The notes beneath the pieces are model-generated. The model searched no databases. It was given only the letters and a program-made list of their open reading frames with translations, and was not told the DNA's origin. A stretch of DNA of 64,000 bases, taken from positions 2,806,158 to 2,870,157 of the forward strand of contig NZ_LT827015.1 of the NCBI RefSeq assembly GCF_900169075.1, in the 5' to 3' direction. Origin of the DNA: Chryseobacterium phocaeense. Its GTDB lineage: Bacteria > Bacteroidota > Bacteroidia > Flavobacteriales > Weeksellaceae. Both the position numbers and the translations under genes were made by a program. This document shows positions 1 to 64,000 of this stretch, piece after piece (within the stretch, counting starts at the first letter, position 1; each line of letters starts with the position of its first letter).

Positions 1-327
1 TGCATCCACTCCTAAAGTATCTAATTCTCTTGGCTCTTTTTCCAAATTAAAGTATCCTGTTGGATTAAAATATCCAAGCTTCCGTACGACATCGGGATCT
101 ACACTATTCGAATAAAAAATATAATCTGGATCGTAGTGCTTTATCATATCCAAATAGTTTTGAACTATGGCCCCTTCTTTAACAGGTATGATAGGGTTAT
201 ATCTTCCGCCCCACTGCTTTTGGTTATGATGTATTAGCTTAATAAGTTTTTCATAGGGATAATCGATATCGACAAAAAACATATATCGAAGATGTCTTGG
301 TTGAGAGGTAATTTGAAATTGATTCAT
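1..327 (-). CDS. Unrecognised protein, N-terminal 109 residues, cut by window start
   Basis: The frame opens with ATG at 325-327 and stays open to base 1, so only the N-terminus is visible. It reads MNQFQITSQPRHLRYMFFVD, then a motif QWGGRYNPIIPV near residue 40 and YDPDYIFYSNSVDPD near residue 65. I do not recognise the family. It lies 115 bases downstream of the helicase gene on the same strand and could be a third gene of that defence operon, or an independent one. The clean start codon and protein-like composition argue that it is a real gene. Function is unknown. Confidence 0.6.
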   Translation of the reverse strand, partial: MNQFQITSQPRHLRYMFFVDIDYPYEKLIKLIHHNQKQWGGRYNPIIPVKEGAIVQNYLDMIKHYDPDYIFYSNSVDPDVVRKLGYFNPTGYFNLEKEPRELDTLGVDA

Positions 328-442
328 TACGTTTATGTGTTTCTTATTCTGGTATTAGTTATTTTTTTTATTGCTGTTCACAGTAGAATTCTCTCAAAAT
401 GCAAAAATGTCATCTAGTTTTAACATGGCTAATATCATAAAG

Positions 443-3400
443 CTACAATCTTAATGATTGACTAAAAGCTAAATGTGTTTCTACTCTCATTAACAAATTA
501 TTGTCTTTCTTATAAAATAATTTAGAAGCAGAGTCAAATCCTTCCCTAACGCAACTCGCTAAGATTCTTACATCCCACGAAATGTTTGCATTTTCAATGC
601 TATTTTGTTTTGCTTTTTCCAGTAATACCATTGATAATAATCCCAATCCAAAACTTAGTTCAGGAACCAGTCGATTAACAAACTTGCGGGCCTTACCTAA
701 ATAAGCGCTTCTATCAGGTCTATTCACATTTGGAATTTTGGCATCCAACTCATTTAAAGGAATTCCTAGTACGTAATGCTGAAGAATATCTTTCATTAAA
801 TCAATCCGATTTGTTATATCAGAGATTTCTGCTTCCGGTTTTAATCCAAGAACTTTCTTAATTTGTTCTAATGTAGTATGTTTGCTAAATATCTTTAACA
901 AGAAAGATGGATTATCCTTTATCCATGTAAAAAACCACTCTATTAATTCTATTACTGATCTAGATAATAGATTTTCGAGACCTCCCCGATCAATGGCATT
1001 TCCCAACTCGTGAATAATCAATGGCTCAACTCCCGTCTTAATTGCTATCTCTTTTTGCCATAAATACTCATCTGTTAAACTATCCAGTTCATTTCGCCTA
1101 TCTAGTAATTTTCTAACCTGTTCATCAAACTGCGCTTTATTTCCTTGTATAGTCGCCTTATAAGCATACAATGATTTTTCTAACAAATCTTTACTGGCAG
1201 TATGGGATACATTTTCTGGTACAAACCTATACAATATATTCTTTTGATCAACACTTAAATCATCTTTATTCTCTTGGATTGTATCTAAAAAGTATTCCAA
1301 AGGATCTTTTATCGTAAGGCATTGATCTCCTTTTGAAAACACATCATCCTTTAACTGCCACCATCTTTCAGAAATAGTGGAATCCTGAATTGTAACAATC
1401 TTACCTGGAATCAAAATAACAGCGCCTTGTGAGGAAAGTCCTGCTCTTCCCGCTCTCCCTGCTGCATTTAACAATTCGTGAGGATCGACCTGCTGTCTAT
1501 TTTCACCATCTTCATCGTATCGGTCATCGCCAGCAATTATAACTATTTCTGCAGGTAAATTAATTCCCTGGGCAAGAGTAGCTGTTGCTACAAGAACTAC
1601 AGAACCTTCAGTGGATTTAAAATATCCTTCGATTAAAGATCTCTCGGTAGGTAACAGCAAACCATGATGCACTCCAACATTTTTACAATCGTAAAAATAC
1701 GAATGTCTAAAATCACCTAGCTCAAGGGTAATACCATCCACCAACTTTTGATTGATTTTAATATAATCATGATATGAATTATGCCTGTCAGTTAGAGCTT
1801 CAGCAATTTTACGTGATGTGGAGTTGGTTATTCTCGGATCATCTACGAATACAAGTGTTTTGAGCCCTAAACTAGAAAAATGTACTGCTAGGTCGGCTGC
1901 AATGAAATTTCTATTACTTGTGAGTTGCCATCTACCACCAATACCCAACAATGTACTATGAGAAAGAATTTGAGATTTTAGATAATCATTATCATCTTCT
2001 GTTTCCCAAATATTTTTTAGACTAAAAAAACAAAAAGGATCAATAATCATCCTATTTTTTAGTTTAGCAGGAGGAGCTTTGGTTGTAGCAGTTTTTCTAT
2101 GTTCATTAATAATGCCATTCAGCTCCTTTATTTTTCGTTCCTCAAATATCAGGCATCCATGAAGTTGACGAGTAGGTTTCCATGTAGAACTAAAAACATG
2201 GCATTTTCTTAACGTAACTTCCGAAATCCATGAAGCAATTTCACTACCATTTTCAACCATAGCTGATATTAATAAATAATCAGCTTGAGGAGCTAGATTG
2301 AATATAGACAAAAGACAGTACATTGCATCAACAGATCTTCTATCCTTATTTATATTTGTGCCATGTATTAAATGAAATTCATCAAAAACCACCAATCCTA
2401 CTCTACTAAAAAAATCAGGATTGATGTTGAGAAAAGTTAGACATCTTTCAGGTGTCATAACGACAATTGGAAAGCCGACTACCTCCTCAAAATCAGTAAA
2501 CTCACTTCCAAATTCAATATTAACTGATTCAAATTCACTAAATAATGGTCTTAAATTCTTATTTACCTGATCTTCTAAAGCATGGGTAGGAACTAAATAG
2601 ATTACCTTTCTTCCAGAATATAAACACGATGCTATTTTTAATTCCGATAGAGTTGACTTTCCAGCTCCGGTAGGTAATGTTAATACAGCAGATTGGCCAG
2701 GATCTAGAAAATCAGTACTTATTACATCTTTATGATTCTCCCACAAATATGGACGCTCTTTTGCCAGGTTTTCCAAAAAATTAGTCCAAAGTACTGGATT
2801 GACACCAAATGGAGGCGGAATGTTAATGACCGCTCTCGTTAATATATCTTCTTCTAATAGCTTTAATAATTTTGCAAGACGATAAGGTCCTGAAAAAGTA
2901 CTTCTTTGCTCAAAACGGCCAATGTCTGATATTGAAAGCTCTATTACCTTGTCAAAATGATTTTGCCGTTCTCCTGTAGATTGAAGTGCTAATCGTTGGC
3001 CGATTTGTACCATACCAAGCCCTATTTCTCTCCATAAATAGTTTAGAGCAGTTTCTTCCAAATCATCAGCATTAAATATCTCTTCTTCAATGAGAGTATT
3101 TTCAGCTATTTCGGCTACTTTCCCGGTAGCTAAACAGATGATACATGAAATCAATTTCCTGTGCGTTGGGCCTTCCGCGTCACTTCTTCTTAATGACAAA
3201 GCTGTTTCTGCAGCGTCTGCCTGGCTATTGCCAATTAAAAAAAGAATTATCGATGCTATATAAGCAGATATAGAATCGGTCTCTAACAAGTTTTCATGCT
3301 CTTCATTGTCTAACCCCATCTTATGGATAAGATTATTTGCCGTAGCAGCAACAAAAGCTATAGATTCTTTTTGCTCATGATCAGGAATCGTTAACAAAAT

Positions 3401-3610
3401 AGTTTCAAGATTATTTGCTAACTTTCTCAATAGTTTTAGTCCAGAAATCAAAATTTCACTTTGAAAATTAAGCGTTCCATCTGCTACTTGACGTTTCAAG
3501 CTGACAATCTGAGCATATATCTTTGTTAATTCCTGCGGCAGCCTATTAATGTCAATATCTGCAATATCAGGTATATCTTTTATCTTTCTTTCAGTAGTAC
3601 TATTATACAT
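443..3610 (-). CDS. Ski2-like DEAD/DEAH helicase, HamB-like defence helicase
   Basis: A 1055-residue superfamily 2 helicase. Walker A is LPTGAGKST at residues 312-320, motif II is DEFH at 410-413, followed by VATATLAQGINLP and the motif VI arginine fingers GRAGRAG near residue 750. The first 300 residues carry no motif I recognise. ATG at 3608-3610 starts one base after the stop of the upstream nuclease-like gene (TGATATG), so the two are translationally coupled. Known two-gene defences with this layout are Hachiman (HamA nuclease plus HamB helicase) and AbpAB. In Hachiman the helicase senses damaged or phage DNA and releases the nuclease. The helicase call is safe; the Hachiman label is inference from pairing, gene order and motif VI type. 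Confidence 0.85.
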   Translation of the reverse strand: MYNSTTERKIKDIPDIADIDINRLPQELTKIYAQIVSLKRQVADGTLNFQSEILISGLKLLRKLANNLETILLTIPDHEQKESIAFVAATANNLIHKMGLDNEEHENLLETDSISAYIASIILFLIGNSQADAAETALSLRRSDAEGPTHRKLISCIICLATGKVAEIAENTLIEEEIFNADDLEETALNYLWREIGLGMVQIGQRLALQSTGERQNHFDKVIELSISDIGRFEQRSTFSGPYRLAKLLKLLEEDILTRAVINIPPPFGVNPVLWTNFLENLAKERPYLWENHKDVISTDFLDPGQSAVLTLPTGAGKSTLSELKIASCLYSGRKVIYLVPTHALEDQVNKNLRPLFSEFESVNIEFGSEFTDFEEVVGFPIVVMTPERCLTFLNINPDFFSRVGLVVFDEFHLIHGTNINKDRRSVDAMYCLLSIFNLAPQADYLLISAMVENGSEIASWISEVTLRKCHVFSSTWKPTRQLHGCLIFEERKIKELNGIINEHRKTATTKAPPAKLKNRMIIDPFCFFSLKNIWETEDDNDYLKSQILSHSTLLGIGGRWQLTSNRNFIAADLAVHFSSLGLKTLVFVDDPRITNSTSRKIAEALTDRHNSYHDYIKINQKLVDGITLELGDFRHSYFYDCKNVGVHHGLLLPTERSLIEGYFKSTEGSVVLVATATLAQGINLPAEIVIIAGDDRYDEDGENRQQVDPHELLNAAGRAGRAGLSSQGAVILIPGKIVTIQDSTISERWWQLKDDVFSKGDQCLTIKDPLEYFLDTIQENKDDLSVDQKNILYRFVPENVSHTASKDLLEKSLYAYKATIQGNKAQFDEQVRKLLDRRNELDSLTDEYLWQKEIAIKTGVEPLIIHELGNAIDRGGLENLLSRSVIELIEWFFTWIKDNPSFLLKIFSKHTTLEQIKKVLGLKPEAEISDITNRIDLMKDILQHYVLGIPLNELDAKIPNVNRPDRSAYLGKARKFVNRLVPELSFGLGLLSMVLLEKAKQNSIENANISWDVRILASCVREGFDSASKLFYKKDNNLLMRVETHLAFSQSLRL

Positions 3611-3611
3611 A

Positions 3612-4394
3612 TCAAGACTTTTTAGACTGTAAATAATTAATAACTTTATCTGAAAAGTCCTGCATCCAATTTCTCATATCATCAAGATAAATAGTTGCTC
3701 CACTTCTACGTTCAGAAGTATTCCCAGAAACACAATCATCGTAATTATTGAATAAAGCTTTTCTACCTTCATTATCATTATGCCTCCCTTCTCTGGTTAT
3801 CCCTATACGATAAATTCGATACTTATTATCAAAAATATCGTTCTGAACATTTTGTAATATATTTCCTGCATCAAGTTGACCAATTAAAATAGAAATTATT
3901 GATACCAAAGCATTATTTTTCTCCCCATTTTCAAACTCTCTAAATTCAGGAAAAACCTGCTGAGTAATTTTACCTCTTGGTCCAGTAGTACACTTATCTT
4001 CGGTTATAATTATATTTCTCAAACCATCATTTTCATTTAGAATCAGAGCTAAACCATCAATTCCATGTTGGGCTGGTGCAAAATGTGGATAATTAGAAAA
4101 AAATTTTTCACCAGTATACCTCTTTGCTAAAACGATCCAGGATATCATCTGAAAAATCCATCCATCTCGTTTTTCAATAGTGGCTGATGTAATTTTGTTA
4201 ATCACCTTATCAATAGAGTCATTCGGATGCACAGGTAAAACAGTACTCAATGAATTTATAATGCGGTTAATATGGAGGTGGTGTCCTAGTAGCAGTTCCC
4301 CTACGTATTCCGCCAATAAATCTTTATTATCTATCTCATATTCGTAATCGATGACTAACGGGGAACAATCTGTATCTATAAGGTTGAAGGGCAT
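3612..4394 (-). CDS. PD-(D/E)XK-like nuclease paired with helicase (HamA-like)
   Basis: A 260-residue protein encoded immediately upstream of the helicase. A candidate PD-(D/E)XK core is visible: HGIDGLALI gives Asp113 and IIITEDKC gives Glu132-x-Lys134 on the next strand. HamA (DUF1837) proteins have a similar size, the same place in front of a Ski2-like helicase, and an E-x-K active site. Overall similarity to the HamA sequences I remember is weak, so this may be a divergent HamA, an AbpA-like protein or a new family. A TATATTTG element on the minus strand at 4455-4462 lies about 60 bases upstream of the ATG and would drive both genes. Confidence 0.55.
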   Translation of the reverse strand: MPFNLIDTDCSPLVIDYEYEIDNKDLLAEYVGELLLGHHLHINRIINSLSTVLPVHPNDSIDKVINKITSATIEKRDGWIFQMISWIVLAKRYTGEKFFSNYPHFAPAQHGIDGLALILNENDGLRNIIITEDKCTTGPRGKITQQVFPEFREFENGEKNNALVSIISILIGQLDAGNILQNVQNDIFDNKYRIYRIGITREGRHNDNEGRKALFNNYDDCVSGNTSERRSGATIYLDDMRNWMQDFSDKVINYLQSKKS

Positions 4395-4454
4395 AAACTA
4401 TAATGGTTATTAATAATATATGAAAACAGTAAAATTAAAATATTACTGTTCTAA

Positions 4455-4462
4455 CAAATATA
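4455..4462 (-). promoter_or_regulatory. Bacteroidota -7 promoter element for the nuclease-helicase operon
   Basis: Read on the minus strand this is TATATTTG, an exact match to TAnnTTTG. It predicts a start near 4448 and a leader of about 54 bases before the ATG at 4394. No clear TTG is seen at -33. It suggests the pair is transcribed separately from the AVAST-like operon upstream. Confidence 0.4.
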
Positions 4463-4606
4463 ACAAAAACTTAAATCTCTTATTTACAGTTGCCTGCAGT
4501 TTTAAAAAAATTGTAAAACCCAATTTAAACCTGTAAAGGAAAATGCAAGAAATTAACCGTCAAAGTGGATAATTAATAGTGATGGAAGATCATAATTGAC
4601 ATTACA

Positions 4607-4825
4607 TTATAACTCTTCTCTACTATGCTTCTTATCTTCTAATATTTTTGCTGCTGTGTTTGCTGTCAATGCTATAGTTTGTGTAATTGTTCGAAGGTTC
4701 ATTCTTCCGTTAGGAGAATACCTTGCTTTTTCAGCTGCATTTAACATCTTAAAATTAGTTACATTCATGTTCTTTTCTAAAAGCAAGCTTAAGTTTCTTT
4801 CCAATTCTCTTCTATTATCCGGCAT
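4607..4825 (-). CDS. Small protein, paralogue of the upstream 80-residue protein
   Basis: A 72-residue protein beginning MPDNRRELERNLSLLLEKNM. A longer reading would need a TTG start at 4853-4855; I chose ATG at 4823-4825 because the similarity to the neighbouring protein starts exactly at PDNR. The two share PDNR, then L/F-E-R-x-L/I-x-x-L, a central N-x-R-x-N element, and a C-terminal A-N-x-x-A/L pattern. It overlaps the end of the preceding gene by 11 bases and closes the AVAST-like operon. No known domain is recognised; a small helical protein is likely. Possible roles are an antitoxin, regulator or adaptor of the STAND proteins. Confidence 0.6.
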   Translation of the reverse strand: MPDNRRELERNLSLLLEKNMNVTNFKMLNAAEKARYSPNGRMNLRTITQTIALTANTAAKILEDKKHSREEL

Positions 4826-5057
4826 CTTTATTATTTTTAAATTCAGGTCTGTCAAAATTAGCTAAGGAGTTTGCCAATAATCTTGACCGCTCATCTACAG
4901 TTATAAAATTTACTCTCTTATTAGGAAGTTTTTTAGTCTTCAGCAAACTCATTATTATTCTATGATCTGGAATTGATTTAAATGTTCCCTTTTCAATGGA
5001 TTCAGCTAAAATGTGAATATGTCTCTCAAATTGTTTTCTATTATCTGGTGTAATCAT
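4815..5057 (-). CDS. Small protein of the AVAST-like operon, tandem paralogue
   Basis: An 80-residue protein starting MITPDNRKQFERHIHILAES. Its ATG at 5055-5057 overlaps the TGA of the giant protease-STAND gene (ATGA), so translation is coupled to it. It is clearly related to the 72-residue protein encoded next, which indicates tandem duplication of a tiny gene. It contains VNFITVDERSRLLANSLANF near the C-terminus. I see no signal peptide, membrane segment or zinc motif. Its conserved place directly behind a STAND effector argues for a job in that system, but none can be named from sequence. Confidence 0.65.
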   Translation of the reverse strand: MITPDNRKQFERHIHILAESIEKGTFKSIPDHRIIMSLLKTKKLPNKRVNFITVDERSRLLANSLANFDRPEFKNNKDAG

Positions 5058-8000
5058 AAATTTGATATTTTTTGATCGAATATATCGACGATATAGGAAT
5101 TATATCCATAAAATATTCTCAGTACAAGTTTATATTCTGATTTTATACTATCAATTTTATTGAGTGGTATAGTTGAGAAATACCCGATATTAGAAGAAGT
5201 TCCTCTGTTATTATTTCCCCAATTTCTTCCAACTCTCCAAAATTTCGAATTTATATCATTCTGCAGGTCTGGTAAGATATCCATCACCTTTTTATTTAAA
5301 ACTGCCGGAACTAAGTCACTTCCCGTAACATCGACTACATTATCGCATTTAATGAACAATGGGACTATTTGTCCATTTTCACTTTCCGGCATATCTATCG
5401 GATATTCGTTCTCAAAAAAAGAGGGCCAAGGATATGATGAGCTTCTTCTATTAGTATCTGACAAAGGCACCAGATACCCTACGATATCAATTATTTCTTG
5501 CTTATTTCTTTTTATTTCATCGTTGATTACACTAAAGTAACTTAAAGGGATTTCCCCATTGATTTTTAATTTTCCAAAATTAAGTTTACCTGTTTCAAAT
5601 AAATGCTTTATCTCATTTTCAAAAGACTCATTATAATTTCTGAAATCTGCACTTAATCGATTCTCTGGAAATGTAGGTTGATAGAATCTTAAGATATTTG
5701 CAACCTCTTTTCTTGATTCCAAACTTGTACAAGAGCCTAACGCGGTATTCAGGGCATACTTTAATAAAGTTTCAAGGTCAGATACTAATGGAATATTATT
5801 ATGGTCATTAAAGCTTCTATCAATATATTCACTGGCTTTTTGGCAATCTTCTATAGATAAAGGTAAAAGATTTTCAATATTTGAAATAAGTTTCTTAGCA
5901 AACTCTTTATTCAATATTCCTAAATCATTAAGAGCGTATAAAAATTCATCTATAGGGTGCAAATAAGTTTCATCAAAAAATATTTCTCCACTGTTGGCAG
6001 GACCCTTGACAAAAGAGTCCTCAAACAACTTAATCATATTATCAAAGTCCGAAATGCCCAAATTTTGTTGTTCAATCATAGCATCCAACAGTGAATTTTT
6101 TATCATAAAATGCTCCTGTTGCAAGAGTTTATTTAAGTTACTCTCTATCAATAATTTAAATTCTTGAGAAAATCCGATTGGATTTAAATTTGACAGTTGA
6201 TGAATTATAGAAGCTGAAAGTTCTCTCGAAACTTTATACCCGTTAGATAGTATTTCTTCAATCAACCCTTCAACCACATTTTTAGGAATAACAGTTCCCA
6301 GCCAAGTTAAAATCTCAATCACTCGATTTTTCACAGTTAATGATGGATGATTTAAAAACCAAATTAATAAGCCTAATAATATTTTTCCCTCCCGTAGATC
6401 GGAGTCGTCTTGAGATAATTTAGTTATCCAATTATATTTATCATAGTACTGTTGCGGAGTTTTTATCATCAAACTAAGGTGTTCATCAACTGCCTGAAGT
6501 ACTAAGGTTTTCTCATTTTCATCATTACTGTTTTGAAGAAATTTTATTATATGGTCAACAATAATCCATTCGTCATAGTAAGGTTCGTTAAGAATAAGGT
6601 TTTTCAAACTTTTAATCAGTTCAGAAGAACTGTTATAACTCTGTGTGTAAAGATTTCTTAGATCGGTTATTTTATGAGAATAATTATATGCCCAAACACC
6701 ATATTTTTTGTTTTGAATTTCCTCTAATGCATTAGTGATTAATTTTCTAGCCTCACTTTTATTTTCTGTATCAAGTTTTTGTTGTGCATTTTTTTTAGCA
6801 ACAACTAAAGCGTTCAGAGGATCGTCAGTTTTTTCCTTTCGGTGTACATCTGGATCAAGACCTCCTACATTTAACTCTAGGTTCGTCATCCCTACTTCCT
6901 CCAAATATTTTTCAGCGAGCACATGGTTCGATGAATTTATATTGTCAAAAAATTCTAATAGATATTCTCTACGATATTCATCATTAAACTCAGACACAAT
7001 GAATTTAGACCATCTTCTAAAAATAGTTTCCAATTTGGAAGGGTCAGAGTTCTCAAAATTGTTTATAATCTTCGCATGCTCTTTTGCATAATCCGTCAAA
7101 TGATAGTCTGCTCCTAAAATACATAACTCACTAAGTGCCCAAACAACTAAGGAATTTTCAGGATTTGAATTTTTTATTAATGCTAATACCGCACTCTGTT
7201 CCTCGATTGCGTTTGCACCCAATATATAACCTTCCCCTTTTTCCGGCATATCTACATTAAATGATTCGGCATTATTGATAACAGTACCATAATCTGGTAA
7301 TATTAGATATTGAAGGTATTCTACAGCTTGTTTTAAAAGTCCAATTTTAGTCAAATCACCTACAAATTGCTCCTGTTGCTGCTTAATATATCTTTGAAAA
7401 GTCATCTCCCCCGATGCATAATCAAGGTGCGCGGCAAAATTTTTCAAATATGACAGATCTCCATTCTGAGGAATAATATTGGATACCGCAGTATTAATGA
7501 TGCCCAATTGATCTTCTTTATACCAAGTAGGTCCCATTGATGTATTTATCATTTCTTTAAAAACAGATTTTGCCCTATCCTCATTTTCTAAAATAGCGTA
7601 TAATTCAATAAGTCTTAACAGATATTCATTTCGTTCCCATCGATTTTCAACCGTCGTTAAAATATGTTTTTCAAGTATTTTTGCTACTTTAAATGAGGAT
7701 ACATTATGATTCCCATCTCTTGCTAACTCACGAGAAATAACAAATAAACTTTCAATGTACCCTTCGGTGTATAAACCTAACTGATAATGTTTTTTTTGCA
7801 ATATTTTCTCAACAAATTCTTCGATTTTATGAGGAAATGCGTCGATTAATAGATTTGTAAATTTTTTAAATATTGTAGGAAAAAGTTTTTCAGGCAAAGA
7901 GTAGCTCCTCTGCCAAAAAACTCTATTTCGTAAGTCCGGAATTAAGCTATATATTAGCTCATTCAGCTTTTCTTCCAGTGATTTAATTTCATCTTTTTTC

Positions 8001-10882
8001 TTTTCTATCAAAGAGCGTTTAACTTTACCTGATAGAAAGCATAAATATCCAAATACTGATTTCAAGCTTTCTTCCCAGTCACGATAAAATCCATACGCCG
8101 ATAACTTAGGAAATTTATTGTCATTATCTAAAAAACCAAGACTTTCTTGGTAAATCATAAAGTGATGGATATTTCGAGGAGCTAGATCTACTCCATTTTC
8201 TTCTCTTATATTTAAAAAATATGAACTTGAAAATAATTCAGTGTGAATTCTTTCGATAAGTTCTAACTTATTAGATCTTCCTACCAAAGTATATAATAAA
8301 TAAAAATGATAATCAGAGTGAAAACCATATTTTTCTGTTACATATTCCAAATCTTCTATCCATAGTGGAAGATTCTCCATTTCTATTCTATCAGGGCTTT
8401 TTTCCTGAAACTCCAAAGCATGAAAAATACTAAGTGCTAAAAAGCCACTGACTTTATCATTAAAATTAAACCCGTTCGCTTCCAACTTTTTCGAATAAGG
8501 CTCCATATTAAATCTCCAAATAAAATATCCTGTATTGTAAGAGCCGACTTCGTCTTTAAACGAGTGGATCAATTCTTTTGAATTCCCTGATTCTTCGATT
8601 AAATTAATAGCAGCTTTCTGAATATGTCCAAATTCATGAAATGCCTCCTCCGTATCTAAGTTGGAAGATAAAGTAGTGGCAGGAAATCTCAATCTTAAGT
8701 AGCGATTAAATGATTCAGTATCAAATTCTTTTGCAATAATATTATCACAAGTCCGCTTGATTGTATTCAGCAAAATTTCTCCTTCGTCATATGCGTCGTA
8801 TTCAAAAAATTTTTGCAGTAAATAAAGACCGTCACCATCTGATACAGTTAAGGTTTTATTTCTGACAACATAGCGAATAGCTTCTTCCGGTTTACCGAGA
8901 GCCAATAAAGCGTTTACAAGAAATATAGCATTCTCACGGAATAATGTATTGTATCTGAAGTTTAACCTCTGTGACAATAGCAATAAGGAAATAACTTTAT
9001 GTGTTAGCCCAAAATCGGCAGCAATTCCAACGATTTTTTTAACATCAGATAACACTACATCCGGATTGATGCTGTTTACAGCACATTCATCAATCCAATC
9101 TTGGCTACATTGTTCAATCGCATCTATTTTACTGTCATCGCCTGCATTGCCTAAGTGATATACTCTTTCAGAAATTCCAAAGTGAGTATGAGGATTTTTA
9201 ATTATAAAATTTCCTATATTTTCATGTATTTTTACTTCAATATCTTTAGTTCTTTCATTGACGTAATCTGAAAAAGAAGTATGGTAAATACTTATTGACT
9301 CTTCATTCCGCAGTAAATGTTGAATTTTTTGGAAACTCTTCAAAAAATGATGTCTAGTCGCATCAGGTACAATTTCCTTTAGCAATTGTCTGTCAACAGA
9401 AACCCTCAGCCTCGCCAAAGTTGCTGCAAGCCACACTTCGTCTGTTTGGTCATCGATATCCTGCCATACCCTGCTGTAGTAATTTTCAATCTCACCACTA
9501 ATTACCGGAATTTTATTAATCCAATCATCAATCTCAGTAAGGTCATCTGTCTGCAAAATATAATTAATCAAATATCTGAGGTATAGTGGATGACCTTCTG
9601 ACTTTTCCGCAAGTTCATTTATCTGAGTTGTTGATAAATTTTTGCCTTTTAATTCTTCCGACAAGAACTTTTCTGTATCATCAATTGGCAGTGGAGTAAT
9701 CTTTATTTCATTATTTGTATTTATTAGTGCTTGGTAAGAATTTGGAAGAGTCTTACTTGATACGCAAGAAAATATAATCTTAAAATTTAGAGGAAGCGGC
9801 TGAGGCAATACAGACAGATATTCTTCCATTTTATCTGAGCCTACATCATCTAAGCCATCTATAATTAAGAATGCAGTCTTTCCTTGTTGCTGAAAATTAT
9901 CAGATAGTTTTTTTATAGCTTGATGAATATTAAATATTCTGTTACTTGGCGAATCATCGTTTGAGGGTTTTGGAGGAATAGTATTATATAGGGAACGATA
10001 GCAAACTTCCTCAATCCATCTCATAAAAAAATCAGGCGTTGCTCTTATCTGTGTAGGATACTCTTCATTTTCAGGAACCTTTACAAAATATCGATCAAGT
10101 ATAATGTAATTATCATCTTGTAAATTCAATTGGGCTGCAATCGTCGTTTTTCCAGATCCAGGACTTCCGGTTAATAAATAAAAATTTTGTTTTGGCCCAT
10201 TTTGAATAACTTCATTAATACTATCAATTACATTAACGTTAGGTTTACTTTTAGCAATATCACTTTCTAACGATTGAGGTATTGATATTTCGTTGACAGT
10301 AATAAATAAAACATTATTTCTCTCTAAACATTCGGTAATTCTTTTAATACTGGTAGCACCTAACGTTCCTACATTGTCGTAACCTATAACTCCTGTAACG
10401 TAGCCATCCATAACCAGAGGAGAACCTGATAGACCTTCAAAATCTTCTAAATCTTTATACTGGTCACATTGAAGATCAATATCCCACGCATTTTGTTTGG
10501 AATTATCAATTCTGGAAACAATTCCGTTATAACTTCCTCCAGTGTTAACTCTTATTTTTGGAAACCCATAAGACTGCCAGCTTTGATTATAAGGTATATC
10601 AATACTCTTTATTGGAATAAAACTAATATTTGTTACTTCTGAATTAAGCTTTATTAAAGCGACATCACATTCCGGAATTCTTTCAATTATGCTCGCAGAA
10701 ATTTCTGATTCATTAATTGTAACATTAATATTTTCGTTTTCCGGGAGAGAGTGATTACAGGTGATTAATACTTTTTCTGCACCAGTTGTTCTTACAAAAA
10801 ATGCAGAGCTTGAACTACTTTCAGAATTGATTTGAACCGTTGCTGCTTCTATTTCTTGAGGATGTAAAATTCTTTCTATCAT
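5054..10882 (-). CDS. Trypsin-like protease fused to STAND NTPase (AVAST type I-like, Avs1B-type)
   Basis: A 1942-residue protein. Residues 20-175 form a trypsin-like protease with a plausible triad: His44 in LITCNH, Asp73 in ECDVALIKL and Ser152 in GLSGSP. A STAND/NACHT-type NTPase follows, with P-loop GSPGSGKTT at 239-247 and Walker B FLIIDGLDD ending at 346. The rest, about 1500 residues, looks like helical repeats, the usual sensor part of such proteins. The ATG overlaps the stop of the upstream metallo-beta-lactamase gene (ATGA). AVAST type I systems combine an MBL-fold protein, a trypsin-like protease and STAND proteins that sense phage proteins and kill or arrest the cell. The domain calls are strong; the system name is inference. 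Confidence 0.82.
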   Translation of the reverse strand: MIERILHPQEIEAATVQINSESSSSSAFFVRTTGAEKVLITCNHSLPENENINVTINESEISASIIERIPECDVALIKLNSEVTNISFIPIKSIDIPYNQSWQSYGFPKIRVNTGGSYNGIVSRIDNSKQNAWDIDLQCDQYKDLEDFEGLSGSPLVMDGYVTGVIGYDNVGTLGATSIKRITECLERNNVLFITVNEISIPQSLESDIAKSKPNVNVIDSINEVIQNGPKQNFYLLTGSPGSGKTTIAAQLNLQDDNYIILDRYFVKVPENEEYPTQIRATPDFFMRWIEEVCYRSLYNTIPPKPSNDDSPSNRIFNIHQAIKKLSDNFQQQGKTAFLIIDGLDDVGSDKMEEYLSVLPQPLPLNFKIIFSCVSSKTLPNSYQALINTNNEIKITPLPIDDTEKFLSEELKGKNLSTTQINELAEKSEGHPLYLRYLINYILQTDDLTEIDDWINKIPVISGEIENYYSRVWQDIDDQTDEVWLAATLARLRVSVDRQLLKEIVPDATRHHFLKSFQKIQHLLRNEESISIYHTSFSDYVNERTKDIEVKIHENIGNFIIKNPHTHFGISERVYHLGNAGDDSKIDAIEQCSQDWIDECAVNSINPDVVLSDVKKIVGIAADFGLTHKVISLLLLSQRLNFRYNTLFRENAIFLVNALLALGKPEEAIRYVVRNKTLTVSDGDGLYLLQKFFEYDAYDEGEILLNTIKRTCDNIIAKEFDTESFNRYLRLRFPATTLSSNLDTEEAFHEFGHIQKAAINLIEESGNSKELIHSFKDEVGSYNTGYFIWRFNMEPYSKKLEANGFNFNDKVSGFLALSIFHALEFQEKSPDRIEMENLPLWIEDLEYVTEKYGFHSDYHFYLLYTLVGRSNKLELIERIHTELFSSSYFLNIREENGVDLAPRNIHHFMIYQESLGFLDNDNKFPKLSAYGFYRDWEESLKSVFGYLCFLSGKVKRSLIEKKKDEIKSLEEKLNELIYSLIPDLRNRVFWQRSYSLPEKLFPTIFKKFTNLLIDAFPHKIEEFVEKILQKKHYQLGLYTEGYIESLFVISRELARDGNHNVSSFKVAKILEKHILTTVENRWERNEYLLRLIELYAILENEDRAKSVFKEMINTSMGPTWYKEDQLGIINTAVSNIIPQNGDLSYLKNFAAHLDYASGEMTFQRYIKQQQEQFVGDLTKIGLLKQAVEYLQYLILPDYGTVINNAESFNVDMPEKGEGYILGANAIEEQSAVLALIKNSNPENSLVVWALSELCILGADYHLTDYAKEHAKIINNFENSDPSKLETIFRRWSKFIVSEFNDEYRREYLLEFFDNINSSNHVLAEKYLEEVGMTNLELNVGGLDPDVHRKEKTDDPLNALVVAKKNAQQKLDTENKSEARKLITNALEEIQNKKYGVWAYNYSHKITDLRNLYTQSYNSSSELIKSLKNLILNEPYYDEWIIVDHIIKFLQNSNDENEKTLVLQAVDEHLSLMIKTPQQYYDKYNWITKLSQDDSDLREGKILLGLLIWFLNHPSLTVKNRVIEILTWLGTVIPKNVVEGLIEEILSNGYKVSRELSASIIHQLSNLNPIGFSQEFKLLIESNLNKLLQQEHFMIKNSLLDAMIEQQNLGISDFDNMIKLFEDSFVKGPANSGEIFFDETYLHPIDEFLYALNDLGILNKEFAKKLISNIENLLPLSIEDCQKASEYIDRSFNDHNNIPLVSDLETLLKYALNTALGSCTSLESRKEVANILRFYQPTFPENRLSADFRNYNESFENEIKHLFETGKLNFGKLKINGEIPLSYFSVINDEIKRNKQEIIDIVGYLVPLSDTNRRSSSYPWPSFFENEYPIDMPESENGQIVPLFIKCDNVVDVTGSDLVPAVLNKKVMDILPDLQNDINSKFWRVGRNWGNNNRGTSSNIGYFSTIPLNKIDSIKSEYKLVLRIFYGYNSYIVDIFDQKISNL

Positions 10883-12072
10883 AAAGTAATTGTATAAAAT
10901 GTGTTTTCAAGGTAATGGATTGAATAATTATATTTAAGCATCCAATCTTCATTTTCGAAAAAAATCGAATTCTCAGTTTTATAATTGAAAAATAATTGTC
11001 TTTTAAATTTTGTTTTTCGTGTAACGATATGGGCAAGTGTTTCTTTATCAGGATGATTATGTCGTCCTCCGTTCGTAGATATTAAATATGATTCTGAGTC
11101 TATTTTATTTAGCAACTCACTGCTAATATTTCTAAAACTACCATGATGTGAAACTTTAATTAAATCGAATATGATGATACCTTCGCTCTGAAACTCTTCC
11201 AAAGACCTGACAACTATATCAGGATGAGCATCGGCTAAAAACAACAATTTTCTTTCTCTAATTTGGAGTACGAAGGCAATAGAACTGCCATTGGTAGCCG
11301 TGTTATCATCATGATAATTTTTCTCAAGCAGTTCTTCAATTGTCTGTTTTTTTCTTGAAATCTGCTTCGGAAATAACTTTGGCTGTTCTTTTTCCCAAGA
11401 TAAAAGCATCTCGAATGCATCATCATAAAATGATGAACCTCCTTGTATATAATTGACACCAAATTTTTTCAATTCGCCAGCCCACAATTTTTTGAGTTTG
11501 TCCAACTTATCATTATCCGGTGATAGAAGATAGATTGATGCATCATCATTGACTTTAATTCGTTTTCCATTGTTTACAGATACTGCAAGCTGATTAAAGT
11601 CCGTATTCCAATGATATCCTCCTTTTAAAATTAAAGCACCAACCGTTGTACCTTGCGATGCACTGATAACTTTAGATTCTTTGTTGACCTTGTCTTTTGG
11701 ATATCCTCGTCTGATAATTTGCTGAAGAATCTTATCATTACTTTTCTCTGAAGGATCAGGTTCCCCATTGAAGAGATGTCGATAGGTATTATGCCAAATT
11801 TGTTTAATATCAATGATTTTAGAAGAATTATTACACTTGAGAAATTCAACTGCTCCCTGTATATGATCTTTGTCGATATGTGTAATAATAAACTTTTCTA
11901 ATACGTGACCTTCTCTATTAATTCTTTCCAAGTCTTTAATTAGATGATTTGTAACAGTATCATTATATCCACTGTCGATCAGGAGATAAGTTTGGTTCGT
12001 ATCATCGATACCAAAGCATACTAACAGACAATCTCCATCTTTTGCAGGATATGCCTTAACACTAATGTTCAT
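10879..12072 (-). CDS. Metallo-beta-lactamase-fold hydrolase (AVAST type I-like, Avs1A-type)
   Basis: A 397-residue MBL-fold protein. The metal motif is THIDKDH with His65, Asp67, Asp69 and His70. LLIDSGYNDT precedes it, and KVSHHGSF near residue 310 resembles the ComEC-like MBL branch, followed by STNGGRHNHPD. There is no signal peptide, so it acts in the cytoplasm. It lies between two STAND genes and shares an ATGA overlap with the downstream protease-STAND gene. In AVAST type I the MBL protein is one of three required partners, and its substrate is not established. Fold confidence is high; the target is unknown. Confidence 0.82.
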   Translation of the reverse strand: MNISVKAYPAKDGDCLLVCFGIDDTNQTYLLIDSGYNDTVTNHLIKDLERINREGHVLEKFIITHIDKDHIQGAVEFLKCNNSSKIIDIKQIWHNTYRHLFNGEPDPSEKSNDKILQQIIRRGYPKDKVNKESKVISASQGTTVGALILKGGYHWNTDFNQLAVSVNNGKRIKVNDDASIYLLSPDNDKLDKLKKLWAGELKKFGVNYIQGGSSFYDDAFEMLLSWEKEQPKLFPKQISRKKQTIEELLEKNYHDDNTATNGSSIAFVLQIRERKLLFLADAHPDIVVRSLEEFQSEGIIIFDLIKVSHHGSFRNISSELLNKIDSESYLISTNGGRHNHPDKETLAHIVTRKTKFKRQLFFNYKTENSIFFENEDWMLKYNYSIHYLENTFYTITL

Positions 12073-12118
12073 AATATTTAAAGCTACTAGTTTTAGCTAA
12101 TTTATGAAAAAGTAAATC

Positions 12119-15100
12119 TTACTCAATAATTCTGTTTTGTAATTCTAATCCTATCGGATTTTGCTTAGCAACTAAATACAAAACTATTTTTTTAAAATTG
12201 TTAAGAGCTTCAGGGTTATTAATAATCGTGGGCTTATTCTTTTCCCATAAGTGACTCGCCATTTGTGCAAGTTCGTTTTTATATTCAAAAGGAACTCTAA
12301 TCAAACCTTCCGGTAGTTCTGTCTTTTCTTCCTCATTGCAAAAATTTATATATTTATTAATAATCTCAAGACCTTCATTTAAAACAGTTAATCCGGGCTT
12401 AGTTTTTAAAATTTGAGTTAATCTGAAAATAATATGAGGATTCAATGCTTTCTTTTGCATAATCTTTATATCCCGAGCCGCAATTTTTTTAAAGAAACTG
12501 AAATATTTATCATCATTCCAATATGACAAAACCAGAGCAGAAACTCCCATTAAAGTTTCCCATAAATTATCTTTTCGATAATGACGTTTGAGTTTCCAAG
12601 CGGGAGACTTAGTAGCAAAATCAAGCATTACTTCCCATTGCTTTAAAAAGCTACTATGCAAATCGCTATGTGCCAAGTGATGGACAAAGAAAGAGCTGCA
12701 AAAGTGTTCTACCAGATCTGCTGCAAGAAAACCGTACTGCATGATGCCATCGGAAAAATATTCTGCTTGCACCTCGTCCTTTTCATTGGTTTTCAAAATT
12801 ATGATTGCAATACTCTCAATAACCCACAGATGAAATTGAGAAGGATAATTGTCAAATTGTTTTAGATCTTCGGGCACTTCTCCCAATTCATAAATAACTT
12901 GATCAAACAGCTGTTTCCAAATCTTTAACAAGTGATCTCTTTCTCTCCCCTTACATTCATTAATGTCAGGCAATTTTAGAAAAATATGCCATAACATTTG
13001 AGTATCGATTCCAGGATTATGTCCGTTTGAAACATCATAATCATTATCCCAATAGCGATTTTTAGACTTTAGTTCAATTATTCTTAAATTTGACCACTCA
13101 ATTAAAGTAGTGTTCATTTTATTATTTTTAAAATCATTTATCAAATTATTTTTTTCGGCTTTTAAGTTGCTTTTTGACTTTGTCTGCGATAAAAAATTTT
13201 GCTTTGATATTTTTGCATCTTTGTATAGAACAGCGCTCCAAGATATTAAGAGATTTTGTACTTGTACGAACTTCGGATCAGACCATTTAAAATTCTTTTC
13301 AAACTCCTTAATAAATGCTGAAATAGCCTCATAAGGACTATTCAAAAGTAAAGTTGCGGTCATAAGGCGAATTTTTGCCTCTGAAGTTTCAGACAACCAC
13401 AGCATTGATATAATGATTGCAGCAAAATCTGACCAGGAATACCCACCATAATTATGACTAATGTGATTATAGTCAAATTTATAATTATTAATTGTTTCTT
13501 GAGTATAATCGATAATCCACTGCATGACTTGAGGATAATTCTCCTCCCAAACTTTTTTATGCCTCAAAAGCAATGCACATCCACCTAAAACCATCTGATG
13601 TTTTCCGGATGAAAAGCTGTAAGGAGTTTCATCATCTATCAATGCATACTGTTGGACTTTATGCCATAGCTCCATACATTCTTCAGTGGAGTATTCATCA
13701 GATTTTTCCAGCTCCTGAAAGCATACAAAAGGAAATACACGATCAGCATTTGAATTATCCGACTCTTCTCTAATCTCTTTATATCTTTGAACTTCCTCTT
13801 CAGGTTCAATATAGTTGTAGTAGTCACCTTGAGGACTCTCAACTAAAATATAGTTATCTATATTAAAAAAAGAAATGAGCCTTTCAAGAAAAACTTCCCA
13901 ATACCCCTTCGAATAGAACTCTTGTAATAACGCTTTCCACTGTAATTTTATATTCTCAAACTCTTTCCTAACAATATGGTTATTTAAAAATAAAAATACT
14001 GAGACATCTAGAAGAGAATATTTTCTATGAACCATATTATTCCATTCTTTTGCTTTTTCAAATGTATCGTGATCAAAAGATCCCATCATTTGCATACCTG
14101 ATGAATTCAAGGCACCACCGTAACTATTTTCCCAACGGTAAAAATCATATACTTCAAGTAATGGTTGTAATACTGTTGAAAATAGTGGTGGATTATATTT
14201 TCCAGTCGTTATCAAAATACTCAGTAAGGCTATAGAGTTGCCTTCTTTTAAAATTAATTCGGCATATTTTTCAACATTAGTATCATTGTCACTACTGTCA
14301 TACAAAAATTTCTCTAAAGCCATTAGAGCACTGACAATAGTATCGGGAGCGCTTGTGTTATTTCGAAACCAATAATATACGTTATGATCTCCAATAAATT
14401 CCTTAATCTCACCTTCGATATCTAATTTGATCTTCGGTATTTCTACCTCCTCTTTATTAAACTTATTAGACCATTGAACTGTAGCAAAATTAATAAGCTT
14501 AATAATAAACGAAAGACCTGCCTCAGGCCTGTATTTTAAAAATTCTAAAAAAGGACCGCGGTCGTAAAAAGGAGGAAACCACCGTCCGGAAGTATTAATA
14601 TCGAGATTATAATTCGATTCGTATCCAAAACGCAAGTTTTTAGGTTCGTCAATAAAAAGAGCTAGCAAAATTTCGGAAGCTACGTGGGGATACTTGACTA
14701 TCATCGGAAAAAAAGCAGAGTCATACTTGCAAACTTTTTCAAAAGCATCATCAACACTTTCATACGGTCCGTCAGGCCAGTGCTGCTTATCCCTTACAAT
14801 TTCATACTCGAAAAAGGATTTTCGAGTATTTTTTTCCTCTTGCAAAGATGATTTACTTTTTATTTCTCTCTCAACCCTTATTCTCTTACAAAGTTTTAAC
14901 GCCAGTTCTATTACTTCATCAGGATAATCGTCAACGGCTAGTAGAAATGCTTTGTAAATTTCCTGATCTACATGTCTTCCAACATAACCTCCATTATGCT
15001 TAAACTCAAACATCCAATTGGCAACTTCCAAAGCTATTTCAGAGCACTCTTTTCTGTATTGAACTTTATTTGCAGTGTACTCAAGCCAAAGTTTTACAAT

Positions 15101-17356
15101 TTTTATAGTTTTCTCTTTAGCGAGAGTAATAAAATCATTTTTTTTAGAAATTATAAATTCAAGAACATCAAACCAGTACTGATGGTTCGGCGTTCTGTAG
15201 TAAGAAGATGCTTCTGCAATGCTAAATTTACCATTTTCTTGTACATAATTCATAATAGTCTTATTAGGAACAGTAGCTTTAAGAAGAAATCGATCCAGAA
15301 ACCTATGAAGCAGAGCACCATCGTTCTCACTAAAGAAATCCCAGAGGGAATCTAAATATTTGTATGGGTTTGCAGAAAAAATAACAGATTCTAAAAGAAG
15401 ATCCTGAATTATCTTTTCTTTAGGTTCAGCAGAATCCATTAAAGTAAAAAGATTGACCCATTTAGAAGAATTATTATTGCCTTCAAGTAAAAAGATTCCA
15501 TATAGACGTATAGCTTTACACCATAACGGTGAGATAATATCTTTCGATAGAAGAAAAGGTTTTATCTGATCTTTATTGGCTCTGATTAGTTTATACCTTG
15601 CCCAATCTCCGAACAAGTCATGGATAAGATATAATCTATCTTGAGATTCATATAGAATTTTCGATTTTTTGAAGTCATCTACAGGTTCTACTTCGGCAAC
15701 TCCGAAATCTGAAATAGGAACACCCGAGGTTAGTCTTTGCGCCTGCTTTTCAGAGAAATCCTGAATAAACCTAGAACCTTTCGTCCCGTTAGGCTCTATT
15801 TCATACTTCCATATCCAATCGATTATTGTTGACTCTCCAATAAATTCTAATCCGGTAAGGTTTGAATTTCCCGAAACATTATGGGCTAGTAAATCCAAAT
15901 ATTTTAAGTTGCTTAAAATAGGTATTAGATGCTGATGTCTAAATAAATCTGATATTTCCGGAAAAGATTTAATAAGCTTTGGAATATATTTTTGTACGTC
16001 AATATTTAATTTTAAATCTGCTCCGGTTATGACAAGATTTTTTCTTCGAATTTTATCCAGTACACTCTCATAGTCCTCCATTTGGCAAGTAAAAAATATT
16101 TTCCATTTACCTGACGTTTTAATTGACGATAAAATAGGGACTATTAAATCAAATTCTGTATCTTTAAAAAACCTGTCTACACCATCAATAATCAGATATC
16201 CTTTCGATTGTATATTATTTACAATATCAACAATATTATGCTTTAGTCCAAAAAAGTCTTCTATACTTTTGTTTTGGACAACTTCAGAATCAATCCAAAT
16301 GAGTTTGTCATTTTCTTTTAACTTTTCAAGAATATATTTTTTTGCTAAAACTGATTTCCCATAGCCGGATTTTCCTAAAATGAAAATATTATTTATATCT
16401 GCAAACAATTCGTCTATTTCTTGAATCTCTTTTTCAGTAGCAAAAGAAATTTTATTTCCAATTTTATCTGGAATTAAATCCATTTTGGATTTACTTTGCC
16501 TGATAATTTTCCCCCAATCATCGTAATGATCAGGAAAGCCTTTGAGGTTAAAATAGTCTTTTAGTTTTAATATTACTTTATCATAATCAAGAAAGCCTGA
16601 TAATGGCCCCTGCTCGCTTCTTAAAGCACATAGGGCTTTAAATAGACTCTCTGCTTCAATTTGAGAAGAGCTAACCAGACAACCCTTACAGATTTCAACA
16701 ATATTACTTTCGTCTTTAGAATGATCATTTTCAAAGTCAAATTCAATAAACAAAATTCGGCTAAGTAGCATTATCGTATCAATTGTAGTAATATTTTGTT
16801 TAGTTCCAATTACCAAAGGACAATGAAATCCGTGATAAATTCTTTTGACACTCTGTGAAATCGACCTGTCATCAGAATTAATTCTTTCATGTAAATCATG
16901 AGGATCACATTCTTTTACAAGTCTCAATAAATTATTTAGATTGGATGAATTTTCTATAGATAGCCGCGCATTGATAATGCATAAGTAGTCGGTATCAGCA
17001 CAAAAAACTCTCTCTTCAATATTCAGATATTGATTCCAGAGATCAGCTAATAACTCTTTGTTTGGACCTGCCCCACTTATTTGAGCATTACTTTTACACG
17101 AAACTGCAATTTTTCTTCCAATACCTTTATAATTAGTACTAATTAAGAAATCGTCCAATAACCATCCATCAGATCGCACTTGATAACTGATCTTATTAAT
17201 ATATCCGATCTCGCTATCAAAAATAGGCCTATTTGATAAAAAATGTGATATAAACCAAGCAGAAGCCTTATCTTCAAAAACAAATCCTCCTCCACTAGTT
17301 TGCTTTGATGAAGCCGTTTTACGAATATTATGTTTATTTCTTTTTGACATTCTCAT
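12119..17356 (-). CDS. STAND NTPase with N-terminal nuclease-like domain (AVAST type I-like, Avs1C-type)
   Basis: A 1745-residue protein that opens the operon. Residues 20-100 look like a PD-(D/E)XK-type domain: FVFEDKASAWF, then SDGWLLDDFLI with Asp63 and Asp68/69, then KIAVSCKSN with Lys88. The usual Glu or Gln of the ExK motif is Ser here, so activity is uncertain. The NTPase has P-loop GKSGYGKS at 328-335 and Walker B LIIDGVDRF at 388-396. About 1300 residues of probable helical repeats follow and would be the sensor. The MBL gene starts 46 bases downstream. Start is ATG at 17354-17356; a second ATG lies two codons on. Together with the next two genes it makes an AVAST type I-like set. 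Confidence 0.78.
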   Translation of the reverse strand: MRMSKRNKHNIRKTASSKQTSGGGFVFEDKASAWFISHFLSNRPIFDSEIGYINKISYQVRSDGWLLDDFLISTNYKGIGRKIAVSCKSNAQISGAGPNKELLADLWNQYLNIEERVFCADTDYLCIINARLSIENSSNLNNLLRLVKECDPHDLHERINSDDRSISQSVKRIYHGFHCPLVIGTKQNITTIDTIMLLSRILFIEFDFENDHSKDESNIVEICKGCLVSSSQIEAESLFKALCALRSEQGPLSGFLDYDKVILKLKDYFNLKGFPDHYDDWGKIIRQSKSKMDLIPDKIGNKISFATEKEIQEIDELFADINNIFILGKSGYGKSVLAKKYILEKLKENDKLIWIDSEVVQNKSIEDFFGLKHNIVDIVNNIQSKGYLIIDGVDRFFKDTEFDLIVPILSSIKTSGKWKIFFTCQMEDYESVLDKIRRKNLVITGADLKLNIDVQKYIPKLIKSFPEISDLFRHQHLIPILSNLKYLDLLAHNVSGNSNLTGLEFIGESTIIDWIWKYEIEPNGTKGSRFIQDFSEKQAQRLTSGVPISDFGVAEVEPVDDFKKSKILYESQDRLYLIHDLFGDWARYKLIRANKDQIKPFLLSKDIISPLWCKAIRLYGIFLLEGNNNSSKWVNLFTLMDSAEPKEKIIQDLLLESVIFSANPYKYLDSLWDFFSENDGALLHRFLDRFLLKATVPNKTIMNYVQENGKFSIAEASSYYRTPNHQYWFDVLEFIISKKNDFITLAKEKTIKIVKLWLEYTANKVQYRKECSEIALEVANWMFEFKHNGGYVGRHVDQEIYKAFLLAVDDYPDEVIELALKLCKRIRVEREIKSKSSLQEEKNTRKSFFEYEIVRDKQHWPDGPYESVDDAFEKVCKYDSAFFPMIVKYPHVASEILLALFIDEPKNLRFGYESNYNLDINTSGRWFPPFYDRGPFLEFLKYRPEAGLSFIIKLINFATVQWSNKFNKEEVEIPKIKLDIEGEIKEFIGDHNVYYWFRNNTSAPDTIVSALMALEKFLYDSSDNDTNVEKYAELILKEGNSIALLSILITTGKYNPPLFSTVLQPLLEVYDFYRWENSYGGALNSSGMQMMGSFDHDTFEKAKEWNNMVHRKYSLLDVSVFLFLNNHIVRKEFENIKLQWKALLQEFYSKGYWEVFLERLISFFNIDNYILVESPQGDYYNYIEPEEEVQRYKEIREESDNSNADRVFPFVCFQELEKSDEYSTEECMELWHKVQQYALIDDETPYSFSSGKHQMVLGGCALLLRHKKVWEENYPQVMQWIIDYTQETINNYKFDYNHISHNYGGYSWSDFAAIIISMLWLSETSEAKIRLMTATLLLNSPYEAISAFIKEFEKNFKWSDPKFVQVQNLLISWSAVLYKDAKISKQNFLSQTKSKSNLKAEKNNLINDFKNNKMNTTLIEWSNLRIIELKSKNRYWDNDYDVSNGHNPGIDTQMLWHIFLKLPDINECKGRERDHLLKIWKQLFDQVIYELGEVPEDLKQFDNYPSQFHLWVIESIAIIILKTNEKDEVQAEYFSDGIMQYGFLAADLVEHFCSSFFVHHLAHSDLHSSFLKQWEVMLDFATKSPAWKLKRHYRKDNLWETLMGVSALVLSYWNDDKYFSFFKKIAARDIKIMQKKALNPHIIFRLTQILKTKPGLTVLNEGLEIINKYINFCNEEEKTELPEGLIRVPFEYKNELAQMASHLWEKNKPTIINNPEALNNFKKIVLYLVAKQNPIGLELQNRIIE

Positions 17357-17517
17357 TTAATAAAATAGTTAAAAGGTGAACCGTTAATTTACTAATTTAT
17401 CTATTATTGTTTAGGTAACAATACCCACAGGATATGAAATTGGATCACCGAGAAAAAAGATGAGCTAAAATATAACGTTCATAAATATAAAGAATCCATC
17501 AGAGCTTACTGCGGATA

Positions 17518-17739
17518 CTATATTTTATCAACAACTTCAAGAAATTCACTGCTTGAGAATGTATCAACTTTTTTCGCCTTTTTATCTTTCAGATTGATAA
17601 AATTTTCATAGAATTGTTTTACTTGGTTCATACTTGATGGGGAAATTTTAATTACTGCTTTACAGTCTCGACATTCGAAACTAACACCAGCAATTAGTTC
17701 CTGGACATTAAAGTTATAGGTCCAATACATACAGAACAT
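17518..17739 (-). CDS. Small protein with one CxxC motif
   Basis: A 73-residue ORF with ATG start. It contains SFECRDCKAVIKIS near residue 20, half of a zinc-ribbon pattern; no second cysteine pair is present apart from an isolated Cys3. The C-terminal half is lysine-rich and polar. It lies 161 bases upstream of the STAND operon on the same strand. It may be a real small gene or a truncated remnant, since the DNA just upstream also holds broken coding sequence. Function unknown. Confidence 0.4.
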   Translation of the reverse strand: MFCMYWTYNFNVQELIAGVSFECRDCKAVIKISPSSMNQVKQFYENFINLKDKKAKKVDTFSSSEFLEVVDKI

Positions 17740-18082
17740 TGTATAGTTTGATTTAAGTTCATAATATTTAGATTTAACTTTAATTATTTACTAGACTAAA
17801 TTATAAATTTTGAAGTAAAATTATCTCCGTATAAAACACGCAATTGACTTCCATTTTCAAAATGTATAGATGTTAAAAAAAACAAGTATTGAAAATTGCT
17901 TACAAATTAAATAAAAGAATTTTTCCAAGTATTCCAATTAAAGAAATCAGGATCTGCCACGATTTCTCCTTTGAATTTATAGTCTGATATATTATAATAT
18001 TCCAAAGTCAGCAATTGACGGTAGGTTAGTTAATAGGTGAGAATCTTTAATAGAATCATTTATAATCCAAACATTAGTAACT
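17740..18082. other. Gene-free stretch with a possible decayed coding fragment
   Basis: No intact gene. On the minus strand 17907-18029 is open for 40 codons with no start codon and a protein-like product containing YYNISDYKFKGEIV and DFFNWNTWKN. A second fragment near 17800-17870 reads IHFENGSQLRVLYGDNF. They are in different frames, as expected of a gene decayed by frameshift. Evidence is only composition, so confidence is low. Confidence 0.3.
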
Positions 18083-18853
18083 CTAAATCTCAACAGGAAA
18101 ATATACCGGATAAAATTTTGAAGTAATAATCTTATTACCTAACTTTTTATTATTGCATTTTTTACAAAGCAATTGCAGATTAGATATATCATTAACTCCA
18201 CCTAAATTTAAAGGAACAATATGATCTAATTCTTTATTAAAATCAGTTTTTAGGAGTCCGCTCAAATCATTCAAACAAATAGCACAACATCCTCGATCTC
18301 TTAAAAAAACTGCTTTTTGCACCCAAGTTGGGAAATAACTGCAACGTTTTACTTTTCCATCACTTTTTAAATAAGCTGGAAAATCTTCTGTTTTAAGATC
18401 TTTAATATAATCTGCAATTAACTTATTAAATGAAAGACAAAACATTCTATCGCCAAATAATAATTGAAATGTTTCATTAGCTATTTTGGGAATTAAATAT
18501 TTTTTTATTTCATGCTCCAAATAGTGTATATATTCAGAACTTTTCTTTTTCTTCTTTTTAATTTTACATTTATAAGCTTTAAGCAGACTTTCCCACTCAG
18601 GAGCTAAGGTATCAGGATCACCCTTTTGTCCAATATATTCAATTTCAAAAAACAACTCGTTTTTTATATATGTATGTAGTATTGTATTTGTATTTGGCTT
18701 AACTGCTTTTTCCAAGTCTAAATCAATAAAATCAAGAATATAATCATCTTGATTATTTTCCAATATTTTTTTCTTTAGGTGACCTGCTAAATTATAAGCA
18801 TAACCAAAATCCATCTGGATATATCTTTCCATAATTATAAAGTAATATTTCAA
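18083..18853 (-). CDS. HNH endonuclease
   Basis: A 256-residue protein with a C-terminal HNH domain. It shows CCAICLNDLSG, then ELDHIVPLNLGGVND, NLQLLC and KKCNNKK, giving two CxxC zinc-binding pairs and the catalytic His of DHI. The N-terminal 150 residues, lysine-rich in the middle, have no motif I know. Such stand-alone HNH proteins are common in defence and mobile regions as restriction-like nucleases. It stands alone, with more than 300 bases before the next gene. ATG codons at residues 8 and 14 are alternative starts. Confidence 0.8.
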   Translation of the reverse strand: MKYYFIIMERYIQMDFGYAYNLAGHLKKKILENNQDDYILDFIDLDLEKAVKPNTNTILHTYIKNELFFEIEYIGQKGDPDTLAPEWESLLKAYKCKIKKKKKKSSEYIHYLEHEIKKYLIPKIANETFQLLFGDRMFCLSFNKLIADYIKDLKTEDFPAYLKSDGKVKRCSYFPTWVQKAVFLRDRGCCAICLNDLSGLLKTDFNKELDHIVPLNLGGVNDISNLQLLCKKCNNKKLGNKIITSKFYPVYFPVEI

Positions 18854-19012
18854 ACTTAAATATACTATAAAGAATTTTCATCGTTATGTTTATAAAGATC
18901 AATAATTACTTCATTACCTCTCTCTTTCAGCTATTTTATTTTCTCTTAATGATAGCATTCATCCTATTTTTGCTAAATATTTTCTATACTTTATTTGCTT
19001 AAAATTAAGCGT

Positions 19013-19369
19013 CTAATACTTAAAAATATCAATTTTAATATCACTAGAGCGCAATTTAATTTCTCTTGTGGAGATATTTTTAAAGGAAATATTATAACCA
19101 GATATTTCAATTGTATCTCTTTCATTTAAGTCTTTAATCGTTTGAAGCAACCAAGTTTTAAACTCCAATGCTTTTTCATAAACCATGAAATTAACTGTCT
19201 CAAAATTATTTATTTGAAGAGGATTCGACCGTAATGAAATAAATTACGTTGTTGTTTCTAAATCTTCTTTATCAATCCCGCTACTGGAAGTTCTTGGAGG
19301 ATTATTTCCTATGCTTGCTCCAGAGGGATTCCCAGTTTTACTTGGCCTGTCTTTGTTTGCGTTACTCAT
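19013..19369 (-). pseudogene. Small gene interrupted by an in-frame TAA
   Basis: ATG at 19367-19369 opens a 41-residue ORF beginning MSNANKDRPSKTGNPSGASI that ends at TAA 19244-19246. The same frame stays open beyond it for 76 codons to TAG 19013-19015, reading through ISLRSNPLQINNFETVNFMV and KALEFKTWLLQTIKDL. The downstream part also has its own ATG at 19184-19186. Either one 118-codon gene has a nonsense mutation, or two coupled small genes lie end to end in the same frame. The protein-like text between the TAA and the internal ATG favours one broken gene. Family not recognised. Confidence 0.45.
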
Positions 19370-19485
19370 AATGCTTAATTTGTTAAATAATGCTTACTAC
19401 TTTTAATGTCGTTGTTCGGCTCGTTTTGACCAAAAGGTGTATTCGAAAAGAATGACAAATGTTAATAAACGTTAATTTTATTAAA

Positions 19486-20190
19486 TTAATTATATCCGAA
19501 GTCCGCCAATGGATGTTTTATCTGTTGTCCTACAGGAAGTAAAGAATTAAATTTTATTAAAACTTTGATTACTTGTTCAAATAGCAATAAGGAATCTTTA
19601 TAATTAATGTTATTAGTTTGGTTTTCTATAAGTTCCAATTTCACTTTAGCAGTATTAATAACTGACGTCTTATCCTCTATTTCAATTGAATGATTTGGGT
19701 TTGTATGTATGCCTACATTATGTATAGTATTTCTTAAGTAGAAAAAATAAATAATGATATCTTTCTCGTAAGCATCAATGGTAGAAAACAAATTTGTAAC
19801 GTTTGTATCAAGTAATTTCTCAAAAGTCGCTTTTATTGAAGTCTTGTTGATACTGTCAGGATTAGCCTCCAGATGCCGGGCAATTGTTCTGAAATTAATT
19901 TCTGTAGAAATAAAGAGCTTTGTAAATACGGCATCTTTTATAAAACCATCGAAATTATGACCTAAGGTTTCAAGATCGGCACTTGTATATTTATCATATA
20001 TCTTAGCTTGGACATAATCTATGTTTTCAAGTTCTTTCGATAAGATTATAGAAATAAGAAAACTTTGTACTGATTGAGCAATACTATCAATTGTTATACT
20101 CCTTACATCTTCTAAATCAGAGTATGTATTATTATCACTAATAAAATTTAAGAGATTTCCGGCGAGATCAATTTTTTCGTTAGTTTTCAT
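19486..20190 (-). CDS. Unrecognised protein, HEPN-like motif possible
   Basis: A 234-residue, probably all-helical protein. Near residue 150 it has YFFYLRNTIHNVGIHTNPN. An R-N-x-x-H type motif of this kind occurs in HEPN-like RNases and in several helical proteins of unknown function, but the spacing here is not a clean R-x4-6-H, so the assignment is weak. No membrane segment or signal peptide. It lies among small accessory genes next to the element carrying the dCas12f locus. ATG at 20188-20190. Confidence 0.6.
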   Translation of the reverse strand: MKTNEKIDLAGNLLNFISDNNTYSDLEDVRSITIDSIAQSVQSFLISIILSKELENIDYVQAKIYDKYTSADLETLGHNFDGFIKDAVFTKLFISTEINFRTIARHLEANPDSINKTSIKATFEKLLDTNVTNLFSTIDAYEKDIIIYFFYLRNTIHNVGIHTNPNHSIEIEDKTSVINTAKVKLELIENQTNNINYKDSLLLFEQVIKVLIKFNSLLPVGQQIKHPLADFGYN

Positions 20191-20429
20191 AGAATAGTTT
20201 TTTTATTTAAAGTTGTTATATAATATTTTACATTCTGAAAAAGAATCTAATTCGAGTAAGAACATCCAATAGATATTTTGTTATTTCTTCTTTTTCACTG
20301 CTTCCCATTAAAGAAAGACGTAATAAGGTAAATTATATTTTTTATGAATTTATTCTTCTTAAAATCTATATCACTTTATTTTGTTTTTTTCTGATTTAAA
20401 TTAAATCATTAATTACTATCTTTCAGTCA

Positions 20430-20582
20430 CTACTTTTTAAGAAATTGCTGTAGTACTTTAAAAATATTCTCTGCCCTATGTTTGGTAGAGAATTTATCAC
20501 CAAAAGAAACCTTTTCATCGTTAGCTAGTGCTTTAAAAATTTCTTCTTTCACACTATCAGGCATTTTATCTCCAAAATTCAT
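20430..20582 (-). CDS. Small acidic-basic protein, 50 residues
   Basis: A short ORF with ATG at 20580-20582 and TAG at 20430-20432. It encodes MNFGDKMPDSVKEEIFKALA, then NDEKVSFGDKFSTKHRAENI and a helical tail. The composition is balanced and helix-rich, as in genuine small proteins. It lies between the 234-residue protein and the XRE regulator on the same strand. No family recognised. Confidence 0.4.
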   Translation of the reverse strand: MNFGDKMPDSVKEEIFKALANDEKVSFGDKFSTKHRAENIFKVLQQFLKK

Positions 20583-20753
20583 TCTTTGAAATATCTGATC
20601 TCATTCAAAAAATAAATTAACACGATAAGATTTGGCGGCCTTGGCATGAAATCCGTAAATGCACAAATTTAAAAATAACTTCAAAATGAGAATTCAGTAT
20701 TTTCACTGAATTTTCAAAGATTTATCTTTAAAAAAAGAAAATCCTAACTATCG

Positions 20754-21035
20754 TCAGGATTTTTTACTTTTAATTGCTTTAATATCGTATTTATTATCTC
20801 GGATCGGTTCATCAGGAAGAAAATCCTTAATGGAGCATCCTAAAGCTATTGCAATTAAATTTAAATGTATTAGATTATACTTAGCTTTTTTAGAAGGAGC
20901 TTCTATCTGTGAAATAAATCCAATATTCTTCCCAATAGAAAGAGAGAGTTCCTCTTGGGTAATGCTCTTTGATTCTCGTATTTCTTTAACACGTTTTATA
21001 ACATATCTTTCTATTTCGTCTAATGATTCATTCAT
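20754..21035 (-). CDS. XRE-family transcriptional regulator
   Basis: A 93-residue protein that is essentially one Cro/C1-type helix-turn-helix at residues 14-73: VKEIRESKSITQEELSLSIG, then GFISQIE, then LNLIAIALGCSIKDFLPDEP. It is divergent from the RNA-sigma-dCas12f transcription unit. A perfect 16-base palindrome (21070-21085) lies between the two, about 35 bases from its start codon and at the -33 position of the opposite promoter. It is therefore the likely repressor of that unit and of itself. Binding is inferred from position and symmetry. Confidence 0.82.
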   Translation of the reverse strand: MNESLDEIERYVIKRVKEIRESKSITQEELSLSIGKNIGFISQIEAPSKKAKYNLIHLNLIAIALGCSIKDFLPDEPIRDNKYDIKAIKSKKS

Positions 21036-21069
21036 AAATCAAAGTGAATAAAAAACATCAAAAAATATT

Positions 21070-21085
21070 ATGTACTATAGTACAT
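21070..21085. promoter_or_regulatory. Perfect palindromic operator ATGTACTATAGTACAT
   Basis: A 16-base perfect inverted repeat in the divergent region between the XRE gene and the plus-strand transcript. It overlaps the place where the -33 box of the plus promoter would be and lies just upstream of the XRE start. The size and symmetry fit a dimeric HTH operator. Confidence 0.6.
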
Positions 21086-21102
21086 ATTTTAGAAAATGTC
21101 TT

Positions 21103-21110
21103 TATATTTG
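21103..21110 (+). promoter_or_regulatory. Bacteroidota -7 element for the ncRNA-sigma-dCas12f transcript
   Basis: TATATTTG matches TAnnTTTG exactly and predicts a start near 21117. No TTG is present at -33, where the palindrome lies instead. The transcript would begin with about 300 bases of folded RNA before the sigma gene. Confidence 0.5.
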
Positions 21111-21116
21111 TAAAAT

Positions 21117-21417
21117 AAGTTATTGAAATGTAACTTTGCGATACTTCAAAGAAATATAGAAGCTATTGCTTAGAATCTCGAACTGAAAACTGGTACTTTT
21201 TAATATGCGAGAGGATAAGTAAGGTAGCTCACGACCTAGGCGTGAGCTCACTTATCTGCATATAAGGTATACCAGTGCCCCAGTTCGGATATGTTGAGTT
21301 TCACGCCATTTATTTGCGGACATGATGCAGTGAGATAGTGTATAAATGGTACAGATAATTCGTCCTGAAATCTAAGCAGTTCCTTTTAGCAATAATTAAG
21401 CTGAAAATATACCGCTT
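21117..21417 (+). ncRNA. Structured noncoding RNA upstream of sigma/dCas12f (candidate tracr-like scaffold)
   Basis: About 300 bases without a gene but with strong nested pairing. CGAACTG 21179-21185 pairs with CAGTTCG 21281-21287; ACTGGTA 21189-21195 with TACCAGT 21270-21276; ATATGC 21203-21208 with GCATAT 21258-21263; GATAAGT 21214-21220 with ACTTATC 21250-21256; AGCTCACG 21226-21233 with CGTGAGCT 21241-21248. All are nested in one arm. A second hairpin pairs CCATTTAT 21306-21313 with ATAAATGG 21342-21349. Cas12f nucleases need a long folded tracrRNA or a single guide RNA, so this is a natural candidate for the scaffold. A leader riboswitch or attenuator is the alternative. The pairing is read directly; the role is inferred. 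Confidence 0.65.
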
Positions 21418-22233
21418 ATGAAGAAAAAACACTTTCTGCCCCGAATGTTGACTGATCATCAGTTATATGAACTGCTGAAAAAAGGCAATCCCACCGCTCT
21501 CGAACACATCCATCTGCGCCACAAGAGACTTCTTTTCTGGGTTGGATTTCAGGTGCTTAAGGATGATTTTGTAGTGGACACTATTGTTCAAGATACGTTC
21601 CTTAAATTGTGGCTACACCGCGACAGCATTGAAACACCTGATCATATTACAGGCTTTTTACGCTTTGTGATGAAAAGGGATTGTATAGCGTATCTCAGTG
21701 CTCCCAGAAATAAATTCACGCGCTTAATGGCTTCTCTTGACAGTTTTGAGAATTATCAGGATTATCTTGCAGGTTATGATCCTCTGAAGAATAAAGAATA
21801 TTTATATAGCCAGGAATCCGACCAAAAAAAATTCGATGAAATCATAAAGGTCTTACCCGTTTTGAATCCTAAAAGAAAACACCTGATAGAACTTTGTCTA
21901 GAATATGGTTTTCAGTTCAAACCTATCGCAGAAGCTATGGGAAGCAGTGTGACAAGCATAAGCACGGAGGTGAGCAGAGCCATAAATGATCTTCGTAAAA
22001 TTCTTAAAGTTGCTTCATTTGAGCCACCACAAGAAAAAACTTTCAATGAAGAAGAGCAGTCAGAAAAACTCAGCAGTCAGCAACTCGAGATTATCAAAAA
22101 ACGGTTTGAACAGAAATCCTCTTTTGCAGTGATTGCAAAAGAACTCAAACTGCCGGAAAAAGAAGTCCAACGGGAATTTCTGAACGCCTATCAGCACCTG
22201 CAAAATCAAAACCGTTCTAAAATACCGCTTTAA
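21418..22233 (+). CDS. ECF-like sigma factor linked to dCas12f
   Basis: A 271-residue sigma-70-family protein. Region 2 covers about residues 12-95, with DDFVVDTIVQDTFLKLWLHR typical of ECF sigma factors. Region 4 covers about 138-196, with VLPVLNPKRKHLIELCLEYG and a helix-turn-helix ending SRAINDLRKIL. A third, C-terminal HTH-like block at 218-262 (SSQQLEIIKKRFEQKSSFAV, then IAKELKLPEKEV) is extra compared with usual ECF proteins of about 180 residues. Its stop lies one base before the dCas12f ATG. In reported Bacteroidetes dCas12f-sigmaE systems the sigma factor is brought to DNA by the guide complex and recruits RNA polymerase; the tight linkage suggests the same here. No anti-sigma gene is adjacent. 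Confidence 0.82.
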   Translation: MKKKHFLPRMLTDHQLYELLKKGNPTALEHIHLRHKRLLFWVGFQVLKDDFVVDTIVQDTFLKLWLHRDSIETPDHITGFLRFVMKRDCIAYLSAPRNKFTRLMASLDSFENYQDYLAGYDPLKNKEYLYSQESDQKKFDEIIKVLPVLNPKRKHLIELCLEYGFQFKPIAEAMGSSVTSISTEVSRAINDLRKILKVASFEPPQEKTFNEEEQSEKLSSQQLEIIKKRFEQKSSFAVIAKELKLPEKEVQREFLNAYQHLQNQNRSKIPL

Positions 22234-22234
22234 T

Positions 22235-23329
22235 ATGGAAAAGTCTACTATAACCCTGACCCGAAAAATTCAGCTGGTCATTGATGTTCCATCTGATAAT
22301 AAAAGCGAGATGTGGGAAAAGCTTTACCGTTATCAGAACCGCTGCTTCCGTGCAGCTAATCTGATTGTTTCCCATCTTTATGTGCAGGAAATGATCAAGG
22401 ATTTTTTTTACCTCACCGAAGAAATCCAATATAAGTTAGCTGATGAAAAGAAGGATGAGATGGGCATCTTTAACCGCTCAAAGACAGGAACTACTGCAAG
22501 AATGGTCTTTGATCGTTTTAAAGGAGAAATTCCCACAGACATTCTGGGATGCCTGAACAATACGATCCAATCCACCTTTTCTAAAAACAAAGCCGACTAT
22601 TGGCAGGGATCAAAATCGCTGAGGAACTTTAAAAAGGATATTCCCATTCCACTTCCTGTTAAATGCATCAGTAAACTAAAGTACGATACTCAAAAGAAAG
22701 CGTTTAGCTTTAATTTGTTTGCGATTCCTGTCAAAACTTACTTAGGGAGAGATTTCTCGGATAAACATTTAGTCCTAGAACGGCTTTTAAGAGAAGAAAT
22801 CAAGCTGTGCAACTCACAAGTTCAGCTGAAAGACGGTAAGATCTTTTGGCTTGCGGTCTTTGAATTTGAAAAGGAAAATCACGGATTAAAACCCGAAATC
22901 ATTGCAGAAGCGACTCTATCATTAGAACATCCACTCGTGGTAAAAGCCAATAATGTACGAATGAATATAGGCTCGAAAGAAGAATTCCTCTACCGCAGGC
23001 TGGCGATCCAAGCCAGTAATAAAAGGATTCGAGCCGGAGTCGCTTACTCCCATTCAGGACATGGAACCAAACGGAAACAGAAGGCACTGCACAAAACAGA
23101 GAATCTGGAAAACCGTTTTGTCAGTCATCGACTTCATCTTTACAGCAGGATGCTGATTGATTTCTGCATCCGGCAACAGGCAGGCACCTTGATTCTTAAA
23201 GATCAGGAAGACAAAATAGGGATTGCAAAAGAACAGGAGTTTGTGCTTCGCAACTGGAGCTATTATGAATTGCAGACCAAAATAAAATACAAAGCAGAAA
23301 AAGCCGGTATCGAATTGATCATCGGATAG
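22235..23329 (+). CDS. Nuclease-dead, truncated Cas12f homologue (dCas12f)
   Basis: A 364-residue protein of the Cas12f/TnpB superfamily. Diagnostic blocks are EEFLYRRLAIQASNKR (249-264), GHGTKRKQKALHK (275-287), and FVLRNWSYYELQTKIKYKAE (336-355), a Cas12f signature. The catalytic site is gone: the RuvC-I Asp position reads L-S-L-E (Ser229) before the conserved His-Pro; the RuvC-II Glu position is Lys322 in LILKDQ; and the protein stops at residue 364, so the zinc finger and RuvC-III are absent. It should bind guide RNA and DNA but not cut. It is coupled to the sigma gene upstream (one-base gap) and followed by a guide-like RNA. This matches the reported dCas12f-sigmaE RNA-guided transcription systems. 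Residue equivalences are my manual alignment. Confidence 0.82.
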   Translation: MEKSTITLTRKIQLVIDVPSDNKSEMWEKLYRYQNRCFRAANLIVSHLYVQEMIKDFFYLTEEIQYKLADEKKDEMGIFNRSKTGTTARMVFDRFKGEIPTDILGCLNNTIQSTFSKNKADYWQGSKSLRNFKKDIPIPLPVKCISKLKYDTQKKAFSFNLFAIPVKTYLGRDFSDKHLVLERLLREEIKLCNSQVQLKDGKIFWLAVFEFEKENHGLKPEIIAEATLSLEHPLVVKANNVRMNIGSKEEFLYRRLAIQASNKRIRAGVAYSHSGHGTKRKQKALHKTENLENRFVSHRLHLYSRMLIDFCIRQQAGTLILKDQEDKIGIAKEQEFVLRNWSYYELQTKIKYKAEKAGIELIIG

Positions 23330-23440
23330 CTAAAAAAATGAGGGTGCTTGTAAACCCATAGGGAGGTTTTGAACACTCACTAAATACTGGAAACTAAATA
23401 CTTTTTCTGGTGTATACAACGGCGTGGGTTTCTTTTTTTT
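23330..23440 (+). ncRNA. Candidate guide RNA 3' part: repeat-like hairpin, possible guide, T-tract
   Basis: The 110 bases after dCas12f fold: AAACC 23352-23356 can pair with GGTTT 23365-23369, or GTTTTGAACAC 23366-23376 can pair with GTGTATACAAC 23410-23420 (two mismatches and a wobble). The loop holds a 10-base direct repeat ACTAAATACT at 23379-23388 and 23393-23402. Cas12f repeats characteristically end in CAAC just before the spacer. By that analogy the guide would start at 23421 with GGCGTGGGTTTC, followed by eight T (23433-23440), which could end transcription. The guide length of about 12 is short but similar to guides reported for nuclease-dead TnpB repressors. This assignment is inference. 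Confidence 0.4.
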
Positions 23441-23632
23441 CAAAATGAAGAAAGCATTATCAAAAAGCAAAGTATTGCAATAGGAGAATCCTACAACACA
23501 AGAGGTGTCATCAATCAATCCAGCGAGATTGTTTACTTGATTGGTTGCTTCCCTGCATTCTTGCTTTCCTGGCTTCTTGCTTCCTTGATTGCTATCAATC
23601 AAAAGAAATTACTCTGCAATAAGTTGCGGTTA
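23441..23632. other. Gene-free stretch between guide region and relaxase
   Basis: No gene is recognised. It contains CT-rich imperfect repeats of TTGCTT (23540-23590: TTGGTTGCTTCCCTGC, TTGCTTTCCTGG, TTGCTTCCTTG) and CAATCAA repeats. Short ORFs crossing it have no protein-like character. Confidence 0.4.
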
Positions 23633-24793
23633 TCAGAGTCTTTTTATCTTTCTTTTATTTTGAATTGGAATATCCTCGATCTCATAATTTGTACTATTAT
23701 TACCGAATTGCAACAAAGAGAAAAGCTGATTTGTAATCTCAGTATCTTTAAAAATCTCATTGAAGGCAGCAAATGGAACCGTATTTTCTTGCGAAATTTT
23801 CTGTGCTATTTTTTCCATTTCCGATATCAAATTTTGATTATTTGTTCTATCTAAGTTTGGACTTCTATATCTTGAAAATTTGATTTCTCTTTCAAGAATA
23901 TTAGTAATAGAATCTAAAAATTTTTTCTTTTCAGAAGCAAAAACGGTCGGGTTGGACAATAGAACGGCGTTTGTGTTTTTGAATAGATATACTTGTTTTT
24001 TTAAATCATCAACCCTTGTATTGAGCTCAGTAATTTGTTTTGACTTAGACTCTAACTCAGTTTTATTTTTAAGAATTGTGCTTTTATAAGTTCGAAGTGC
24101 TTTTTGATAATTCGCAATTGTTTTGTCAGTCTTAATTTTTTTAAAACCTAAAAAATCATTTTCCTTTACTATCAGCTCTTCCGATTTTTTGGAACTCATC
24201 TCAGATTTCATCGTATTGAATCTTTCTTCCAAAACTTTAAGATCTTCTTCTTTTTGCTGAATTTTAAATTGAATAGCCTCTAATCTTCCTTTCGATCCAG
24301 AAATTCCTCTTTCCATATTCAGGCATTCAGCGGTCAGATCCTGCATTTTTGAATAGTGGTAAGATTGATGTTTAAGTGTTTTACCAGTTTCCAAATCTTG
24401 CCAGTCAGCCACCAAATGAGCGTGGTAATTGGGTTTCCAATCTTTCGTGTCTTTATCTGTATGACCTTCATCTTTATGAATAGCAATTTGAAAAACACGA
24501 ATATTCAATTCTTCTTCTAGTCTCTTCGCCAAGTTTTGAAGTTCCAGCATGGTTGTATTTTCTTTGATAACAACTACAGCTTCCCGAACTGGCATTGCAT
24601 TCTTCTGCAATTTCCTTCCGGACTTTTCTTTACAGTATGCCTCGATTTGTTGGATTCGGTTTGCTATTTTCTGCTCCATCCAATATTCATTCTTTGATGT
24701 CAGATCTTTACGTATATAGTCAAAAGTCTTCTTTCTGAAATTATGAGTTTCAGAATCCGATTTGACAGCTTTAAAATTAATTGAAGTCTTCAT
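23633..24793 (-). CDS. Mobilization relaxase (MobV/Pre-like)
   Basis: A 386-residue relaxase. The N-terminal half has FQIAIHKDEGHTDK, then KPNYHAHLVADWQD, giving the His-rich metal site HxH of a Pre/MobV-type relaxase, and SYHYSKMQDLTAECLNMERG. The C-terminal 200 residues are a long charged coiled coil, the usual accessory region. It nicks oriT and leads the DNA strand during conjugal mobilization by a helper element. The upstream intergenic DNA (24794-25071) holds strong inverted repeats fitting oriT. No coupling protein or mating-pore genes are visible, so the element is mobilizable rather than self-transmissible, at least within this window. Confidence 0.8.
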   Translation of the reverse strand: MKTSINFKAVKSDSETHNFRKKTFDYIRKDLTSKNEYWMEQKIANRIQQIEAYCKEKSGRKLQKNAMPVREAVVVIKENTTMLELQNLAKRLEEELNIRVFQIAIHKDEGHTDKDTKDWKPNYHAHLVADWQDLETGKTLKHQSYHYSKMQDLTAECLNMERGISGSKGRLEAIQFKIQQKEEDLKVLEERFNTMKSEMSSKKSEELIVKENDFLGFKKIKTDKTIANYQKALRTYKSTILKNKTELESKSKQITELNTRVDDLKKQVYLFKNTNAVLLSNPTVFASEKKKFLDSITNILEREIKFSRYRSPNLDRTNNQNLISEMEKIAQKISQENTVPFAAFNEIFKDTEITNQLFSLLQFGNNSTNYEIEDIPIQNKRKIKRL

Positions 24794-24811
24794 TATTTTT
24801 CATCTTTAAAA

Positions 24812-24829
24812 GTTTATCAAAGATTTCTT
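24812..24829. promoter_or_regulatory. Palindrome ATCAAAGATTTCTTTGAT upstream of relaxase
   Basis: An 18-base perfect inverted repeat 20 to 35 bases upstream of the relaxase ATG. Its position suits an operator for relaxase autoregulation or a regulatory protein of the element. Binding protein unknown. Confidence 0.35.
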
Positions 24830-24903
24830 TGATTAAAATTGCTGTAAAATATTATGCAGAATTCCAATTTACCTGTGCATATTTTGCGCACCTTTGATAA
24901 AGA

Positions 24904-24935
24904 CCTGTGTGCTTTTAACACAGGTTTTTACCAGT
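24904..24935 (+). terminator. Terminator-like hairpin between oriT region and relaxase
   Basis: ACCTGTGT and ACACAGGT form an 8-bp stem around a loop of about seven bases, followed by TTTTTA on the plus strand. It would stop plus-strand transcription before the oriT-like structure. Confidence 0.5.
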
Positions 24936-24957
24936 CAATCTTAGTCTATTTTACTCA

Positions 24958-25040
24958 GGTTAGAAGCCTCGCAGAGCGTATTTGAAACTTTGTTGGGAGG
25001 AACGACCTTCAAAGTTGCGAATGCGCTCCTAACTTCTGCG
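24958..25040. other. Candidate oriT: large imperfect inverted repeat
   Basis: Arms 24974-24992 and 25010-25028 match at 16 of 19 positions when one is reverse-complemented (GAGCGTATTTGAAACTTTG against the other). The loop is TTGGGAGGAACGACCTT. Outside them AGAAG and CTTCT, and CGCAGA and TCTGCG, pair again. It lies upstream of the relaxase gene, the normal place for oriT. The nick site cannot be placed. Confidence 0.45.
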
Positions 25041-25071
25041 GGTAGTTGGTGAAAACATACAGCACGATTTA

Positions 25072-26055
25072 TCAACGTTTCATTTTAAAACCATTTGAGT
25101 TTCTAATTTCTGGTTCCGGCTTTCTCTCTTCTGTTTTATCAGCTTCAGGAAATTTTATAGAATTCTTACCTAAGTTAATCGAGACATCATTGTTTATCCG
25201 ATGCATCAAAAATTCGTTCAGATCTTTATGGTTTGAATAGGCACTCGAATGATCTTTTGCTTCTGGAAAAGATTTTATGATTAAAGACTTACATTTCATC
25301 CCTGCATTATCATTATCTAAAAAAAGATTGATATCAGAATAATTTTTCAAATGTTCTATGGATTTGTTTAAAAGAGCAATGGAATTCATTACGAGAATTT
25401 CTCCTGAGAAAGATTTCTGCATTTCTATAAAAGATAAGGCATCCATAAAGCCTTCAAAAACTGCTACACCTTTTACATTTTTATCTTGAAAATTTAATAT
25501 ATTCTGTACATTACTATTGAGATTAAATATTGAAATATCCTTTTTCAACAATGAACCTTTATAAAAAGAATTGCGAAGCTCAAAGCCTCCGGATAAATTC
25601 TCGAAGCCAATTGCGTAGAGTTTCTTTTCTCCGATTGTAAATCGTACTTCTTTTATATAATCATAGATTTTAGGACTTAATCCACGTCCCTGCAAATATT
25701 GTTTTAGGTTTGGATTTTGGAGACCCAGTATTTCATCAATTCTGTAATTTGGTTCTGACTTTTTCACCTGTGCTTGCTGATGAAAAGAAGAAAAATTTTG
25801 TTTTTTCGCCCAGTCCAAAACTTCATTTACCGAGGTCTTTAAATATTTCTTCATAAAATCGGTGTTATTACCTCCTATTCCTTCTGAATGAAGATACCAA
25901 GCATTAAGTCTTTTATTTAATTTAAATGAGGCTTGGGATTCGCTGGCAAAGGGGTTGAGATACCAAGCTTCTTTTTCATTTTGTTTCGTGGGAAGGTGTC
26001 CGAGAGAAAGGAGGACTTCTTCCAACGATATGCTGTTAAATTGTTTGCAGTTCAT
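25072..26055 (-). CDS. TOPRIM-domain primase of the mobile element
   Basis: A 327-residue DnaG-like primase. I chose ATG at 26053-26055 (MNCKQFNSISLEEVLLSLGH), the usual start in the family, rather than an upstream start that adds 27 unconserved residues. The N-terminus resembles the DNA-binding region of plasmid primases (WYLNPF, AWYLHSEGIGGNN). The TOPRIM centre is GVAVFEGFMDALSF with its Glu, and INLFLDNDNAGM with the Asp-x-Asp pair, both needed for metal binding. It would prime replication of the element after transfer. It works with the SF3-type helicase gene upstream in the same direction; iteron-like repeats lie between them. Confidence 0.83.
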   Translation of the reverse strand: MNCKQFNSISLEEVLLSLGHLPTKQNEKEAWYLNPFASESQASFKLNKRLNAWYLHSEGIGGNNTDFMKKYLKTSVNEVLDWAKKQNFSSFHQQAQVKKSEPNYRIDEILGLQNPNLKQYLQGRGLSPKIYDYIKEVRFTIGEKKLYAIGFENLSGGFELRNSFYKGSLLKKDISIFNLNSNVQNILNFQDKNVKGVAVFEGFMDALSFIEMQKSFSGEILVMNSIALLNKSIEHLKNYSDINLFLDNDNAGMKCKSLIIKSFPEAKDHSSAYSNHKDLNEFLMHRINNDVSINLGKNSIKFPEADKTEERKPEPEIRNSNGFKMKR

Positions 26056-26089
26056 AGAATTAAATTTTCGTATTGTGAATGAGATATTT

Positions 26090-26245
26090 TTTGTTGAATT
26101 GTTGAGTAAACATTGTAACCTATTGATTAAATACAATTTGGATATTCAACAAAGTCTCAACGATTCAACAAACTAGAGTTTCAGCACTCAACAGACATTC
26201 AACAAAAAGTTGGATTTTAAAGTTTGTTGAGGATTTTGTTGACTG
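26090..26245. repeat. Iteron-like repeats of ATTCAACAA, candidate replication origin
   Basis: At least three direct copies of ATTCAACAAA (26144-26153, 26163-26172, 26197-26206), a related CTCAACAGA near 26187, and inverted copies TTGTTGAAT (26091-26099), TTGTTGAG (26099-26106), TTTGTTGAGG (26223-26232) and TTTTGTTGAC (26234-26243). The DNA is AT-rich and lies between the primase and helicase genes. Iterons next to replication genes are classic origins, but a regulatory site is possible. Confidence 0.5.
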
Positions 26246-26275
26246 TTAAGTATTTGATTTTATTTTCATTATCAG

Positions 26276-27505
26276 TTAATTCAACAGTTCAACATATTTA
26301 CTAAGGATAAAATCCTTTTTTATTGTGAAAAACCGTCCAACTGAATTATTCTGGTAAAAGATTCCAGCAAAATCAATATCGTATCTGATATAAGTCAAAC
26401 CATTAGTTTGTGGAACTAATTTCCAAGTTTCTTTGAGTAGATTTCGAATATCATTTCTTGTCCAATACGTTGGTCTGAACATTCGATTCATCATATTCAG
26501 CAAATCTTGTGGAACAACATTGATCTGTTCATCATTATTGCTTTCAAAAAACTCAAATAGCAACTCAATAATCCTAGATTCCAGTTTATTATTATTCTTG
26601 AAAACTAATTTTTGAAGTGCTTTAGTTCTTATTTCATCGGCAGAAAACCACATTCTGGTTTTCTTCTCAGTTGAAAATGGTCGATCAATTAAAAACCTAA
26701 GAAAATAAGGAATCTCCGAAATGAGTTTGCTTAGAAACTCGGTATTTTCAGTTTTAATGGGATTGATTTTCAGTATCCAGAATCGGATTTCATTTTCATC
26801 AATTTGAATGAAATTTTCCTCATTATTAGAACACAAAATAAACTTGGCGAAAAAATCGATTTCTTCTCTATCTTTTCCTTTTGCCTCTAATTTATCTTTA
26901 TTGGTTGTCGACAAATACTTTAATCGTTCGGTAATTTCTTTTTTATCAAAGAAAACTTCATCTATCGCCACTACTAACATTGCTGCCCAATCGGAATTGA
27001 ATTGACTTCCAAAAGAATCACCTTTAATGTAGGTCATGTTCAACCCGAAAATCTCTTTCAACCATTTGATGAATGTAGATTTTCCGGTTGATCTTTCTTT
27101 AGAAACCAAACATAAAATTGGTAGAATTTGCGTTGGAAATTGTAAAAGAATTTTCAAGTAATCCAAACCCATTTCCAGCTGCTCGCCGAAAATATGTTCG
27201 ACAAATTTTAACGAAAAAGGAATTGAGTTTTTTAAATTTTCCTTTTCACAAGAAGGAGCAAAAGGAATTTCATTATAAATATTATAAAAACCTTTAACGA
27301 TTTGTTGATAATCTAAATGTTCAGGAATACAGCAAAACCCATCATATTTCGGAATATCACCAACAAAACTTTTTCCGTGGTCATTGATAATTGTTTCCCG
27401 ATTCCAACGAACTAAAACCGAAGTTGTATCACCAGAGATTAAGGGCTTTTCTATGTTTTTATAGTAAGTGGTTCCAACTCTCAAATAAGGGGATTTCTTG
27501 CTCAT
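26276..27505 (-). CDS. Primase-helicase-like P-loop ATPase (SF3/DUF5906 type)
   Basis: A 409-residue protein with a central SF3-like ATPase: SKERSTGKSTFIKWL (Walker A about residues 135-143), DWAAMLVVAIDEVFF (Walker B) and a following sensor region FAKFILCSNNEENFI. Proteins of this type, often annotated DUF5906, unwind replication origins of plasmids, phages and integrative elements. Its ATG overlaps the stop of the upstream excisionase-like gene (ATGA at 27502-27505). With the TOPRIM primase and the repeats downstream it forms the replication module. Confidence 0.78.
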   Translation of the reverse strand: MSKKSPYLRVGTTYYKNIEKPLISGDTTSVLVRWNRETIINDHGKSFVGDIPKYDGFCCIPEHLDYQQIVKGFYNIYNEIPFAPSCEKENLKNSIPFSLKFVEHIFGEQLEMGLDYLKILLQFPTQILPILCLVSKERSTGKSTFIKWLKEIFGLNMTYIKGDSFGSQFNSDWAAMLVVAIDEVFFDKKEITERLKYLSTTNKDKLEAKGKDREEIDFFAKFILCSNNEENFIQIDENEIRFWILKINPIKTENTEFLSKLISEIPYFLRFLIDRPFSTEKKTRMWFSADEIRTKALQKLVFKNNNKLESRIIELLFEFFESNNDEQINVVPQDLLNMMNRMFRPTYWTRNDIRNLLKETWKLVPQTNGLTYIRYDIDFAGIFYQNNSVGRFFTIKKDFILSKYVELLN

Positions 27506-27879
27506 CTTGACAAATTTTGATTAGAACCTATATTTGACTGTCGTGAATTTTTCCTAAAGTTGGCTTCCGCTTCTGATTGAATTTCCTGTAGAGTTTTCTT
27601 TTTACCTTTCGAAATCCAGTCTAAAAGTTCATCTTCAAAAAAGTAGAGTTTCTTCCCATTTTTATAACAGGGAATTTTTCGGGTTCTGACCAATGTGTAA
27701 ACAGTCGGTTTTGCTTTGCCAATTAATTGACAAGCTGCTTCAATGTCAATCGGAACTCTCTTTTGAGAAATCACAGGAACTTCTTTTCTTTCTACAAGAA
27801 ACTTAATCTCTGCGATTTCGCTAACTAAATGTGCGACTGCTCGTGGCAGGTTTTCAAATGAAATTTCGTTACTATCCAT
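27502..27879 (-). CDS. Excisionase-like helix-turn-helix protein
   Basis: A 125-residue DNA-binding protein of the MerR/HTH_17 excisionase group. The HTH is IDIEAACQLIGKAKPTVYTL, followed by VRTRKIPCYKNGKKLYFFED, the typical wing, and LLDWISKGKKK. An N-terminal helix, about 35 residues, precedes it. It heads the replication operon and overlaps the helicase gene by four bases. Such proteins act as excisionases or as transcription regulators of flavobacterial integrative elements. Confidence 0.8.
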   Translation of the reverse strand: MDSNEISFENLPRAVAHLVSEIAEIKFLVERKEVPVISQKRVPIDIEAACQLIGKAKPTVYTLVRTRKIPCYKNGKKLYFFEDELLDWISKGKKKTLQEIQSEAEANFRKNSRQSNIGSNQNLSR

Positions 27880-27915
27880 AACTAATTGTTTTTAATTGTT
27901 ATGGTGCAAAGAAAA

Positions 27916-27968
27916 AAAGTGATTCCTCCGTGATAGCTGTAAACACGCAATCACAGAGGAATCACTTT
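27916..27968. terminator. Long inverted repeat, terminator or operator
   Basis: AAAGTGATTCCTC (27916-27928) pairs with GAGGAATCACTTT (27956-27968); GTGAT (27930-27934 region) continues with ATCAC (27950-27954), making about 18 bp. It separates the broken gene from the excisionase-like gene. On the minus strand the hairpin is followed by TTTTTTTC, so it fits a terminator of the upstream operon. Confidence 0.55.
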
Positions 27969-28004
27969 ACAAACACTATGTTTTGTAATTTTTTATAAGT
28001 TTTA

Positions 28005-28784
28005 TTAGTATGTCAAATTTTCTTGAATTTTGATTGTGCCTTTTTTAGGCTCGTCCTTTAAATGTGATTTGATGGTATCAACATCAATATCATCAAGCGA
28101 AACGAACACAGTTTTTAATAATTTCGAAACCTGTTCTTGTTTTATAGGCTTAAAATGATTCCAAATATTCCAGCCAAAATGATAGAGATCAAGATTTGAA
28201 AGTTCTTTGGTCACGACTGAAGTGTGAGGTGGGATTTCTTCTTGTTTTGAATAAAGACTTATTGATTTGCAAATTTCATCAAGACTTTCGTCAGTTACAT
28301 ATAAAGCAAATTGATTACGGGTATAATTAATAGCTATTTGTAATTTCTGATTTTAAATCTGTTGCTTTTCTTGAAGTTGAACTTTTCTTATACACTCCAA
28401 ATTTACCAATACAGAAGTTTGCCCTACAGTAATTTCCTGTGGATCTTCGTCGAAAAGAATTGATGAATTATCATTGATTACTGTTTCTTGCTCCTCAATT
28501 TTTTCATCTAAATTATTAGCTGGAACTGATTGTATCTCAGTGTTTATTGAATTCTTACGTTTCTGTATAAATTTTTTAATACCTACTAGAATTACATCCA
28601 GAAATAAAATTATAATACCATAAATCAAAACACTGAAAGCGGTAATTGACCAAAAAACAATATTCGCAGTATATTCATCTCCTCCTTTATGAAGAAAAGA
28701 AAGTCTTGCCAATGTTCCTGCAACTACACATACGAGCAGAACCGAAAGATAAATAACTATATATTCGAAATATTTCAAATTCAT
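28005..28784 (-). pseudogene. Mobile-element membrane protein gene broken by an in-frame TAA
   Basis: ATG at 28782-28784 overlaps the integrase stop (ATGA). The first ORF is 143 residues with two membrane segments (about 6-27 and 40-66) and a polar tail, ending QLQEKQQI then TAA at 28353-28355. The same frame continues without interruption for 115 codons: NQKLQIAINYTRNQFALYVT up to a second stop at 28005-28007, including LYHFGWNIWNHFKPIKQEQV. That C-terminal block is familiar as the end of a single protein beside integrases in Bacteroidota elements. The simplest reading is one 259-residue gene with a nonsense codon. An internal restart (GTG near 28212) could still make the C-terminal piece. 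Confidence 0.65.
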
Positions 28785-30028
28785 TTTTGTAAATTCTTTA
28801 GATGAATGGCTTGTGAAGCTTTATTTTTCTTTTCATCTACCACTTTTGCGTAAACTTGAGTAGTTTTTACGTTTGTATGACCAAGCATTTTACTCACGGT
28901 GTAAATATCTGTTCCACTCGAAAGCTGCAGAGTAGCAAAAGTATGTCTAAAATTATGAAAAGTTATTTTTTTGGTAATTCCTGCACTTTCAATCCACTTT
29001 TTAAGTGGACGAGAAATCCAAGCTGGATTAGTCAGATTTTTAAAAATCAAATCAGTCTGAAGACCTACTTCACCACAAAGCTGTAATGCTTGTTTAGAAA
29101 TCGGCATGTATTCTACACCTTTTGTTTTTTTCTGCGTGAAATTGATTTTTGCTTGCTCATTTTCGATAGTTAATTCGTTCCATGTTAGTTTTTGGATATC
29201 AGAATGGCGTAGACCGGTTAAAGCTGAAAATAGCGCTGCACGTTTAAGAACATCAAGTTCGCAAGGCGTTTCAACCAATGTATTAAGTTCTTCCAGAGTT
29301 AAATATTCTCGTCTTGATTCCTCATGTGGAATCGATTTTACTTTAGCAGAAATATCAGATGTAAAGTAACCATCAATAAAAGCTTCTTTTAACGCAGCTT
29401 TAAAAACAGAAAAATATGTTGAAGCAGTATTCTGAGAAATAGTATTCTCCTTATTATTTCCATTTTTTGCAGTCAAAAGATATGATTTAAATTTTTCACA
29501 GAATTTTGTATTTATCTGTGAAAAGGTAATTTTTTCACCTCCAAAATCTTTTAGAAATTTAATGGAGCGATACCAATTTATTTGTATAGATTCAGAACTG
29601 TTTTTATGCCTCTTAGTGACTAACAAATCAAAATATTTAACAAAATCCTGCTGAGATTTTTCTTTTTCTTCAGCCTTTATTGCATCAAGCTCACTGTAGA
29701 GTTCCATATTATCATATTCTCTTTGACGTAATTTACGAAGAGAATCTGCGTAGATCATTGTTTCTCGGTCATTTTCACTTTTACATACGATAATTCCGTT
29801 ATCATCTCTTTTAGGTTTAAATGAAACTGAATCTTGCGTAGTTCTTGCAGTCCTTTTTTTGTCGAAATCTACAGTTGTGACACTTCGGTTTAAATATTCC
29901 CGAACTCGTTGTGCTTTCTCCTTACCAGCCACAATAACAGGATAACTTTCCAAGTAAATGAACCATTCTTTTCGGAATTCGGCTTTTCGCAATCTTACTG
30001 TAACTTTAGTTTTCAATAATTCTCTCAT
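28781..30028 (-). CDS. Tyrosine recombinase (site-specific integrase)
   Basis: A 415-residue phage-type integrase with an N-terminal arm-binding region, a SAM-like core-binding domain (about 120-220) and a catalytic domain. Catalytic residues are Arg in TGLRHSDI, the HxxR of FHNFRHTFA, His of LGHTNVK and Tyr in TTQVYAKV. It starts inside the stop of the upstream HTH gene (ATGA) and overlaps the downstream broken gene in the same way. It lies near the right end of the element, whose junction with the dnaK region must be between about 30600 and 30755. No convincing att repeat was found by eye. Confidence 0.9.
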   Translation of the reverse strand: MRELLKTKVTVRLRKAEFRKEWFIYLESYPVIVAGKEKAQRVREYLNRSVTTVDFDKKRTARTTQDSVSFKPKRDDNGIIVCKSENDRETMIYADSLRKLRQREYDNMELYSELDAIKAEEKEKSQQDFVKYFDLLVTKRHKNSSESIQINWYRSIKFLKDFGGEKITFSQINTKFCEKFKSYLLTAKNGNNKENTISQNTASTYFSVFKAALKEAFIDGYFTSDISAKVKSIPHEESRREYLTLEELNTLVETPCELDVLKRAALFSALTGLRHSDIQKLTWNELTIENEQAKINFTQKKTKGVEYMPISKQALQLCGEVGLQTDLIFKNLTNPAWISRPLKKWIESAGITKKITFHNFRHTFATLQLSSGTDIYTVSKMLGHTNVKTTQVYAKVVDEKKNKASQAIHLKNLQK

Positions 30029-30594
30029 TTTCCGTCAAAAATTTTATCGATTAAATTTTTAGGCACATATACGAAACTTCCAACTTTCTTTGTCGGAATT
30101 TTATTTCTTTTAATTAGGTTTGTTACGGTTCCTGGATCAGCGTGGAATTTTGAACTAATTTCGGAAATTGTGTAGCAATTACCAACTTCAAAATTGGGTT
30201 TCTCAATTACTATTTCTTTTTTCTCTGGTATTTCAACGGCTGAAAACAAAGCTTCCAAATCTGATCGCTTCACGCGAGTCAGTCTTGTTCCAAGGTTAGT
30301 CCCAGTAATTATTCCTCTTTTTATATATCTGTGAATGGTATCTTTTGATATTCCAAACATAACGGTAGCTTCAGCAACCGAAATAAATTCCCTCGTTTGT
30401 ACTTCAGCAATCTTGTTTTTATATTTTTGTAAAAGAATTTCTTTTTCTACTTTTTCTTTTTCAAGTTTCTTCTTTGCTTTTAATGCTTTATTATTACAAG
30501 AAGTAGAACAAAAACGACTTGTAACTGTCTTTGCTTCAAAAGGTTTTGAGCAATGCTCACAAACTCTCGGTATTTTTAGTTTACTAAATCCCAT
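30025..30594 (-). CDS. Zinc-ribbon protein with two excisionase-type HTH domains
   Basis: A 189-residue protein. The N-terminus has CEHCSKPF and RFCSTSCNNK, a four-cysteine zinc ribbon. Two HTH_17-type units follow: ISVAEATVMFGISKDTIHRY with KRGIITGTNLG (about 72-112) and YTISEISSKFHADPGTVTNL with IKRNKIPTKKVG (about 141-178). It heads the integrase operon and probably acts as directionality factor or regulator. The two HTH units look like an internal duplication. Confidence 0.72.
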   Translation of the reverse strand: MGFSKLKIPRVCEHCSKPFEAKTVTSRFCSTSCNNKALKAKKKLEKEKVEKEILLQKYKNKIAEVQTREFISVAEATVMFGISKDTIHRYIKRGIITGTNLGTRLTRVKRSDLEALFSAVEIPEKKEIVIEKPNFEVGNCYTISEISSKFHADPGTVTNLIKRNKIPTKKVGSFVYVPKNLIDKIFDGK

Positions 30595-30756
30595 TCTGAA
30601 ATAACATCCTGCACATTTTCTGTTTTTTGGCTTCTAAAATAAAATAAGGCGCATAAGACGCACATACTATCCAAATAACGAGCGGTACAAATAAGAGACA
30701 AAAATATAATAAAAAATAATTAAAATCAACTATTACCAAAAATCACAAAAACAAAA

Positions 30757-30789
30757 AAATCGCTGTAAATATTACATTTACAGCGATTT
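30757..30789 (-). terminator. Rho-independent terminator of dnaK
   Basis: AAATCGCTGTAAAT (30757-30770) and ATTTACAGCGATTT (30776-30789) form a 14-bp stem with a five-base loop. On the minus strand it is followed by a run of T, 40 bases after the dnaK stop. Confidence 0.85.
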
Positions 30790-30831
30790 GCTAATTTATT
30801 TCAATCGATGTTAATCGATGATAATTGCTAC

Positions 30832-32727
30832 TTATTTGACTTCTTCGAAGTCTGCATCCTGTACATCATCAGCTCCTCCTGCATTACCTCCAGGATTTTG
30901 AGCACCTGCTCCAGCCTCTGCCTGCTGTCCTGCTGCATACAATTCTTCTGAAGCGGCCATCCATGCTGCATCCAAAGCTTCTGTTTTAGCTTTTACATCG
31001 TCTGAATTTTTAGCTTCGAAAGCTGTTTTCAATTCTCCGTGAGCTGCTTCAATAGCTGCTTTTTTATCAGCAGAAAGCTTTTCTCCGAATTCTTTCAGTT
31101 GCTTTTCAGTCTGGAAGATCAATCCATCAGCTTTGTTGAAAATCTCAACTTCTTCTTTTCTCTTCGCATCTGCTGCAGAATTTTCCTGAGCTTCTTTTTT
31201 CATTCTTTCGATTTCTTCGTCAGAAAGACCTGAAGAAGCCTGGATTTTGATCGTCTGCTCTTTTCCGGTTCCTTTATCTTTAGCAGAAACGCTAAGGATA
31301 CCGTTCGCATCAATATCGAAAGTTACTTCAATTTGAGGAACTCCTCTTGGTGCCGGTGGAATATCTGCAAGATCAAATCTTCCGATCTCTTTATTATCGT
31401 TGAACATTGGTCTTTCTCCCTGTCCTACTCTGATGCTTACCGCTGGCTGGTTATCAGAAGCCGTAGAGAATACTTCAGATTTTTTAGTTGGGATCGTAGT
31501 GTTCGCTTCAATTAATTTAGTGAATACAGAACCCATCGTTTCGATACCTAAAGAAAGTGGTGTAACGTCAAGAAGCAATACATCTTTTACATCTCCTGTC
31601 AATACTCCTCCCTGGATTGCAGCTCCGATCGCTACCACCTCATCCGGGTTAACTCCTTTTGAAGGTTTTTTACCGAAGAATTTTTCCACTTCTTCCTGAA
31701 TGATCGGGATTCTTGTAGAACCTCCTACCAAAATTACCTCATCGATTTCAGAAGTTGATAAACCTGCATCTTTTAATGCTTTTGCTACCGGCTCCATAGA
31801 TCTTCTTACAAGATCAGCAGCCAACTGCTCAAACTTAGCTTTGGTTAAGCTTTTTACCAAGTGCTTAGGACCTGTAGCTGTAGCCGTGATATAAGGTAAG
31901 TTAATTTCAGTCTGAGGAGAAGAAGATAATTCAATTTTTGCTTTCTCAGCAGCTTCTTTTAATCTTTGTAATGCAATAGCATCAGATTTTAAATCTACAC
32001 CCTCTTCAGCTTTGAACTCATCAGCCATCCAGTTGATGATCACATCATCAAAGTCATCACCTCCTAAGTGCGTATCTCCGTTGGTAGACAATACTTCAAA
32101 TACACCGTCACCTAAATCAAGGATAGAGATATCGAAAGTACCACCTCCAAGGTCATATACAGCAATCTTTTGATCTTTGTGGTTCTTATCAAGACCGTAT
32201 GCTAATGCTGCAGCTGTAGGCTCGTTGATGATTCTTTCCACTTTAAGACCTGCAATTTCTCCAGCTTCTTTGGTAGCCTGTCTCTGGGCATCATTAAAGT
32301 AAGCCGGAACCGTGATTACCGCTCTTGTTACTTCCTGTCCAAGGTAATCTTCAGCCGTTTTCTTCATTTTCTGAAGGGTCATTGCAGAAATTTCCTGTGG
32401 CGTATATTCTCTGTCGTCGATTTTTACTTTTACGGTATCGTTTGGTCCTGCTACTACTTCGTAAGGTACTCTTGAAATTTCTTTAGCATCTTCTTTAAAG
32501 TGAGTCCCTATGAATCTTTTGATAGAGTATACCGTTTTCTTTGGATTCGTTACAGCCTGTCTTTTTGCAGGATCCCCTACTTTTCTCTCACCATCTTCTG
32601 TAAATGCTACGATAGAAGGCGTTGTTCTTTTACCTTCTGCATTAGGGATAACAACAGGGTCTTTACCCTCCATTACAGCAACACAAGAGTTGGTTGTTCC
32701 TAAGTCAATTCCAATTATTTTACTCAT
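30832..32727 (-). CDS. dnaK: Molecular chaperone DnaK (Hsp70)
   Basis: A full-length 631-residue Hsp70. It begins [20 protein letters not shown] and has the ATPase signatures [14 protein letters not shown] and [11 protein letters not shown], the linker [14 protein letters not shown] and a substrate-binding domain; the tail ends [12 protein letters not shown]. It folds nascent and stress-damaged proteins in the cytoplasm with DnaJ and GrpE, which are not in this window. It is a single-gene unit with its own terminator. Its upstream region carries TGACAAAATGACA, a candidate heat-shock control site. It marks the start of the core chromosome to the right of the mobile element. Confidence 0.97.
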
Positions 32728-32806
32728 AATATTTATATTTTTTCTAATTTTTATATGTTTAATTTACACTCTCAATTTCTCAATATCTGTACCATATCCT
32801 TTTTTG

Positions 32807-32820
32807 TGACAAAATGACAG
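32807..32820. promoter_or_regulatory. Direct repeat TGACA-AAA-TGACA upstream of dnaK
   Basis: Two TGACA units spaced by three A lie about 80 bases upstream of the dnaK start. A repeated site in this place suggests heat-shock or stress control, but I cannot name the regulator. Confidence 0.35.
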
Positions 32821-32984
32821 AATACAAAATAATCTAAAGCTGGAATACTTCACAGATTATGTTAAATTGTACTATTCAAGACAGTTTGAACATCGAAAAT
32901 CGTTAAATTTAATCAAAGTTTAACTTTGAAAATAGAGCTTGGAACATCGCGAATCCTTATTTTTGATAAAATATACACTTTAGA

Positions 32985-35057
32985 ATGTCAGTACACTTTA
33001 ATCCGCGAGATATTACATGGCTTGCTTTTAATGAAAGAGTTTTACAGGAAGCCATGGACGAAAATGTCCCTTTACATTTAAGAATACGTTTCCTGGGAAT
33101 CTTTTCCAATAATTTAGATGAATTTTTCAGGGTGCGTGTAGCCGGATTAAAGCGTGCCATGGATTTTAAAGAAAAAGTGATCGCTGAATCTTTTTACCAG
33201 CCGCCTTCAAAGATCCTTCAGCGGATTAATGAAATCGTGATCAAACAGCAGCAGAATTTCGATAAGACCTGGAAGCATATCCAGTCTGAAATGGCCGGGC
33301 ACAAGGTTTCTATCAAAAATTCTAAAAACCTGACCGCCAAACAGAAGGAATTCGTAAGACAATATTTTGATGATGTAGTGGAATCCAATGTAATTCCTAT
33401 CCTGCTCCATGAAAATACTCCCATGCCTTATTTAAGGGATAAAAGCCTTTATCTGGGTGTCGCCATGAGAAAGAAAGACTGGCAGTATTCCAGCAATTAT
33501 GCCATTATTGAAATCCCGTCGCGTTTTGTAGGAAGATTTGTCCTGCTGCCAACGGAAGATCCGGAAGAAAAAAACGTCATGCTGCTTGAGGATGTCATCA
33601 CCTTTAACCTTCCGCATATTTTCTCTTATTTCGGCTATGACGAATTCGCAGCCAATGCTTTTAAAGTAACCAAAGATGCGGAGCTTGAGCTGGACAATGA
33701 TATCCGGACCAATTTTGCAGAAAAAATAGAAAAGGGGCTTAAAAACAGAAGAAAAGGAAAGCCTACCCGGTTTGTTTTCGATAAGGATATGGACAAAGCC
33801 TTACTGGAGCTTCTGATCCGGAAATTAAATTTAACGAAAAAAGACAGTATTATTCCCGGCGGGAAAATTCACAATTTCAAACACTTCATGGATTTCCCTG
33901 ATGTTTTTGAAAAATATGAAAGGCCAGTGGAAAGAACTTCTTTTACTCATCAGGCTTTCGAGCATGGTGAAAGAGTGACGGATGTTATTTTAAAAGATGA
34001 TGTTCTTCTCACCTTCCCTTATCATAAATACAATCCTGTTATTGATCTTCTGCGTGAAGCAGCTATGGATCCCGATGTGAAATCCATACAGATCACGGCC
34101 TATCGCCTCGCCAGCAGTTCAAAAATCAGCAATGCTTTGATTTATGCGGCCAGAAACGGTAAGGAAGTTACGGTAATGCTGGAACTTCAGGCAAGGTTTG
34201 ATGAGGAATCCAATCTGCAGTGGAAAGAAATGTTCGAGCCTGAAGGAATCAATGTTCTGGTAGGTCTTCCGAATAAAAAAGTACACGCCAAACTTTGCAT
34301 CATTAAGAAAAGGTCGCACAATAAAACCATTCAGTACGGATTCGTAAGTACCGGGAATTTCAACGAAAAAACAGCGAGAATTTACGGTGACCATTTGCTG
34401 ATGACTTCGGACCGCGGGATTATGGCAGATATCAATAAAGTATTCAATGTTCTCAAAAAGCCGAAAGAGGATTATCTTACAGTTCTGAAAACCTGCAAAA
34501 ATTTAATGGTCTGTCCACAGTTTATGCGTGAAAAGATCGTACACCATATCGATAAGGAAATAGAAGAAGCCAAAGCAGGAAGAAAGGCTGAAATCATCGT
34601 GAAAGTGAACTCAATGAGCGACAGGTCACTTATTGAAAAGCTGTACGAAGCCGCTCATGCAGGGGTTGTAACAAAAGCAATTGTAAGAGGAATCTACTGT
34701 GCCGTAAATCAGAAGGAATTTAAGGAAAAAATAAAAGCAATAAGTATTGTAGACGAATACCTTGAACATGCCCGTGTCATGTACTTTTACAATAAAGGCG
34801 CGGAAGACATGTACATCTCGTCTGCAGACTGGATGACGCGGAATCTTGACTACAGAATTGAGGCGGCAGCGAAGATCACAGACAAGCAACTCAAAAAAGA
34901 ATTGAAAGATATTCTGGACATTCAGTTGAGAGATAACGTAAAAGCTCGTATTTTAGACAAAAAATTGAGCAACGAGTATGTCAGGAATGATAAAAAGGAA
35001 TGCCGTTCTCAATTAGAAACCTATACATATTTAAAAGCTAAAACAAGCAAGAAATGA
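32985..35057 (+). CDS. ppk1: Polyphosphate kinase PPK1
   Basis: A 690-residue PPK1, which makes polyphosphate from the terminal phosphate of ATP. It starts SVHFNPRDITWLAFNERVLQ and shows the N-terminal helical region (NNLDEFFRVRVAGL). The phospholipase-D-like C-terminal domains have KVHAKLCIIKK and YGFVSTGNFNEKTA, around the autophosphorylated His of the family. Its stop overlaps the start of the next gene, a Ppx/GppA phosphatase, by four bases, so polyphosphate synthesis and breakdown are co-expressed. It is divergent from dnaK. Confidence 0.95.
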   Translation: MSVHFNPRDITWLAFNERVLQEAMDENVPLHLRIRFLGIFSNNLDEFFRVRVAGLKRAMDFKEKVIAESFYQPPSKILQRINEIVIKQQQNFDKTWKHIQSEMAGHKVSIKNSKNLTAKQKEFVRQYFDDVVESNVIPILLHENTPMPYLRDKSLYLGVAMRKKDWQYSSNYAIIEIPSRFVGRFVLLPTEDPEEKNVMLLEDVITFNLPHIFSYFGYDEFAANAFKVTKDAELELDNDIRTNFAEKIEKGLKNRRKGKPTRFVFDKDMDKALLELLIRKLNLTKKDSIIPGGKIHNFKHFMDFPDVFEKYERPVERTSFTHQAFEHGERVTDVILKDDVLLTFPYHKYNPVIDLLREAAMDPDVKSIQITAYRLASSSKISNALIYAARNGKEVTVMLELQARFDEESNLQWKEMFEPEGINVLVGLPNKKVHAKLCIIKKRSHNKTIQYGFVSTGNFNEKTARIYGDHLLMTSDRGIMADINKVFNVLKKPKEDYLTVLKTCKNLMVCPQFMREKIVHHIDKEIEEAKAGRKAEIIVKVNSMSDRSLIEKLYEAAHAGVVTKAIVRGIYCAVNQKEFKEKIKAISIVDEYLEHARVMYFYNKGAEDMYISSADWMTRNLDYRIEAAAKITDKQLKKELKDILDIQLRDNVKARILDKKLSNEYVRNDKKECRSQLETYTYLKAKTSKK

Positions 35058-35938
35058 AGATCGCAGCGATAGACATAGGAAGCAACGCCGCCAGACTTCT
35101 GATCAATGAAGTAAAGATCAGCAACAAAAAACCTGAATTTATAAAACTTAATCTTTTAAGAATCCCACTGAGGCTCGGTATGGACGTGTTCACGATGGGT
35201 ATGATTGGGGAGGAAAGAGAAAAAATGGTCATCGATTCGATGAAGATCTTCAGTGACCTTATGAAAATCTATAAAGTGGATCATTACAGGGCATGTGCCA
35301 CCAGCGCGATGCGTGATGCCTCGAATGGGGATGACATCATCCGCTCGGTTCGGGAAACTTCAGGAATCAATATAGAAATCATCTCCGGGGATGAAGAAGC
35401 AACACTGGTCTATGAAAATCACGTTGCAGAAGGCCTGGACAAAGAATTTGCCTACCTGTACATTGATGTGGGAGGAGGTTCTACAGAACTTACTTTTTAC
35501 GAAAACGGAAAAATGGTTTATGAAAAGTCTTTCAATATTGGAACCATCAGACTTCTGAATAATCTCGTGTCAGCCCAAAACTGGCAGGAAATGAAAGATG
35601 AAATAAAAAAGAATATTGTCAGCAAAAAACCTATTGTTGCTATTGGTTCCGGAGGAAATATCAACAAAGTTTTTTCCATGAGCAAAACCAAGGACGGAAA
35701 ACCGATGACACTTTCCCATCTAAAAAAGGTCTACAAAGAATTCAATGAACTTTCTGTAGAGGAAAGAATGACCAAATATACACTCAGAGAAGACAGGGCC
35801 GACGTTCTTGTGCACGCCCTGCGGATCTTTAATAATGTAATGTCATGGTCTGATATCAGCAGGATTTTTGTTCCGAAAATCTCGGTAGCAGACGGACTGA
35901 TCCATAATATCTACAGCCAGCTGCACGAAAGGAAATAA
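35054..35938 (+). CDS. Ppx/GppA-type exopolyphosphatase
   Basis: A 294-residue protein of the Ppx/GppA family in the actin-like ATPase superfamily. Motifs: MKIAAIDIGSNAARLLI (phosphate 1), YLYIDVGGGSTELTF (phosphate 2) and VAIGSGGNINKVF. It has only the two N-terminal actin-like domains; the C-terminal HD-like domain of E. coli Ppx is absent, as is normal for the short Bacteroidota form. Likely role: releasing phosphate from polyphosphate or hydrolysing pppGpp. It overlaps ppk by four bases and ends before a strong terminator. Confidence 0.88.
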   Translation: MKIAAIDIGSNAARLLINEVKISNKKPEFIKLNLLRIPLRLGMDVFTMGMIGEEREKMVIDSMKIFSDLMKIYKVDHYRACATSAMRDASNGDDIIRSVRETSGINIEIISGDEEATLVYENHVAEGLDKEFAYLYIDVGGGSTELTFYENGKMVYEKSFNIGTIRLLNNLVSAQNWQEMKDEIKKNIVSKKPIVAIGSGGNINKVFSMSKTKDGKPMTLSHLKKVYKEFNELSVEERMTKYTLREDRADVLVHALRIFNNVMSWSDISRIFVPKISVADGLIHNIYSQLHERK

Positions 35939-35958
35939 TTCTCCGACACAATATTTTA

Positions 35959-35990
35959 TAAAACCCGGCCCTATGAGCCGGGTTTTATTT
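35959..35990 (+). terminator. Terminator of the ppk-ppx operon
   Basis: AAACCCGGC (35961-35969) and GCCGGGTTT (35977-35985) form a GC-rich stem with a short loop, followed by TATTTT. Confidence 0.85.
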
Positions 35991-35995
35991 TACAA

Positions 35996-36062
35996 AACGT
36001 CATTGCGAGCAAAGCGAAGCAATATCAATTAAGGGATTAGGGATTAGGGATTAGGGATTAAA
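35996..36062. repeat. Intergenic repeat CATTGCGAGCAAAGCGAAGC plus GGGATTA tandem
   Basis: CATTGCGAGCAAAGCGAAGC (from about 36001) matches a short dispersed repeat seen between genes of many bacteria. It is followed by a tandem array of GGGATTA, four copies, at about 36033-36060. The 250-base gap between ppx and the next gene holds nothing else recognisable. Confidence 0.55.
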
Positions 36063-36188
36063 ATTATGATGTAATTGTTTGACGATAAACCTGCGGCTCA
36101 AAATAAAAATGTTAAAATCTCAGATTTTTACAGTAAATTTAAAGTAAAACGGAAAATAGTACGTCTCACATAATATCAACAGAAAAAA

Positions 36189-36842
36189 ATGAATCCAATC
36201 AAAATAATTCTTACAGGAGCAACCGGTATGGTAGGTGAAGGTGTTTTAATGGAATGCCTTGAAAACCCTAATGTTTCAGAGGTATTAAGTGTCAGCAGAA
36301 AACCTTCGGGAAAAACGCATGCCAAGCTTAAAGAATACCTGGTTCCGGATTTTCTGTCCATCAGCCCTGATGATGAAAACCTGAAAGGATATGATGCCTG
36401 TTTTTTCTGTGCAGGCATCAGCAGCGTAGGAATGAATGAAGAAGAATATACGAAGATCACCTACGATACTACCCTTTGTTTTGCACAGGCGGTTTTAAAG
36501 CAAAATCCGGACATGGTTTTTAACTATGTGTCAGGGGCATCTACCGACAGTACAGAAAGCGGAAAACAGATGTGGGCAAGAGTAAAAGGCCGGACTGAAA
36601 ATGCTTTGAGAAAGCTGGGCTTCAGAAATGCGTTCAATTTCAGACCTGGATTTATGAAACCCGTTGAAGGTCAGATTCATGTAAAATGGTTCTTCAAACC
36701 AATTATTTGGTTATTTCCCGTTGTATTACCTTCAAAATCACTAACTTTACACGAAGTTGGCAGAGCAATGATCAACGCGGTACACAGAGGCTATCCTACG
36801 TCTACTTTAGAAATTAGGGACATTAAAAATTTAGCGATATGA
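36189..36842 (+). CDS. NAD(P)-binding Rossmann-fold protein (atypical SDR/epimerase)
   Basis: A 217-residue short-chain dehydrogenase-like protein. The nucleotide-binding motif is ILTGATGMVGEG at residues 7-18, and FNYVSGASTDSTESGK near residue 115 corresponds to the active-site strand. It resembles the NmrA/epimerase-like proteins that bind NAD(P) and often lack a known substrate. Its TGA overlaps the ATG of a small membrane protein (ATGA), so the two are coupled. Substrate unknown. Confidence 0.8.
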   Translation: MNPIKIILTGATGMVGEGVLMECLENPNVSEVLSVSRKPSGKTHAKLKEYLVPDFLSISPDDENLKGYDACFFCAGISSVGMNEEEYTKITYDTTLCFAQAVLKQNPDMVFNYVSGASTDSTESGKQMWARVKGRTENALRKLGFRNAFNFRPGFMKPVEGQIHVKWFFKPIIWLFPVVLPSKSLTLHEVGRAMINAVHRGYPTSTLEIRDIKNLAI

Positions 36843-37000
36843 GAGACATGTTAAAAAGAATCGTTCTTGTTGTTTTCGTACTTCTGGTCCTGATGGCTGT
36901 TTCGGGCTTTTTCTATATGCAGAAGCATCCGATGGAAGGGAAAACAGCAGTGGAAAAAACATTGAATTTCTCAGGGAAGCAGGTTAAAGGGGTAAAATAA
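36839..37000 (+). CDS. Small single-pass membrane protein
   Basis: A 53-residue protein starting at ATG 36839-36841, overlapping the TGA of the upstream gene. The sequence MRDMLKRIVLVVFVLLVLMA shows a positively charged N-terminus and one membrane helix (about 6-27), followed by a short polar tail ending SGKQVKGVK. It probably sits in the inner membrane with its tail outside. The coupling to the Rossmann protein suggests a common unit. Function unknown. Confidence 0.6.
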   Translation: MRDMLKRIVLVVFVLLVLMAVSGFFYMQKHPMEGKTAVEKTLNFSGKQVKGVK

Positions 37001-37363
37001 CGAAAAAGCTAAAGGGCAAAAGGATGAATTTGCTTATTTGCGAATTCATTTTTCCATTACTTTTTCTATTTTACGTTATTCTTCTTTACCTATTCCTATA
37101 CCATACCACTTTATCAACTTTATCCTATTAGCTTCTCTCATTTTATCAATTTGCTTTCTGCTATTCAATATTCCAGCTACCTATTTCTTTCTTTGCTCTT
37201 TTAGCTTTCTTTGCCTTTTCACCTTTTTACCTTTTCGCCATTTAGCCTTTTTTCGCCATAAAACCCTCTCTGTTACCTTTTTATTAATCATTTCTTAAAA
37301 TTCCATTAAAATACTTGCAGTGTATAAAGTTCATTTTTGCATAAATCTAATGCAAGTAAAATA
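37001..37363. other. Gene-free, purine-poor stretch with degenerate repeats
   Basis: From about 37040 to 37300 the plus strand is almost only T, C and A with few G. The minus strand consists of degenerate units like AAAAGGCAAA, AAAAGGTGAAAAGG and AAAGAAAGCTAAAAG. An inverted repeat ATGAATT...AATTCAT lies at about 37023-37049. I see no gene. Confidence 0.5.
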
Positions 37364-40300
37364 ATGACCAACAACTATCTATTAAAAGGATCTGTCATAG
37401 CCGCATTCTTTCTTCAGGGCGGGCTTTTCGGACAGACACTGATCCATTACTGGAATTTTAACAATAATACCTCTGCAGCAGCTGTTACTGCCCCTTCTTC
37501 CACTTTAGTCAGCGGATCACTTGCTGCCGTAGCGGGAGGAACCAGCGAAATAGATTTTGCCGGCGGTACCGGGCAGAATTTTAATATAGAAAATTTAAAT
37601 GCCCGTAACGGAGATGCTTCGGGGACTCATTTAAGATTCAATAATCCAATTGGGGGTGCATTACAGTTTAATATTCCCACGACAGGTTATAATAATGCGG
37701 TTGTAAAATTCACCACCAGAAGATCCGGACAGGGTGCCGGGACGCAGAGCTGGTCTTATTCAACGGATGGAAGTACTTTTATACCGTATCAGACCGTTAA
37801 TCCGCAGGATGCCAATCCTCAGCTGGTTACTTTTGATTTTTCAGCAGTTCCGGGAGTTTCCAATAATCCCAATTTCAAACTGAAAGTAGAGTTTTCTGCT
37901 ACAGGAGGTGGAACAGGTGGAAACAACCGTTTTGATAATTTCACTGTAGATGCCACCGCCACAGGAGGAACAGATACTACCCCTCCAACTACCACTTATC
38001 TTCCCGCTCCCAACACAAATAATGCTTCAACTTCTGTACATCCTTCTATTTCTTTCAATGAAAATGTAAGGCTTAAAGATAATTCCGCGATCAACGATTC
38101 TAATGCACAAAACCTGGTAGAATTCCGTCTTGGAAATGCTTCAGGTACTCAGGTTCCCTTCACTACTACATTCAGCAATAACAAAATCACTGCAATTCCT
38201 GCAACAGCCCTTATTCCGGGGCAAACCTATTATCTCGCTCTTAAACCTGATATGGTTGAAGATTTTAGTGATAATGCGGTTACTGCCATTACATCCAGCA
38301 CCTTTACAACAGCCGGAACAACTATTTCTCTGGATAAAAACTTCATCAAGGTCAATGAAAATGCAGGAACACTGGCCTTCAAAATCAATGTTACCAATCC
38401 GTCGGCTGCCAGTGTACAGCTTGTGGTAAAATCTGCACCGTTCAGTACAGCAGACAGCAGCGATTTCACTCTGGCCAACCAGACCATCAATATTACCCCA
38501 TCCGAAACAAGTTATACGGTAAATATTCCCATCACTGATGATACTCTCGAGGAACAGCAGGCAGAATATTTTGCGCTAAGCCTTGAAAATCCAACCGGAG
38601 CAACGATTTCCGGCGATAATACGGCAACCGTTTATATTGTAGATAATGACAAACCGGCTCCGGTTCCTTCGGGACAGATTCAGCTGAATTATCTCGCAAG
38701 CTTTGATCCTTCCGGAAATAATAACAGTTCTACAGAAATTGTAGTTCATGACCCGGCCAGCCAGAAATTATTTACCATCAGCTCACTTACAGACGTTTTT
38801 GATATTATTGATTTCACGAATCCGGCTGCCCTGTCTGTGGTTAGAACCGTAAATATGGCTCCATATGGAGGAATCACCAGTATTGCCGTTAAAAACGGTA
38901 TCATTGCTACGGCTTCACCCAATGCAAATCCTCAGCAGAATGGTTCTGTAGTCTTTTTCGACATCAACGGGAATTTCCTGAAGCAGGTCACTGTAGGTGC
39001 GCTTCCGGATATGGTAGCTTTCAGTCCTGACGGAACCAAAGTAATCACAGCCAATGAAGGTGAACCAAATGATGCATACACCGTAGATCCTGAAGGAACC
39101 ATCAGTATCATTGATATTTCAGGAGGTATCGGAAACCTGACACAAGCTCATGTCACTACCCTTAATTTTAATAATTTTGATTCCCAGGTAGCTGCTTTAA
39201 CTGCAACAGGATTGAGAAAGGTAAGAACAAACAACACCCTTTCCCAGGATCTGGAACCTGAATATATCACAATAAGTGCAGACAGCCAGAAAGCGTGGGT
39301 AACCCTTCAGGAAAACAATGCAGTTGCTGAAATTAATTTAGCCACCAAAACCATCAGCGGAATATGGGGACTGGGTAAAAAAGATATGAGCATTCCGGGC
39401 AACGGTTTTGATGCTTCGGATAATAATGGTGAAGTATTGATCGCAAACTGGCCTGTAAAAGCCTATTATATTCCTGATGCAGTTCAGAATTACAAGGTAG
39501 GTGCCACCAACTACATTGTAACGGCCAATGAAGGAGATGAAAAAGATCTTTCCGGATATAGCGAAAGAACAACGGTAGGCGCTAATACCTATACTCTTGA
39601 CCCTGTTTTATTCCCTCAGGCAAATGTTTTAAAAGCCTCTTATAATTTAGGAAGATTCAGGGTTTCAAGTGCAACAGGAAATACGGATGCGGATACAGAT
39701 TTTGAAGAAATTGCAGCTTTAGGAGCACGTTCATTCTCTATTTTCAATGCAGATACAAAACAGTTGGTATATGACAGCGGCGACCGTTTTGAAAGGTATA
39801 TTGCAGCTTACCATCCTCTGATATTCAATGCTGATAATGAGGCTAACGGTGCTAAGAACAGAAGCCGTGCAAAAGGTCCTGAACCGGAAGGGGTTGCTCT
39901 GGCGACTATCGCCGGCCAGACTTACGCATTCATTACCTTGGAAAGAACAGGGGGCGTGATGGTTTACAATATTACGGACCCTAATAACCCTACGTTTACA
40001 GATTATAAGCACTCACGTTCTACATCCGCTTACGGCGGCGATAATGGTCCTGAAGGGATTACCTATATCGCTCCGGAAAATACCACCACAGGAAAAGGCT
40101 ATGTAGTTATTGCGAATGAGATCAGCGGAACCTTATCAATGTATGAAGTTAATTCTTCACCTACATTAGGAACCGGTGAAGTAAAAACAGAGAAAGCAAC
40201 ATTCAACGTATTCCCTAATCCTGTAGCAAAAGGAAATACGCTTTATTTCAACAGGGCCCAGGATTATGAGCTTTATGATATGTCCGGTAAAATGCTTGGA

Positions 40301-40402
40301 AAGGAGAAAAATGCTTTAACAATAGATACGTCCAGACTTTCTACGGGTGTTTATATTGTAAAAACTTCTGAAGGGCATCTGAAGAGGGTTATTGTAAAAT
40401 AG
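37364..40402 (+). CDS. Large exported protein: choice-of-anchor I domain with T9SS sorting signal
   Basis: A 1012-residue secreted protein. I start it at ATG 37364 (MTNNYLLKGSVIAAFFLQGG), since the longer frame begins with TTG and lacks a proper signal start. The signal peptide ends near FGQ. An Ig-like domain (about 205-325, TSVHPSISFNENVRL) and a Calx-beta-like domain (about 325-435, INVTNPSAASVQ, then VYIVDNDK) follow. A choice-of-anchor I propeller domain starts at YLASFDPSGNNN, with ITANEGEPNDA and YIVTANEGDEKD. The end is a type A T9SS sorting domain (FNVFPNPVAKGN ... GVYIVKTSEGHLKRVIVK). It is exported across the outer membrane and attached or released. Enzymatic role unknown; the domain is often near alkaline phosphatases. 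Confidence 0.85.
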   Translation: MTNNYLLKGSVIAAFFLQGGLFGQTLIHYWNFNNNTSAAAVTAPSSTLVSGSLAAVAGGTSEIDFAGGTGQNFNIENLNARNGDASGTHLRFNNPIGGALQFNIPTTGYNNAVVKFTTRRSGQGAGTQSWSYSTDGSTFIPYQTVNPQDANPQLVTFDFSAVPGVSNNPNFKLKVEFSATGGGTGGNNRFDNFTVDATATGGTDTTPPTTTYLPAPNTNNASTSVHPSISFNENVRLKDNSAINDSNAQNLVEFRLGNASGTQVPFTTTFSNNKITAIPATALIPGQTYYLALKPDMVEDFSDNAVTAITSSTFTTAGTTISLDKNFIKVNENAGTLAFKINVTNPSAASVQLVVKSAPFSTADSSDFTLANQTINITPSETSYTVNIPITDDTLEEQQAEYFALSLENPTGATISGDNTATVYIVDNDKPAPVPSGQIQLNYLASFDPSGNNNSSTEIVVHDPASQKLFTISSLTDVFDIIDFTNPAALSVVRTVNMAPYGGITSIAVKNGIIATASPNANPQQNGSVVFFDINGNFLKQVTVGALPDMVAFSPDGTKVITANEGEPNDAYTVDPEGTISIIDISGGIGNLTQAHVTTLNFNNFDSQVAALTATGLRKVRTNNTLSQDLEPEYITISADSQKAWVTLQENNAVAEINLATKTISGIWGLGKKDMSIPGNGFDASDNNGEVLIANWPVKAYYIPDAVQNYKVGATNYIVTANEGDEKDLSGYSERTTVGANTYTLDPVLFPQANVLKASYNLGRFRVSSATGNTDADTDFEEIAALGARSFSIFNADTKQLVYDSGDRFERYIAAYHPLIFNADNEANGAKNRSRAKGPEPEGVALATIAGQTYAFITLERTGGVMVYNITDPNNPTFTDYKHSRSTSAYGGDNGPEGITYIAPENTTTGKGYVVIANEISGTLSMYEVNSSPTLGTGEVKTEKATFNVFPNPVAKGNTLYFNRAQDYELYDMSGKMLGKEKNALTIDTSRLSTGVYIVKTSEGHLKRVIVK

Positions 40403-40439
40403 TCTTTAGTATTTATTGATATTAATATAGTTGGACTGA

Positions 40440-40471
40440 CAAAAGTCCCGGGTTTTTCCGGGGCTTTTTTT
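40440..40471 (+). terminator. Terminator of the T9SS protein gene
   Basis: AAAGTCCCGG and CCGGGGCTTT form a stem with one wobble around GTTTTT, followed by a T-run, 40 bases after the stop codon. Confidence 0.8.
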
Positions 40472-40500
40472 GATTTATAAATTTGGAATCCATATTAAAT

Positions 40501-40531
40501 TTCGGGCGGCAAGCTTCGCTTGCCGCCCGAA
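40501..40531. repeat. Palindromic repeat, core GCGGCAAGC-TTC-GCTTGCCGC
   Basis: A 14-bp perfect stem TTCGGGCGGCAAGC with a three-base loop. The same core occurs at 41559-41613 with a longer stem. It is probably a dispersed REP-like element. The remainder of the gap 40532-40732 is AT-rich and probably holds the promoter of the next gene. Confidence 0.7.
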
Positions 40532-40732
40532 GCTTTTCACTATCTATATTCATAATAATTTATAATAAAAACTATTAACACATAATTATAAAAACATTAA
40601 AATAAAATAATTAAAATTGATTTTTTATTGCATAAATTTCCGATATAAAATACACTGCATTAAAATTTTATCTATTTAAGCTATTGTATACAGTCGGTAA
40701 TACAACTTTTTAATAATTATACTAAATTTTAC

Positions 40733-41533
40733 ATGAAACAATTCTTTACTCCCCTCTTCCTTTTAGCAATAGGGATCTGCTCACCGTTGGTGGCACAAAT
40801 GGGTGTTCAAACATCAAATCCGCAAGGCGTATTTCATATAGACGCTCTAAAAGATAATCCTGTCACAGGAGCACCCGCACCGGCGCAATTAGCCAATGAC
40901 GTCCTTGTTACTTCAACAGGAGCTGTAGGCATTGGAGCCACCCCAAGAACTAAACTGGAAGTGTTCGGACCGGTTGGCCTGGTAGGAGGGACATTTCCCA
41001 ACACCACGAACCTGGCTGCAATTGGCTGGAATATTATTGAATCAGGTGTTGGCTTTAATGAGTATGTCAATTACAGAGGAACGGGGAACGGAGGGCACCG
41101 GTTTTACAGCCTTACTTCCGGAACACCTACTTTGAGCAATTCCCTTTCATACTTAAATATAAACGGTCAATGGTCTGCAGCAGAATTCAATCCTACGTCT
41201 GACATTCGCTTAAAAAGAAATATCAAGCCTGTAGAAAGTGGCCTTGACGTTATTCTGAAACTCCGTCCGGTAAGCTATGAGAAAAAAACCAATCTTGAGT
41301 CTACAGAATACAACACAAAAGAAATAGGGTTTATTGCACAGGAGATCCGCAAAGTTATTCCTGATGTGGTAAAGGAAGCCAATGATGCGGATAAACTACT
41401 GTCGGTAAATTATGATTCATTAGTTCCCGTATTAACAAAGGCCATTCAGGAACTTAATGCTAAAGTGGATGAACTTACTGCTAAAGTTCAGAAACTTGAA
41501 TCTGAAAACACAAAATTGAAGAAGCAGCATTAA
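40733..41533 (+). CDS. Exported protein with S74 intramolecular chaperone domain
   Basis: A 266-residue protein with signal peptide (MKQFFTPLFLLAIGICSPLV) and C-terminal peptidase S74/endosialidase chaperone domain. The domain shows SDIRLKRNIKPVESGLDVIL, IGFIAQEIRKVIPDVV, SVNYDSLVPVLTKAIQEL and a heptad coiled-coil tail. Such domains trimerize tail-fibre-like or surface proteins and may cleave themselves. In flavobacteria they occur in many secreted proteins unrelated to phage. No catalytic assignment beyond the family is attempted. It stands alone between two palindromic repeats. Confidence 0.83.
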   Translation: MKQFFTPLFLLAIGICSPLVAQMGVQTSNPQGVFHIDALKDNPVTGAPAPAQLANDVLVTSTGAVGIGATPRTKLEVFGPVGLVGGTFPNTTNLAAIGWNIIESGVGFNEYVNYRGTGNGGHRFYSLTSGTPTLSNSLSYLNINGQWSAAEFNPTSDIRLKRNIKPVESGLDVILKLRPVSYEKKTNLESTEYNTKEIGFIAQEIRKVIPDVVKEANDADKLLSVNYDSLVPVLTKAIQELNAKVDELTAKVQKLESENTKLKKQH

Positions 41534-41558
41534 AATTCTTTCAAAGTTTTCAAAATAA

Positions 41559-41613
41559 AGTTTCGGATTCAGGGAGCGGCAAGCGAAGCTTGCCGCTCCC
41601 TGAATCCGAAACT
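41559..41613. repeat. Long palindromic repeat, 26-bp perfect stem
   Basis: Arms 41559-41584 and 41588-41613 are perfectly complementary around GAA. The inner core GCGGCAAGC matches the repeat at 40501-40531, in opposite loop orientation. It lies between the convergent S74 and flotillin genes, next to the flotillin terminator. Confidence 0.75.
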
Positions 41614-41614
41614 A

Positions 41615-41643
41615 AAAAAGACAGGCCTAAAACCTGTCTTTTT
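41615..41643 (-). terminator. Terminator of the flotillin operon
   Basis: AAAAAGACAGG (41615-41625) and CCTGTCTTTTT (41633-41643) form an 11-bp stem immediately after the flotillin stop codon on the minus strand, giving a T-run on that strand. Confidence 0.8.
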
Positions 41644-41645
41644 AT

Positions 41646-43211
41646 CTATGCTTTCGGAGTTGCTTCTCCGGTCATATCATCAAAATTTTTCTTTTCCTTT
41701 TTCTCGGGAATGGTGATAATTTCTTTTTTTACTTCTTCAGATTTCCCTTTCAGGTACGTGGGCAAATCCAGTCCGGCCATATTAAACAGATCATTTAAAG
41801 GCGGAACCGTTTTCATCATTCCGGAAACAAAATTGGCGGTGGAGGTATTTCCGTCCTGTCCGTTTCCACTGTCCCAAACTGTTACCTTATCAATCTTAAT
41901 GTTTTTAACCGCTTCTACCTGGGTTTTAACCAATTCAGGAAGTTTCTCAATTAACAGTAGCTGGAAGGCACTGTTGGTATCCCCTCCGGCAGCCTGAACT
42001 ATCTTATCGTAACCTTCAGCCTGCTTGGTCAAGATTTCATAAAGACCTTTTGCTTCGGCTTCCATTTTTGCGAAAATAGCGTCAGCTTCCCCTTTGGCCT
42101 GTAATCTGATTTTTTCAGCTTCCGCCTGAGCATCGATAATGGCTTTCTGTTTTGCAATCTCTGCGTGTACTACAATATTCGCCTGTTGGGTGGAACGTTC
42201 TCTTTCCGCTCTTGCAGCTTCTGCTTTTTGTTCTGCTAGGTAAGATTCTTCCAAGGATTTTGCAGCCTGAACTTTCTCTGCGGCCGTTGCAATTCTTAAT
42301 GCTTCCGCTTCTTTTTCTCTTCTTTCGGCATCTGAGTTCGCAATGGTAATCTTAGCTTCGTTCTCCCCTTTTACAGCGATAGAGTTTGCTAATGAAGTGG
42401 CAATTCTGGATTCTTTTTCCGCTTCTGCCTTACCGATAGATTCATCTTTTATGGCTGCTGCAATACTGATCTCTTTATCTTTTTGCGTGATGGCAATTTT
42501 TACATCCCTGTCTCGCTGCGTTTCTGCAATCTGGGTATCTTTTTCACGGTCTGCAATCGCTTTCCCGGTTTCCCCGATCTTGGTCTGCTCTGCTACACTG
42601 ATGATGGCTTCGTTAATTGCTTTCGCAGCTGCTTCTTTACCTAGCGCCTCAATATATCCGGATTCGTCTCTGATATCCGTTACGTTAACGTTGATTAGCT
42701 TTAAACCGATCTTCTTTAATTCCGTGTCTACGTTTTTAGAAATATTATCTAAGAATTTATCCCGGTCTGAGTTAATCTCTTCAATGGTCATCGTCGCAAT
42801 TACCAAACGCAGCTGTCCGAAAAGAATATCTTTCGAAAGCTCCTGGATCTGCTCCTGTGACAATCCTAATAGTCTTTCAGCTGCATTTCCCATAGAATCC
42901 GGTTCTGTAGAAATCGCAATGGTAAATCTACACGGTACATCTACACGGATATTCTGCCTGGAAAGAGCATTGGTAAGATTAGCTTCAATAGAGATCGGTT
43001 TAAGGTCAAGATAGGCATAATCCTGGATCACCGGCCACACAAAAGCACCACCACCGTGGATACATTTTGCAGAGCTGCCACCCGTTTTACCGTAAATAAC
43101 CAAAATTTTGTCGGAAGGACATCTTTTGTACCTCGAAATAAGAGCTAAAAATGTGACGAACAGTACAAGTACTATAACTAATGTAAGAATAAGAGTTCCT
43201 GGTATTGCCAT
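41646..43211 (-). CDS. Flotillin-family SPFH membrane protein
   Basis: A 521-residue flotillin. It has an N-terminal membrane segment (residues 5-25), an SPFH/band 7 domain (about 30-210, ILVIYGKTGGSSAKCIHGGG) and a long alanine- and glutamate-rich coiled coil (about 210-410, for example AEAEKIRLQAKGEADAIFAK). Flotillins form membrane cages or rafts that organise proteins and lipids. The gene directly upstream encodes an NfeD-like protein, the standard partner. The end is a charged tail (KKEIITIPEKKEKKNFDD). A terminator follows immediately. Confidence 0.92.
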   Translation of the reverse strand: MAIPGTLILTLVIVLVLFVTFLALISRYKRCPSDKILVIYGKTGGSSAKCIHGGGAFVWPVIQDYAYLDLKPISIEANLTNALSRQNIRVDVPCRFTIAISTEPDSMGNAAERLLGLSQEQIQELSKDILFGQLRLVIATMTIEEINSDRDKFLDNISKNVDTELKKIGLKLINVNVTDIRDESGYIEALGKEAAAKAINEAIISVAEQTKIGETGKAIADREKDTQIAETQRDRDVKIAITQKDKEISIAAAIKDESIGKAEAEKESRIATSLANSIAVKGENEAKITIANSDAERREKEAEALRIATAAEKVQAAKSLEESYLAEQKAEAARAERERSTQQANIVVHAEIAKQKAIIDAQAEAEKIRLQAKGEADAIFAKMEAEAKGLYEILTKQAEGYDKIVQAAGGDTNSAFQLLLIEKLPELVKTQVEAVKNIKIDKVTVWDSGNGQDGNTSTANFVSGMMKTVPPLNDLFNMAGLDLPTYLKGKSEEVKKEIITIPEKKEKKNFDDMTGEATPKA

Positions 43212-43240
43212 GATAGTTTTATAAAATGATTGATATTGAA

Positions 43241-43807
43241 TTAAATTTTTGTAACCACAAGAATCTTGTCGTAAATGTACAGAACCCTCACGGAATGTCC
43301 GGAAGGAATATTTTCCTTCTCCTCCGTCATCGCCTGCAGCTCATGGCTGGTACCATTCACTGAAATCGTGATTTTTCCTTTACCGCTCATATCGGAAGGA
43401 ATAGTAAGATAAACCTCGCCACTTCTGCCGATCAGGTTTTCAAGCTTGAAGGTATTGTCTTCCGTAAGTTTCATGATCTGAAGAATGAGGATAAAGAACA
43501 GGAATATAAATCCTATTCCTACAGCTGCCGAAATAAAGATCAGAAGAGTTTTGCTGCCTATTGAATTATAAAACGCAACACCACTCCATCCAAACCCTAA
43601 AAGAAAATTAATAAGATTCCTGAAAGAAAACAACTGAAAAGGGCTGTCGGCATGGCTGTCTCCACTGAAATCAGCGTGATCAATATCTCCATGGCTTCCC
43701 CCGACAAAAGTAAGAACCGTTTGAATTAAGAAAATAAAGCTGGCTGCTATGGCCGTATACCAGAACCCCTGCTGAAGCGGTTCCATATTTTGTAGAAATT
43801 CAAACAT
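43241..43807 (-). CDS. NfeD-like membrane protein
   Basis: A 188-residue protein with three probable membrane segments (about 17-37, 62-82 and 87-110) and a C-terminal beta-rich OB-fold-like domain (GRSGEVYLTIPSDMSGKGKI to the end). The arrangement fits the NfeD family, whose short members pair with flotillins. It lies 29 bases upstream of the flotillin gene in the same direction, so it is the first gene of that operon. It probably helps assemble or anchor flotillin in the membrane. Confidence 0.83.
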   Translation of the reverse strand: MFEFLQNMEPLQQGFWYTAIAASFIFLIQTVLTFVGGSHGDIDHADFSGDSHADSPFQLFSFRNLINFLLGFGWSGVAFYNSIGSKTLLIFISAAVGIGFIFLFFILILQIMKLTEDNTFKLENLIGRSGEVYLTIPSDMSGKGKITISVNGTSHELQAMTEEKENIPSGHSVRVLYIYDKILVVTKI

Positions 43808-43936
43808 AAGATGCGTTTTTCACAAATATAATTAAAAAAAACCAATAAAGCCAATAAAAATAACTACAAAACAGACCGCTAACGCACCAAATACAAAGAT
43901 TCAGATAGAGGGAATTCCAACCCGGTATAAACAAAA

Positions 43937-43965
43937 AAAGACAGGCTGAAAAACCTGTCTTTAAA
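43937..43965 (-). terminator. Terminator of the Mrp-NifU operon
   Basis: AAAGACAGG (43937-43945) and CCTGTCTTT (43954-43962) form a stem just after the NifU-like stop, followed on the minus strand by T. The stem sequence is almost the same as that of the flotillin terminator. Confidence 0.75.
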
Positions 43966-43984
43966 AAATATTTCGTGTAATTTT

Positions 43985-44233
43985 TTACTCTACATTGATT
44001 ACTTTTTCAATTTCCGGAGCATGTTGCTTAATGGTATTTTCTACCCCTAGTTTCAGGGTTGAAAAATTCAGCGAACATCCGGAACAGTTACCCAGAAGTT
44101 TTACAAAAACCTGGTTATCCTTCACGTCAATAAGCTCGATATCGCCACCATCCTTGTTCAGAAATGGTCTGATGCTTTCCAGAGCTTCCATTACTCTCGT
44201 TACTGTATCTTCGTGTGTTATATTTGTTTCCAT
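43985..44233 (-). CDS. NifU C-terminal-domain iron-sulfur scaffold protein
   Basis: An 82-residue NifU-like protein. It has IRPFLNKDGGDIELIDVKDN and the cluster-binding CxxC at Cys50 and Cys53 (LGNCSGCSLN). Such proteins hold and pass on [4Fe-4S] clusters in the cytoplasm. It is encoded 46 bases after an Mrp/ApbC-type ATPase, another cluster carrier, so the pair is an Fe-S delivery operon. Confidence 0.92.
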   Translation of the reverse strand: METNITHEDTVTRVMEALESIRPFLNKDGGDIELIDVKDNQVFVKLLGNCSGCSLNFSTLKLGVENTIKQHAPEIEKVINVE

Positions 44234-44279
44234 ATTTTTTCAGTTCAATTCGGCTTTTTTCAAACTTAATTGAAAATAA

Positions 44280-45389
44280 TTATTTTTTAGCTTTCGGCGA
44301 GCATCCTGCCATAGTCGAAATCTTTACAGCTTCTGTAGGCGGAAGGTTTTTGTTTCTTTCTACAAGACTTTCCACCATATTTCTTGCGGTTTCGGTGTAG
44401 ATTTCTGCAATTTTAGAGCCTTCCTGAAGCGCTGCGGGTCTTCCCACGTCTCCGGCTTCTCTTATGCTCTGGATCAGAGGAATCTCTCCCAGCACCGGAA
44501 TACCCAGATCTTCAGCAAGATACTGAGCTCCTTGTTGTCCAAAGATGTAATACTTGTTCTCAGGAAGTTCTGCCGGCGTAAAATACGCCATATTTTCGAT
44601 TAATCCAAGCACAGGAATGTTAATACTTTCCATCTGGAACATCGCGATCCCTTTTCTTACGTCTGCCAAAGCTACGTGCTGAGGTGTACTTACAATTACA
44701 GCACCCGTTACAGGTACTTCCTGAATGATGGATAAGTGGATATCTCCAGTTCCCGGAGGAAGGTCTATCAATAAAAAGTCAAGTTCGCCCCACGCTGCAT
44801 CCCTGATCATCTGGTTCAGTGCTTTGGAAGCCATAGGACCTCTCCATACTACTGCCTGGTTAGCTCCGGAAAAATATCCGATAGAAAGCATTTTTACCCC
44901 ATAATTTTCTATAGGCTTCATCATACTTTTTCCTCCAACTTCCACAGAAATCGGTTTTTCACCTTCCGTATCGAACATGGTAGGCACAGACGGTCCGTAG
45001 ATATCGGCATCCAGCAATCCCACTTTGAATCCCATTTTGGCTAAAGTAACGGCCATATTCGCTGCTACGGTAGATTTTCCCACCCCTCCTTTTCCGGAAG
45101 CAATGGCAATAATATTCTGAATTCCCGGAATCTGCTTGCCTTTGATCTGGCTTTGCTGAATCTCGCTCGGCTCCGGAGAAACAATTTTAAGTTTCAGCTG
45201 GATATCTTCTCCAAACTCACTGGCAAAAGCCTGCTTCATGGCTGCTTCCAGTTTCTTCTTTTCGTGCATGGCCGGTGAGTGGGCAGTCATGTCAATATAC
45301 ACATCGTTACCCATAATCTGAAAATTACTCACCAAATCATCTACTTCTATCTCTTTAAGGAAATCCTGTACCTTTTCTTTCGTCAACAT
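44280..45389 (-). CDS. apbC: Mrp/NBP35-family iron-sulfur carrier ATPase
   Basis: A 369-residue ATPase. The N-terminal 75 residues are a MIP18/DUF59-like domain; the deviant P-loop is SGKGGVGKST at 98-107, then DADIYGPSVP and LIDLPPGTGD. It carries Fe-S clusters to apoproteins. The usual C-terminal cysteine pair used for cluster binding is not obvious, with only one Cys in the tail (MAGCSPKAKK). The NifU-like gene follows in the same operon. Confidence 0.92.
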   Translation of the reverse strand: MLTKEKVQDFLKEIEVDDLVSNFQIMGNDVYIDMTAHSPAMHEKKKLEAAMKQAFASEFGEDIQLKLKIVSPEPSEIQQSQIKGKQIPGIQNIIAIASGKGGVGKSTVAANMAVTLAKMGFKVGLLDADIYGPSVPTMFDTEGEKPISVEVGGKSMMKPIENYGVKMLSIGYFSGANQAVVWRGPMASKALNQMIRDAAWGELDFLLIDLPPGTGDIHLSIIQEVPVTGAVIVSTPQHVALADVRKGIAMFQMESINIPVLGLIENMAYFTPAELPENKYYIFGQQGAQYLAEDLGIPVLGEIPLIQSIREAGDVGRPAALQEGSKIAEIYTETARNMVESLVERNKNLPPTEAVKISTMAGCSPKAKK

Positions 45390-45543
45390 ATAAATATAAA
45401 TTGTTCACAAATTTACGGATTTTTTCGATAATTTAGAATCAATAAAATCTATGATCCGATGTGATAAATAACATGACAGAAAAACAGCTCCCTATTTCTT
45501 ATCTTACTCCTTATCATATCATTCCACTTTTATAAAGACAATT

Positions 45544-45999
45544 ATGAATTCAAATACTTATCCTTCCAAATATGCATCTCCAAAGGGTATTTTCACTGTT
45601 GGAAAAACCCGGTTCAAATGGTATGATCTCGCTGCCGACCCAGCCATCATTTCTCCACGGGATATCATTAATGCCAAAGCCTGCATTGAAAATGCTGATG
45701 AAAATTTTCAGGATAAGAATGATCTCGGGTTTGTCATTATGCACCGATGTGGAGAAAATTATCTGCTGCTGGTCTGCACCTGGAGAAGTGAAAACGAATT
45801 ATGGGAAAGCGTGTATTATGACGGCTCCGGAACATTTGAAGTCTGGGACAGAAATAAAATACACCTCCCTACCTACTGTGTCTGGGAAATGGGAATCGTC
45901 TACCATGAGTCCCAAGCCTGGAAAAAATTTCTGGGAACAGACCGGGTTGCTACTCATCAGCAACAGTATTTGGATGATCTTTTTGAGGGGGAAGTGTGA
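45544..45999 (+). CDS. Conserved-looking protein of unknown function
   Basis: A 151-residue protein starting at ATG 45544. It is rich in Trp and Tyr, for example FKWYDLAADPAIISPRDIIN, VCTWRSENELWESVYYDGSG and CVWEMGIVYHESQAWKKFLG. There is no signal peptide or membrane segment. I chose this frame over an overlapping one (45572-46024) because its composition is protein-like while the other is rich in Lys, Ser and Cys without order. Family and function are not recognised. It lies alone between Mrp and GH92. Confidence 0.65.
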   Translation: MNSNTYPSKYASPKGIFTVGKTRFKWYDLAADPAIISPRDIINAKACIENADENFQDKNDLGFVIMHRCGENYLLLVCTWRSENELWESVYYDGSGTFEVWDRNKIHLPTYCVWEMGIVYHESQAWKKFLGTDRVATHQQQYLDDLFEGEV

Positions 46000-46286
46000 T
46001 AAAAGTAAGGGATTGAGATATTAAGATATTTAAAGATTAAAAAATTGAATGATTTAAAGATTAAACGACCGATATAATATTCAGGGGAGCGGACTAAAGC
46101 CCGCTTAAAAAAATAAACAATTCAAAAGGCTTCAGTCAAAACATTTATCCAATATTATTCAAACATAATCATCTCTGCAAGCCCTGTAATCCGTGGGGAA
46201 CAAAATCCTTCTTAAAATTATAGTGAATAAAAATTCAAACTCAGGAAACCCATTTTTTCAATATATTCGTTGTATAAAATTATAAT
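46000..46286. other. Intergenic stretch with short repeats
   Basis: Repeated AAAGATTAAA units (46030-46065) and an imperfect palindrome AGCGGACTAAAGCCCGCT (about 46085-46102), typical of dispersed flavobacterial repeats. The GH92 promoter is probably in the last 60 bases, but no clear element is seen. Confidence 0.45.
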
Positions 46287-49088
46287 ATGAAAAACAGACT
46301 GGCAGTTTTCTCCCTTTTTATTGCCCAGATCATCTATTCCCAGAATTATTCCCAGTATGTAAACCCTTTTATAGGAACTGGCGGCCACGGCCATACCTTT
46401 CCCGGAGCTATTGTTCCTTTCGGGATGGTTCAGCTTTCACCGGATACCCGGATAGACGGAAGCTGGGACGGATGCAGCGGGTATCATTACTCAGATTCTG
46501 TGATTTATGGTTTTTCCCACACCCACCTGAACGGAACGGGAGTTTCAGATTATGGAGACATTATGTTGATGCCCACCATGGGAAATGCAAGCTTAAGCCC
46601 CAAAGATTATTCTTCTAAATTTTCGCATAAAAATGAAAAGGCATCGGCAGGGTTCTACTCCGTTAAATTAGATAAAAACAATATTGATGTCCGTCTGACT
46701 ACAACCAAAAGGGTCGGTTATCATGAATATACTTTTAACAATTCCGGAAAAGCAAATATCATCCTGGACCTTAATCACAGGGATAAGCTTCTGGAAGGGG
46801 AAGTGAAAATCATTGATGATAAAACCGTAGAAGTATTCAGAAGAAGTGAAGCCTGGGCAACCAATCAGTATATCTATGCCAGAATTGAGTTTTCAAAACC
46901 TATGAAAATCTCAAAAAAGGACGTTAACGGAAAACAGGAAGACCGCCTTTTCACCGGGACCAAACTGGCGCTGGCTTTTTCATCCGATGTTAAAAAAGGA
47001 GACAAGATCATTGTAAAAGTAGCAATTTCCCCTACCGGCTATGAAGGAACAGAAAAAAATATGCTGGCAGAAGGCAAATCCGGCGATTTTGAATCAATAA
47101 AGAAACAAGCAGAAACTGAATGGAACAAAGAACTCTCAAAAATTGAAGTTAAATCCGATGATAAGGATAAACTCTCTGTCTTTTACACCGCTTTGTATCA
47201 TGTATTCACTCAGCCGAATATCAATATGGATGTTGATGGAAGATACAGAGGCAGGGACAATAAGCTCTATTCCGCACAGGGTTTTGATTATTATTCCGTA
47301 TTCTCGCTTTGGGATACCTTCAGGGCTGCCCATCCGCTGATGACGCTGATCGACAGGAAAAGGACGGCGGATTTTATCAATACTTTTATCAAACAGTATG
47401 AGCAGGGCGGAAAACTTCCGGTATGGGAACTGGCTTCCAATGAAACGGAATGTATGATCGGCTACCACTCCGTTTCTGTGATTGCAGATGCCATGGCCAA
47501 AGGAATCAAAGGGTTTGACTACGAAAAAGCATTTGAAGCATCTAAAAATTCTGCCATGCAGGATATTTTCGGACTGAATGCATACAAGCACAACACCTAC
47601 ATCAGCATGGATGATGAATCTGAAAGTGTTTCCAAAACAGTAGAATATGCCTATGACGACTGGTGTATCGCGCAAATGGCTAAAATTTTAGGCAAAAAAG
47701 AAGACTATCAGTATTTTATGAAGCGTTCCCAGAGCTGGAAAAATTTGTATAACCCGATTAACGGCTTTATGCAGCCCAGAAAAAACGGGAACTGGTATGA
47801 GCCTTTTGATCCGAGAGAAGTTAATAACAATTACACAGAAGGCAATTCATGGCATTATTCCTATTCCGTACAGCAGGATATTCCGGGATTGATTGCCGCA
47901 CATGGAGGAAAGGAGAAATTTGAACAGTTTATTGACGCAATCTTTACTGCACCGGATCAAACAACGGGAAGAGAACAGGCTGATATAACAGGACTAATGG
48001 GACAATATGCACAGGGAAATGAACCCAGTCACCACATCGCCTATCTCTATAATTATGTAGGAAAACCTGAGAAAACAGACGCCAAGATTAAATACATTCT
48101 CGATAATTTCTATAAAAATTCACCGGACGGGCTTATAGGCAACGAAGACTGCGGCCAGATGAGCGCATGGTACATCCTGAGTTCAATGGGAATCTACTCT
48201 GTAACTCCCGGGCTTCCGGAATGGCAGACGACAACACCTTATTTTGATGAGGTGAAGATTCATCTTGAGGACGGAACAACAAAAGTAATTACGAAAAATA
48301 CCGGCCGGGCCGAGCTCCAGAAATTAGGTTTTGAAAACATCAAACCGGCAAAAGATTTCAAATATACACAACTGACTGCAGCACCCGTAATTGCATCCGA
48401 CAGGATTTTTGATTTCTCAGCCAAGGTACAGATCACTTCTCTGAATCTGGGTGAAAAAGTGTACTATATGACCATGGACGAAACCGATGCCAATGTAAGA
48501 AAGACTTTTACCGCTTATAAAGGCCCCTTCACCATCAGCAGAACAACGCAGGTTCATGCTTACTCGGAAAGAAATGGTGAAAAAAGCTCAGTAACCATGG
48601 CCAATTTCAGCAGAAGACCTAATTACTGGGATATTACGGTACATTCAAAAGTGAATCCACAGTACACCGCCAACGGAAAGCTGGCCCTTATTGACGGAAT
48701 CAATGGTGACATCAACTGGAGAAAAGGAGAATGGCAGGGCTACCAGGGACAGAACTTTGAAGCCGTGATTGATCTGAAATCACCTCAGCAGATTACCCGA
48801 TTATCTTCTACCTATCTTCAGGACAGTAAAGCGTGGATCCTGATGCCTAAAAAGGTGGAATATTATGCTTCCATGAACGGAAAAGACTTTATCCTTCTGA
48901 AAAGTATTGACAACACTCTTGATGCTAAGGATGAAAAAGTACAGATCAAAGATTTCGGAGCGGAAATCCTTCAGACAGAAGCCCGCTATATCAAAGTAAA
49001 AGCTTATTACTACGGGAAGCTTCCGGAATGGCATCAGGGTGCCGGCGGTGAAGCTTATATTTTTATTGATGAGATTTCAGTGAAATAA
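46287..49088 (+). CDS. GH92 family alpha-1,2-mannosidase with C-terminal F5/8-type domain
   Basis: A 933-residue exported glycosidase. The signal peptide is MKNRLAVFSLFIAQIIYSQ. The GH92 N-terminal domain begins YVNPFIGTGGHGHTFPGAIV, with WDGCSGYHYSD. The catalytic domain has YTEGNSWHYSYSVQQD, with the general acid Glu of the family, GNEPSHHIAYLYNYVG and IGNEDCGQMSAWYILSSMGI. GH92 enzymes are calcium-dependent exo-mannosidases acting on N-glycans or yeast mannan, probably in the periplasm. A chitobiase-like Ig domain (about 690-775) and an F5/8 type C-like carbohydrate-binding domain (about 780-930) follow. It is a single gene without SusCD partners. Confidence 0.93.
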   Translation: MKNRLAVFSLFIAQIIYSQNYSQYVNPFIGTGGHGHTFPGAIVPFGMVQLSPDTRIDGSWDGCSGYHYSDSVIYGFSHTHLNGTGVSDYGDIMLMPTMGNASLSPKDYSSKFSHKNEKASAGFYSVKLDKNNIDVRLTTTKRVGYHEYTFNNSGKANIILDLNHRDKLLEGEVKIIDDKTVEVFRRSEAWATNQYIYARIEFSKPMKISKKDVNGKQEDRLFTGTKLALAFSSDVKKGDKIIVKVAISPTGYEGTEKNMLAEGKSGDFESIKKQAETEWNKELSKIEVKSDDKDKLSVFYTALYHVFTQPNINMDVDGRYRGRDNKLYSAQGFDYYSVFSLWDTFRAAHPLMTLIDRKRTADFINTFIKQYEQGGKLPVWELASNETECMIGYHSVSVIADAMAKGIKGFDYEKAFEASKNSAMQDIFGLNAYKHNTYISMDDESESVSKTVEYAYDDWCIAQMAKILGKKEDYQYFMKRSQSWKNLYNPINGFMQPRKNGNWYEPFDPREVNNNYTEGNSWHYSYSVQQDIPGLIAAHGGKEKFEQFIDAIFTAPDQTTGREQADITGLMGQYAQGNEPSHHIAYLYNYVGKPEKTDAKIKYILDNFYKNSPDGLIGNEDCGQMSAWYILSSMGIYSVTPGLPEWQTTTPYFDEVKIHLEDGTTKVITKNTGRAELQKLGFENIKPAKDFKYTQLTAAPVIASDRIFDFSAKVQITSLNLGEKVYYMTMDETDANVRKTFTAYKGPFTISRTTQVHAYSERNGEKSSVTMANFSRRPNYWDITVHSKVNPQYTANGKLALIDGINGDINWRKGEWQGYQGQNFEAVIDLKSPQQITRLSSTYLQDSKAWILMPKKVEYYASMNGKDFILLKSIDNTLDAKDEKVQIKDFGAEILQTEARYIKVKAYYYGKLPEWHQGAGGEAYIFIDEISVK

Positions 49089-49106
49089 TTTTCCTAAAAT
49101 ACTATA

Positions 49107-49141
49107 AAAAATCTCCTTTGAAAACTTCAAAGGAGATTTTT
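49107..49141 (+). terminator. Terminator of the GH92 gene
   Basis: ATCTCCTTTGAA and TTCAAAGGAGAT form a 12-bp stem with a short loop, followed by TTTTTATTTT. Confidence 0.87.
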
Positions 49142-49500
49142 ATTTTAATGTGTCGTGAACTTCTGTTTACAAAGCATTTTTCATATAAATTACGATAGTG
49201 AATAATGCTTTATTTCACGCAGATCACGCAGATGGTGCAGATGTTTGAGTTTAAAAATCTGCGAGAGATAAAATAATACGTTATTTATTTTGTATTGAAA
49301 AGATATCCGGCAGATTAAGCTGATTGCTGCTAAGAGTAGTAAGATGCTTCGACTTCGCTCAGTATTCGAATTTTGCAATATGGCTATTTATCTTAAACTT
49401 CATGAATAGCATTACAATTACCTATTTGAAATACTTCAAAGCTTGTTTCACCCTTTCTAATTATTGCATTACATTTTATTAAATTCTATTTGTGTGCAGA
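49142..49500. other. Junction region left of the second island
   Basis: No gene. It contains GCAGATCACGCAGATGGTGC (49219-49240 region), a direct repeat text, and GCTTCGACTTCGCTCAGTAT (49347-49366), a common dispersed repeat of flavobacteria. The left att site of the second island should be here, but no match to the right side was found by eye. Confidence 0.4.
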
Positions 49501-49503
49501 ATA

Positions 49504-49546
49504 TTTGACACAAATTTTGACACTTTATTTTTATTAAATACATTTG
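49504..49546 (+). promoter_or_regulatory. Promoter of the second integrase gene
   Basis: TTG (49517-49519), 19 bases, then TACATTTG (49539-49546) is a good match to the Bacteroidota -33/-7 promoter. TTTGACAC is directly repeated at 49504-49511 and 49516-49523 with a 12-base period and overlaps the -33 box, so a regulator may bind there. The ATG is 17 bases downstream of the -7 element. Confidence 0.6.
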
Positions 49547-49562
49547 CTTTAAAATAAAGCTT

Positions 49563-50858
49563 ATGGCAACGGTCAAATATTATCTGCGCAGTAAAACTAA
49601 GGAAAGTATTATACAGATGCAATTAAGTGTGTCAAAAACACTGAAAATGCGTAATTCAACAGGGCTCATTATTAATTATACTGATTGGAGTGATAAAACC
49701 TCCCTTCCCAAACAAAACAGCCCGCACACAAAAAACCTTACCTCTCAGCTAAACGGATTAAGAGTCTATGTTTTGAATGAGTACAATAATGACCTTTCAA
49801 GAGGTGCTTTGTTTGATAAATACTGGCTTAAAGGAAAAATCAATCATTTTTTTGAAAGAACCGATCATGAAAGCACCAATGATAATATTTTGGTTAACTA
49901 TTTAAAGGCATACAGAGAGCTTAGGAAGCTGGACACAAAAACCACAGAGAAGACCGATAACCAGTACTACAATTTGCTGGATAAGTTTTCCCGTTTTCAA
50001 AAGTTTAAGAAAAGAACCTACCTTTTGTCTGATATTGATAAAAAAACAATGTTGGAGTTTAACAGCTGGCTTATGGCTGAAGGCGGCCTGATGGAATCCA
50101 CAGCAAGAGGAAACCTTAAAAACCTTAAAACTGTACTGCTCGATGCCAGGGATAACGGAAAGACCATCCATCACCAGATCAACGGTTTTGTGATTGAAAA
50201 CAAACCCGCTTTAAAGGTGTTTTTAAATTTTCAGGAAATTGAGCAGATTAAAAGCGCACCTATTTTAGGTGAAGATTTACAGCACGCAAGGGACTGGCTT
50301 ATCATAGGCTGCTATACCGGGCAGCGTGTGAGTGATCTTCTGGGTATGAATAAGACCCGGATATTTACTAAAACGAATTCGGAGGGTGAAAGCTTCCGGT
50401 TTATAGAGCTAACCCAGATTAAGACAGGAAAGCATGTCACTATACCACTGCATGATGAGGTTGAAGAAATACTACAGAAATATAATGGTGATTTCCCGCC
50501 TTTGTTCCGGGGCACAACCCACGATAGCAACGCAGCTAAATTTAACCTACACCTTAAAAAAGTGTGCGAGCTTGCGGGGCTTAACGCGATAATGAAAGGT
50601 AAAGTCTTTAATGATGAACTAAAACGTAATGAACTTAAGGAGACAGAAAAATACAATCTGATAAGCAGCCATATCTGCCGCAGAAGCTTTGCTACTAATT
50701 TCTATGGAGACAAAAGATTTACAACACCTCAGATTATGGCTATTACTGGACATAGCACAGAGACTACATTTTTATCATACATTGGAAAAACCTCATCCGA
50801 CCATGCATTGCAAACTGCAAAAACATTCCGTGAGATTTCACAGCAGAAAACATCTTAA
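49563..50858 (+). CDS. Tyrosine recombinase (integrase) of the second island
   Basis: A 431-residue tyrosine recombinase. An N-terminal arm-type region (MATVKYYLRSKTKESIIQMQ) typical of Bacteroidota transposon integrases is followed by a SAM-like domain (about 115-210) and a catalytic domain. Catalytic residues are Arg in CYTGQRVSDLL, the HxxR of SSHICRRSF, His in TGHSTETT and Tyr in LSYIGK. It is unrelated at sequence level to the first integrase except for fold. It marks the left end of the second island. Confidence 0.9.
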   Translation: MATVKYYLRSKTKESIIQMQLSVSKTLKMRNSTGLIINYTDWSDKTSLPKQNSPHTKNLTSQLNGLRVYVLNEYNNDLSRGALFDKYWLKGKINHFFERTDHESTNDNILVNYLKAYRELRKLDTKTTEKTDNQYYNLLDKFSRFQKFKKRTYLLSDIDKKTMLEFNSWLMAEGGLMESTARGNLKNLKTVLLDARDNGKTIHHQINGFVIENKPALKVFLNFQEIEQIKSAPILGEDLQHARDWLIIGCYTGQRVSDLLGMNKTRIFTKTNSEGESFRFIELTQIKTGKHVTIPLHDEVEEILQKYNGDFPPLFRGTTHDSNAAKFNLHLKKVCELAGLNAIMKGKVFNDELKRNELKETEKYNLISSHICRRSFATNFYGDKRFTTPQIMAITGHSTETTFLSYIGKTSSDHALQTAKTFREISQQKTS

Positions 50859-50977
50859 AATTTCACAGAGTAAATTAAATCTTTTTTATCCGTATAATGA
50901 ATAAAAAATTTAGTTTCATTTTTTGAGCTACAGTCATTCATGAAAAAATTGCTATGCAATATTATACGTAATTTATA

Positions 50978-51014
50978 ATACGACAACCTTTGTCGCGTTT
51001 TATTTTTATTTTAG
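50978..51014 (+). promoter_or_regulatory. Promoter/operator 1 of 3: CGACA-N5-TGTCG with -7 box
   Basis: CGACA (50981-50985), five bases, TGTCG (50991-50995) is a perfect inverted repeat whose right half includes TTTG of a -33 box. TATTTTAG (51007-51014) follows with 14 bases between TTG and it. Identical geometry is found at 52430-52463 and 58195-58228. Confidence 0.55.
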
Positions 51015-51042
51015 TCTGAAATTCCAATTAATAGCATAGATC

Positions 51043-51987
51043 ATGAAAAAGACATTTATAAAAAAATATACACAGACAAGACTGGATAATTTATTAGGAA
51101 TAGACAATTCAAATAAATATCAGATTCCTTTGTATAATAATTTTGAAAATTTTAAAAATGATTATCCTAGAAATTTAAATGATTACTTAAAACACAATCC
51201 TAATGAATCTGAGGAATCCTTTGTCGCAGAAATTTTATATAATAAATATCAAATAAATAATTATAAAACTGCTCCCATAGATTTTAAGTTTACTTTATCG
51301 GAAAGAAAATACGATACTTTTATTGAAGTACAGTTTACCCCCACAATTTTAGAAAATATATTACGAAATGCTATAAAAAAATACATTTTAAAATGTTATC
51401 ATAAAAAAATGTTTTTGTCTTCTACCCAACTAATAAACTGGGATGAAATTGTAGTAGATAAAGGAAAAATAAAAGAAATAGATTACACTAAGATAACTGA
51501 TGAAGCATTAAAAATATTTCTAAAATATATGGGGGATATTAATAATGAACTTCTTTTAACAAAGCTACCACGTATTTACCTCCATAATTACACATACATT
51601 AACAAAAACAAAATTAAATTTGATTATTATGGATTTATGCAGAATGAATATATAGAATATCATAAAATTGCCAAATATTTATTTAAAAGGTTCGATGATT
51701 TACAGAATACAAACCATAAAGTAAACACTCATAAAATAAAATATAAAAATCCTCAAAAATTAGCTTTGTTGCAGGAATTGGGCTTTTTTGAACTACCAAT
51801 ATTCAATACTTTGACTGAAACCAGGATCAACGAAATCACTGGAATTTTACTGGATGCAGATCCAAAAGAGTTTGTTTATAAAAACAGGTTGAATTTAAAA
51901 TCGAAATCCCCGGATTACCAAACCCATAAGTATACTGCGTATCAGTATACAGAAGAAATGAAAAGGCTCATTTCTGAGACAGATTAA
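51043..51987 (+). CDS. Unrecognised island protein, 314 residues
   Basis: A lysine-, asparagine- and tyrosine-rich, AT-rich-coded protein of 314 residues, predicted soluble. It contains ENILRNAIKKYILKCYHKKM and ENILR- and YIEYHKIAKYLFKRFDDL-like helices, with no motif I recognise. Its gene starts about 28 bases after a promoter with the CGACA palindrome shared by two other sites. Function unknown; such proteins are common cargo after integrases. Confidence 0.65.
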   Translation: MKKTFIKKYTQTRLDNLLGIDNSNKYQIPLYNNFENFKNDYPRNLNDYLKHNPNESEESFVAEILYNKYQINNYKTAPIDFKFTLSERKYDTFIEVQFTPTILENILRNAIKKYILKCYHKKMFLSSTQLINWDEIVVDKGKIKEIDYTKITDEALKIFLKYMGDINNELLLTKLPRIYLHNYTYINKNKIKFDYYGFMQNEYIEYHKIAKYLFKRFDDLQNTNHKVNTHKIKYKNPQKLALLQELGFFELPIFNTLTETRINEITGILLDADPKEFVYKNRLNLKSKSPDYQTHKYTAYQYTEEMKRLISETD

Positions 51988-52094
51988 AATCTACTGCAAT
52001 ATTAAACGGGAGTAAAATGGGAATCATTATGCACTCCCCCAATTCTCAATACTGATAACTTTGTGTCATTAAAAATAAGATAAAAAATAAAATT

Positions 52095-52379
52095 ATGACA
52101 CAGATACAATTTATTGGAACATCTCCTAAAGAACTTATTGAAGAGCTTAAGGAATCTCTAATCCCTAAACTTAAAGAAGAATTATCCAAAGAATTTCAAC
52201 CCAAAGAACCTGCGGAATATCTAACCCGGCAGGAAGTATGCGAAATGTTTCGGGTTGATTTAAGTACCTTACACCGATGGAGAAAAGATGGAATCCTGAT
52301 TGCTTACGGGCTGGGAAACCGAATCTATTTTAAGAGAAACGAGATTGAAGATTTGTTGACTCGAAACAGGCTGAAATAA
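52095..52379 (+). CDS. Excisionase-like HTH protein
   Basis: A 94-residue protein. A helical N-terminal half (LIEELKESLIPKLKEELSKE) precedes an HTH_17 domain YLTRQEVCEMFRVDLSTLHR with wing WRKDGILIAYGLGNRIYFKR. It is the usual excisionase or DNA-binding regulator beside flavobacterial integrases. It lies between unknown island genes, all on the plus strand. Confidence 0.85.
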   Translation: MTQIQFIGTSPKELIEELKESLIPKLKEELSKEFQPKEPAEYLTRQEVCEMFRVDLSTLHRWRKDGILIAYGLGNRIYFKRNEIEDLLTRNRLK

Positions 52380-52428
52380 GTCATCAGAATAAACCCATTA
52401 TAAAAGGTATTATTAAGTATAGGAAAAT

Positions 52429-52463
52429 GCGACACATTTTGTCGTAGTACTGATTTAATTTTA
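52429..52463 (+). promoter_or_regulatory. Promoter/operator 2 of 3: CGACA-N5-TGTCG with -7 box
   Basis: CGACA (52430-52434), five bases, TGTCG (52440-52444), then 14 bases after TTG the element TAATTTTA (52456-52463). It is 20 bases in front of the 250-residue protein gene. Confidence 0.55.
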
Positions 52464-52483
52464 CCTTCTAAAAATTAGAACCT

Positions 52484-53236
52484 ATGGAGACTTCCAAAAA
52501 ATATGATGTAAAATATTTCAATTTCCCTGTTCATCTCATGCAGAATGTTTTAAAGGCCAACCAGAAAACCAAAAAAGATTTTCTCAATGACTTGCTACGT
52601 TATTCCATTTACAGACATGCTGTTCTTATCGAGGATTTGAACGAATATGAAGAAACAGACCAGGAAAGACTTAAACGGTCTGCAGGATGGCTTAATGTTC
52701 AATTGGGAAACCCAAAATATGCTTTGGATGAAGGAATAAGGCTGTATGATAAATATAGAAATGCTAAAGTATTTACAGGGTTCAATACGGATATTTTCTG
52801 GGATTTTTATAAGAATGAGAAAACAGATTATCATTGGGAGTGCCTCTTTGCTTTTTTAGCCTTTAAATCCATTATTGGAAAAAAACGGTACGTGAAAACC
52901 AATAACGAGCTTCTTTTTACCCGTATGGCAGGAAAGGAAACAGTAAAAGAATATCAAGCCTTAAAGGGATTCAATTTCACAAGGTATCATCTGGATAAAA
53001 TAAAAACAGAATTACAGCTTAACTGGGGGCTGCAATACTATTCAAGATATACCAAAGGATTTTATGCAGGATTTGACATTGACTTAGAATCACTTATCTA
53101 TGAAGCGGAGAAAAGAAAAGACAGCATGAAAAAAGCATTACTGAAAGAAGAGAAAAAGGCAACCGTCAATACCGTTTTGGAGAGGATTAAAAATCAGCAG
53201 CACCACAACAGCTTAAAAAGAAAATCAGCACCTTAA
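52484..53236 (+). CDS. Unrecognised island protein, 250 residues
   Basis: A 250-residue soluble, mostly helical protein with many Lys and Tyr, including KKDFLNDLLRYSIYRHAVLI, TDIFWDFYKNEKTDYHWECL and FNFTRYHLDKIKTELQLNWG. The C-terminus is basic (KNQQHHNSLKRKSAP). The last third could be a winged-helix-like region, as in replication initiators, but no clear motif supports that. It has its own palindromic promoter. An AT-rich, repeat-bearing gap follows, so a replication role is possible but unproven. Confidence 0.65.
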   Translation: METSKKYDVKYFNFPVHLMQNVLKANQKTKKDFLNDLLRYSIYRHAVLIEDLNEYEETDQERLKRSAGWLNVQLGNPKYALDEGIRLYDKYRNAKVFTGFNTDIFWDFYKNEKTDYHWECLFAFLAFKSIIGKKRYVKTNNELLFTRMAGKETVKEYQALKGFNFTRYHLDKIKTELQLNWGLQYYSRYTKGFYAGFDIDLESLIYEAEKRKDSMKKALLKEEKKATVNTVLERIKNQQHHNSLKRKSAP

Positions 53237-53806
53237 AAAGAGAAATTAGGTATTTCAGCAAACTGTTTGCAAACCCTCAAAACATTTTTTCAAAACTTCA
53301 GCACCTTAAAAAAAATATATAATAAAGGTATTTAATAAAGATAAATAAAAAAGATAATAAAAGATCGTGTTCGTTTTTTTGAGAAAAAACAAACTACCCT
53401 TTTTTTAATTCAGTCATGGAAGTTTTGTTTTTAAATTTTGCTCTTTCTGGCAGAAACAGAAATAAGAGATACAAGAGCCAAAACCGGAATTAAGGAAAAA
53501 AATGAAAAAATGTTTTGCTGATCAATTGGAACAGAAAATAAAATTGCGCAGAAACAAATCCGTTTCAGTTAAAATTAAAGTGGTTTTGGATCGTTTTGCA
53601 CATTGAATAATAATTTACACTATCCAACAGAAAAAGGCGATTTTTAAGTATTAAATTAAAGCCGTTGCGAAAAAATATAATTTATAGAGAAAATGGAAAA
53701 AAGCCATCATGAGAAAAAATCACTCTAAAAACAATAAAAAAAATGACCCCAAAAATTCGATCTGATTTATTCCAGATTACCTATTAAATTTTAAAATTAC
53801 TCTACA
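53237..53806. other. AT-rich gene-free stretch with direct repeats
   Basis: About 570 bases without a gene. TCAGCACCTTAAAAA occurs at about 53225-53239 and again at 53299-53313, and shorter AGCTTAAAAAG is close by. The rest is very AT-rich, with poly-A on the plus strand near 53310-53360 and 53690-53760. It could be an origin or regulatory region of the island. Nothing firmer can be said. Confidence 0.4.
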
Positions 53807-54526
53807 ATGAAAATAGATAAAAAACCAATTATTAGAAATTCCAAAAGTTTACAGAAGTTGACAGAATCTGAAATAAAAATAAACCAGGTTCTGGAACTCA
53901 AAAAAATTACCCATGAAGATATAAAAGAACTTACCACTGGGGAAAGGCAATTACTTTCTGAGATGATCCAAGAACAGTTTAATCCGCTGCGCGGTGAAGA
54001 AAGAGACAAGTTTTATGAAAAGATTGAGGCTATTATGGTAGATGCGAGCAAAAACCAGATGTGGGAGCATAACCATGTTAATATTATGTGGGCTATATCA
54101 ACCCTTATTAAAGAGAATAACAGAATGCCTACAAAGGCTGAAATAGCCAGTAAAACAGATCTTAGCAGACAGACTGTACACAAACACCTGAAAGAATTTA
54201 AAAACAGCCCCTATCATGCAGAATATCTGGAACAGTTTCATATTATGCAGTTTAAATTAATGACCACAGTCTTTCAGTATGGTATGAGTGGTGATATGAA
54301 AGCTGCTAAATTATATCTGGAATGTATTGGGGCTTTGAAAAATTCTTCTCCGGTTAACAATACCCTGATCCAGAACCAGAATAACTACATACAGATTAAC
54401 GGCAAAGTATTAAGTCAGGAGACCGTTAAAAACCTTAAACCCGAACAACTTGATGCTATTGAAGGAATCTTAAAAACTATTGACATAGAAAACGACGGCG
54501 CCTCGTTAAAAACAGCAATGCAATGA
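53807..54526 (+). CDS. HTH protein, terminase-small-subunit-like
   Basis: A 239-residue protein. The central region has a helix-turn-helix, PTKAEIASKTDLSRQTVHKH (about residues 106-125), preceded by a helical stretch NIMWAISTLIKENN and followed by LMTTVFQYGMSGDMKAAKLY and LECIGAL. The pattern of a small HTH followed by repeating helices resembles phage terminase small subunits and some plasmid regulators. No large terminase is near, so regulation or replication of the island is more likely. The methyltransferase gene starts 70 bases downstream. Confidence 0.65.
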   Translation: MKIDKKPIIRNSKSLQKLTESEIKINQVLELKKITHEDIKELTTGERQLLSEMIQEQFNPLRGEERDKFYEKIEAIMVDASKNQMWEHNHVNIMWAISTLIKENNRMPTKAEIASKTDLSRQTVHKHLKEFKNSPYHAEYLEQFHIMQFKLMTTVFQYGMSGDMKAAKLYLECIGALKNSSPVNNTLIQNQNNYIQINGKVLSQETVKNLKPEQLDAIEGILKTIDIENDGASLKTAMQ

Positions 54527-54581
54527 TAATACTGTTACTTAATAAAAAAATAAAATTTAAAAGAAGAGATTATGTTATTAA

Positions 54582-54594
54582 TTGTAATTTTGTA
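54582..54594 (+). promoter_or_regulatory. -7-like element directly before the methyltransferase ATG
   Basis: TAATTTTG matches TAnnTTTG and ends only a few bases before ATG 54597. If used, the transcript would have almost no leader. No -33 TTG is clear. Confidence 0.3.
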
Positions 54595-54596
54595 AT

Positions 54597-55778
54597 ATGC
54601 CAGATAGAGAAATAGAAACTAAAATTGGGATTTTTTCCTTTTTTGCCGGAGCAGGTTTCCTTGACTTAGGATTTGAAACAACCAAGGGATTTGAAATACT
54701 TTTTGTTAATGAATTCCATAAACCATTTATGGAAGTTTATAAAGCTTCACGGGAAAAGCTAAAAATTAAAAAGCCGATTTATGGCCATAGTACTGATGAT
54801 ATTTGTTCATTCCTTAATAATGATAAAACTCAAGCACTCAAAAATAATATAGAGGAATCAAAGGAAAAATTTGATTTAATTGGTTTCATTGGTGGACCAC
54901 CTTGCCCTGATTTTTCAGTAGGAGGTAAAAATAAAGGTATTGAAGGGGAAAATGGGAAACTTTCCAGAACTTATATTGAATTAATTATTAAAAACCAACC
55001 AGACTTTTTTTTATTTGAAAATGTAAAAGGGCTGTACAGAACAAAAAAACATAGGGAATTTTTTGATGAAATGAAAATTAAGCTTTTATCAAGTGGTTAT
55101 TATCTAACTGAAAAACTAATCAATGCCATTGAATATGGTGTCCCACAAGATAGAGAAAGGATAATTTTAATAGGATTTAAAAGAAAAGCATTAATAGATT
55201 TAGGAGCTGAATTGGAGGGATCGTCATTACTAAAAACTTTTGATTGGAATGCCAAAACAATCTATAATGCCCAAGATGTTTTATCTAAAAACTGGCCTAA
55301 ACAAGAACTTTATTTTGAAAATGGAGTTAGAAATGCTCCTAAAGGAATTGAAAAAAAACTTACAGTCCAATATTGGTTTGATAAAAATGAAATTGAAAAC
55401 CATCCAAACTCTAGCCATTATTTTCAACCAAGAGCAGGCCTAACTAAATTTCAATCAATTCCAGAAGGAGATGATTTAAAAAAATCATATAAAAGACTTC
55501 ATCGATGGCGGTATTCTCCAACTGCTGCTTATGGCAATAATGAAGTTCACTTACACCCATATAAAGCAAGAAGAATTTCTGCTGCTGAAGCACTAGCAAT
55601 ACAATCCTTACCAAAGGGTTTTATTATTCCGGAACAAATCTCGTTGTCTAATATGTTTAAAACAATAGGCAACGGGGTACCTTACTTAGCTGCTAAAGGC
55701 CTTGCAGAAACTATAAGTATATTTGTGGAAAAGACTAAACACCAAAAATCAGATCATGCAGAAATTATCAGCAAGTAA
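54597..55778 (+). CDS. DNA (cytosine-5) methyltransferase
   Basis: A 393-residue C5-methyltransferase with all key motifs: I (SFFAGAGFLDLGFE, 14-27), IV with catalytic Cys103 (GGPPCPDFSVGG), VI (FENVKGL, Glu141), VIII (VPQDRERIILIGF), IX (RRISAAEALAIQSLP) and X (IGNGVPYLAAKGLA). It methylates cytosine in its recognition site with S-adenosylmethionine. Directly behind it are a probable type II restriction enzyme (overlapping 23 bases) and Vsr, so it is the M subunit of a complete cassette. The recognition sequence cannot be read from the protein. Confidence 0.95.
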   Translation: MPDREIETKIGIFSFFAGAGFLDLGFETTKGFEILFVNEFHKPFMEVYKASREKLKIKKPIYGHSTDDICSFLNNDKTQALKNNIEESKEKFDLIGFIGGPPCPDFSVGGKNKGIEGENGKLSRTYIELIIKNQPDFFLFENVKGLYRTKKHREFFDEMKIKLLSSGYYLTEKLINAIEYGVPQDRERIILIGFKRKALIDLGAELEGSSLLKTFDWNAKTIYNAQDVLSKNWPKQELYFENGVRNAPKGIEKKLTVQYWFDKNEIENHPNSSHYFQPRAGLTKFQSIPEGDDLKKSYKRLHRWRYSPTAAYGNNEVHLHPYKARRISAAEALAIQSLPKGFIIPEQISLSNMFKTIGNGVPYLAAKGLAETISIFVEKTKHQKSDHAEIISK

Positions 55779-56832
55779 TCTTGTAGCATTCATTAATCAA
55801 CTAGACAAAAGACAAACCTACAATTATATAAATCCTAAAACAAAAGGTGTTATAAGAATTGAGGGTGTAGATTTGCCGGAGGGGCCAATTAGAGTTAAAA
55901 GATGGAATCCATCAATAGGAGAAATAGAGGCTCAACAAAAAGTTGAGAGTATTTCAAGCGAAATGATTTGGAGAATTGCAAATGCTTTTAATCCTGATCA
56001 GCCAATTAATGTTGACCGTATTTTAGGAGCCAGTTATAATACTAGGAGTGTATTTGAAACACTTTTGGCCCTTACTCCTGAGTTTTATTTTTGTTATCCT
56101 GGAAGAATTGAAAATAAGGGAGGCCATTCATCAATAAAACATGGACACAAGCATTTAGTATGGAAACCCAATTCACCTCATAAACCTGGCATTTTAACTA
56201 AAATTGAAACTGATATTGTAATTTCTGAAATTCCAGCCTTAGATGCTTTTTATGAATCGTTAGTGTTGCCTGATGACTTTCAACATCAACAAATAGATAT
56301 TGATATTCAAAGGAGACATGCACAAATTCAAATTGCCTTATACTTTATTGGCAAACAATTAAATTTTAGAACTTGGATCGCACAAAATGATAAAGGAATT
56401 TTATATCAAAACAAACGCATTGGTGAGTTTGAAGGTGTTATATCTTCCTTAAAGGACGAAAAGTTAATGACTGCGTATGATGAAGCAGTTCAGGCTGCAT
56501 TATTAATTGATTGTATCTGGTTTAAGAACGGTAAATTAATGCCAGCTGTTATGGAAGTAGAACATTCCACTGGCGTAACAAGCGGACTAAGTAGAATGAA
56601 AAATTTTAAAGATAAATTTCCCCCATTCCCAACAAGGTATGTAATTGTTGCGCCTGACGAAGACCGTGGTAAAGTAATAAAAGAGGCGAATAAACCTCAA
56701 TTCCAAGATCTTGACACAAAATTTTTTGCATATTCAGCTGTAGAAGAACTTTACGCCCTTTGCCAAAGAAGAAAACTTAAAGGTGTTACAGAAGAATTTT
56801 TAGATTGTTTTATGGAACCAATATTAAATTAA
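55756..56832 (+). CDS. Probable type II restriction endonuclease
   Basis: A 358-residue protein. ATG at 55756 (MQKLSASNLVAFINQLDKRQ) is chosen over an upstream TTG; it overlaps the methyltransferase end by 23 bases. A candidate metal site is ALLIDCIWFKNG, then PAVMEVEHSTG, giving Asp...Glu-x-Glu, compatible with a PD-(D/E)XK fold in which Lys is replaced. I have no named homologue. The assignment relies mainly on position between a C5-methyltransferase and Vsr, the classic order in type II cassettes, and on similar size. Alternative: a helper nuclease or unknown cassette protein. Confidence 0.65.
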   Translation: MQKLSASNLVAFINQLDKRQTYNYINPKTKGVIRIEGVDLPEGPIRVKRWNPSIGEIEAQQKVESISSEMIWRIANAFNPDQPINVDRILGASYNTRSVFETLLALTPEFYFCYPGRIENKGGHSSIKHGHKHLVWKPNSPHKPGILTKIETDIVISEIPALDAFYESLVLPDDFQHQQIDIDIQRRHAQIQIALYFIGKQLNFRTWIAQNDKGILYQNKRIGEFEGVISSLKDEKLMTAYDEAVQAALLIDCIWFKNGKLMPAVMEVEHSTGVTSGLSRMKNFKDKFPPFPTRYVIVAPDEDRGKVIKEANKPQFQDLDTKFFAYSAVEELYALCQRRKLKGVTEEFLDCFMEPILN

Positions 56833-56837
56833 CTAAA

Positions 56838-57248
56838 ATGGCAAAGTACATTTTTGAAACCACTCCCAAAAGGTCAAAAAATATGAGTAAAATAAGGAGT
56901 AAAGATACTAAACCTGAGATTTTGTTTAGAAAAGCATTATGGGCATTAGGTATCCGCTATCGCATAAATGTAACTAAATTACCTGGGAAGCCGGATATTG
57001 TTATTGAGAAAAAGAAAACTATAATTTTTATAGATGGTGAATTTTGGCACGGATATAAATGGGATGAAAAAAAGCAAAAAATCAGATCCAATCGTGATTA
57101 TTGGATAAACAAAATTGAGAAAAATATAAGCCGGGATATTGAAAACACTCAAAGACTCCAAGATTTGGGATATAATGTGTTTAGGTTTTGGGGACATGAA
57201 GTTATTAAAGATTTACCTAATTGCGTATCTAAAATAATTAACTATTAA
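56838..57248 (+). CDS. vsr: Very short patch repair endonuclease Vsr
   Basis: A 136-residue Vsr-type nuclease. I start at ATG 56838; the longer frame begins with TTG and is unsupported. Typical features: ETTPKRSKNMSKIRSKDTKP, PEILFRKALWALGIRYRI, KPDIVIEKKKTIIFIDGEFW (with catalytic Asp), HGYKW and GYNVFRFWGHEV. Vsr nicks T:G mismatches made by deamination of methylated cytosine, which agrees with the C5-methyltransferase beside it. Its stop ends the operon, and a long gene-free stretch follows. Confidence 0.92.
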   Translation: MAKYIFETTPKRSKNMSKIRSKDTKPEILFRKALWALGIRYRINVTKLPGKPDIVIEKKKTIIFIDGEFWHGYKWDEKKQKIRSNRDYWINKIEKNISRDIENTQRLQDLGYNVFRFWGHEVIKDLPNCVSKIINY

Positions 57249-57690
57249 TTTTATTCTCATATTGAAAACAGGAACTAATCACCCGATTACACCCGGTTTA
57301 CCTCTGATAAACCGTTACAATTTCAGCGAAAACCGATATTTAACCCCTTTTAAAATGAAATAATGAAAGGAAAAATGCCGAAATTAATGCCTAAAAATTA
57401 GAAAGTACTTTTTAAGTACCTATTTTTAAAATCTTAGACCTGGCATATTTACTAATCATTTTACATGAAATAGCCTCACAGATCATCATTTATTCATCAT
57501 TATTTATTCATTTTTATCTTTCCTATCTGATGAAAAGCCAGACAGCATGAATAATGATCTACATTTGATTTTAATTAATAGATTCCACAAAGTACAGAAT
57601 CAAAGCTCTAATTAATTTACGGAGTTTTCTTACCCGTAAAAAGTACCTACCTTTGAAAAGCATCTATTTCCAACTAACTTTATTATTCAG
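57249..57690. other. Gene-free stretch right of the second island
   Basis: No gene. It contains GTACTTTTTAAGTAC (a hairpin near 57405-57420) and the -7-like element TACCTTTG at 57648-57655. The right att site is expected here, but not found. Confidence 0.4.
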
Positions 57691-57691
57691 T

Positions 57692-57726
57692 ATTACCGTA
57701 GACTTTTATCTGCGGTAATTTTTTTA
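57692..57726 (+). terminator. Terminator-like hairpin with T-run
   Basis: ATTACCG (57692-57698) and CGGTAAT (57713-57719) form a stem followed by TTTTTTTATCCC. With TACCTTTG at 57648-57655 it would delimit a transcript of about 65 bases. No gene lies between them. Confidence 0.6.
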
Positions 57727-57952
57727 TCCCGGCTCCTTAATATTTTAGGTTTGCAGGCAGATTGAAGAAACAGCCTGAAATAAACACATCATCCATTAAT
57801 ATCCCTATCTGTTACGTGTAAATAAAGAAAACCAATTTTATCTCATATTTCAGTGACCTGTTTAACTGCAATATGGGAAACGAATAAAACAGAGTAAAAG
57901 AATATTTCTTTCAGTGGTGATTTTAAAATATAATTATTCAACAAATATTTTC

Positions 57953-58140
57953 TATCTTCGCACTTAAGATTTTAACGAAAAAATATAAAAGCATCTGCTT
58001 TTTCTTGTAGGAGAAAACTGTCAATTTTCAAAAGCAACAAGAATAGTAATGCCTTCGCTCTGCGTAGGCTATTTTCTATTTGTTGCTTGGGTATGACAGT
58101 GCCTCTCTTACAATAGATTATAGTCCTACGCTTTTTCTAT
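57953..58140 (+). ncRNA. Candidate rod-shaped noncoding RNA, possibly 6S-like
   Basis: A -7-like element TATCTTCG at 57953-57960 precedes a strongly folded stretch. TGTAGGAGA 58006-58014 pairs with TCTCTTACA 58104-58112; CTGTCA 58018-58023 with TGACAG 58094-58099; AAGCAACAA 58032-58040 with TTGTTGCTT 58080-58088; ATAG with CTAT inside; GCCT 58051-58054 with AGGC 58066-58069. AAAAGC near 57987 can pair with GCTTTT near 58130. The long rod with internal bulges recalls 6S RNA, which binds RNA polymerase, but I cannot prove the family. The structure is seen; the identity is a guess. Confidence 0.5.
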
Positions 58141-58194
58141 TGTCCTCATTCTAATCTGAAAAAATAAAAATTTGCCACATCATGCCATATAATA

Positions 58195-58228
58195 CGACAT
58201 GCTTTGACGCTGTGCTGTGTTAGCTTTG
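58195..58228 (+). promoter_or_regulatory. Promoter/operator 3 of 3: CGACA-N5-TGACG with -7 box
   Basis: CGACA (58195-58199), five bases, TGACG (58205-58209), then 14 bases after TTG the perfect -7 element TAGCTTTG (58221-58228). It matches the two island promoters in geometry. It drives the 58396 gene or an RNA in the leader. A tiny ORF MKELYLSG (58276-58302) is in the leader and may be chance. Confidence 0.6.
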
Positions 58229-58395
58229 CCTTAGAGAAACAAAATAGAATAAATAACAATTTAAAACCACAGATTATGAAAGAACTGTATTTATCGGGTT
58301 AACAGAACCCATCGAAAAAGCCACATTAAAATATGGGGTTTTCCCCATGAGTGGAATTATAAATATTTTTTATATTCACGCCAAAATTCAAACAA

Positions 58396-60006
58396 ATGAA
58401 AAAAAACTATTTAAGTGCATTATTCTTATGCGCCACACTGGGTATAATTAGCGCCCAGCAAACACAGGTTCTCTGGCAAAAGGACATCAAATCTGGTACG
58501 CAGGATTTTCTAAGCCAGGTTACAACGACTATTGACGGACAGTACCTCATCACAGGCAGCTCCATTCAATCAGGAAACAATTCACCTACAACCTCGGGGA
58601 CCGCCCGTTCGACAAGCTCAGGGGCAACGAAGCAGAATAGCGGCTATGATTTCCATTTAGTTAAACTTAACCAGCAGGGAGAAGAGGTTTGGGAAAAATA
58701 TTTCTCTGGAAATAACCATGACTATCTTTCCTCTTCTGTATCCACTCAAGACGGAGGATTTGCTATTTTAGGGACCTCCTTTTCATCGAAAAGTCTGGAT
58801 AAAAAAGAAGATTCCAAAGGCAGCTCGGATTTATGGCTAATAAGGCTTAACGAATTTGGCGATGAAATATGGCAGAAAACACTGGGAAGCTCTTCAGATG
58901 AAGAGGCCCGCAGCGTGGTACAGACTACAGATATGGGATTCTTTGTGGCTGGCAATATTCAGAATTCGGCCAAAGGTTATGGATCTAAAGACGCCCTGAT
59001 TATTAAACTGGATAAGAATGGGAAAGAACTCTCCCAGCTTATTTTAGGTGGAAAGGGATTAGATGAAGTTGAGAAAATAATCCCTACTAAAGATGGAGGT
59101 GTATTGGTAGGGATCTATTCAAGAAGTGATTTAAGCGGTTCAAAGAAAACAGATAACTATGGGGAAGGAGACTTTTGGATTGTAAAAATTACGAAAGATA
59201 ATAAGCTAGAATGGGAAAAGAACTTTGGCGGAAACGGAGATGATCATCTAAGAACCTTGGCCTTAACATCAAGGGGATACCTTCTTGCAGGTGAAAGTCG
59301 GTCGGAGCGGTCCGGAAATAAAACCGCAGGAATCGAAGAAGGAACAGATTTATGGCTTGTTTCCCTTAATGAAAAAGGCGAAGAAATCTGGCAGAAATCC
59401 TACAATTTTGGGAACCGGGACATCCTTATGGGAGCAAGCGTACTGCACTCCGCGGATGATAAGTCTTCCAAAGGAATTCTTTTGGGTGGCTACACACAGG
59501 CTGAAGGCCGGGCTGAAGCAGATGATGAAACCTTCTGGATGCTGTATCTGGATCAGGATGGGAATGAACAGTGGAGAAAACATGTGAAAGGTGAATCCAG
59601 AAAACGTGAAGAAAGATTGTCTGATATAAAGCTGAACAGAGATGGCTCAATTATTCTTGCCGGAACCAGTGCAGAGGAGTTAGGAAAAGAAAACTGGAAG
59701 ATTGTAAAGCTGGGAGACAGCCAGATTAATAAGCTGATTGAAAAGCAGGACATCAAAATTTATCCGAACCCAGTTTCGGATTATGCTTATGTGGAAATAG
59801 GCTTTGACCCTTCGACAGGCTCAGGGCAGGGTTTCAAGGAAGCTGATATTTTATTGTATGATATGGGTGGTAGACAGCTTCAGAGCTTGAAGACTAAGAA
59901 TAAGGTGACGAAGATTAATACCCAGAATTTAGTTCAGGGGGCTTATCTGGTGACGATAAAAACGGACTCCAATAAAACAGCGAATGCTAAACTGATTAAA
60001 AAGTAA
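58396..60006 (+). CDS. T9SS-exported beta-propeller-like protein
   Basis: A 536-residue exported protein with signal peptide (MKKNYLSALFLCATLGIISA). Its body is built from about six repeats of the type YLLAGESRS ... GTDLWLVSLNEKGEEIWQKS, typical of a beta-propeller or Kelch-like fold. The end is a T9SS type A sorting domain (KIYPNPVSDYAYVEIGF to LVTIKTDSNKTANAKLIKK). A foreign-looking insert, DPSTGSGQG near residues 473-481, comes from a dispersed DNA repeat (59808-59832). It precedes two RHS-type genes by five bases and probably shares their export route. Confidence 0.8.
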   Translation: MKKNYLSALFLCATLGIISAQQTQVLWQKDIKSGTQDFLSQVTTTIDGQYLITGSSIQSGNNSPTTSGTARSTSSGATKQNSGYDFHLVKLNQQGEEVWEKYFSGNNHDYLSSSVSTQDGGFAILGTSFSSKSLDKKEDSKGSSDLWLIRLNEFGDEIWQKTLGSSSDEEARSVVQTTDMGFFVAGNIQNSAKGYGSKDALIIKLDKNGKELSQLILGGKGLDEVEKIIPTKDGGVLVGIYSRSDLSGSKKTDNYGEGDFWIVKITKDNKLEWEKNFGGNGDDHLRTLALTSRGYLLAGESRSERSGNKTAGIEEGTDLWLVSLNEKGEEIWQKSYNFGNRDILMGASVLHSADDKSSKGILLGGYTQAEGRAEADDETFWMLYLDQDGNEQWRKHVKGESRKREERLSDIKLNRDGSIILAGTSAEELGKENWKIVKLGDSQINKLIEKQDIKIYPNPVSDYAYVEIGFDPSTGSGQGFKEADILLYDMGGRQLQSLKTKNKVTKINTQNLVQGAYLVTIKTDSNKTANAKLIKK

Positions 60007-60011
60007 ACACA

Positions 60012-63000
60012 ATGAAAAGAAAAATTATATCTCTGGGAGCAATTTTGATATTGGTTTCAAATATTAATGCTCAATATATTCCTAAAATTCTCCCTCCTTC
60101 TCCCAATGCTACATCTATTGCCAAGTTTGTAGAAAGTCCGGTTTCCTATTACAGAGGCTCAGCCAGAGTAGGAATTCCGTTATTTTCATTGACCTCTGGA
60201 GATATTCCGTTAACTATTTCAATACAATATGATACTAAAGGAATTCGTGTAGGGGAGATCGCCTCATCTGTTGGAGCGGGGTGGAGCTTAAGTGCAGGCG
60301 GATTAATTACCCGTCAGGTAAGACAGCGGCCCGATGAATACAACAAAGGTTATCTTACATACTCTTACAATGCAGATTTTGAAAATAATCCTGGTTTACG
60401 TCAGCAATTAAGCAGTGATAATGCTGGCTCAGCAAGTTCTGACACCCCTGTAGATGAAGATCCTGATTTATTTTATATCAATTTTCTCGGTAAATCAGCA
60501 AAGTTTGTTATTGACAATGTTACAAAAAAAGCTGTTTTACAAAGTTTTGATGATTGGAAAGTGGATATTGATTACGAAGGTATTAATTCAGCAAATTATA
60601 GGATTAATAGAATTGTTATTACAGATGAATTTGGTGTTAAGTATTATTTTGGAAAAGATTCATCAGATGCTAACCCAGCTTATGATGTTGTTACTTCTGT
60701 AAGCTCAGGAATAATAGCAGATGCGCCTAAATCAGAAGAAAATGGTTATAAAACAGCATGGCATCTGAAGGAAATAAAAACACAAAAAAGAAGCTGCCTG
60801 TTTAATTATGCCTCTGAGCAGGTTACTACTTATTCAAAATCAGATTTAAATAAAGGAGATAATGTTGGTTCTATATTGCTTAGCACAACAAAAACGACCC
60901 AGCAGATGCTTCAAAATATTAGTTTTTTTGAGGGGGCATTAGATTTTATATATAGTACTGCAGAACGTGAAGACTTAGAAGGAGGAAGAGTATTAAACAG
61001 CATAATCCTCAAAGACGGTAAAGGGACTCAGATCAAAAAGACTGCTTTTATTCAGACGTATCGGTTAGGTAATGGAGATCATAATAATATTCATTCCGTC
61101 ATACTTAGCAAAGATCAAAAATCAGATAAGCGGTTATTTTTAAATCAAATTAATGAAATAGGGAGAGAAACAAGCATTATTTCGTCTTATAAATTTGAAT
61201 ATAATCCAATGCAGTTGCCTAACCGGCATTCCAATTCTATTGACCATTGGGGGTACTATAATGGAAGATCTAACAGCATGAATATCTTTATGAATGCTCA
61301 GACTGGAAACAGAGATGTATCCGGTAATTATTCACAAGCTGGAATACTGACAAAAGTAATTTACCCTACAGGAGGAAGCGAGAACTTCTATTATGAAGAT
61401 AATGCTGTATTGATTCCTAATTATTTTTCAAGTTTCATTTTAGCAAATCCTTCAACAGTTTTATATGATGAGAAATCAACCGCACTTGCAAAAGCAGCCA
61501 ATAATTTTGTTTTAAATAACGGAAGCCAGGTTTTAGGTAAATACGTTAAAGAATTTGAAATCCCGACAGTCTATGGAAATAAATTTTTTTACACGGCAAC
61601 ATTAGGCCCAGGCTGTACAGCCATAGAAACATCAGATTGTAAAACAAAGGTACGGCTTCATCGTTTTGACAGAAACACAGGCTCTGTTTTAATGACTTAC
61701 AATATTACTCAGGGGAATAATACAGAGGTGATCAATCCGCCGCTGGAAAGTGGGAATTACCGATTAGAAGTTTCTAACCCTGGTTTTACCCTGGCTGATT
61801 CTGAAAATTATGAGACTAACCCGTTTTCAGTTACTTTACGTTGGAAAGAATATAAATCAAATGAACCTCTCAACAGTTTTATAGGAGGAGGAAGGAGGAT
61901 TTCCAGAATTGAGACGGAAGAAAACGGAAGAATTACAAAGAGAAAATTTACGTATACACTGGATAATGGAATAACATCTGGAAAATTATTGGGAATTCCC
62001 GATTACATGTGTGTCATTAAAAAGTATGGAAATATATCATTGGTGGCAGGGCAGTTATCAAATAGAATACAGCCTATGTCGAGTTTTAATAATGCAGGCC
62101 AGGTAGGTTATTCTCAAGTGACCGAATCTTTTCTGTCAGCAGATGATTCTATATTATGGTCAAAGAAATACAATTTCAGTAATTATTCGGATGGTGGAGA
62201 GTATTATAGATTTCCTTACCATTTACCAGATGACATGGATTGGGCCAGAGGCCTGAATCTAAAAACTACAAGTTACGATTCTACCGGGAAAATTGTAGAG
62301 ACTTTGGACAATAAATATCATTTTTCGGGAGAAGAAATGTCTCCTTACAGGTTTTATAAAAGCTATGATGGCAGTATGGGTACAAATGCACCATTTACGG
62401 AGTTAACCCCAGCACCACCTGCACAAGCTCCTTCAAATTACATATTGTCTCATTATACCAAGAGTGTACCTATGTATAAATTTGGTAAATATTTGAATGG
62501 ACCATCGGACCCGTCTAACCAATCTTCAAACGTTTTCAGAACAGCATTTTTTTATGGAGGTGTGATACATAATTATCAAAAAATAAAAACAGAATACATT
62601 AATGGGTTACCAACTCAGGTGGCATATATTGATACTGAAAAAGGTAGTATGAGTCATCATCAGGTAACCTCTAAAAAAGCAACAATGTCGGACGGAAGCA
62701 TTACGGAAATCTCTTATCAGTATGCCATAGAGCAAAACAATTCAGAAATGATTACTGCTAATATGATCGGTGTTCCCCTTCAGACAGAAGAAAAAGAAAA
62801 TGGTAAAACAATTTCTAAAACAAAAACAGTATATGCTAAGAATACATTAACCAATAACCTGATCCTTCCGGTATCTGTTCAGAAATTCGACAAGGATAAT
62901 ACCTCATCAGCAAAGAACAGCATAACATATAACCGATATGACACCAAGGGAAATGTATTACAGTATACTACTAAAGAAAGCTTTCCTACAGCCATTATCT

Positions 63001-63341
63001 GGGGATATAATAATACACTACCTATTGCCAGAGTAGAAGGAGCTACTTACCAGCAAATACAGAGCTTTGCCGCAGACATTATTGCAAAGTCCAATGATGA
63101 TACAGATGCGGTCAAAGAAAGCCTGTTAATCAATGCCATGGACTCCTTCAGGAATCAGGATGCTTTTAAAAGATTCAGCATTACTACTTATACCTATGAT
63201 CCGCTGATTGGGGTAACCAGTGTAACGCCCTCTACAGGAGTAAGAGAATTTTACAAGTATGACGCTGCCGGCAGGCTTCAGTCTGTGGTAGATGTCAACA
63301 ATAACATTCTGAAAGAACTTCAGTATAACTACAAACAATAA
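60012..63341 (+). CDS. Large exported RHS-associated protein
   Basis: A 1109-residue exported protein with signal peptide (MKRKIISLGAILILVSNINA). It begins with YIPKILPPSPNATSIAKFVE, and later has IPLTISIQYDTKGIRVGEIA and VGAGWSLSAGGLITRQVRQR. This N-terminal block is common in proteins of flavobacterial RHS clusters. The C-terminus ends in an RHS/YD-type repeat, YKYDAAGRLQSVVDVNNNIL. No toxin domain is present. It lies five bases after the T9SS gene and 10 bases before the next RHS-type gene, so they form one operon. It probably helps build or carry an RHS shell outside the cell. Confidence 0.78.
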   Translation: MKRKIISLGAILILVSNINAQYIPKILPPSPNATSIAKFVESPVSYYRGSARVGIPLFSLTSGDIPLTISIQYDTKGIRVGEIASSVGAGWSLSAGGLITRQVRQRPDEYNKGYLTYSYNADFENNPGLRQQLSSDNAGSASSDTPVDEDPDLFYINFLGKSAKFVIDNVTKKAVLQSFDDWKVDIDYEGINSANYRINRIVITDEFGVKYYFGKDSSDANPAYDVVTSVSSGIIADAPKSEENGYKTAWHLKEIKTQKRSCLFNYASEQVTTYSKSDLNKGDNVGSILLSTTKTTQQMLQNISFFEGALDFIYSTAEREDLEGGRVLNSIILKDGKGTQIKKTAFIQTYRLGNGDHNNIHSVILSKDQKSDKRLFLNQINEIGRETSIISSYKFEYNPMQLPNRHSNSIDHWGYYNGRSNSMNIFMNAQTGNRDVSGNYSQAGILTKVIYPTGGSENFYYEDNAVLIPNYFSSFILANPSTVLYDEKSTALAKAANNFVLNNGSQVLGKYVKEFEIPTVYGNKFFYTATLGPGCTAIETSDCKTKVRLHRFDRNTGSVLMTYNITQGNNTEVINPPLESGNYRLEVSNPGFTLADSENYETNPFSVTLRWKEYKSNEPLNSFIGGGRRISRIETEENGRITKRKFTYTLDNGITSGKLLGIPDYMCVIKKYGNISLVAGQLSNRIQPMSSFNNAGQVGYSQVTESFLSADDSILWSKKYNFSNYSDGGEYYRFPYHLPDDMDWARGLNLKTTSYDSTGKIVETLDNKYHFSGEEMSPYRFYKSYDGSMGTNAPFTELTPAPPAQAPSNYILSHYTKSVPMYKFGKYLNGPSDPSNQSSNVFRTAFFYGGVIHNYQKIKTEYINGLPTQVAYIDTEKGSMSHHQVTSKKATMSDGSITEISYQYAIEQNNSEMITANMIGVPLQTEEKENGKTISKTKTVYAKNTLTNNLILPVSVQKFDKDNTSSAKNSITYNRYDTKGNVLQYTTKESFPTAIIWGYNNTLPIARVEGATYQQIQSFAADIIAKSNDDTDAVKESLLINAMDSFRNQDAFKRFSITTYTYDPLIGVTSVTPSTGVREFYKYDAAGRLQSVVDVNNNILKELQYNYKQ

Positions 63342-63351
63342 AACACACATT

Positions 63352-64000
63352 ATGAAAAAATATTGGTTATCCATTATAACCTGTTTGTGTACTGTACTGT
63401 CCTTAACGGCACAGAATCTGACACAGACAGAAAATTATACCTACAGCAGGACTTATCTGGAACCTGTGACTACCTCCAGCGGTACTGCAAAACAAATACA
63501 GGAAGTACAATATCTCGATGGTCTCGGGAGGGCAAAGCAGAACATTGCTGTAAAGGCAACCCCTTCCGGAAAAGACCTGGTGATTCCTGTGGAATATGAT
63601 GCTTTTGGGAGGCAGGTAAAAGATATGCTGCCATTACCCCAACAAAATACGAACAGTGGAGGAATCTTCCCCTCACCTGACATCACAGGAGCAATAACCG
63701 TATATGGCAATGCTTCCAATTATTACAGGGAAAAGAAAATTGAAAATTCCCCACTAAACAGATTAGAAGAGCAGGCTGCTCCGGGGGAACCCTGGAAAAT
63801 GGGAAGTGGAAAGACGATAAAATATACCTATGGAACCAATAATGCTTCTGAGGTTAAAAAAATTATGGTGAATACTTCATGGACCACTGTTTCAGGCGTT
63901 GCCGTAAGCAATCCCGTTCCCAGTGTTTCTGATGAAAATACGGCCTACGCTTCCGGGGGATTTTATAAAGCCGGGACCCTGTATAAAAATACCATTACCG
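63352..64000 (+). CDS. DUF6443/RHS protein, N-terminal part, cut by window end
   Basis: ATG at 63352 opens a frame that remains open for 216 codons to the window end. It has a signal peptide (MKKYWLSIITCLCTVLSLTA), then NLTQTENYTYSRTYLEP, VQYLDGLGRAKQNIAVKATP and VEYDAFGRQVKDMLPLPQQN, the DUF6443 start of flavobacterial RHS proteins. Full-length members exceed 1000 residues and often end in a variable toxin domain beyond the RHS core. That end is outside the window. Confidence 0.85.
   Translation, partial: MKKYWLSIITCLCTVLSLTAQNLTQTENYTYSRTYLEPVTTSSGTAKQIQEVQYLDGLGRAKQNIAVKATPSGKDLVIPVEYDAFGRQVKDMLPLPQQNTNSGGIFPSPDITGAITVYGNASNYYREKKIENSPLNRLEEQAAPGEPWKMGSGKTIKYTYGTNNASEVKKIMVNTSWTTVSGVAVSNPVPSVSDENTAYASGGFYKAGTLYKNTIT

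Follow-up and report, generated by a model that had tools for sequence, protein, structure and literature searches.

The window analysed here (the whole stretch of 64,000 nt from Chryseobacterium phocaeense, assembly GCF_900169075.1, contig NZ_LT827015.1, forward strand, positions 2,806,158 to 2,870,157) holds a two-gene operon, in which an ECF-type sigma factor gene is followed, after a gap of one base, by a gene for a nuclease-dead Cas12f homologue, both ORFs being intact. The operon is preceded by a structured leader RNA and by a small divergent gene of the XRE/Cro-C1 type, and it is followed by a conserved stretch that we predict to be the scaffold and guide of a guide RNA (Table 1). The one-base coupling of the two genes and the divergent XRE-type gene had both been pointed out in an initial annotation of this DNA, and both are borne out here.

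Table 1. Features at the locus and the second leader copy (positions in the window), with the basis of each assignment.
Feature	Position	Strand	Basis
Divergent small HTH gene, XRE/Cro-C1 type	20754-21035	-	93 aa; HTH_19 3e-6, HTH_3 2.4e-5
TAACTTTG, fits -7 element; predicted leader start just after	21131-21138	+	like motif before most, not all, aligned leaders
Structured leader RNA	21139-21319	+	model R1 hit 21166-21316, 152 bits; fold z -3.66, 0/200 shuffles as good
Leader strand GGCGTGAGCTC, predicted terminator 5' strand	21239-21249	+	guide letters at guide positions 1-6, 8, 10
Predicted RNA-guided transcription start	21284	+	46 nt from base before guide match, inferred
GTTGAGTTTCACGCC, predicted terminator 3' strand, then T-rich run	21293-21307	+	alternative pairing, leader alignment
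ECF-type sigma factor gene	21418-22233	+	271 aa; Sigma70_r2 and r4; TIGR02985 2.6e-23, below cut-off; PDB 9n9q_C RpoE 2.3e-76
Nuclease-dead Cas12f gene	22235-23329	+	364 aa; PDB 9n9c 7.1e-158, full length
Predicted guide RNA scaffold GAGGGTGCTTG...GTATACAAC	23339-23420	+	conserved in 26 aligned loci; sole hit in own genome
Predicted guide GGCGTGGGTTTCTTTTTTTT, T run probably also RNA end	23421-23440	+	sequence; relatives vary right after constant ACAAC
Second leader copy	57995-58141	+	R1 81 bits; fold z -4.95; found first by nhmmer

Proteins of the operon

Published work on dCas12f-sigmaE reportedly describes an RNA-guided transcription system, and the two proteins of the window match solved chains of this kind nearly end to end. 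The PDB chains named "Nuclease-deactivated Cas12f" (9n9c, 9n9m, 9n9o and 9n9q) match the window dCas12f (529 bits, over residues 1-364 of 364), and residues 17-263 of the 271 of the sigma factor align to chain C of 9n9q, named "RpoE". These matches come from the search against reported families that the initial annotation had suggested, and they uphold its assignment: judged by sequence, the window locus belongs to the known dCas12f-sigmaE family. Alignment with the nuclease relative 9nzo also confirms that the protein is devoid of catalytic residues and is cut off before its zinc finger. At RuvC positions which we take to be catalytic, "GVDLGIN" has become "AEATLSLE" and the E of "QME" has become "K" (replacing the first D and the E), and the third residue is lost by truncation, since the C-terminal end of the window protein precedes both it and the zinc finger. 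In this alignment, the window protein thus has neither the RuvC D-E-D nor the zinc finger of an active Cas12f/TnpB nuclease.

The extra HTH ascribed to the sigma factor is likewise found, as an HTH-like stretch in its C-terminal part (HTH_38 at residues 217-244, below the Pfam cut-off). Nevertheless, the suggestion that these traits mark a distinct subtype does not survive the comparison, since the solved dCas12f stops at the same residue as the window dCas12f and the C-terminal part of the window sigma is also present in the solved RpoE. Because the solved proteins share both, the missing zinc finger and the extra HTH are ordinary dCas12f-sigmaE traits.

A scan of named genomes found 25 related loci in Chryseobacterium, Epilithonimonas, Soonwooa and metagenome-assembled relatives, with a dCas12f of full length or at most two residues off in 24 of them. 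Among related loci, L026 and L034 hold fragments of dcas12f, and the sigma gene of L045 is split. Across the order, dCas12f occurs in 23 of 395 Flavobacteriales genomes (an even draw), with identity falling to about 60% in another family. A protein search yielded 767 relatives, and the plasmid, phage and viral collections gave only relatives of at most 36% identity.

Predicted guide RNA downstream of dcas12f

The stretch directly 3' of dcas12f (GAGGGTGCTTGTAAACCC...CTCACTAAATAC...GTATACAAC) is strongly conserved across 26 aligned loci. GGCGTGGGYT and a T run come next in most Weeksellaceae, and in the window the guide begins at 23421 with GGCGTGGGTTTC... Two to four repeats of the scaffold stretch, with differing letters after ACAAC, occur in some distant relatives and a few close ones, and single copies stand 3' of the dcas12f fragments in L026 and L034; the genome of the window has one copy. 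Based on this pattern of a conserved scaffold with a 3' part that varies among relatives, the downstream stretch behaves as a scaffold plus guide, in agreement with the guide-like RNA initially annotated at the locus.

Folded RNA had been proposed on both sides of the gene pair. The upstream part of this proposal stands (Table 1), but the downstream part does not, as the RNA there folds no better than its shuffles (z -0.03, 88/200 as good); the reality of the scaffold consequently rests on its conservation and not on its folding energy. The upstream RNA was also considered as the guide RNA, and this was rejected, because the scaffold with the variable 3' part is the downstream one and because the upstream RNA is present in 75 genomes without dCas12f.

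An apparent integrative element

The operon adjoins a relaxase-like gene (a weak Pfam match), a Toprim primase, a VapE/DUF5906 gene and an HTH_17 gene, with a tyrosine integrase beside dnaK in the neighbourhood. A relaxase-like or Toprim relative flanks 20 of 45 related loci (some of them the same locus represented twice), and the gene set extends to dnaK in L002, L003, L006 and L020. The left end of the element showed no clear repeat of the integrase-side end. From these neighbours, the pair looks as if it often, although not always, travels with an integrative mobilisable element.

The pair might also be a remnant in decay, carried on a mobile element and left without a target at present. 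The dcas12f fragments and the split sigma gene mentioned above would fit this reading, which we nevertheless regard as very improbable, given the intact ORFs of the window, the full or nearly full length of dCas12f in all but one of the 25 related loci and the conservation of the scaffold.

A leader RNA shared with other operons

The leader upstream of the operon is preceded by TAACTTTG, which fits the Bacteroidetes -7 element TAnnTTTG; the predicted start and end give an RNA of about 180 nt, shorter than the roughly 300 bases first proposed. Model R1 was built on 22 sequences, the two window copies among them. Over the 22 aligned leaders, the four core helices are 98.6% paired and both partners have changed in 11 of 23 pairs; not one of 500 shuffles attains these values on any measure. 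In Rfam 15, neither the window nor 10 leader-bearing loci gave a leader match above the gathering cut-off, and an assignment to a known RNA family was rejected, all hits being sub-threshold. A literature search, which covered work other than the primary dCas12f-sigma reports, found no leader of this kind among the titles listed.

Profile searches place the leader some 1100 nt ahead of most dcas12f genes, and they also find it alone. It occurs in 98 of the 395 Flavobacteriales genomes, by filters strict enough to miss one of the five copies in the genome of the window, and all 23 dCas12f genomes are among these 98; the remaining 75 lack dCas12f (E 1e-20). Hidden dCas12f homologues were found in none of the 63 leader-only genomes examined out of these 75, in a scan run without a positive control. 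The upstream RNA forms a structured family of its own, which is not private to dCas12f.

In order to see what the leader precedes when away from dCas12f, we considered 64 solo leaders, 60 chosen from the hits (not a random draw, the first 20 being taken mostly by score) and four from the genome of the window. A susC homologue lies downstream in 33 of the 64, in two cases after a member of a family of about 190 aa and in L084 and L087 after another gene. This family (no convincing Pfam match in 14 members scanned) stands alone downstream in 25 further leaders, and neither gene is seen in six. TIGR04056 is matched by all eight SusC proteins scanned, out of 31 that are complete. Of the 64 solo leaders, 61 have a small divergent ORF flagged next to them; 60 of these ORFs were scanned (the one flagged for L063 being left out), with an HTH_3 match in 41. 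The initial annotation had counted the upstream RNA and the divergent HTH gene among the special traits of this dCas12f locus; they are rather a separate module, found most often before susC. The place often taken elsewhere by susCD is therefore held here by the sigma-dCas12f operon. In the genome of the window, none of the four other leaders was seen before susC; the second copy in the window precedes the gene of a protein that carries a sorting tail for type IX secretion (Por_Secre_tail, 58396-60006).

A predicted terminator strand repeated by the guide

Within the leader, the strand GGCGTGRGCTC has a possible 3' partner, GAGTTYCACGCC, with a T run after it, and this pairing, found in 95.9% of cells (39-68% in slid controls), would be a terminator. 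Three of its 11 pairs are changed on both sides, and 1-24 of 500 shuffles reach the observed values. The same strand can form a competing hairpin with a 5' partner (98.3% of cells), for which the signal is weaker, as 9-469 of 500 shuffles reach the observed values. Four of the 64 leaders could not be parsed for this strand, and in one more it was not found.

The guide carries the letters of one strand of this predicted terminator, GGCGTGRGCTC. The leader strand is equally conserved in genomes without dCas12f, and targeting consequently does not explain its conservation.

Correspondence between guides and leaders

We compared guides with the DNA upstream of their own sigma genes in 51 comparisons, which represent related loci and not independent events (the partial loci L026 and L034, upstream sequences already counted, and the fourth and orphan guides of G350 were left out; the guide of the window, that of L011 and the second one of L030 were added by hand). 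A match of 6-12 nt at the place of the leader was found in 37 of them; 29 of these matches are at least 8 nt long, each being equalled by at most one of 26-82 background windows. In the other 14 comparisons, no stretch of at least 6 nt agrees at the leader. When all 51 rows are pooled, the observed length is attained in 599 of 3270 background windows, most of which belong to rows without a match. The guide of the window matches its own leader over 6 nt only, a length reached by 19 of 278 background windows and not significant alone; two leaders elsewhere in the same genome (L062 and L063) match it over 8 nt.

In some cases guide and target are both unusual. L033 lacks an R1 leader and its guide is a different one; even so, this guide shares AAAGCCTTCCC (11 nt), at the same position, with the DNA upstream of its own sigma gene. 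In G350, the guide GCGTGACATC matches, over 9 nt with three unusual bases included, the unusual strand GCGTGACATT of a leader (L103) that lies elsewhere in that genome, before a susC homologue (3.2e-62); the guide agrees at 10 of 14 positions both with L103 and with its own leader, with an unbroken run of 9 versus 5. Finally, the second guide of L030 matches the L030 leader over 12 nt. In these three loci, as far as sequence comparison goes, guide and target share unusual letters. The other guides of G350, L035 and L048 have no match among the leaders compared; the third guide of G350 has two other sites with two mismatches, and its first guide agrees with leader L101 at 10 of 14 positions.

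Guide position 9 was examined in leaders with GGCGTG[AG]G only, the guides of G297, G307 and G351 being absent from the first version of the test. T stands there in 8 of 18 solo leaders of genomes with a T guide, versus 2 of 33 in genomes without dCas12f. As a test of groups this fell, since one of the eight lies in a genome (G177) that also has a C guide. In G307 both copies have C guides, yet both solo leaders have T.

Targets of dCas12f-sigmaE are reported to lie upstream of a susCD operon, and a G is expected as their 5' neighbour base. The matched stretch is preceded by C or A in Weeksellaceae, the window having A, and by G in L029 and L103.

A possible RNA-guided bypass of the leader terminator

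Based on these correspondences, targeting of the leader by the guide is likely. The specific mechanism that we favour, with moderate confidence, is one in which the guide directs dCas12f-sigma to the terminator strand of the leader, with RNA polymerase starting just past it and reading into the operon. The leader RNA would be made from the TAnnTTTG promoter and would mostly stop at the terminator formed by GGCGUGRGCUC, GAGUUYCACGCC and the U run. dCas12f with its guide would then open and bind the DNA at the first strand, oriented toward the operon, and the sigma-polymerase would start about 46 nt downstream of the base before the guide match (a distance that we assume, and which places the start at 21284). 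The new mRNA would keep the 3' strand without the 5' strand, and therefore the terminator could not form. The same bypass would take place at other leaders and, since this strand hardly varies, a single guide could reach several leader operons in addition to its own (a positive feedback). In genomes without dCas12f, the leader would be worked by something else, perhaps by the divergent HTH protein. An extension of this mechanism, which we put forward tentatively and think rather less probable, is that one nearly invariant guide acts through attenuator bypass as master activator of the whole leader regulon (SusC/SusD receptors, surface proteins and its own operon).

The guide might instead act on the leader RNA, GGCGUGGGYUC pairing with GAGUUCCACGCC and either blocking the nascent terminator or being soaked up by the leader RNA. 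Since the guide also shows near-complementarity to the terminator's 3' strand, and since RNA pairing tolerates the G-U pairs required in the window (GGCGUGGG with UUUCACGCC), such an interaction can be drawn; we nonetheless judge it unlikely, because the protein family has been solved as nuclease-deactivated Cas12f with RpoE (by the chain names), because the dCas12f of this family binds DNA, and because the L033 guide repeats an upstream strand at a place where no R1 leader exists.

The DNA-directed bypass must also be weighed against a leader that is a stand-alone attenuator, under the HTH protein or another signal, from which the guide was copied while its working targets lie elsewhere. The 75 leader-bearing genomes without dCas12f (out of 98) would fit this, as would the guides of L003, L005, L007 and L010, which keep GGCGTGGG despite having lost the match in their own upstream DNA, and a guide position 9 that does not reliably track the leaders of the same genome. 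Against it, a pattern search with the first 16 nt of the guide found nothing else in the genome of the window at up to one mismatch, and a single site at two mismatches. The unusual guide and target letters shared in three loci also speak against it, and we hold this explanation to be improbable, at much the same level as action on the leader RNA.

A conserved leader strand that many guides repeat makes native targeting by dCas12f-sigma directly testable, and the leader family, present in many genomes without dCas12f, is a putative control element of nutrient-receptor (SusC/SusD) operons. An RNA-guided bypass of an attenuator, if true, would be a new way of controlling gene expression, and mobile elements would sometimes carry it and thereby steer the surface receptors of their host.

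Comparison with known systems

The window resembles the solved dCas12f-sigmaE structures in both proteins, which align nearly end to end, in the truncated dCas12f and in the C-terminal part of the sigma factor; it may differ (the solved system being compared here by its protein chains) in that the operon stands behind a structured leader and a divergent HTH gene, and in that the guide repeats a strand of this leader. TldR proteins are TnpB-derived RNA-guided repressors, one being carried by a prophage and repressing a flagellin gene (PMC13418256). They share with the window the use of a nuclease-dead TnpB/Cas12 relative in gene regulation; the window locus differs in its coupled sigma factor, in the activation to be expected from it and in a guide that matches a multi-copy leader. 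In attenuators and riboswitch leaders, too, the 5' RNA is structured, and a predicted terminator has one strand in common with a competing hairpin; here, in contrast, no Rfam 15 family matches, and the letters of a CRISPR-type guide recur in this common strand. The dCas12f-sigma machine is known, and the finding that appears to be new is the leader family, together with the strand that it shares with the guide.

Guide arrays and leader RNA copies

Downstream of the gene for the nuclease-dead Cas12f (dcas12f), four related loci (L035, L032, L033 and L048) carry three or four scaffold-plus-guide units (predicted guide RNAs) in an array, and in that of L035 the 3' end of dcas12f is duplicated. 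The guide TGAGCGGTTTTC is common to L035 and L048, and it has no match among the leaders listed.

Directly behind 25 of the 64 solo leaders (leader RNA copies away from dCas12f) lies a gene for a protein family of about 190 residues, also found between leader and susC in two further solo loci; no convincing Pfam match was obtained for it in the 14 members scanned. The large protein downstream of the second leader copy in the window has no Pfam match at 1e-5; elsewhere in the same genome (L070), another leader copy is followed by a protein pair resembling the one found here.

Genes around the dCas12f operon

The defence-type genes comprise, according to PADLOC profiles, a pair resembling Avs1a/Avs1b and a helicase resembling HamB, together with a gene whose match to Avs4 is weaker. 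Near the cytosine methylase gene, a putative Vsr-like short gene (56805-57248) was recognized by eye.

Features of the window and of one solo leader locus
Feature	Position	Context or basis
Defence-type genes	443-17356	left of dCas12f locus; PADLOC profiles
Relaxase-like, Toprim, VapE/DUF5906, HTH_17 and tyrosine integrase genes	23633-30594	between dCas12f operon and dnaK
C-5 cytosine methylase gene and nearby Vsr-like short gene	54597-57248	
Leader RNA, second window copy	57995-58141	followed by genes for two proteins, one with a type IX sorting tail, the other large
~190-aa family, example member	L062:7793-8311	

The same relaxase-like/Toprim/VapE/HTH_17/integrase set extends to dnaK in four related loci, and in the window it looks like an integrative mobilisable element.
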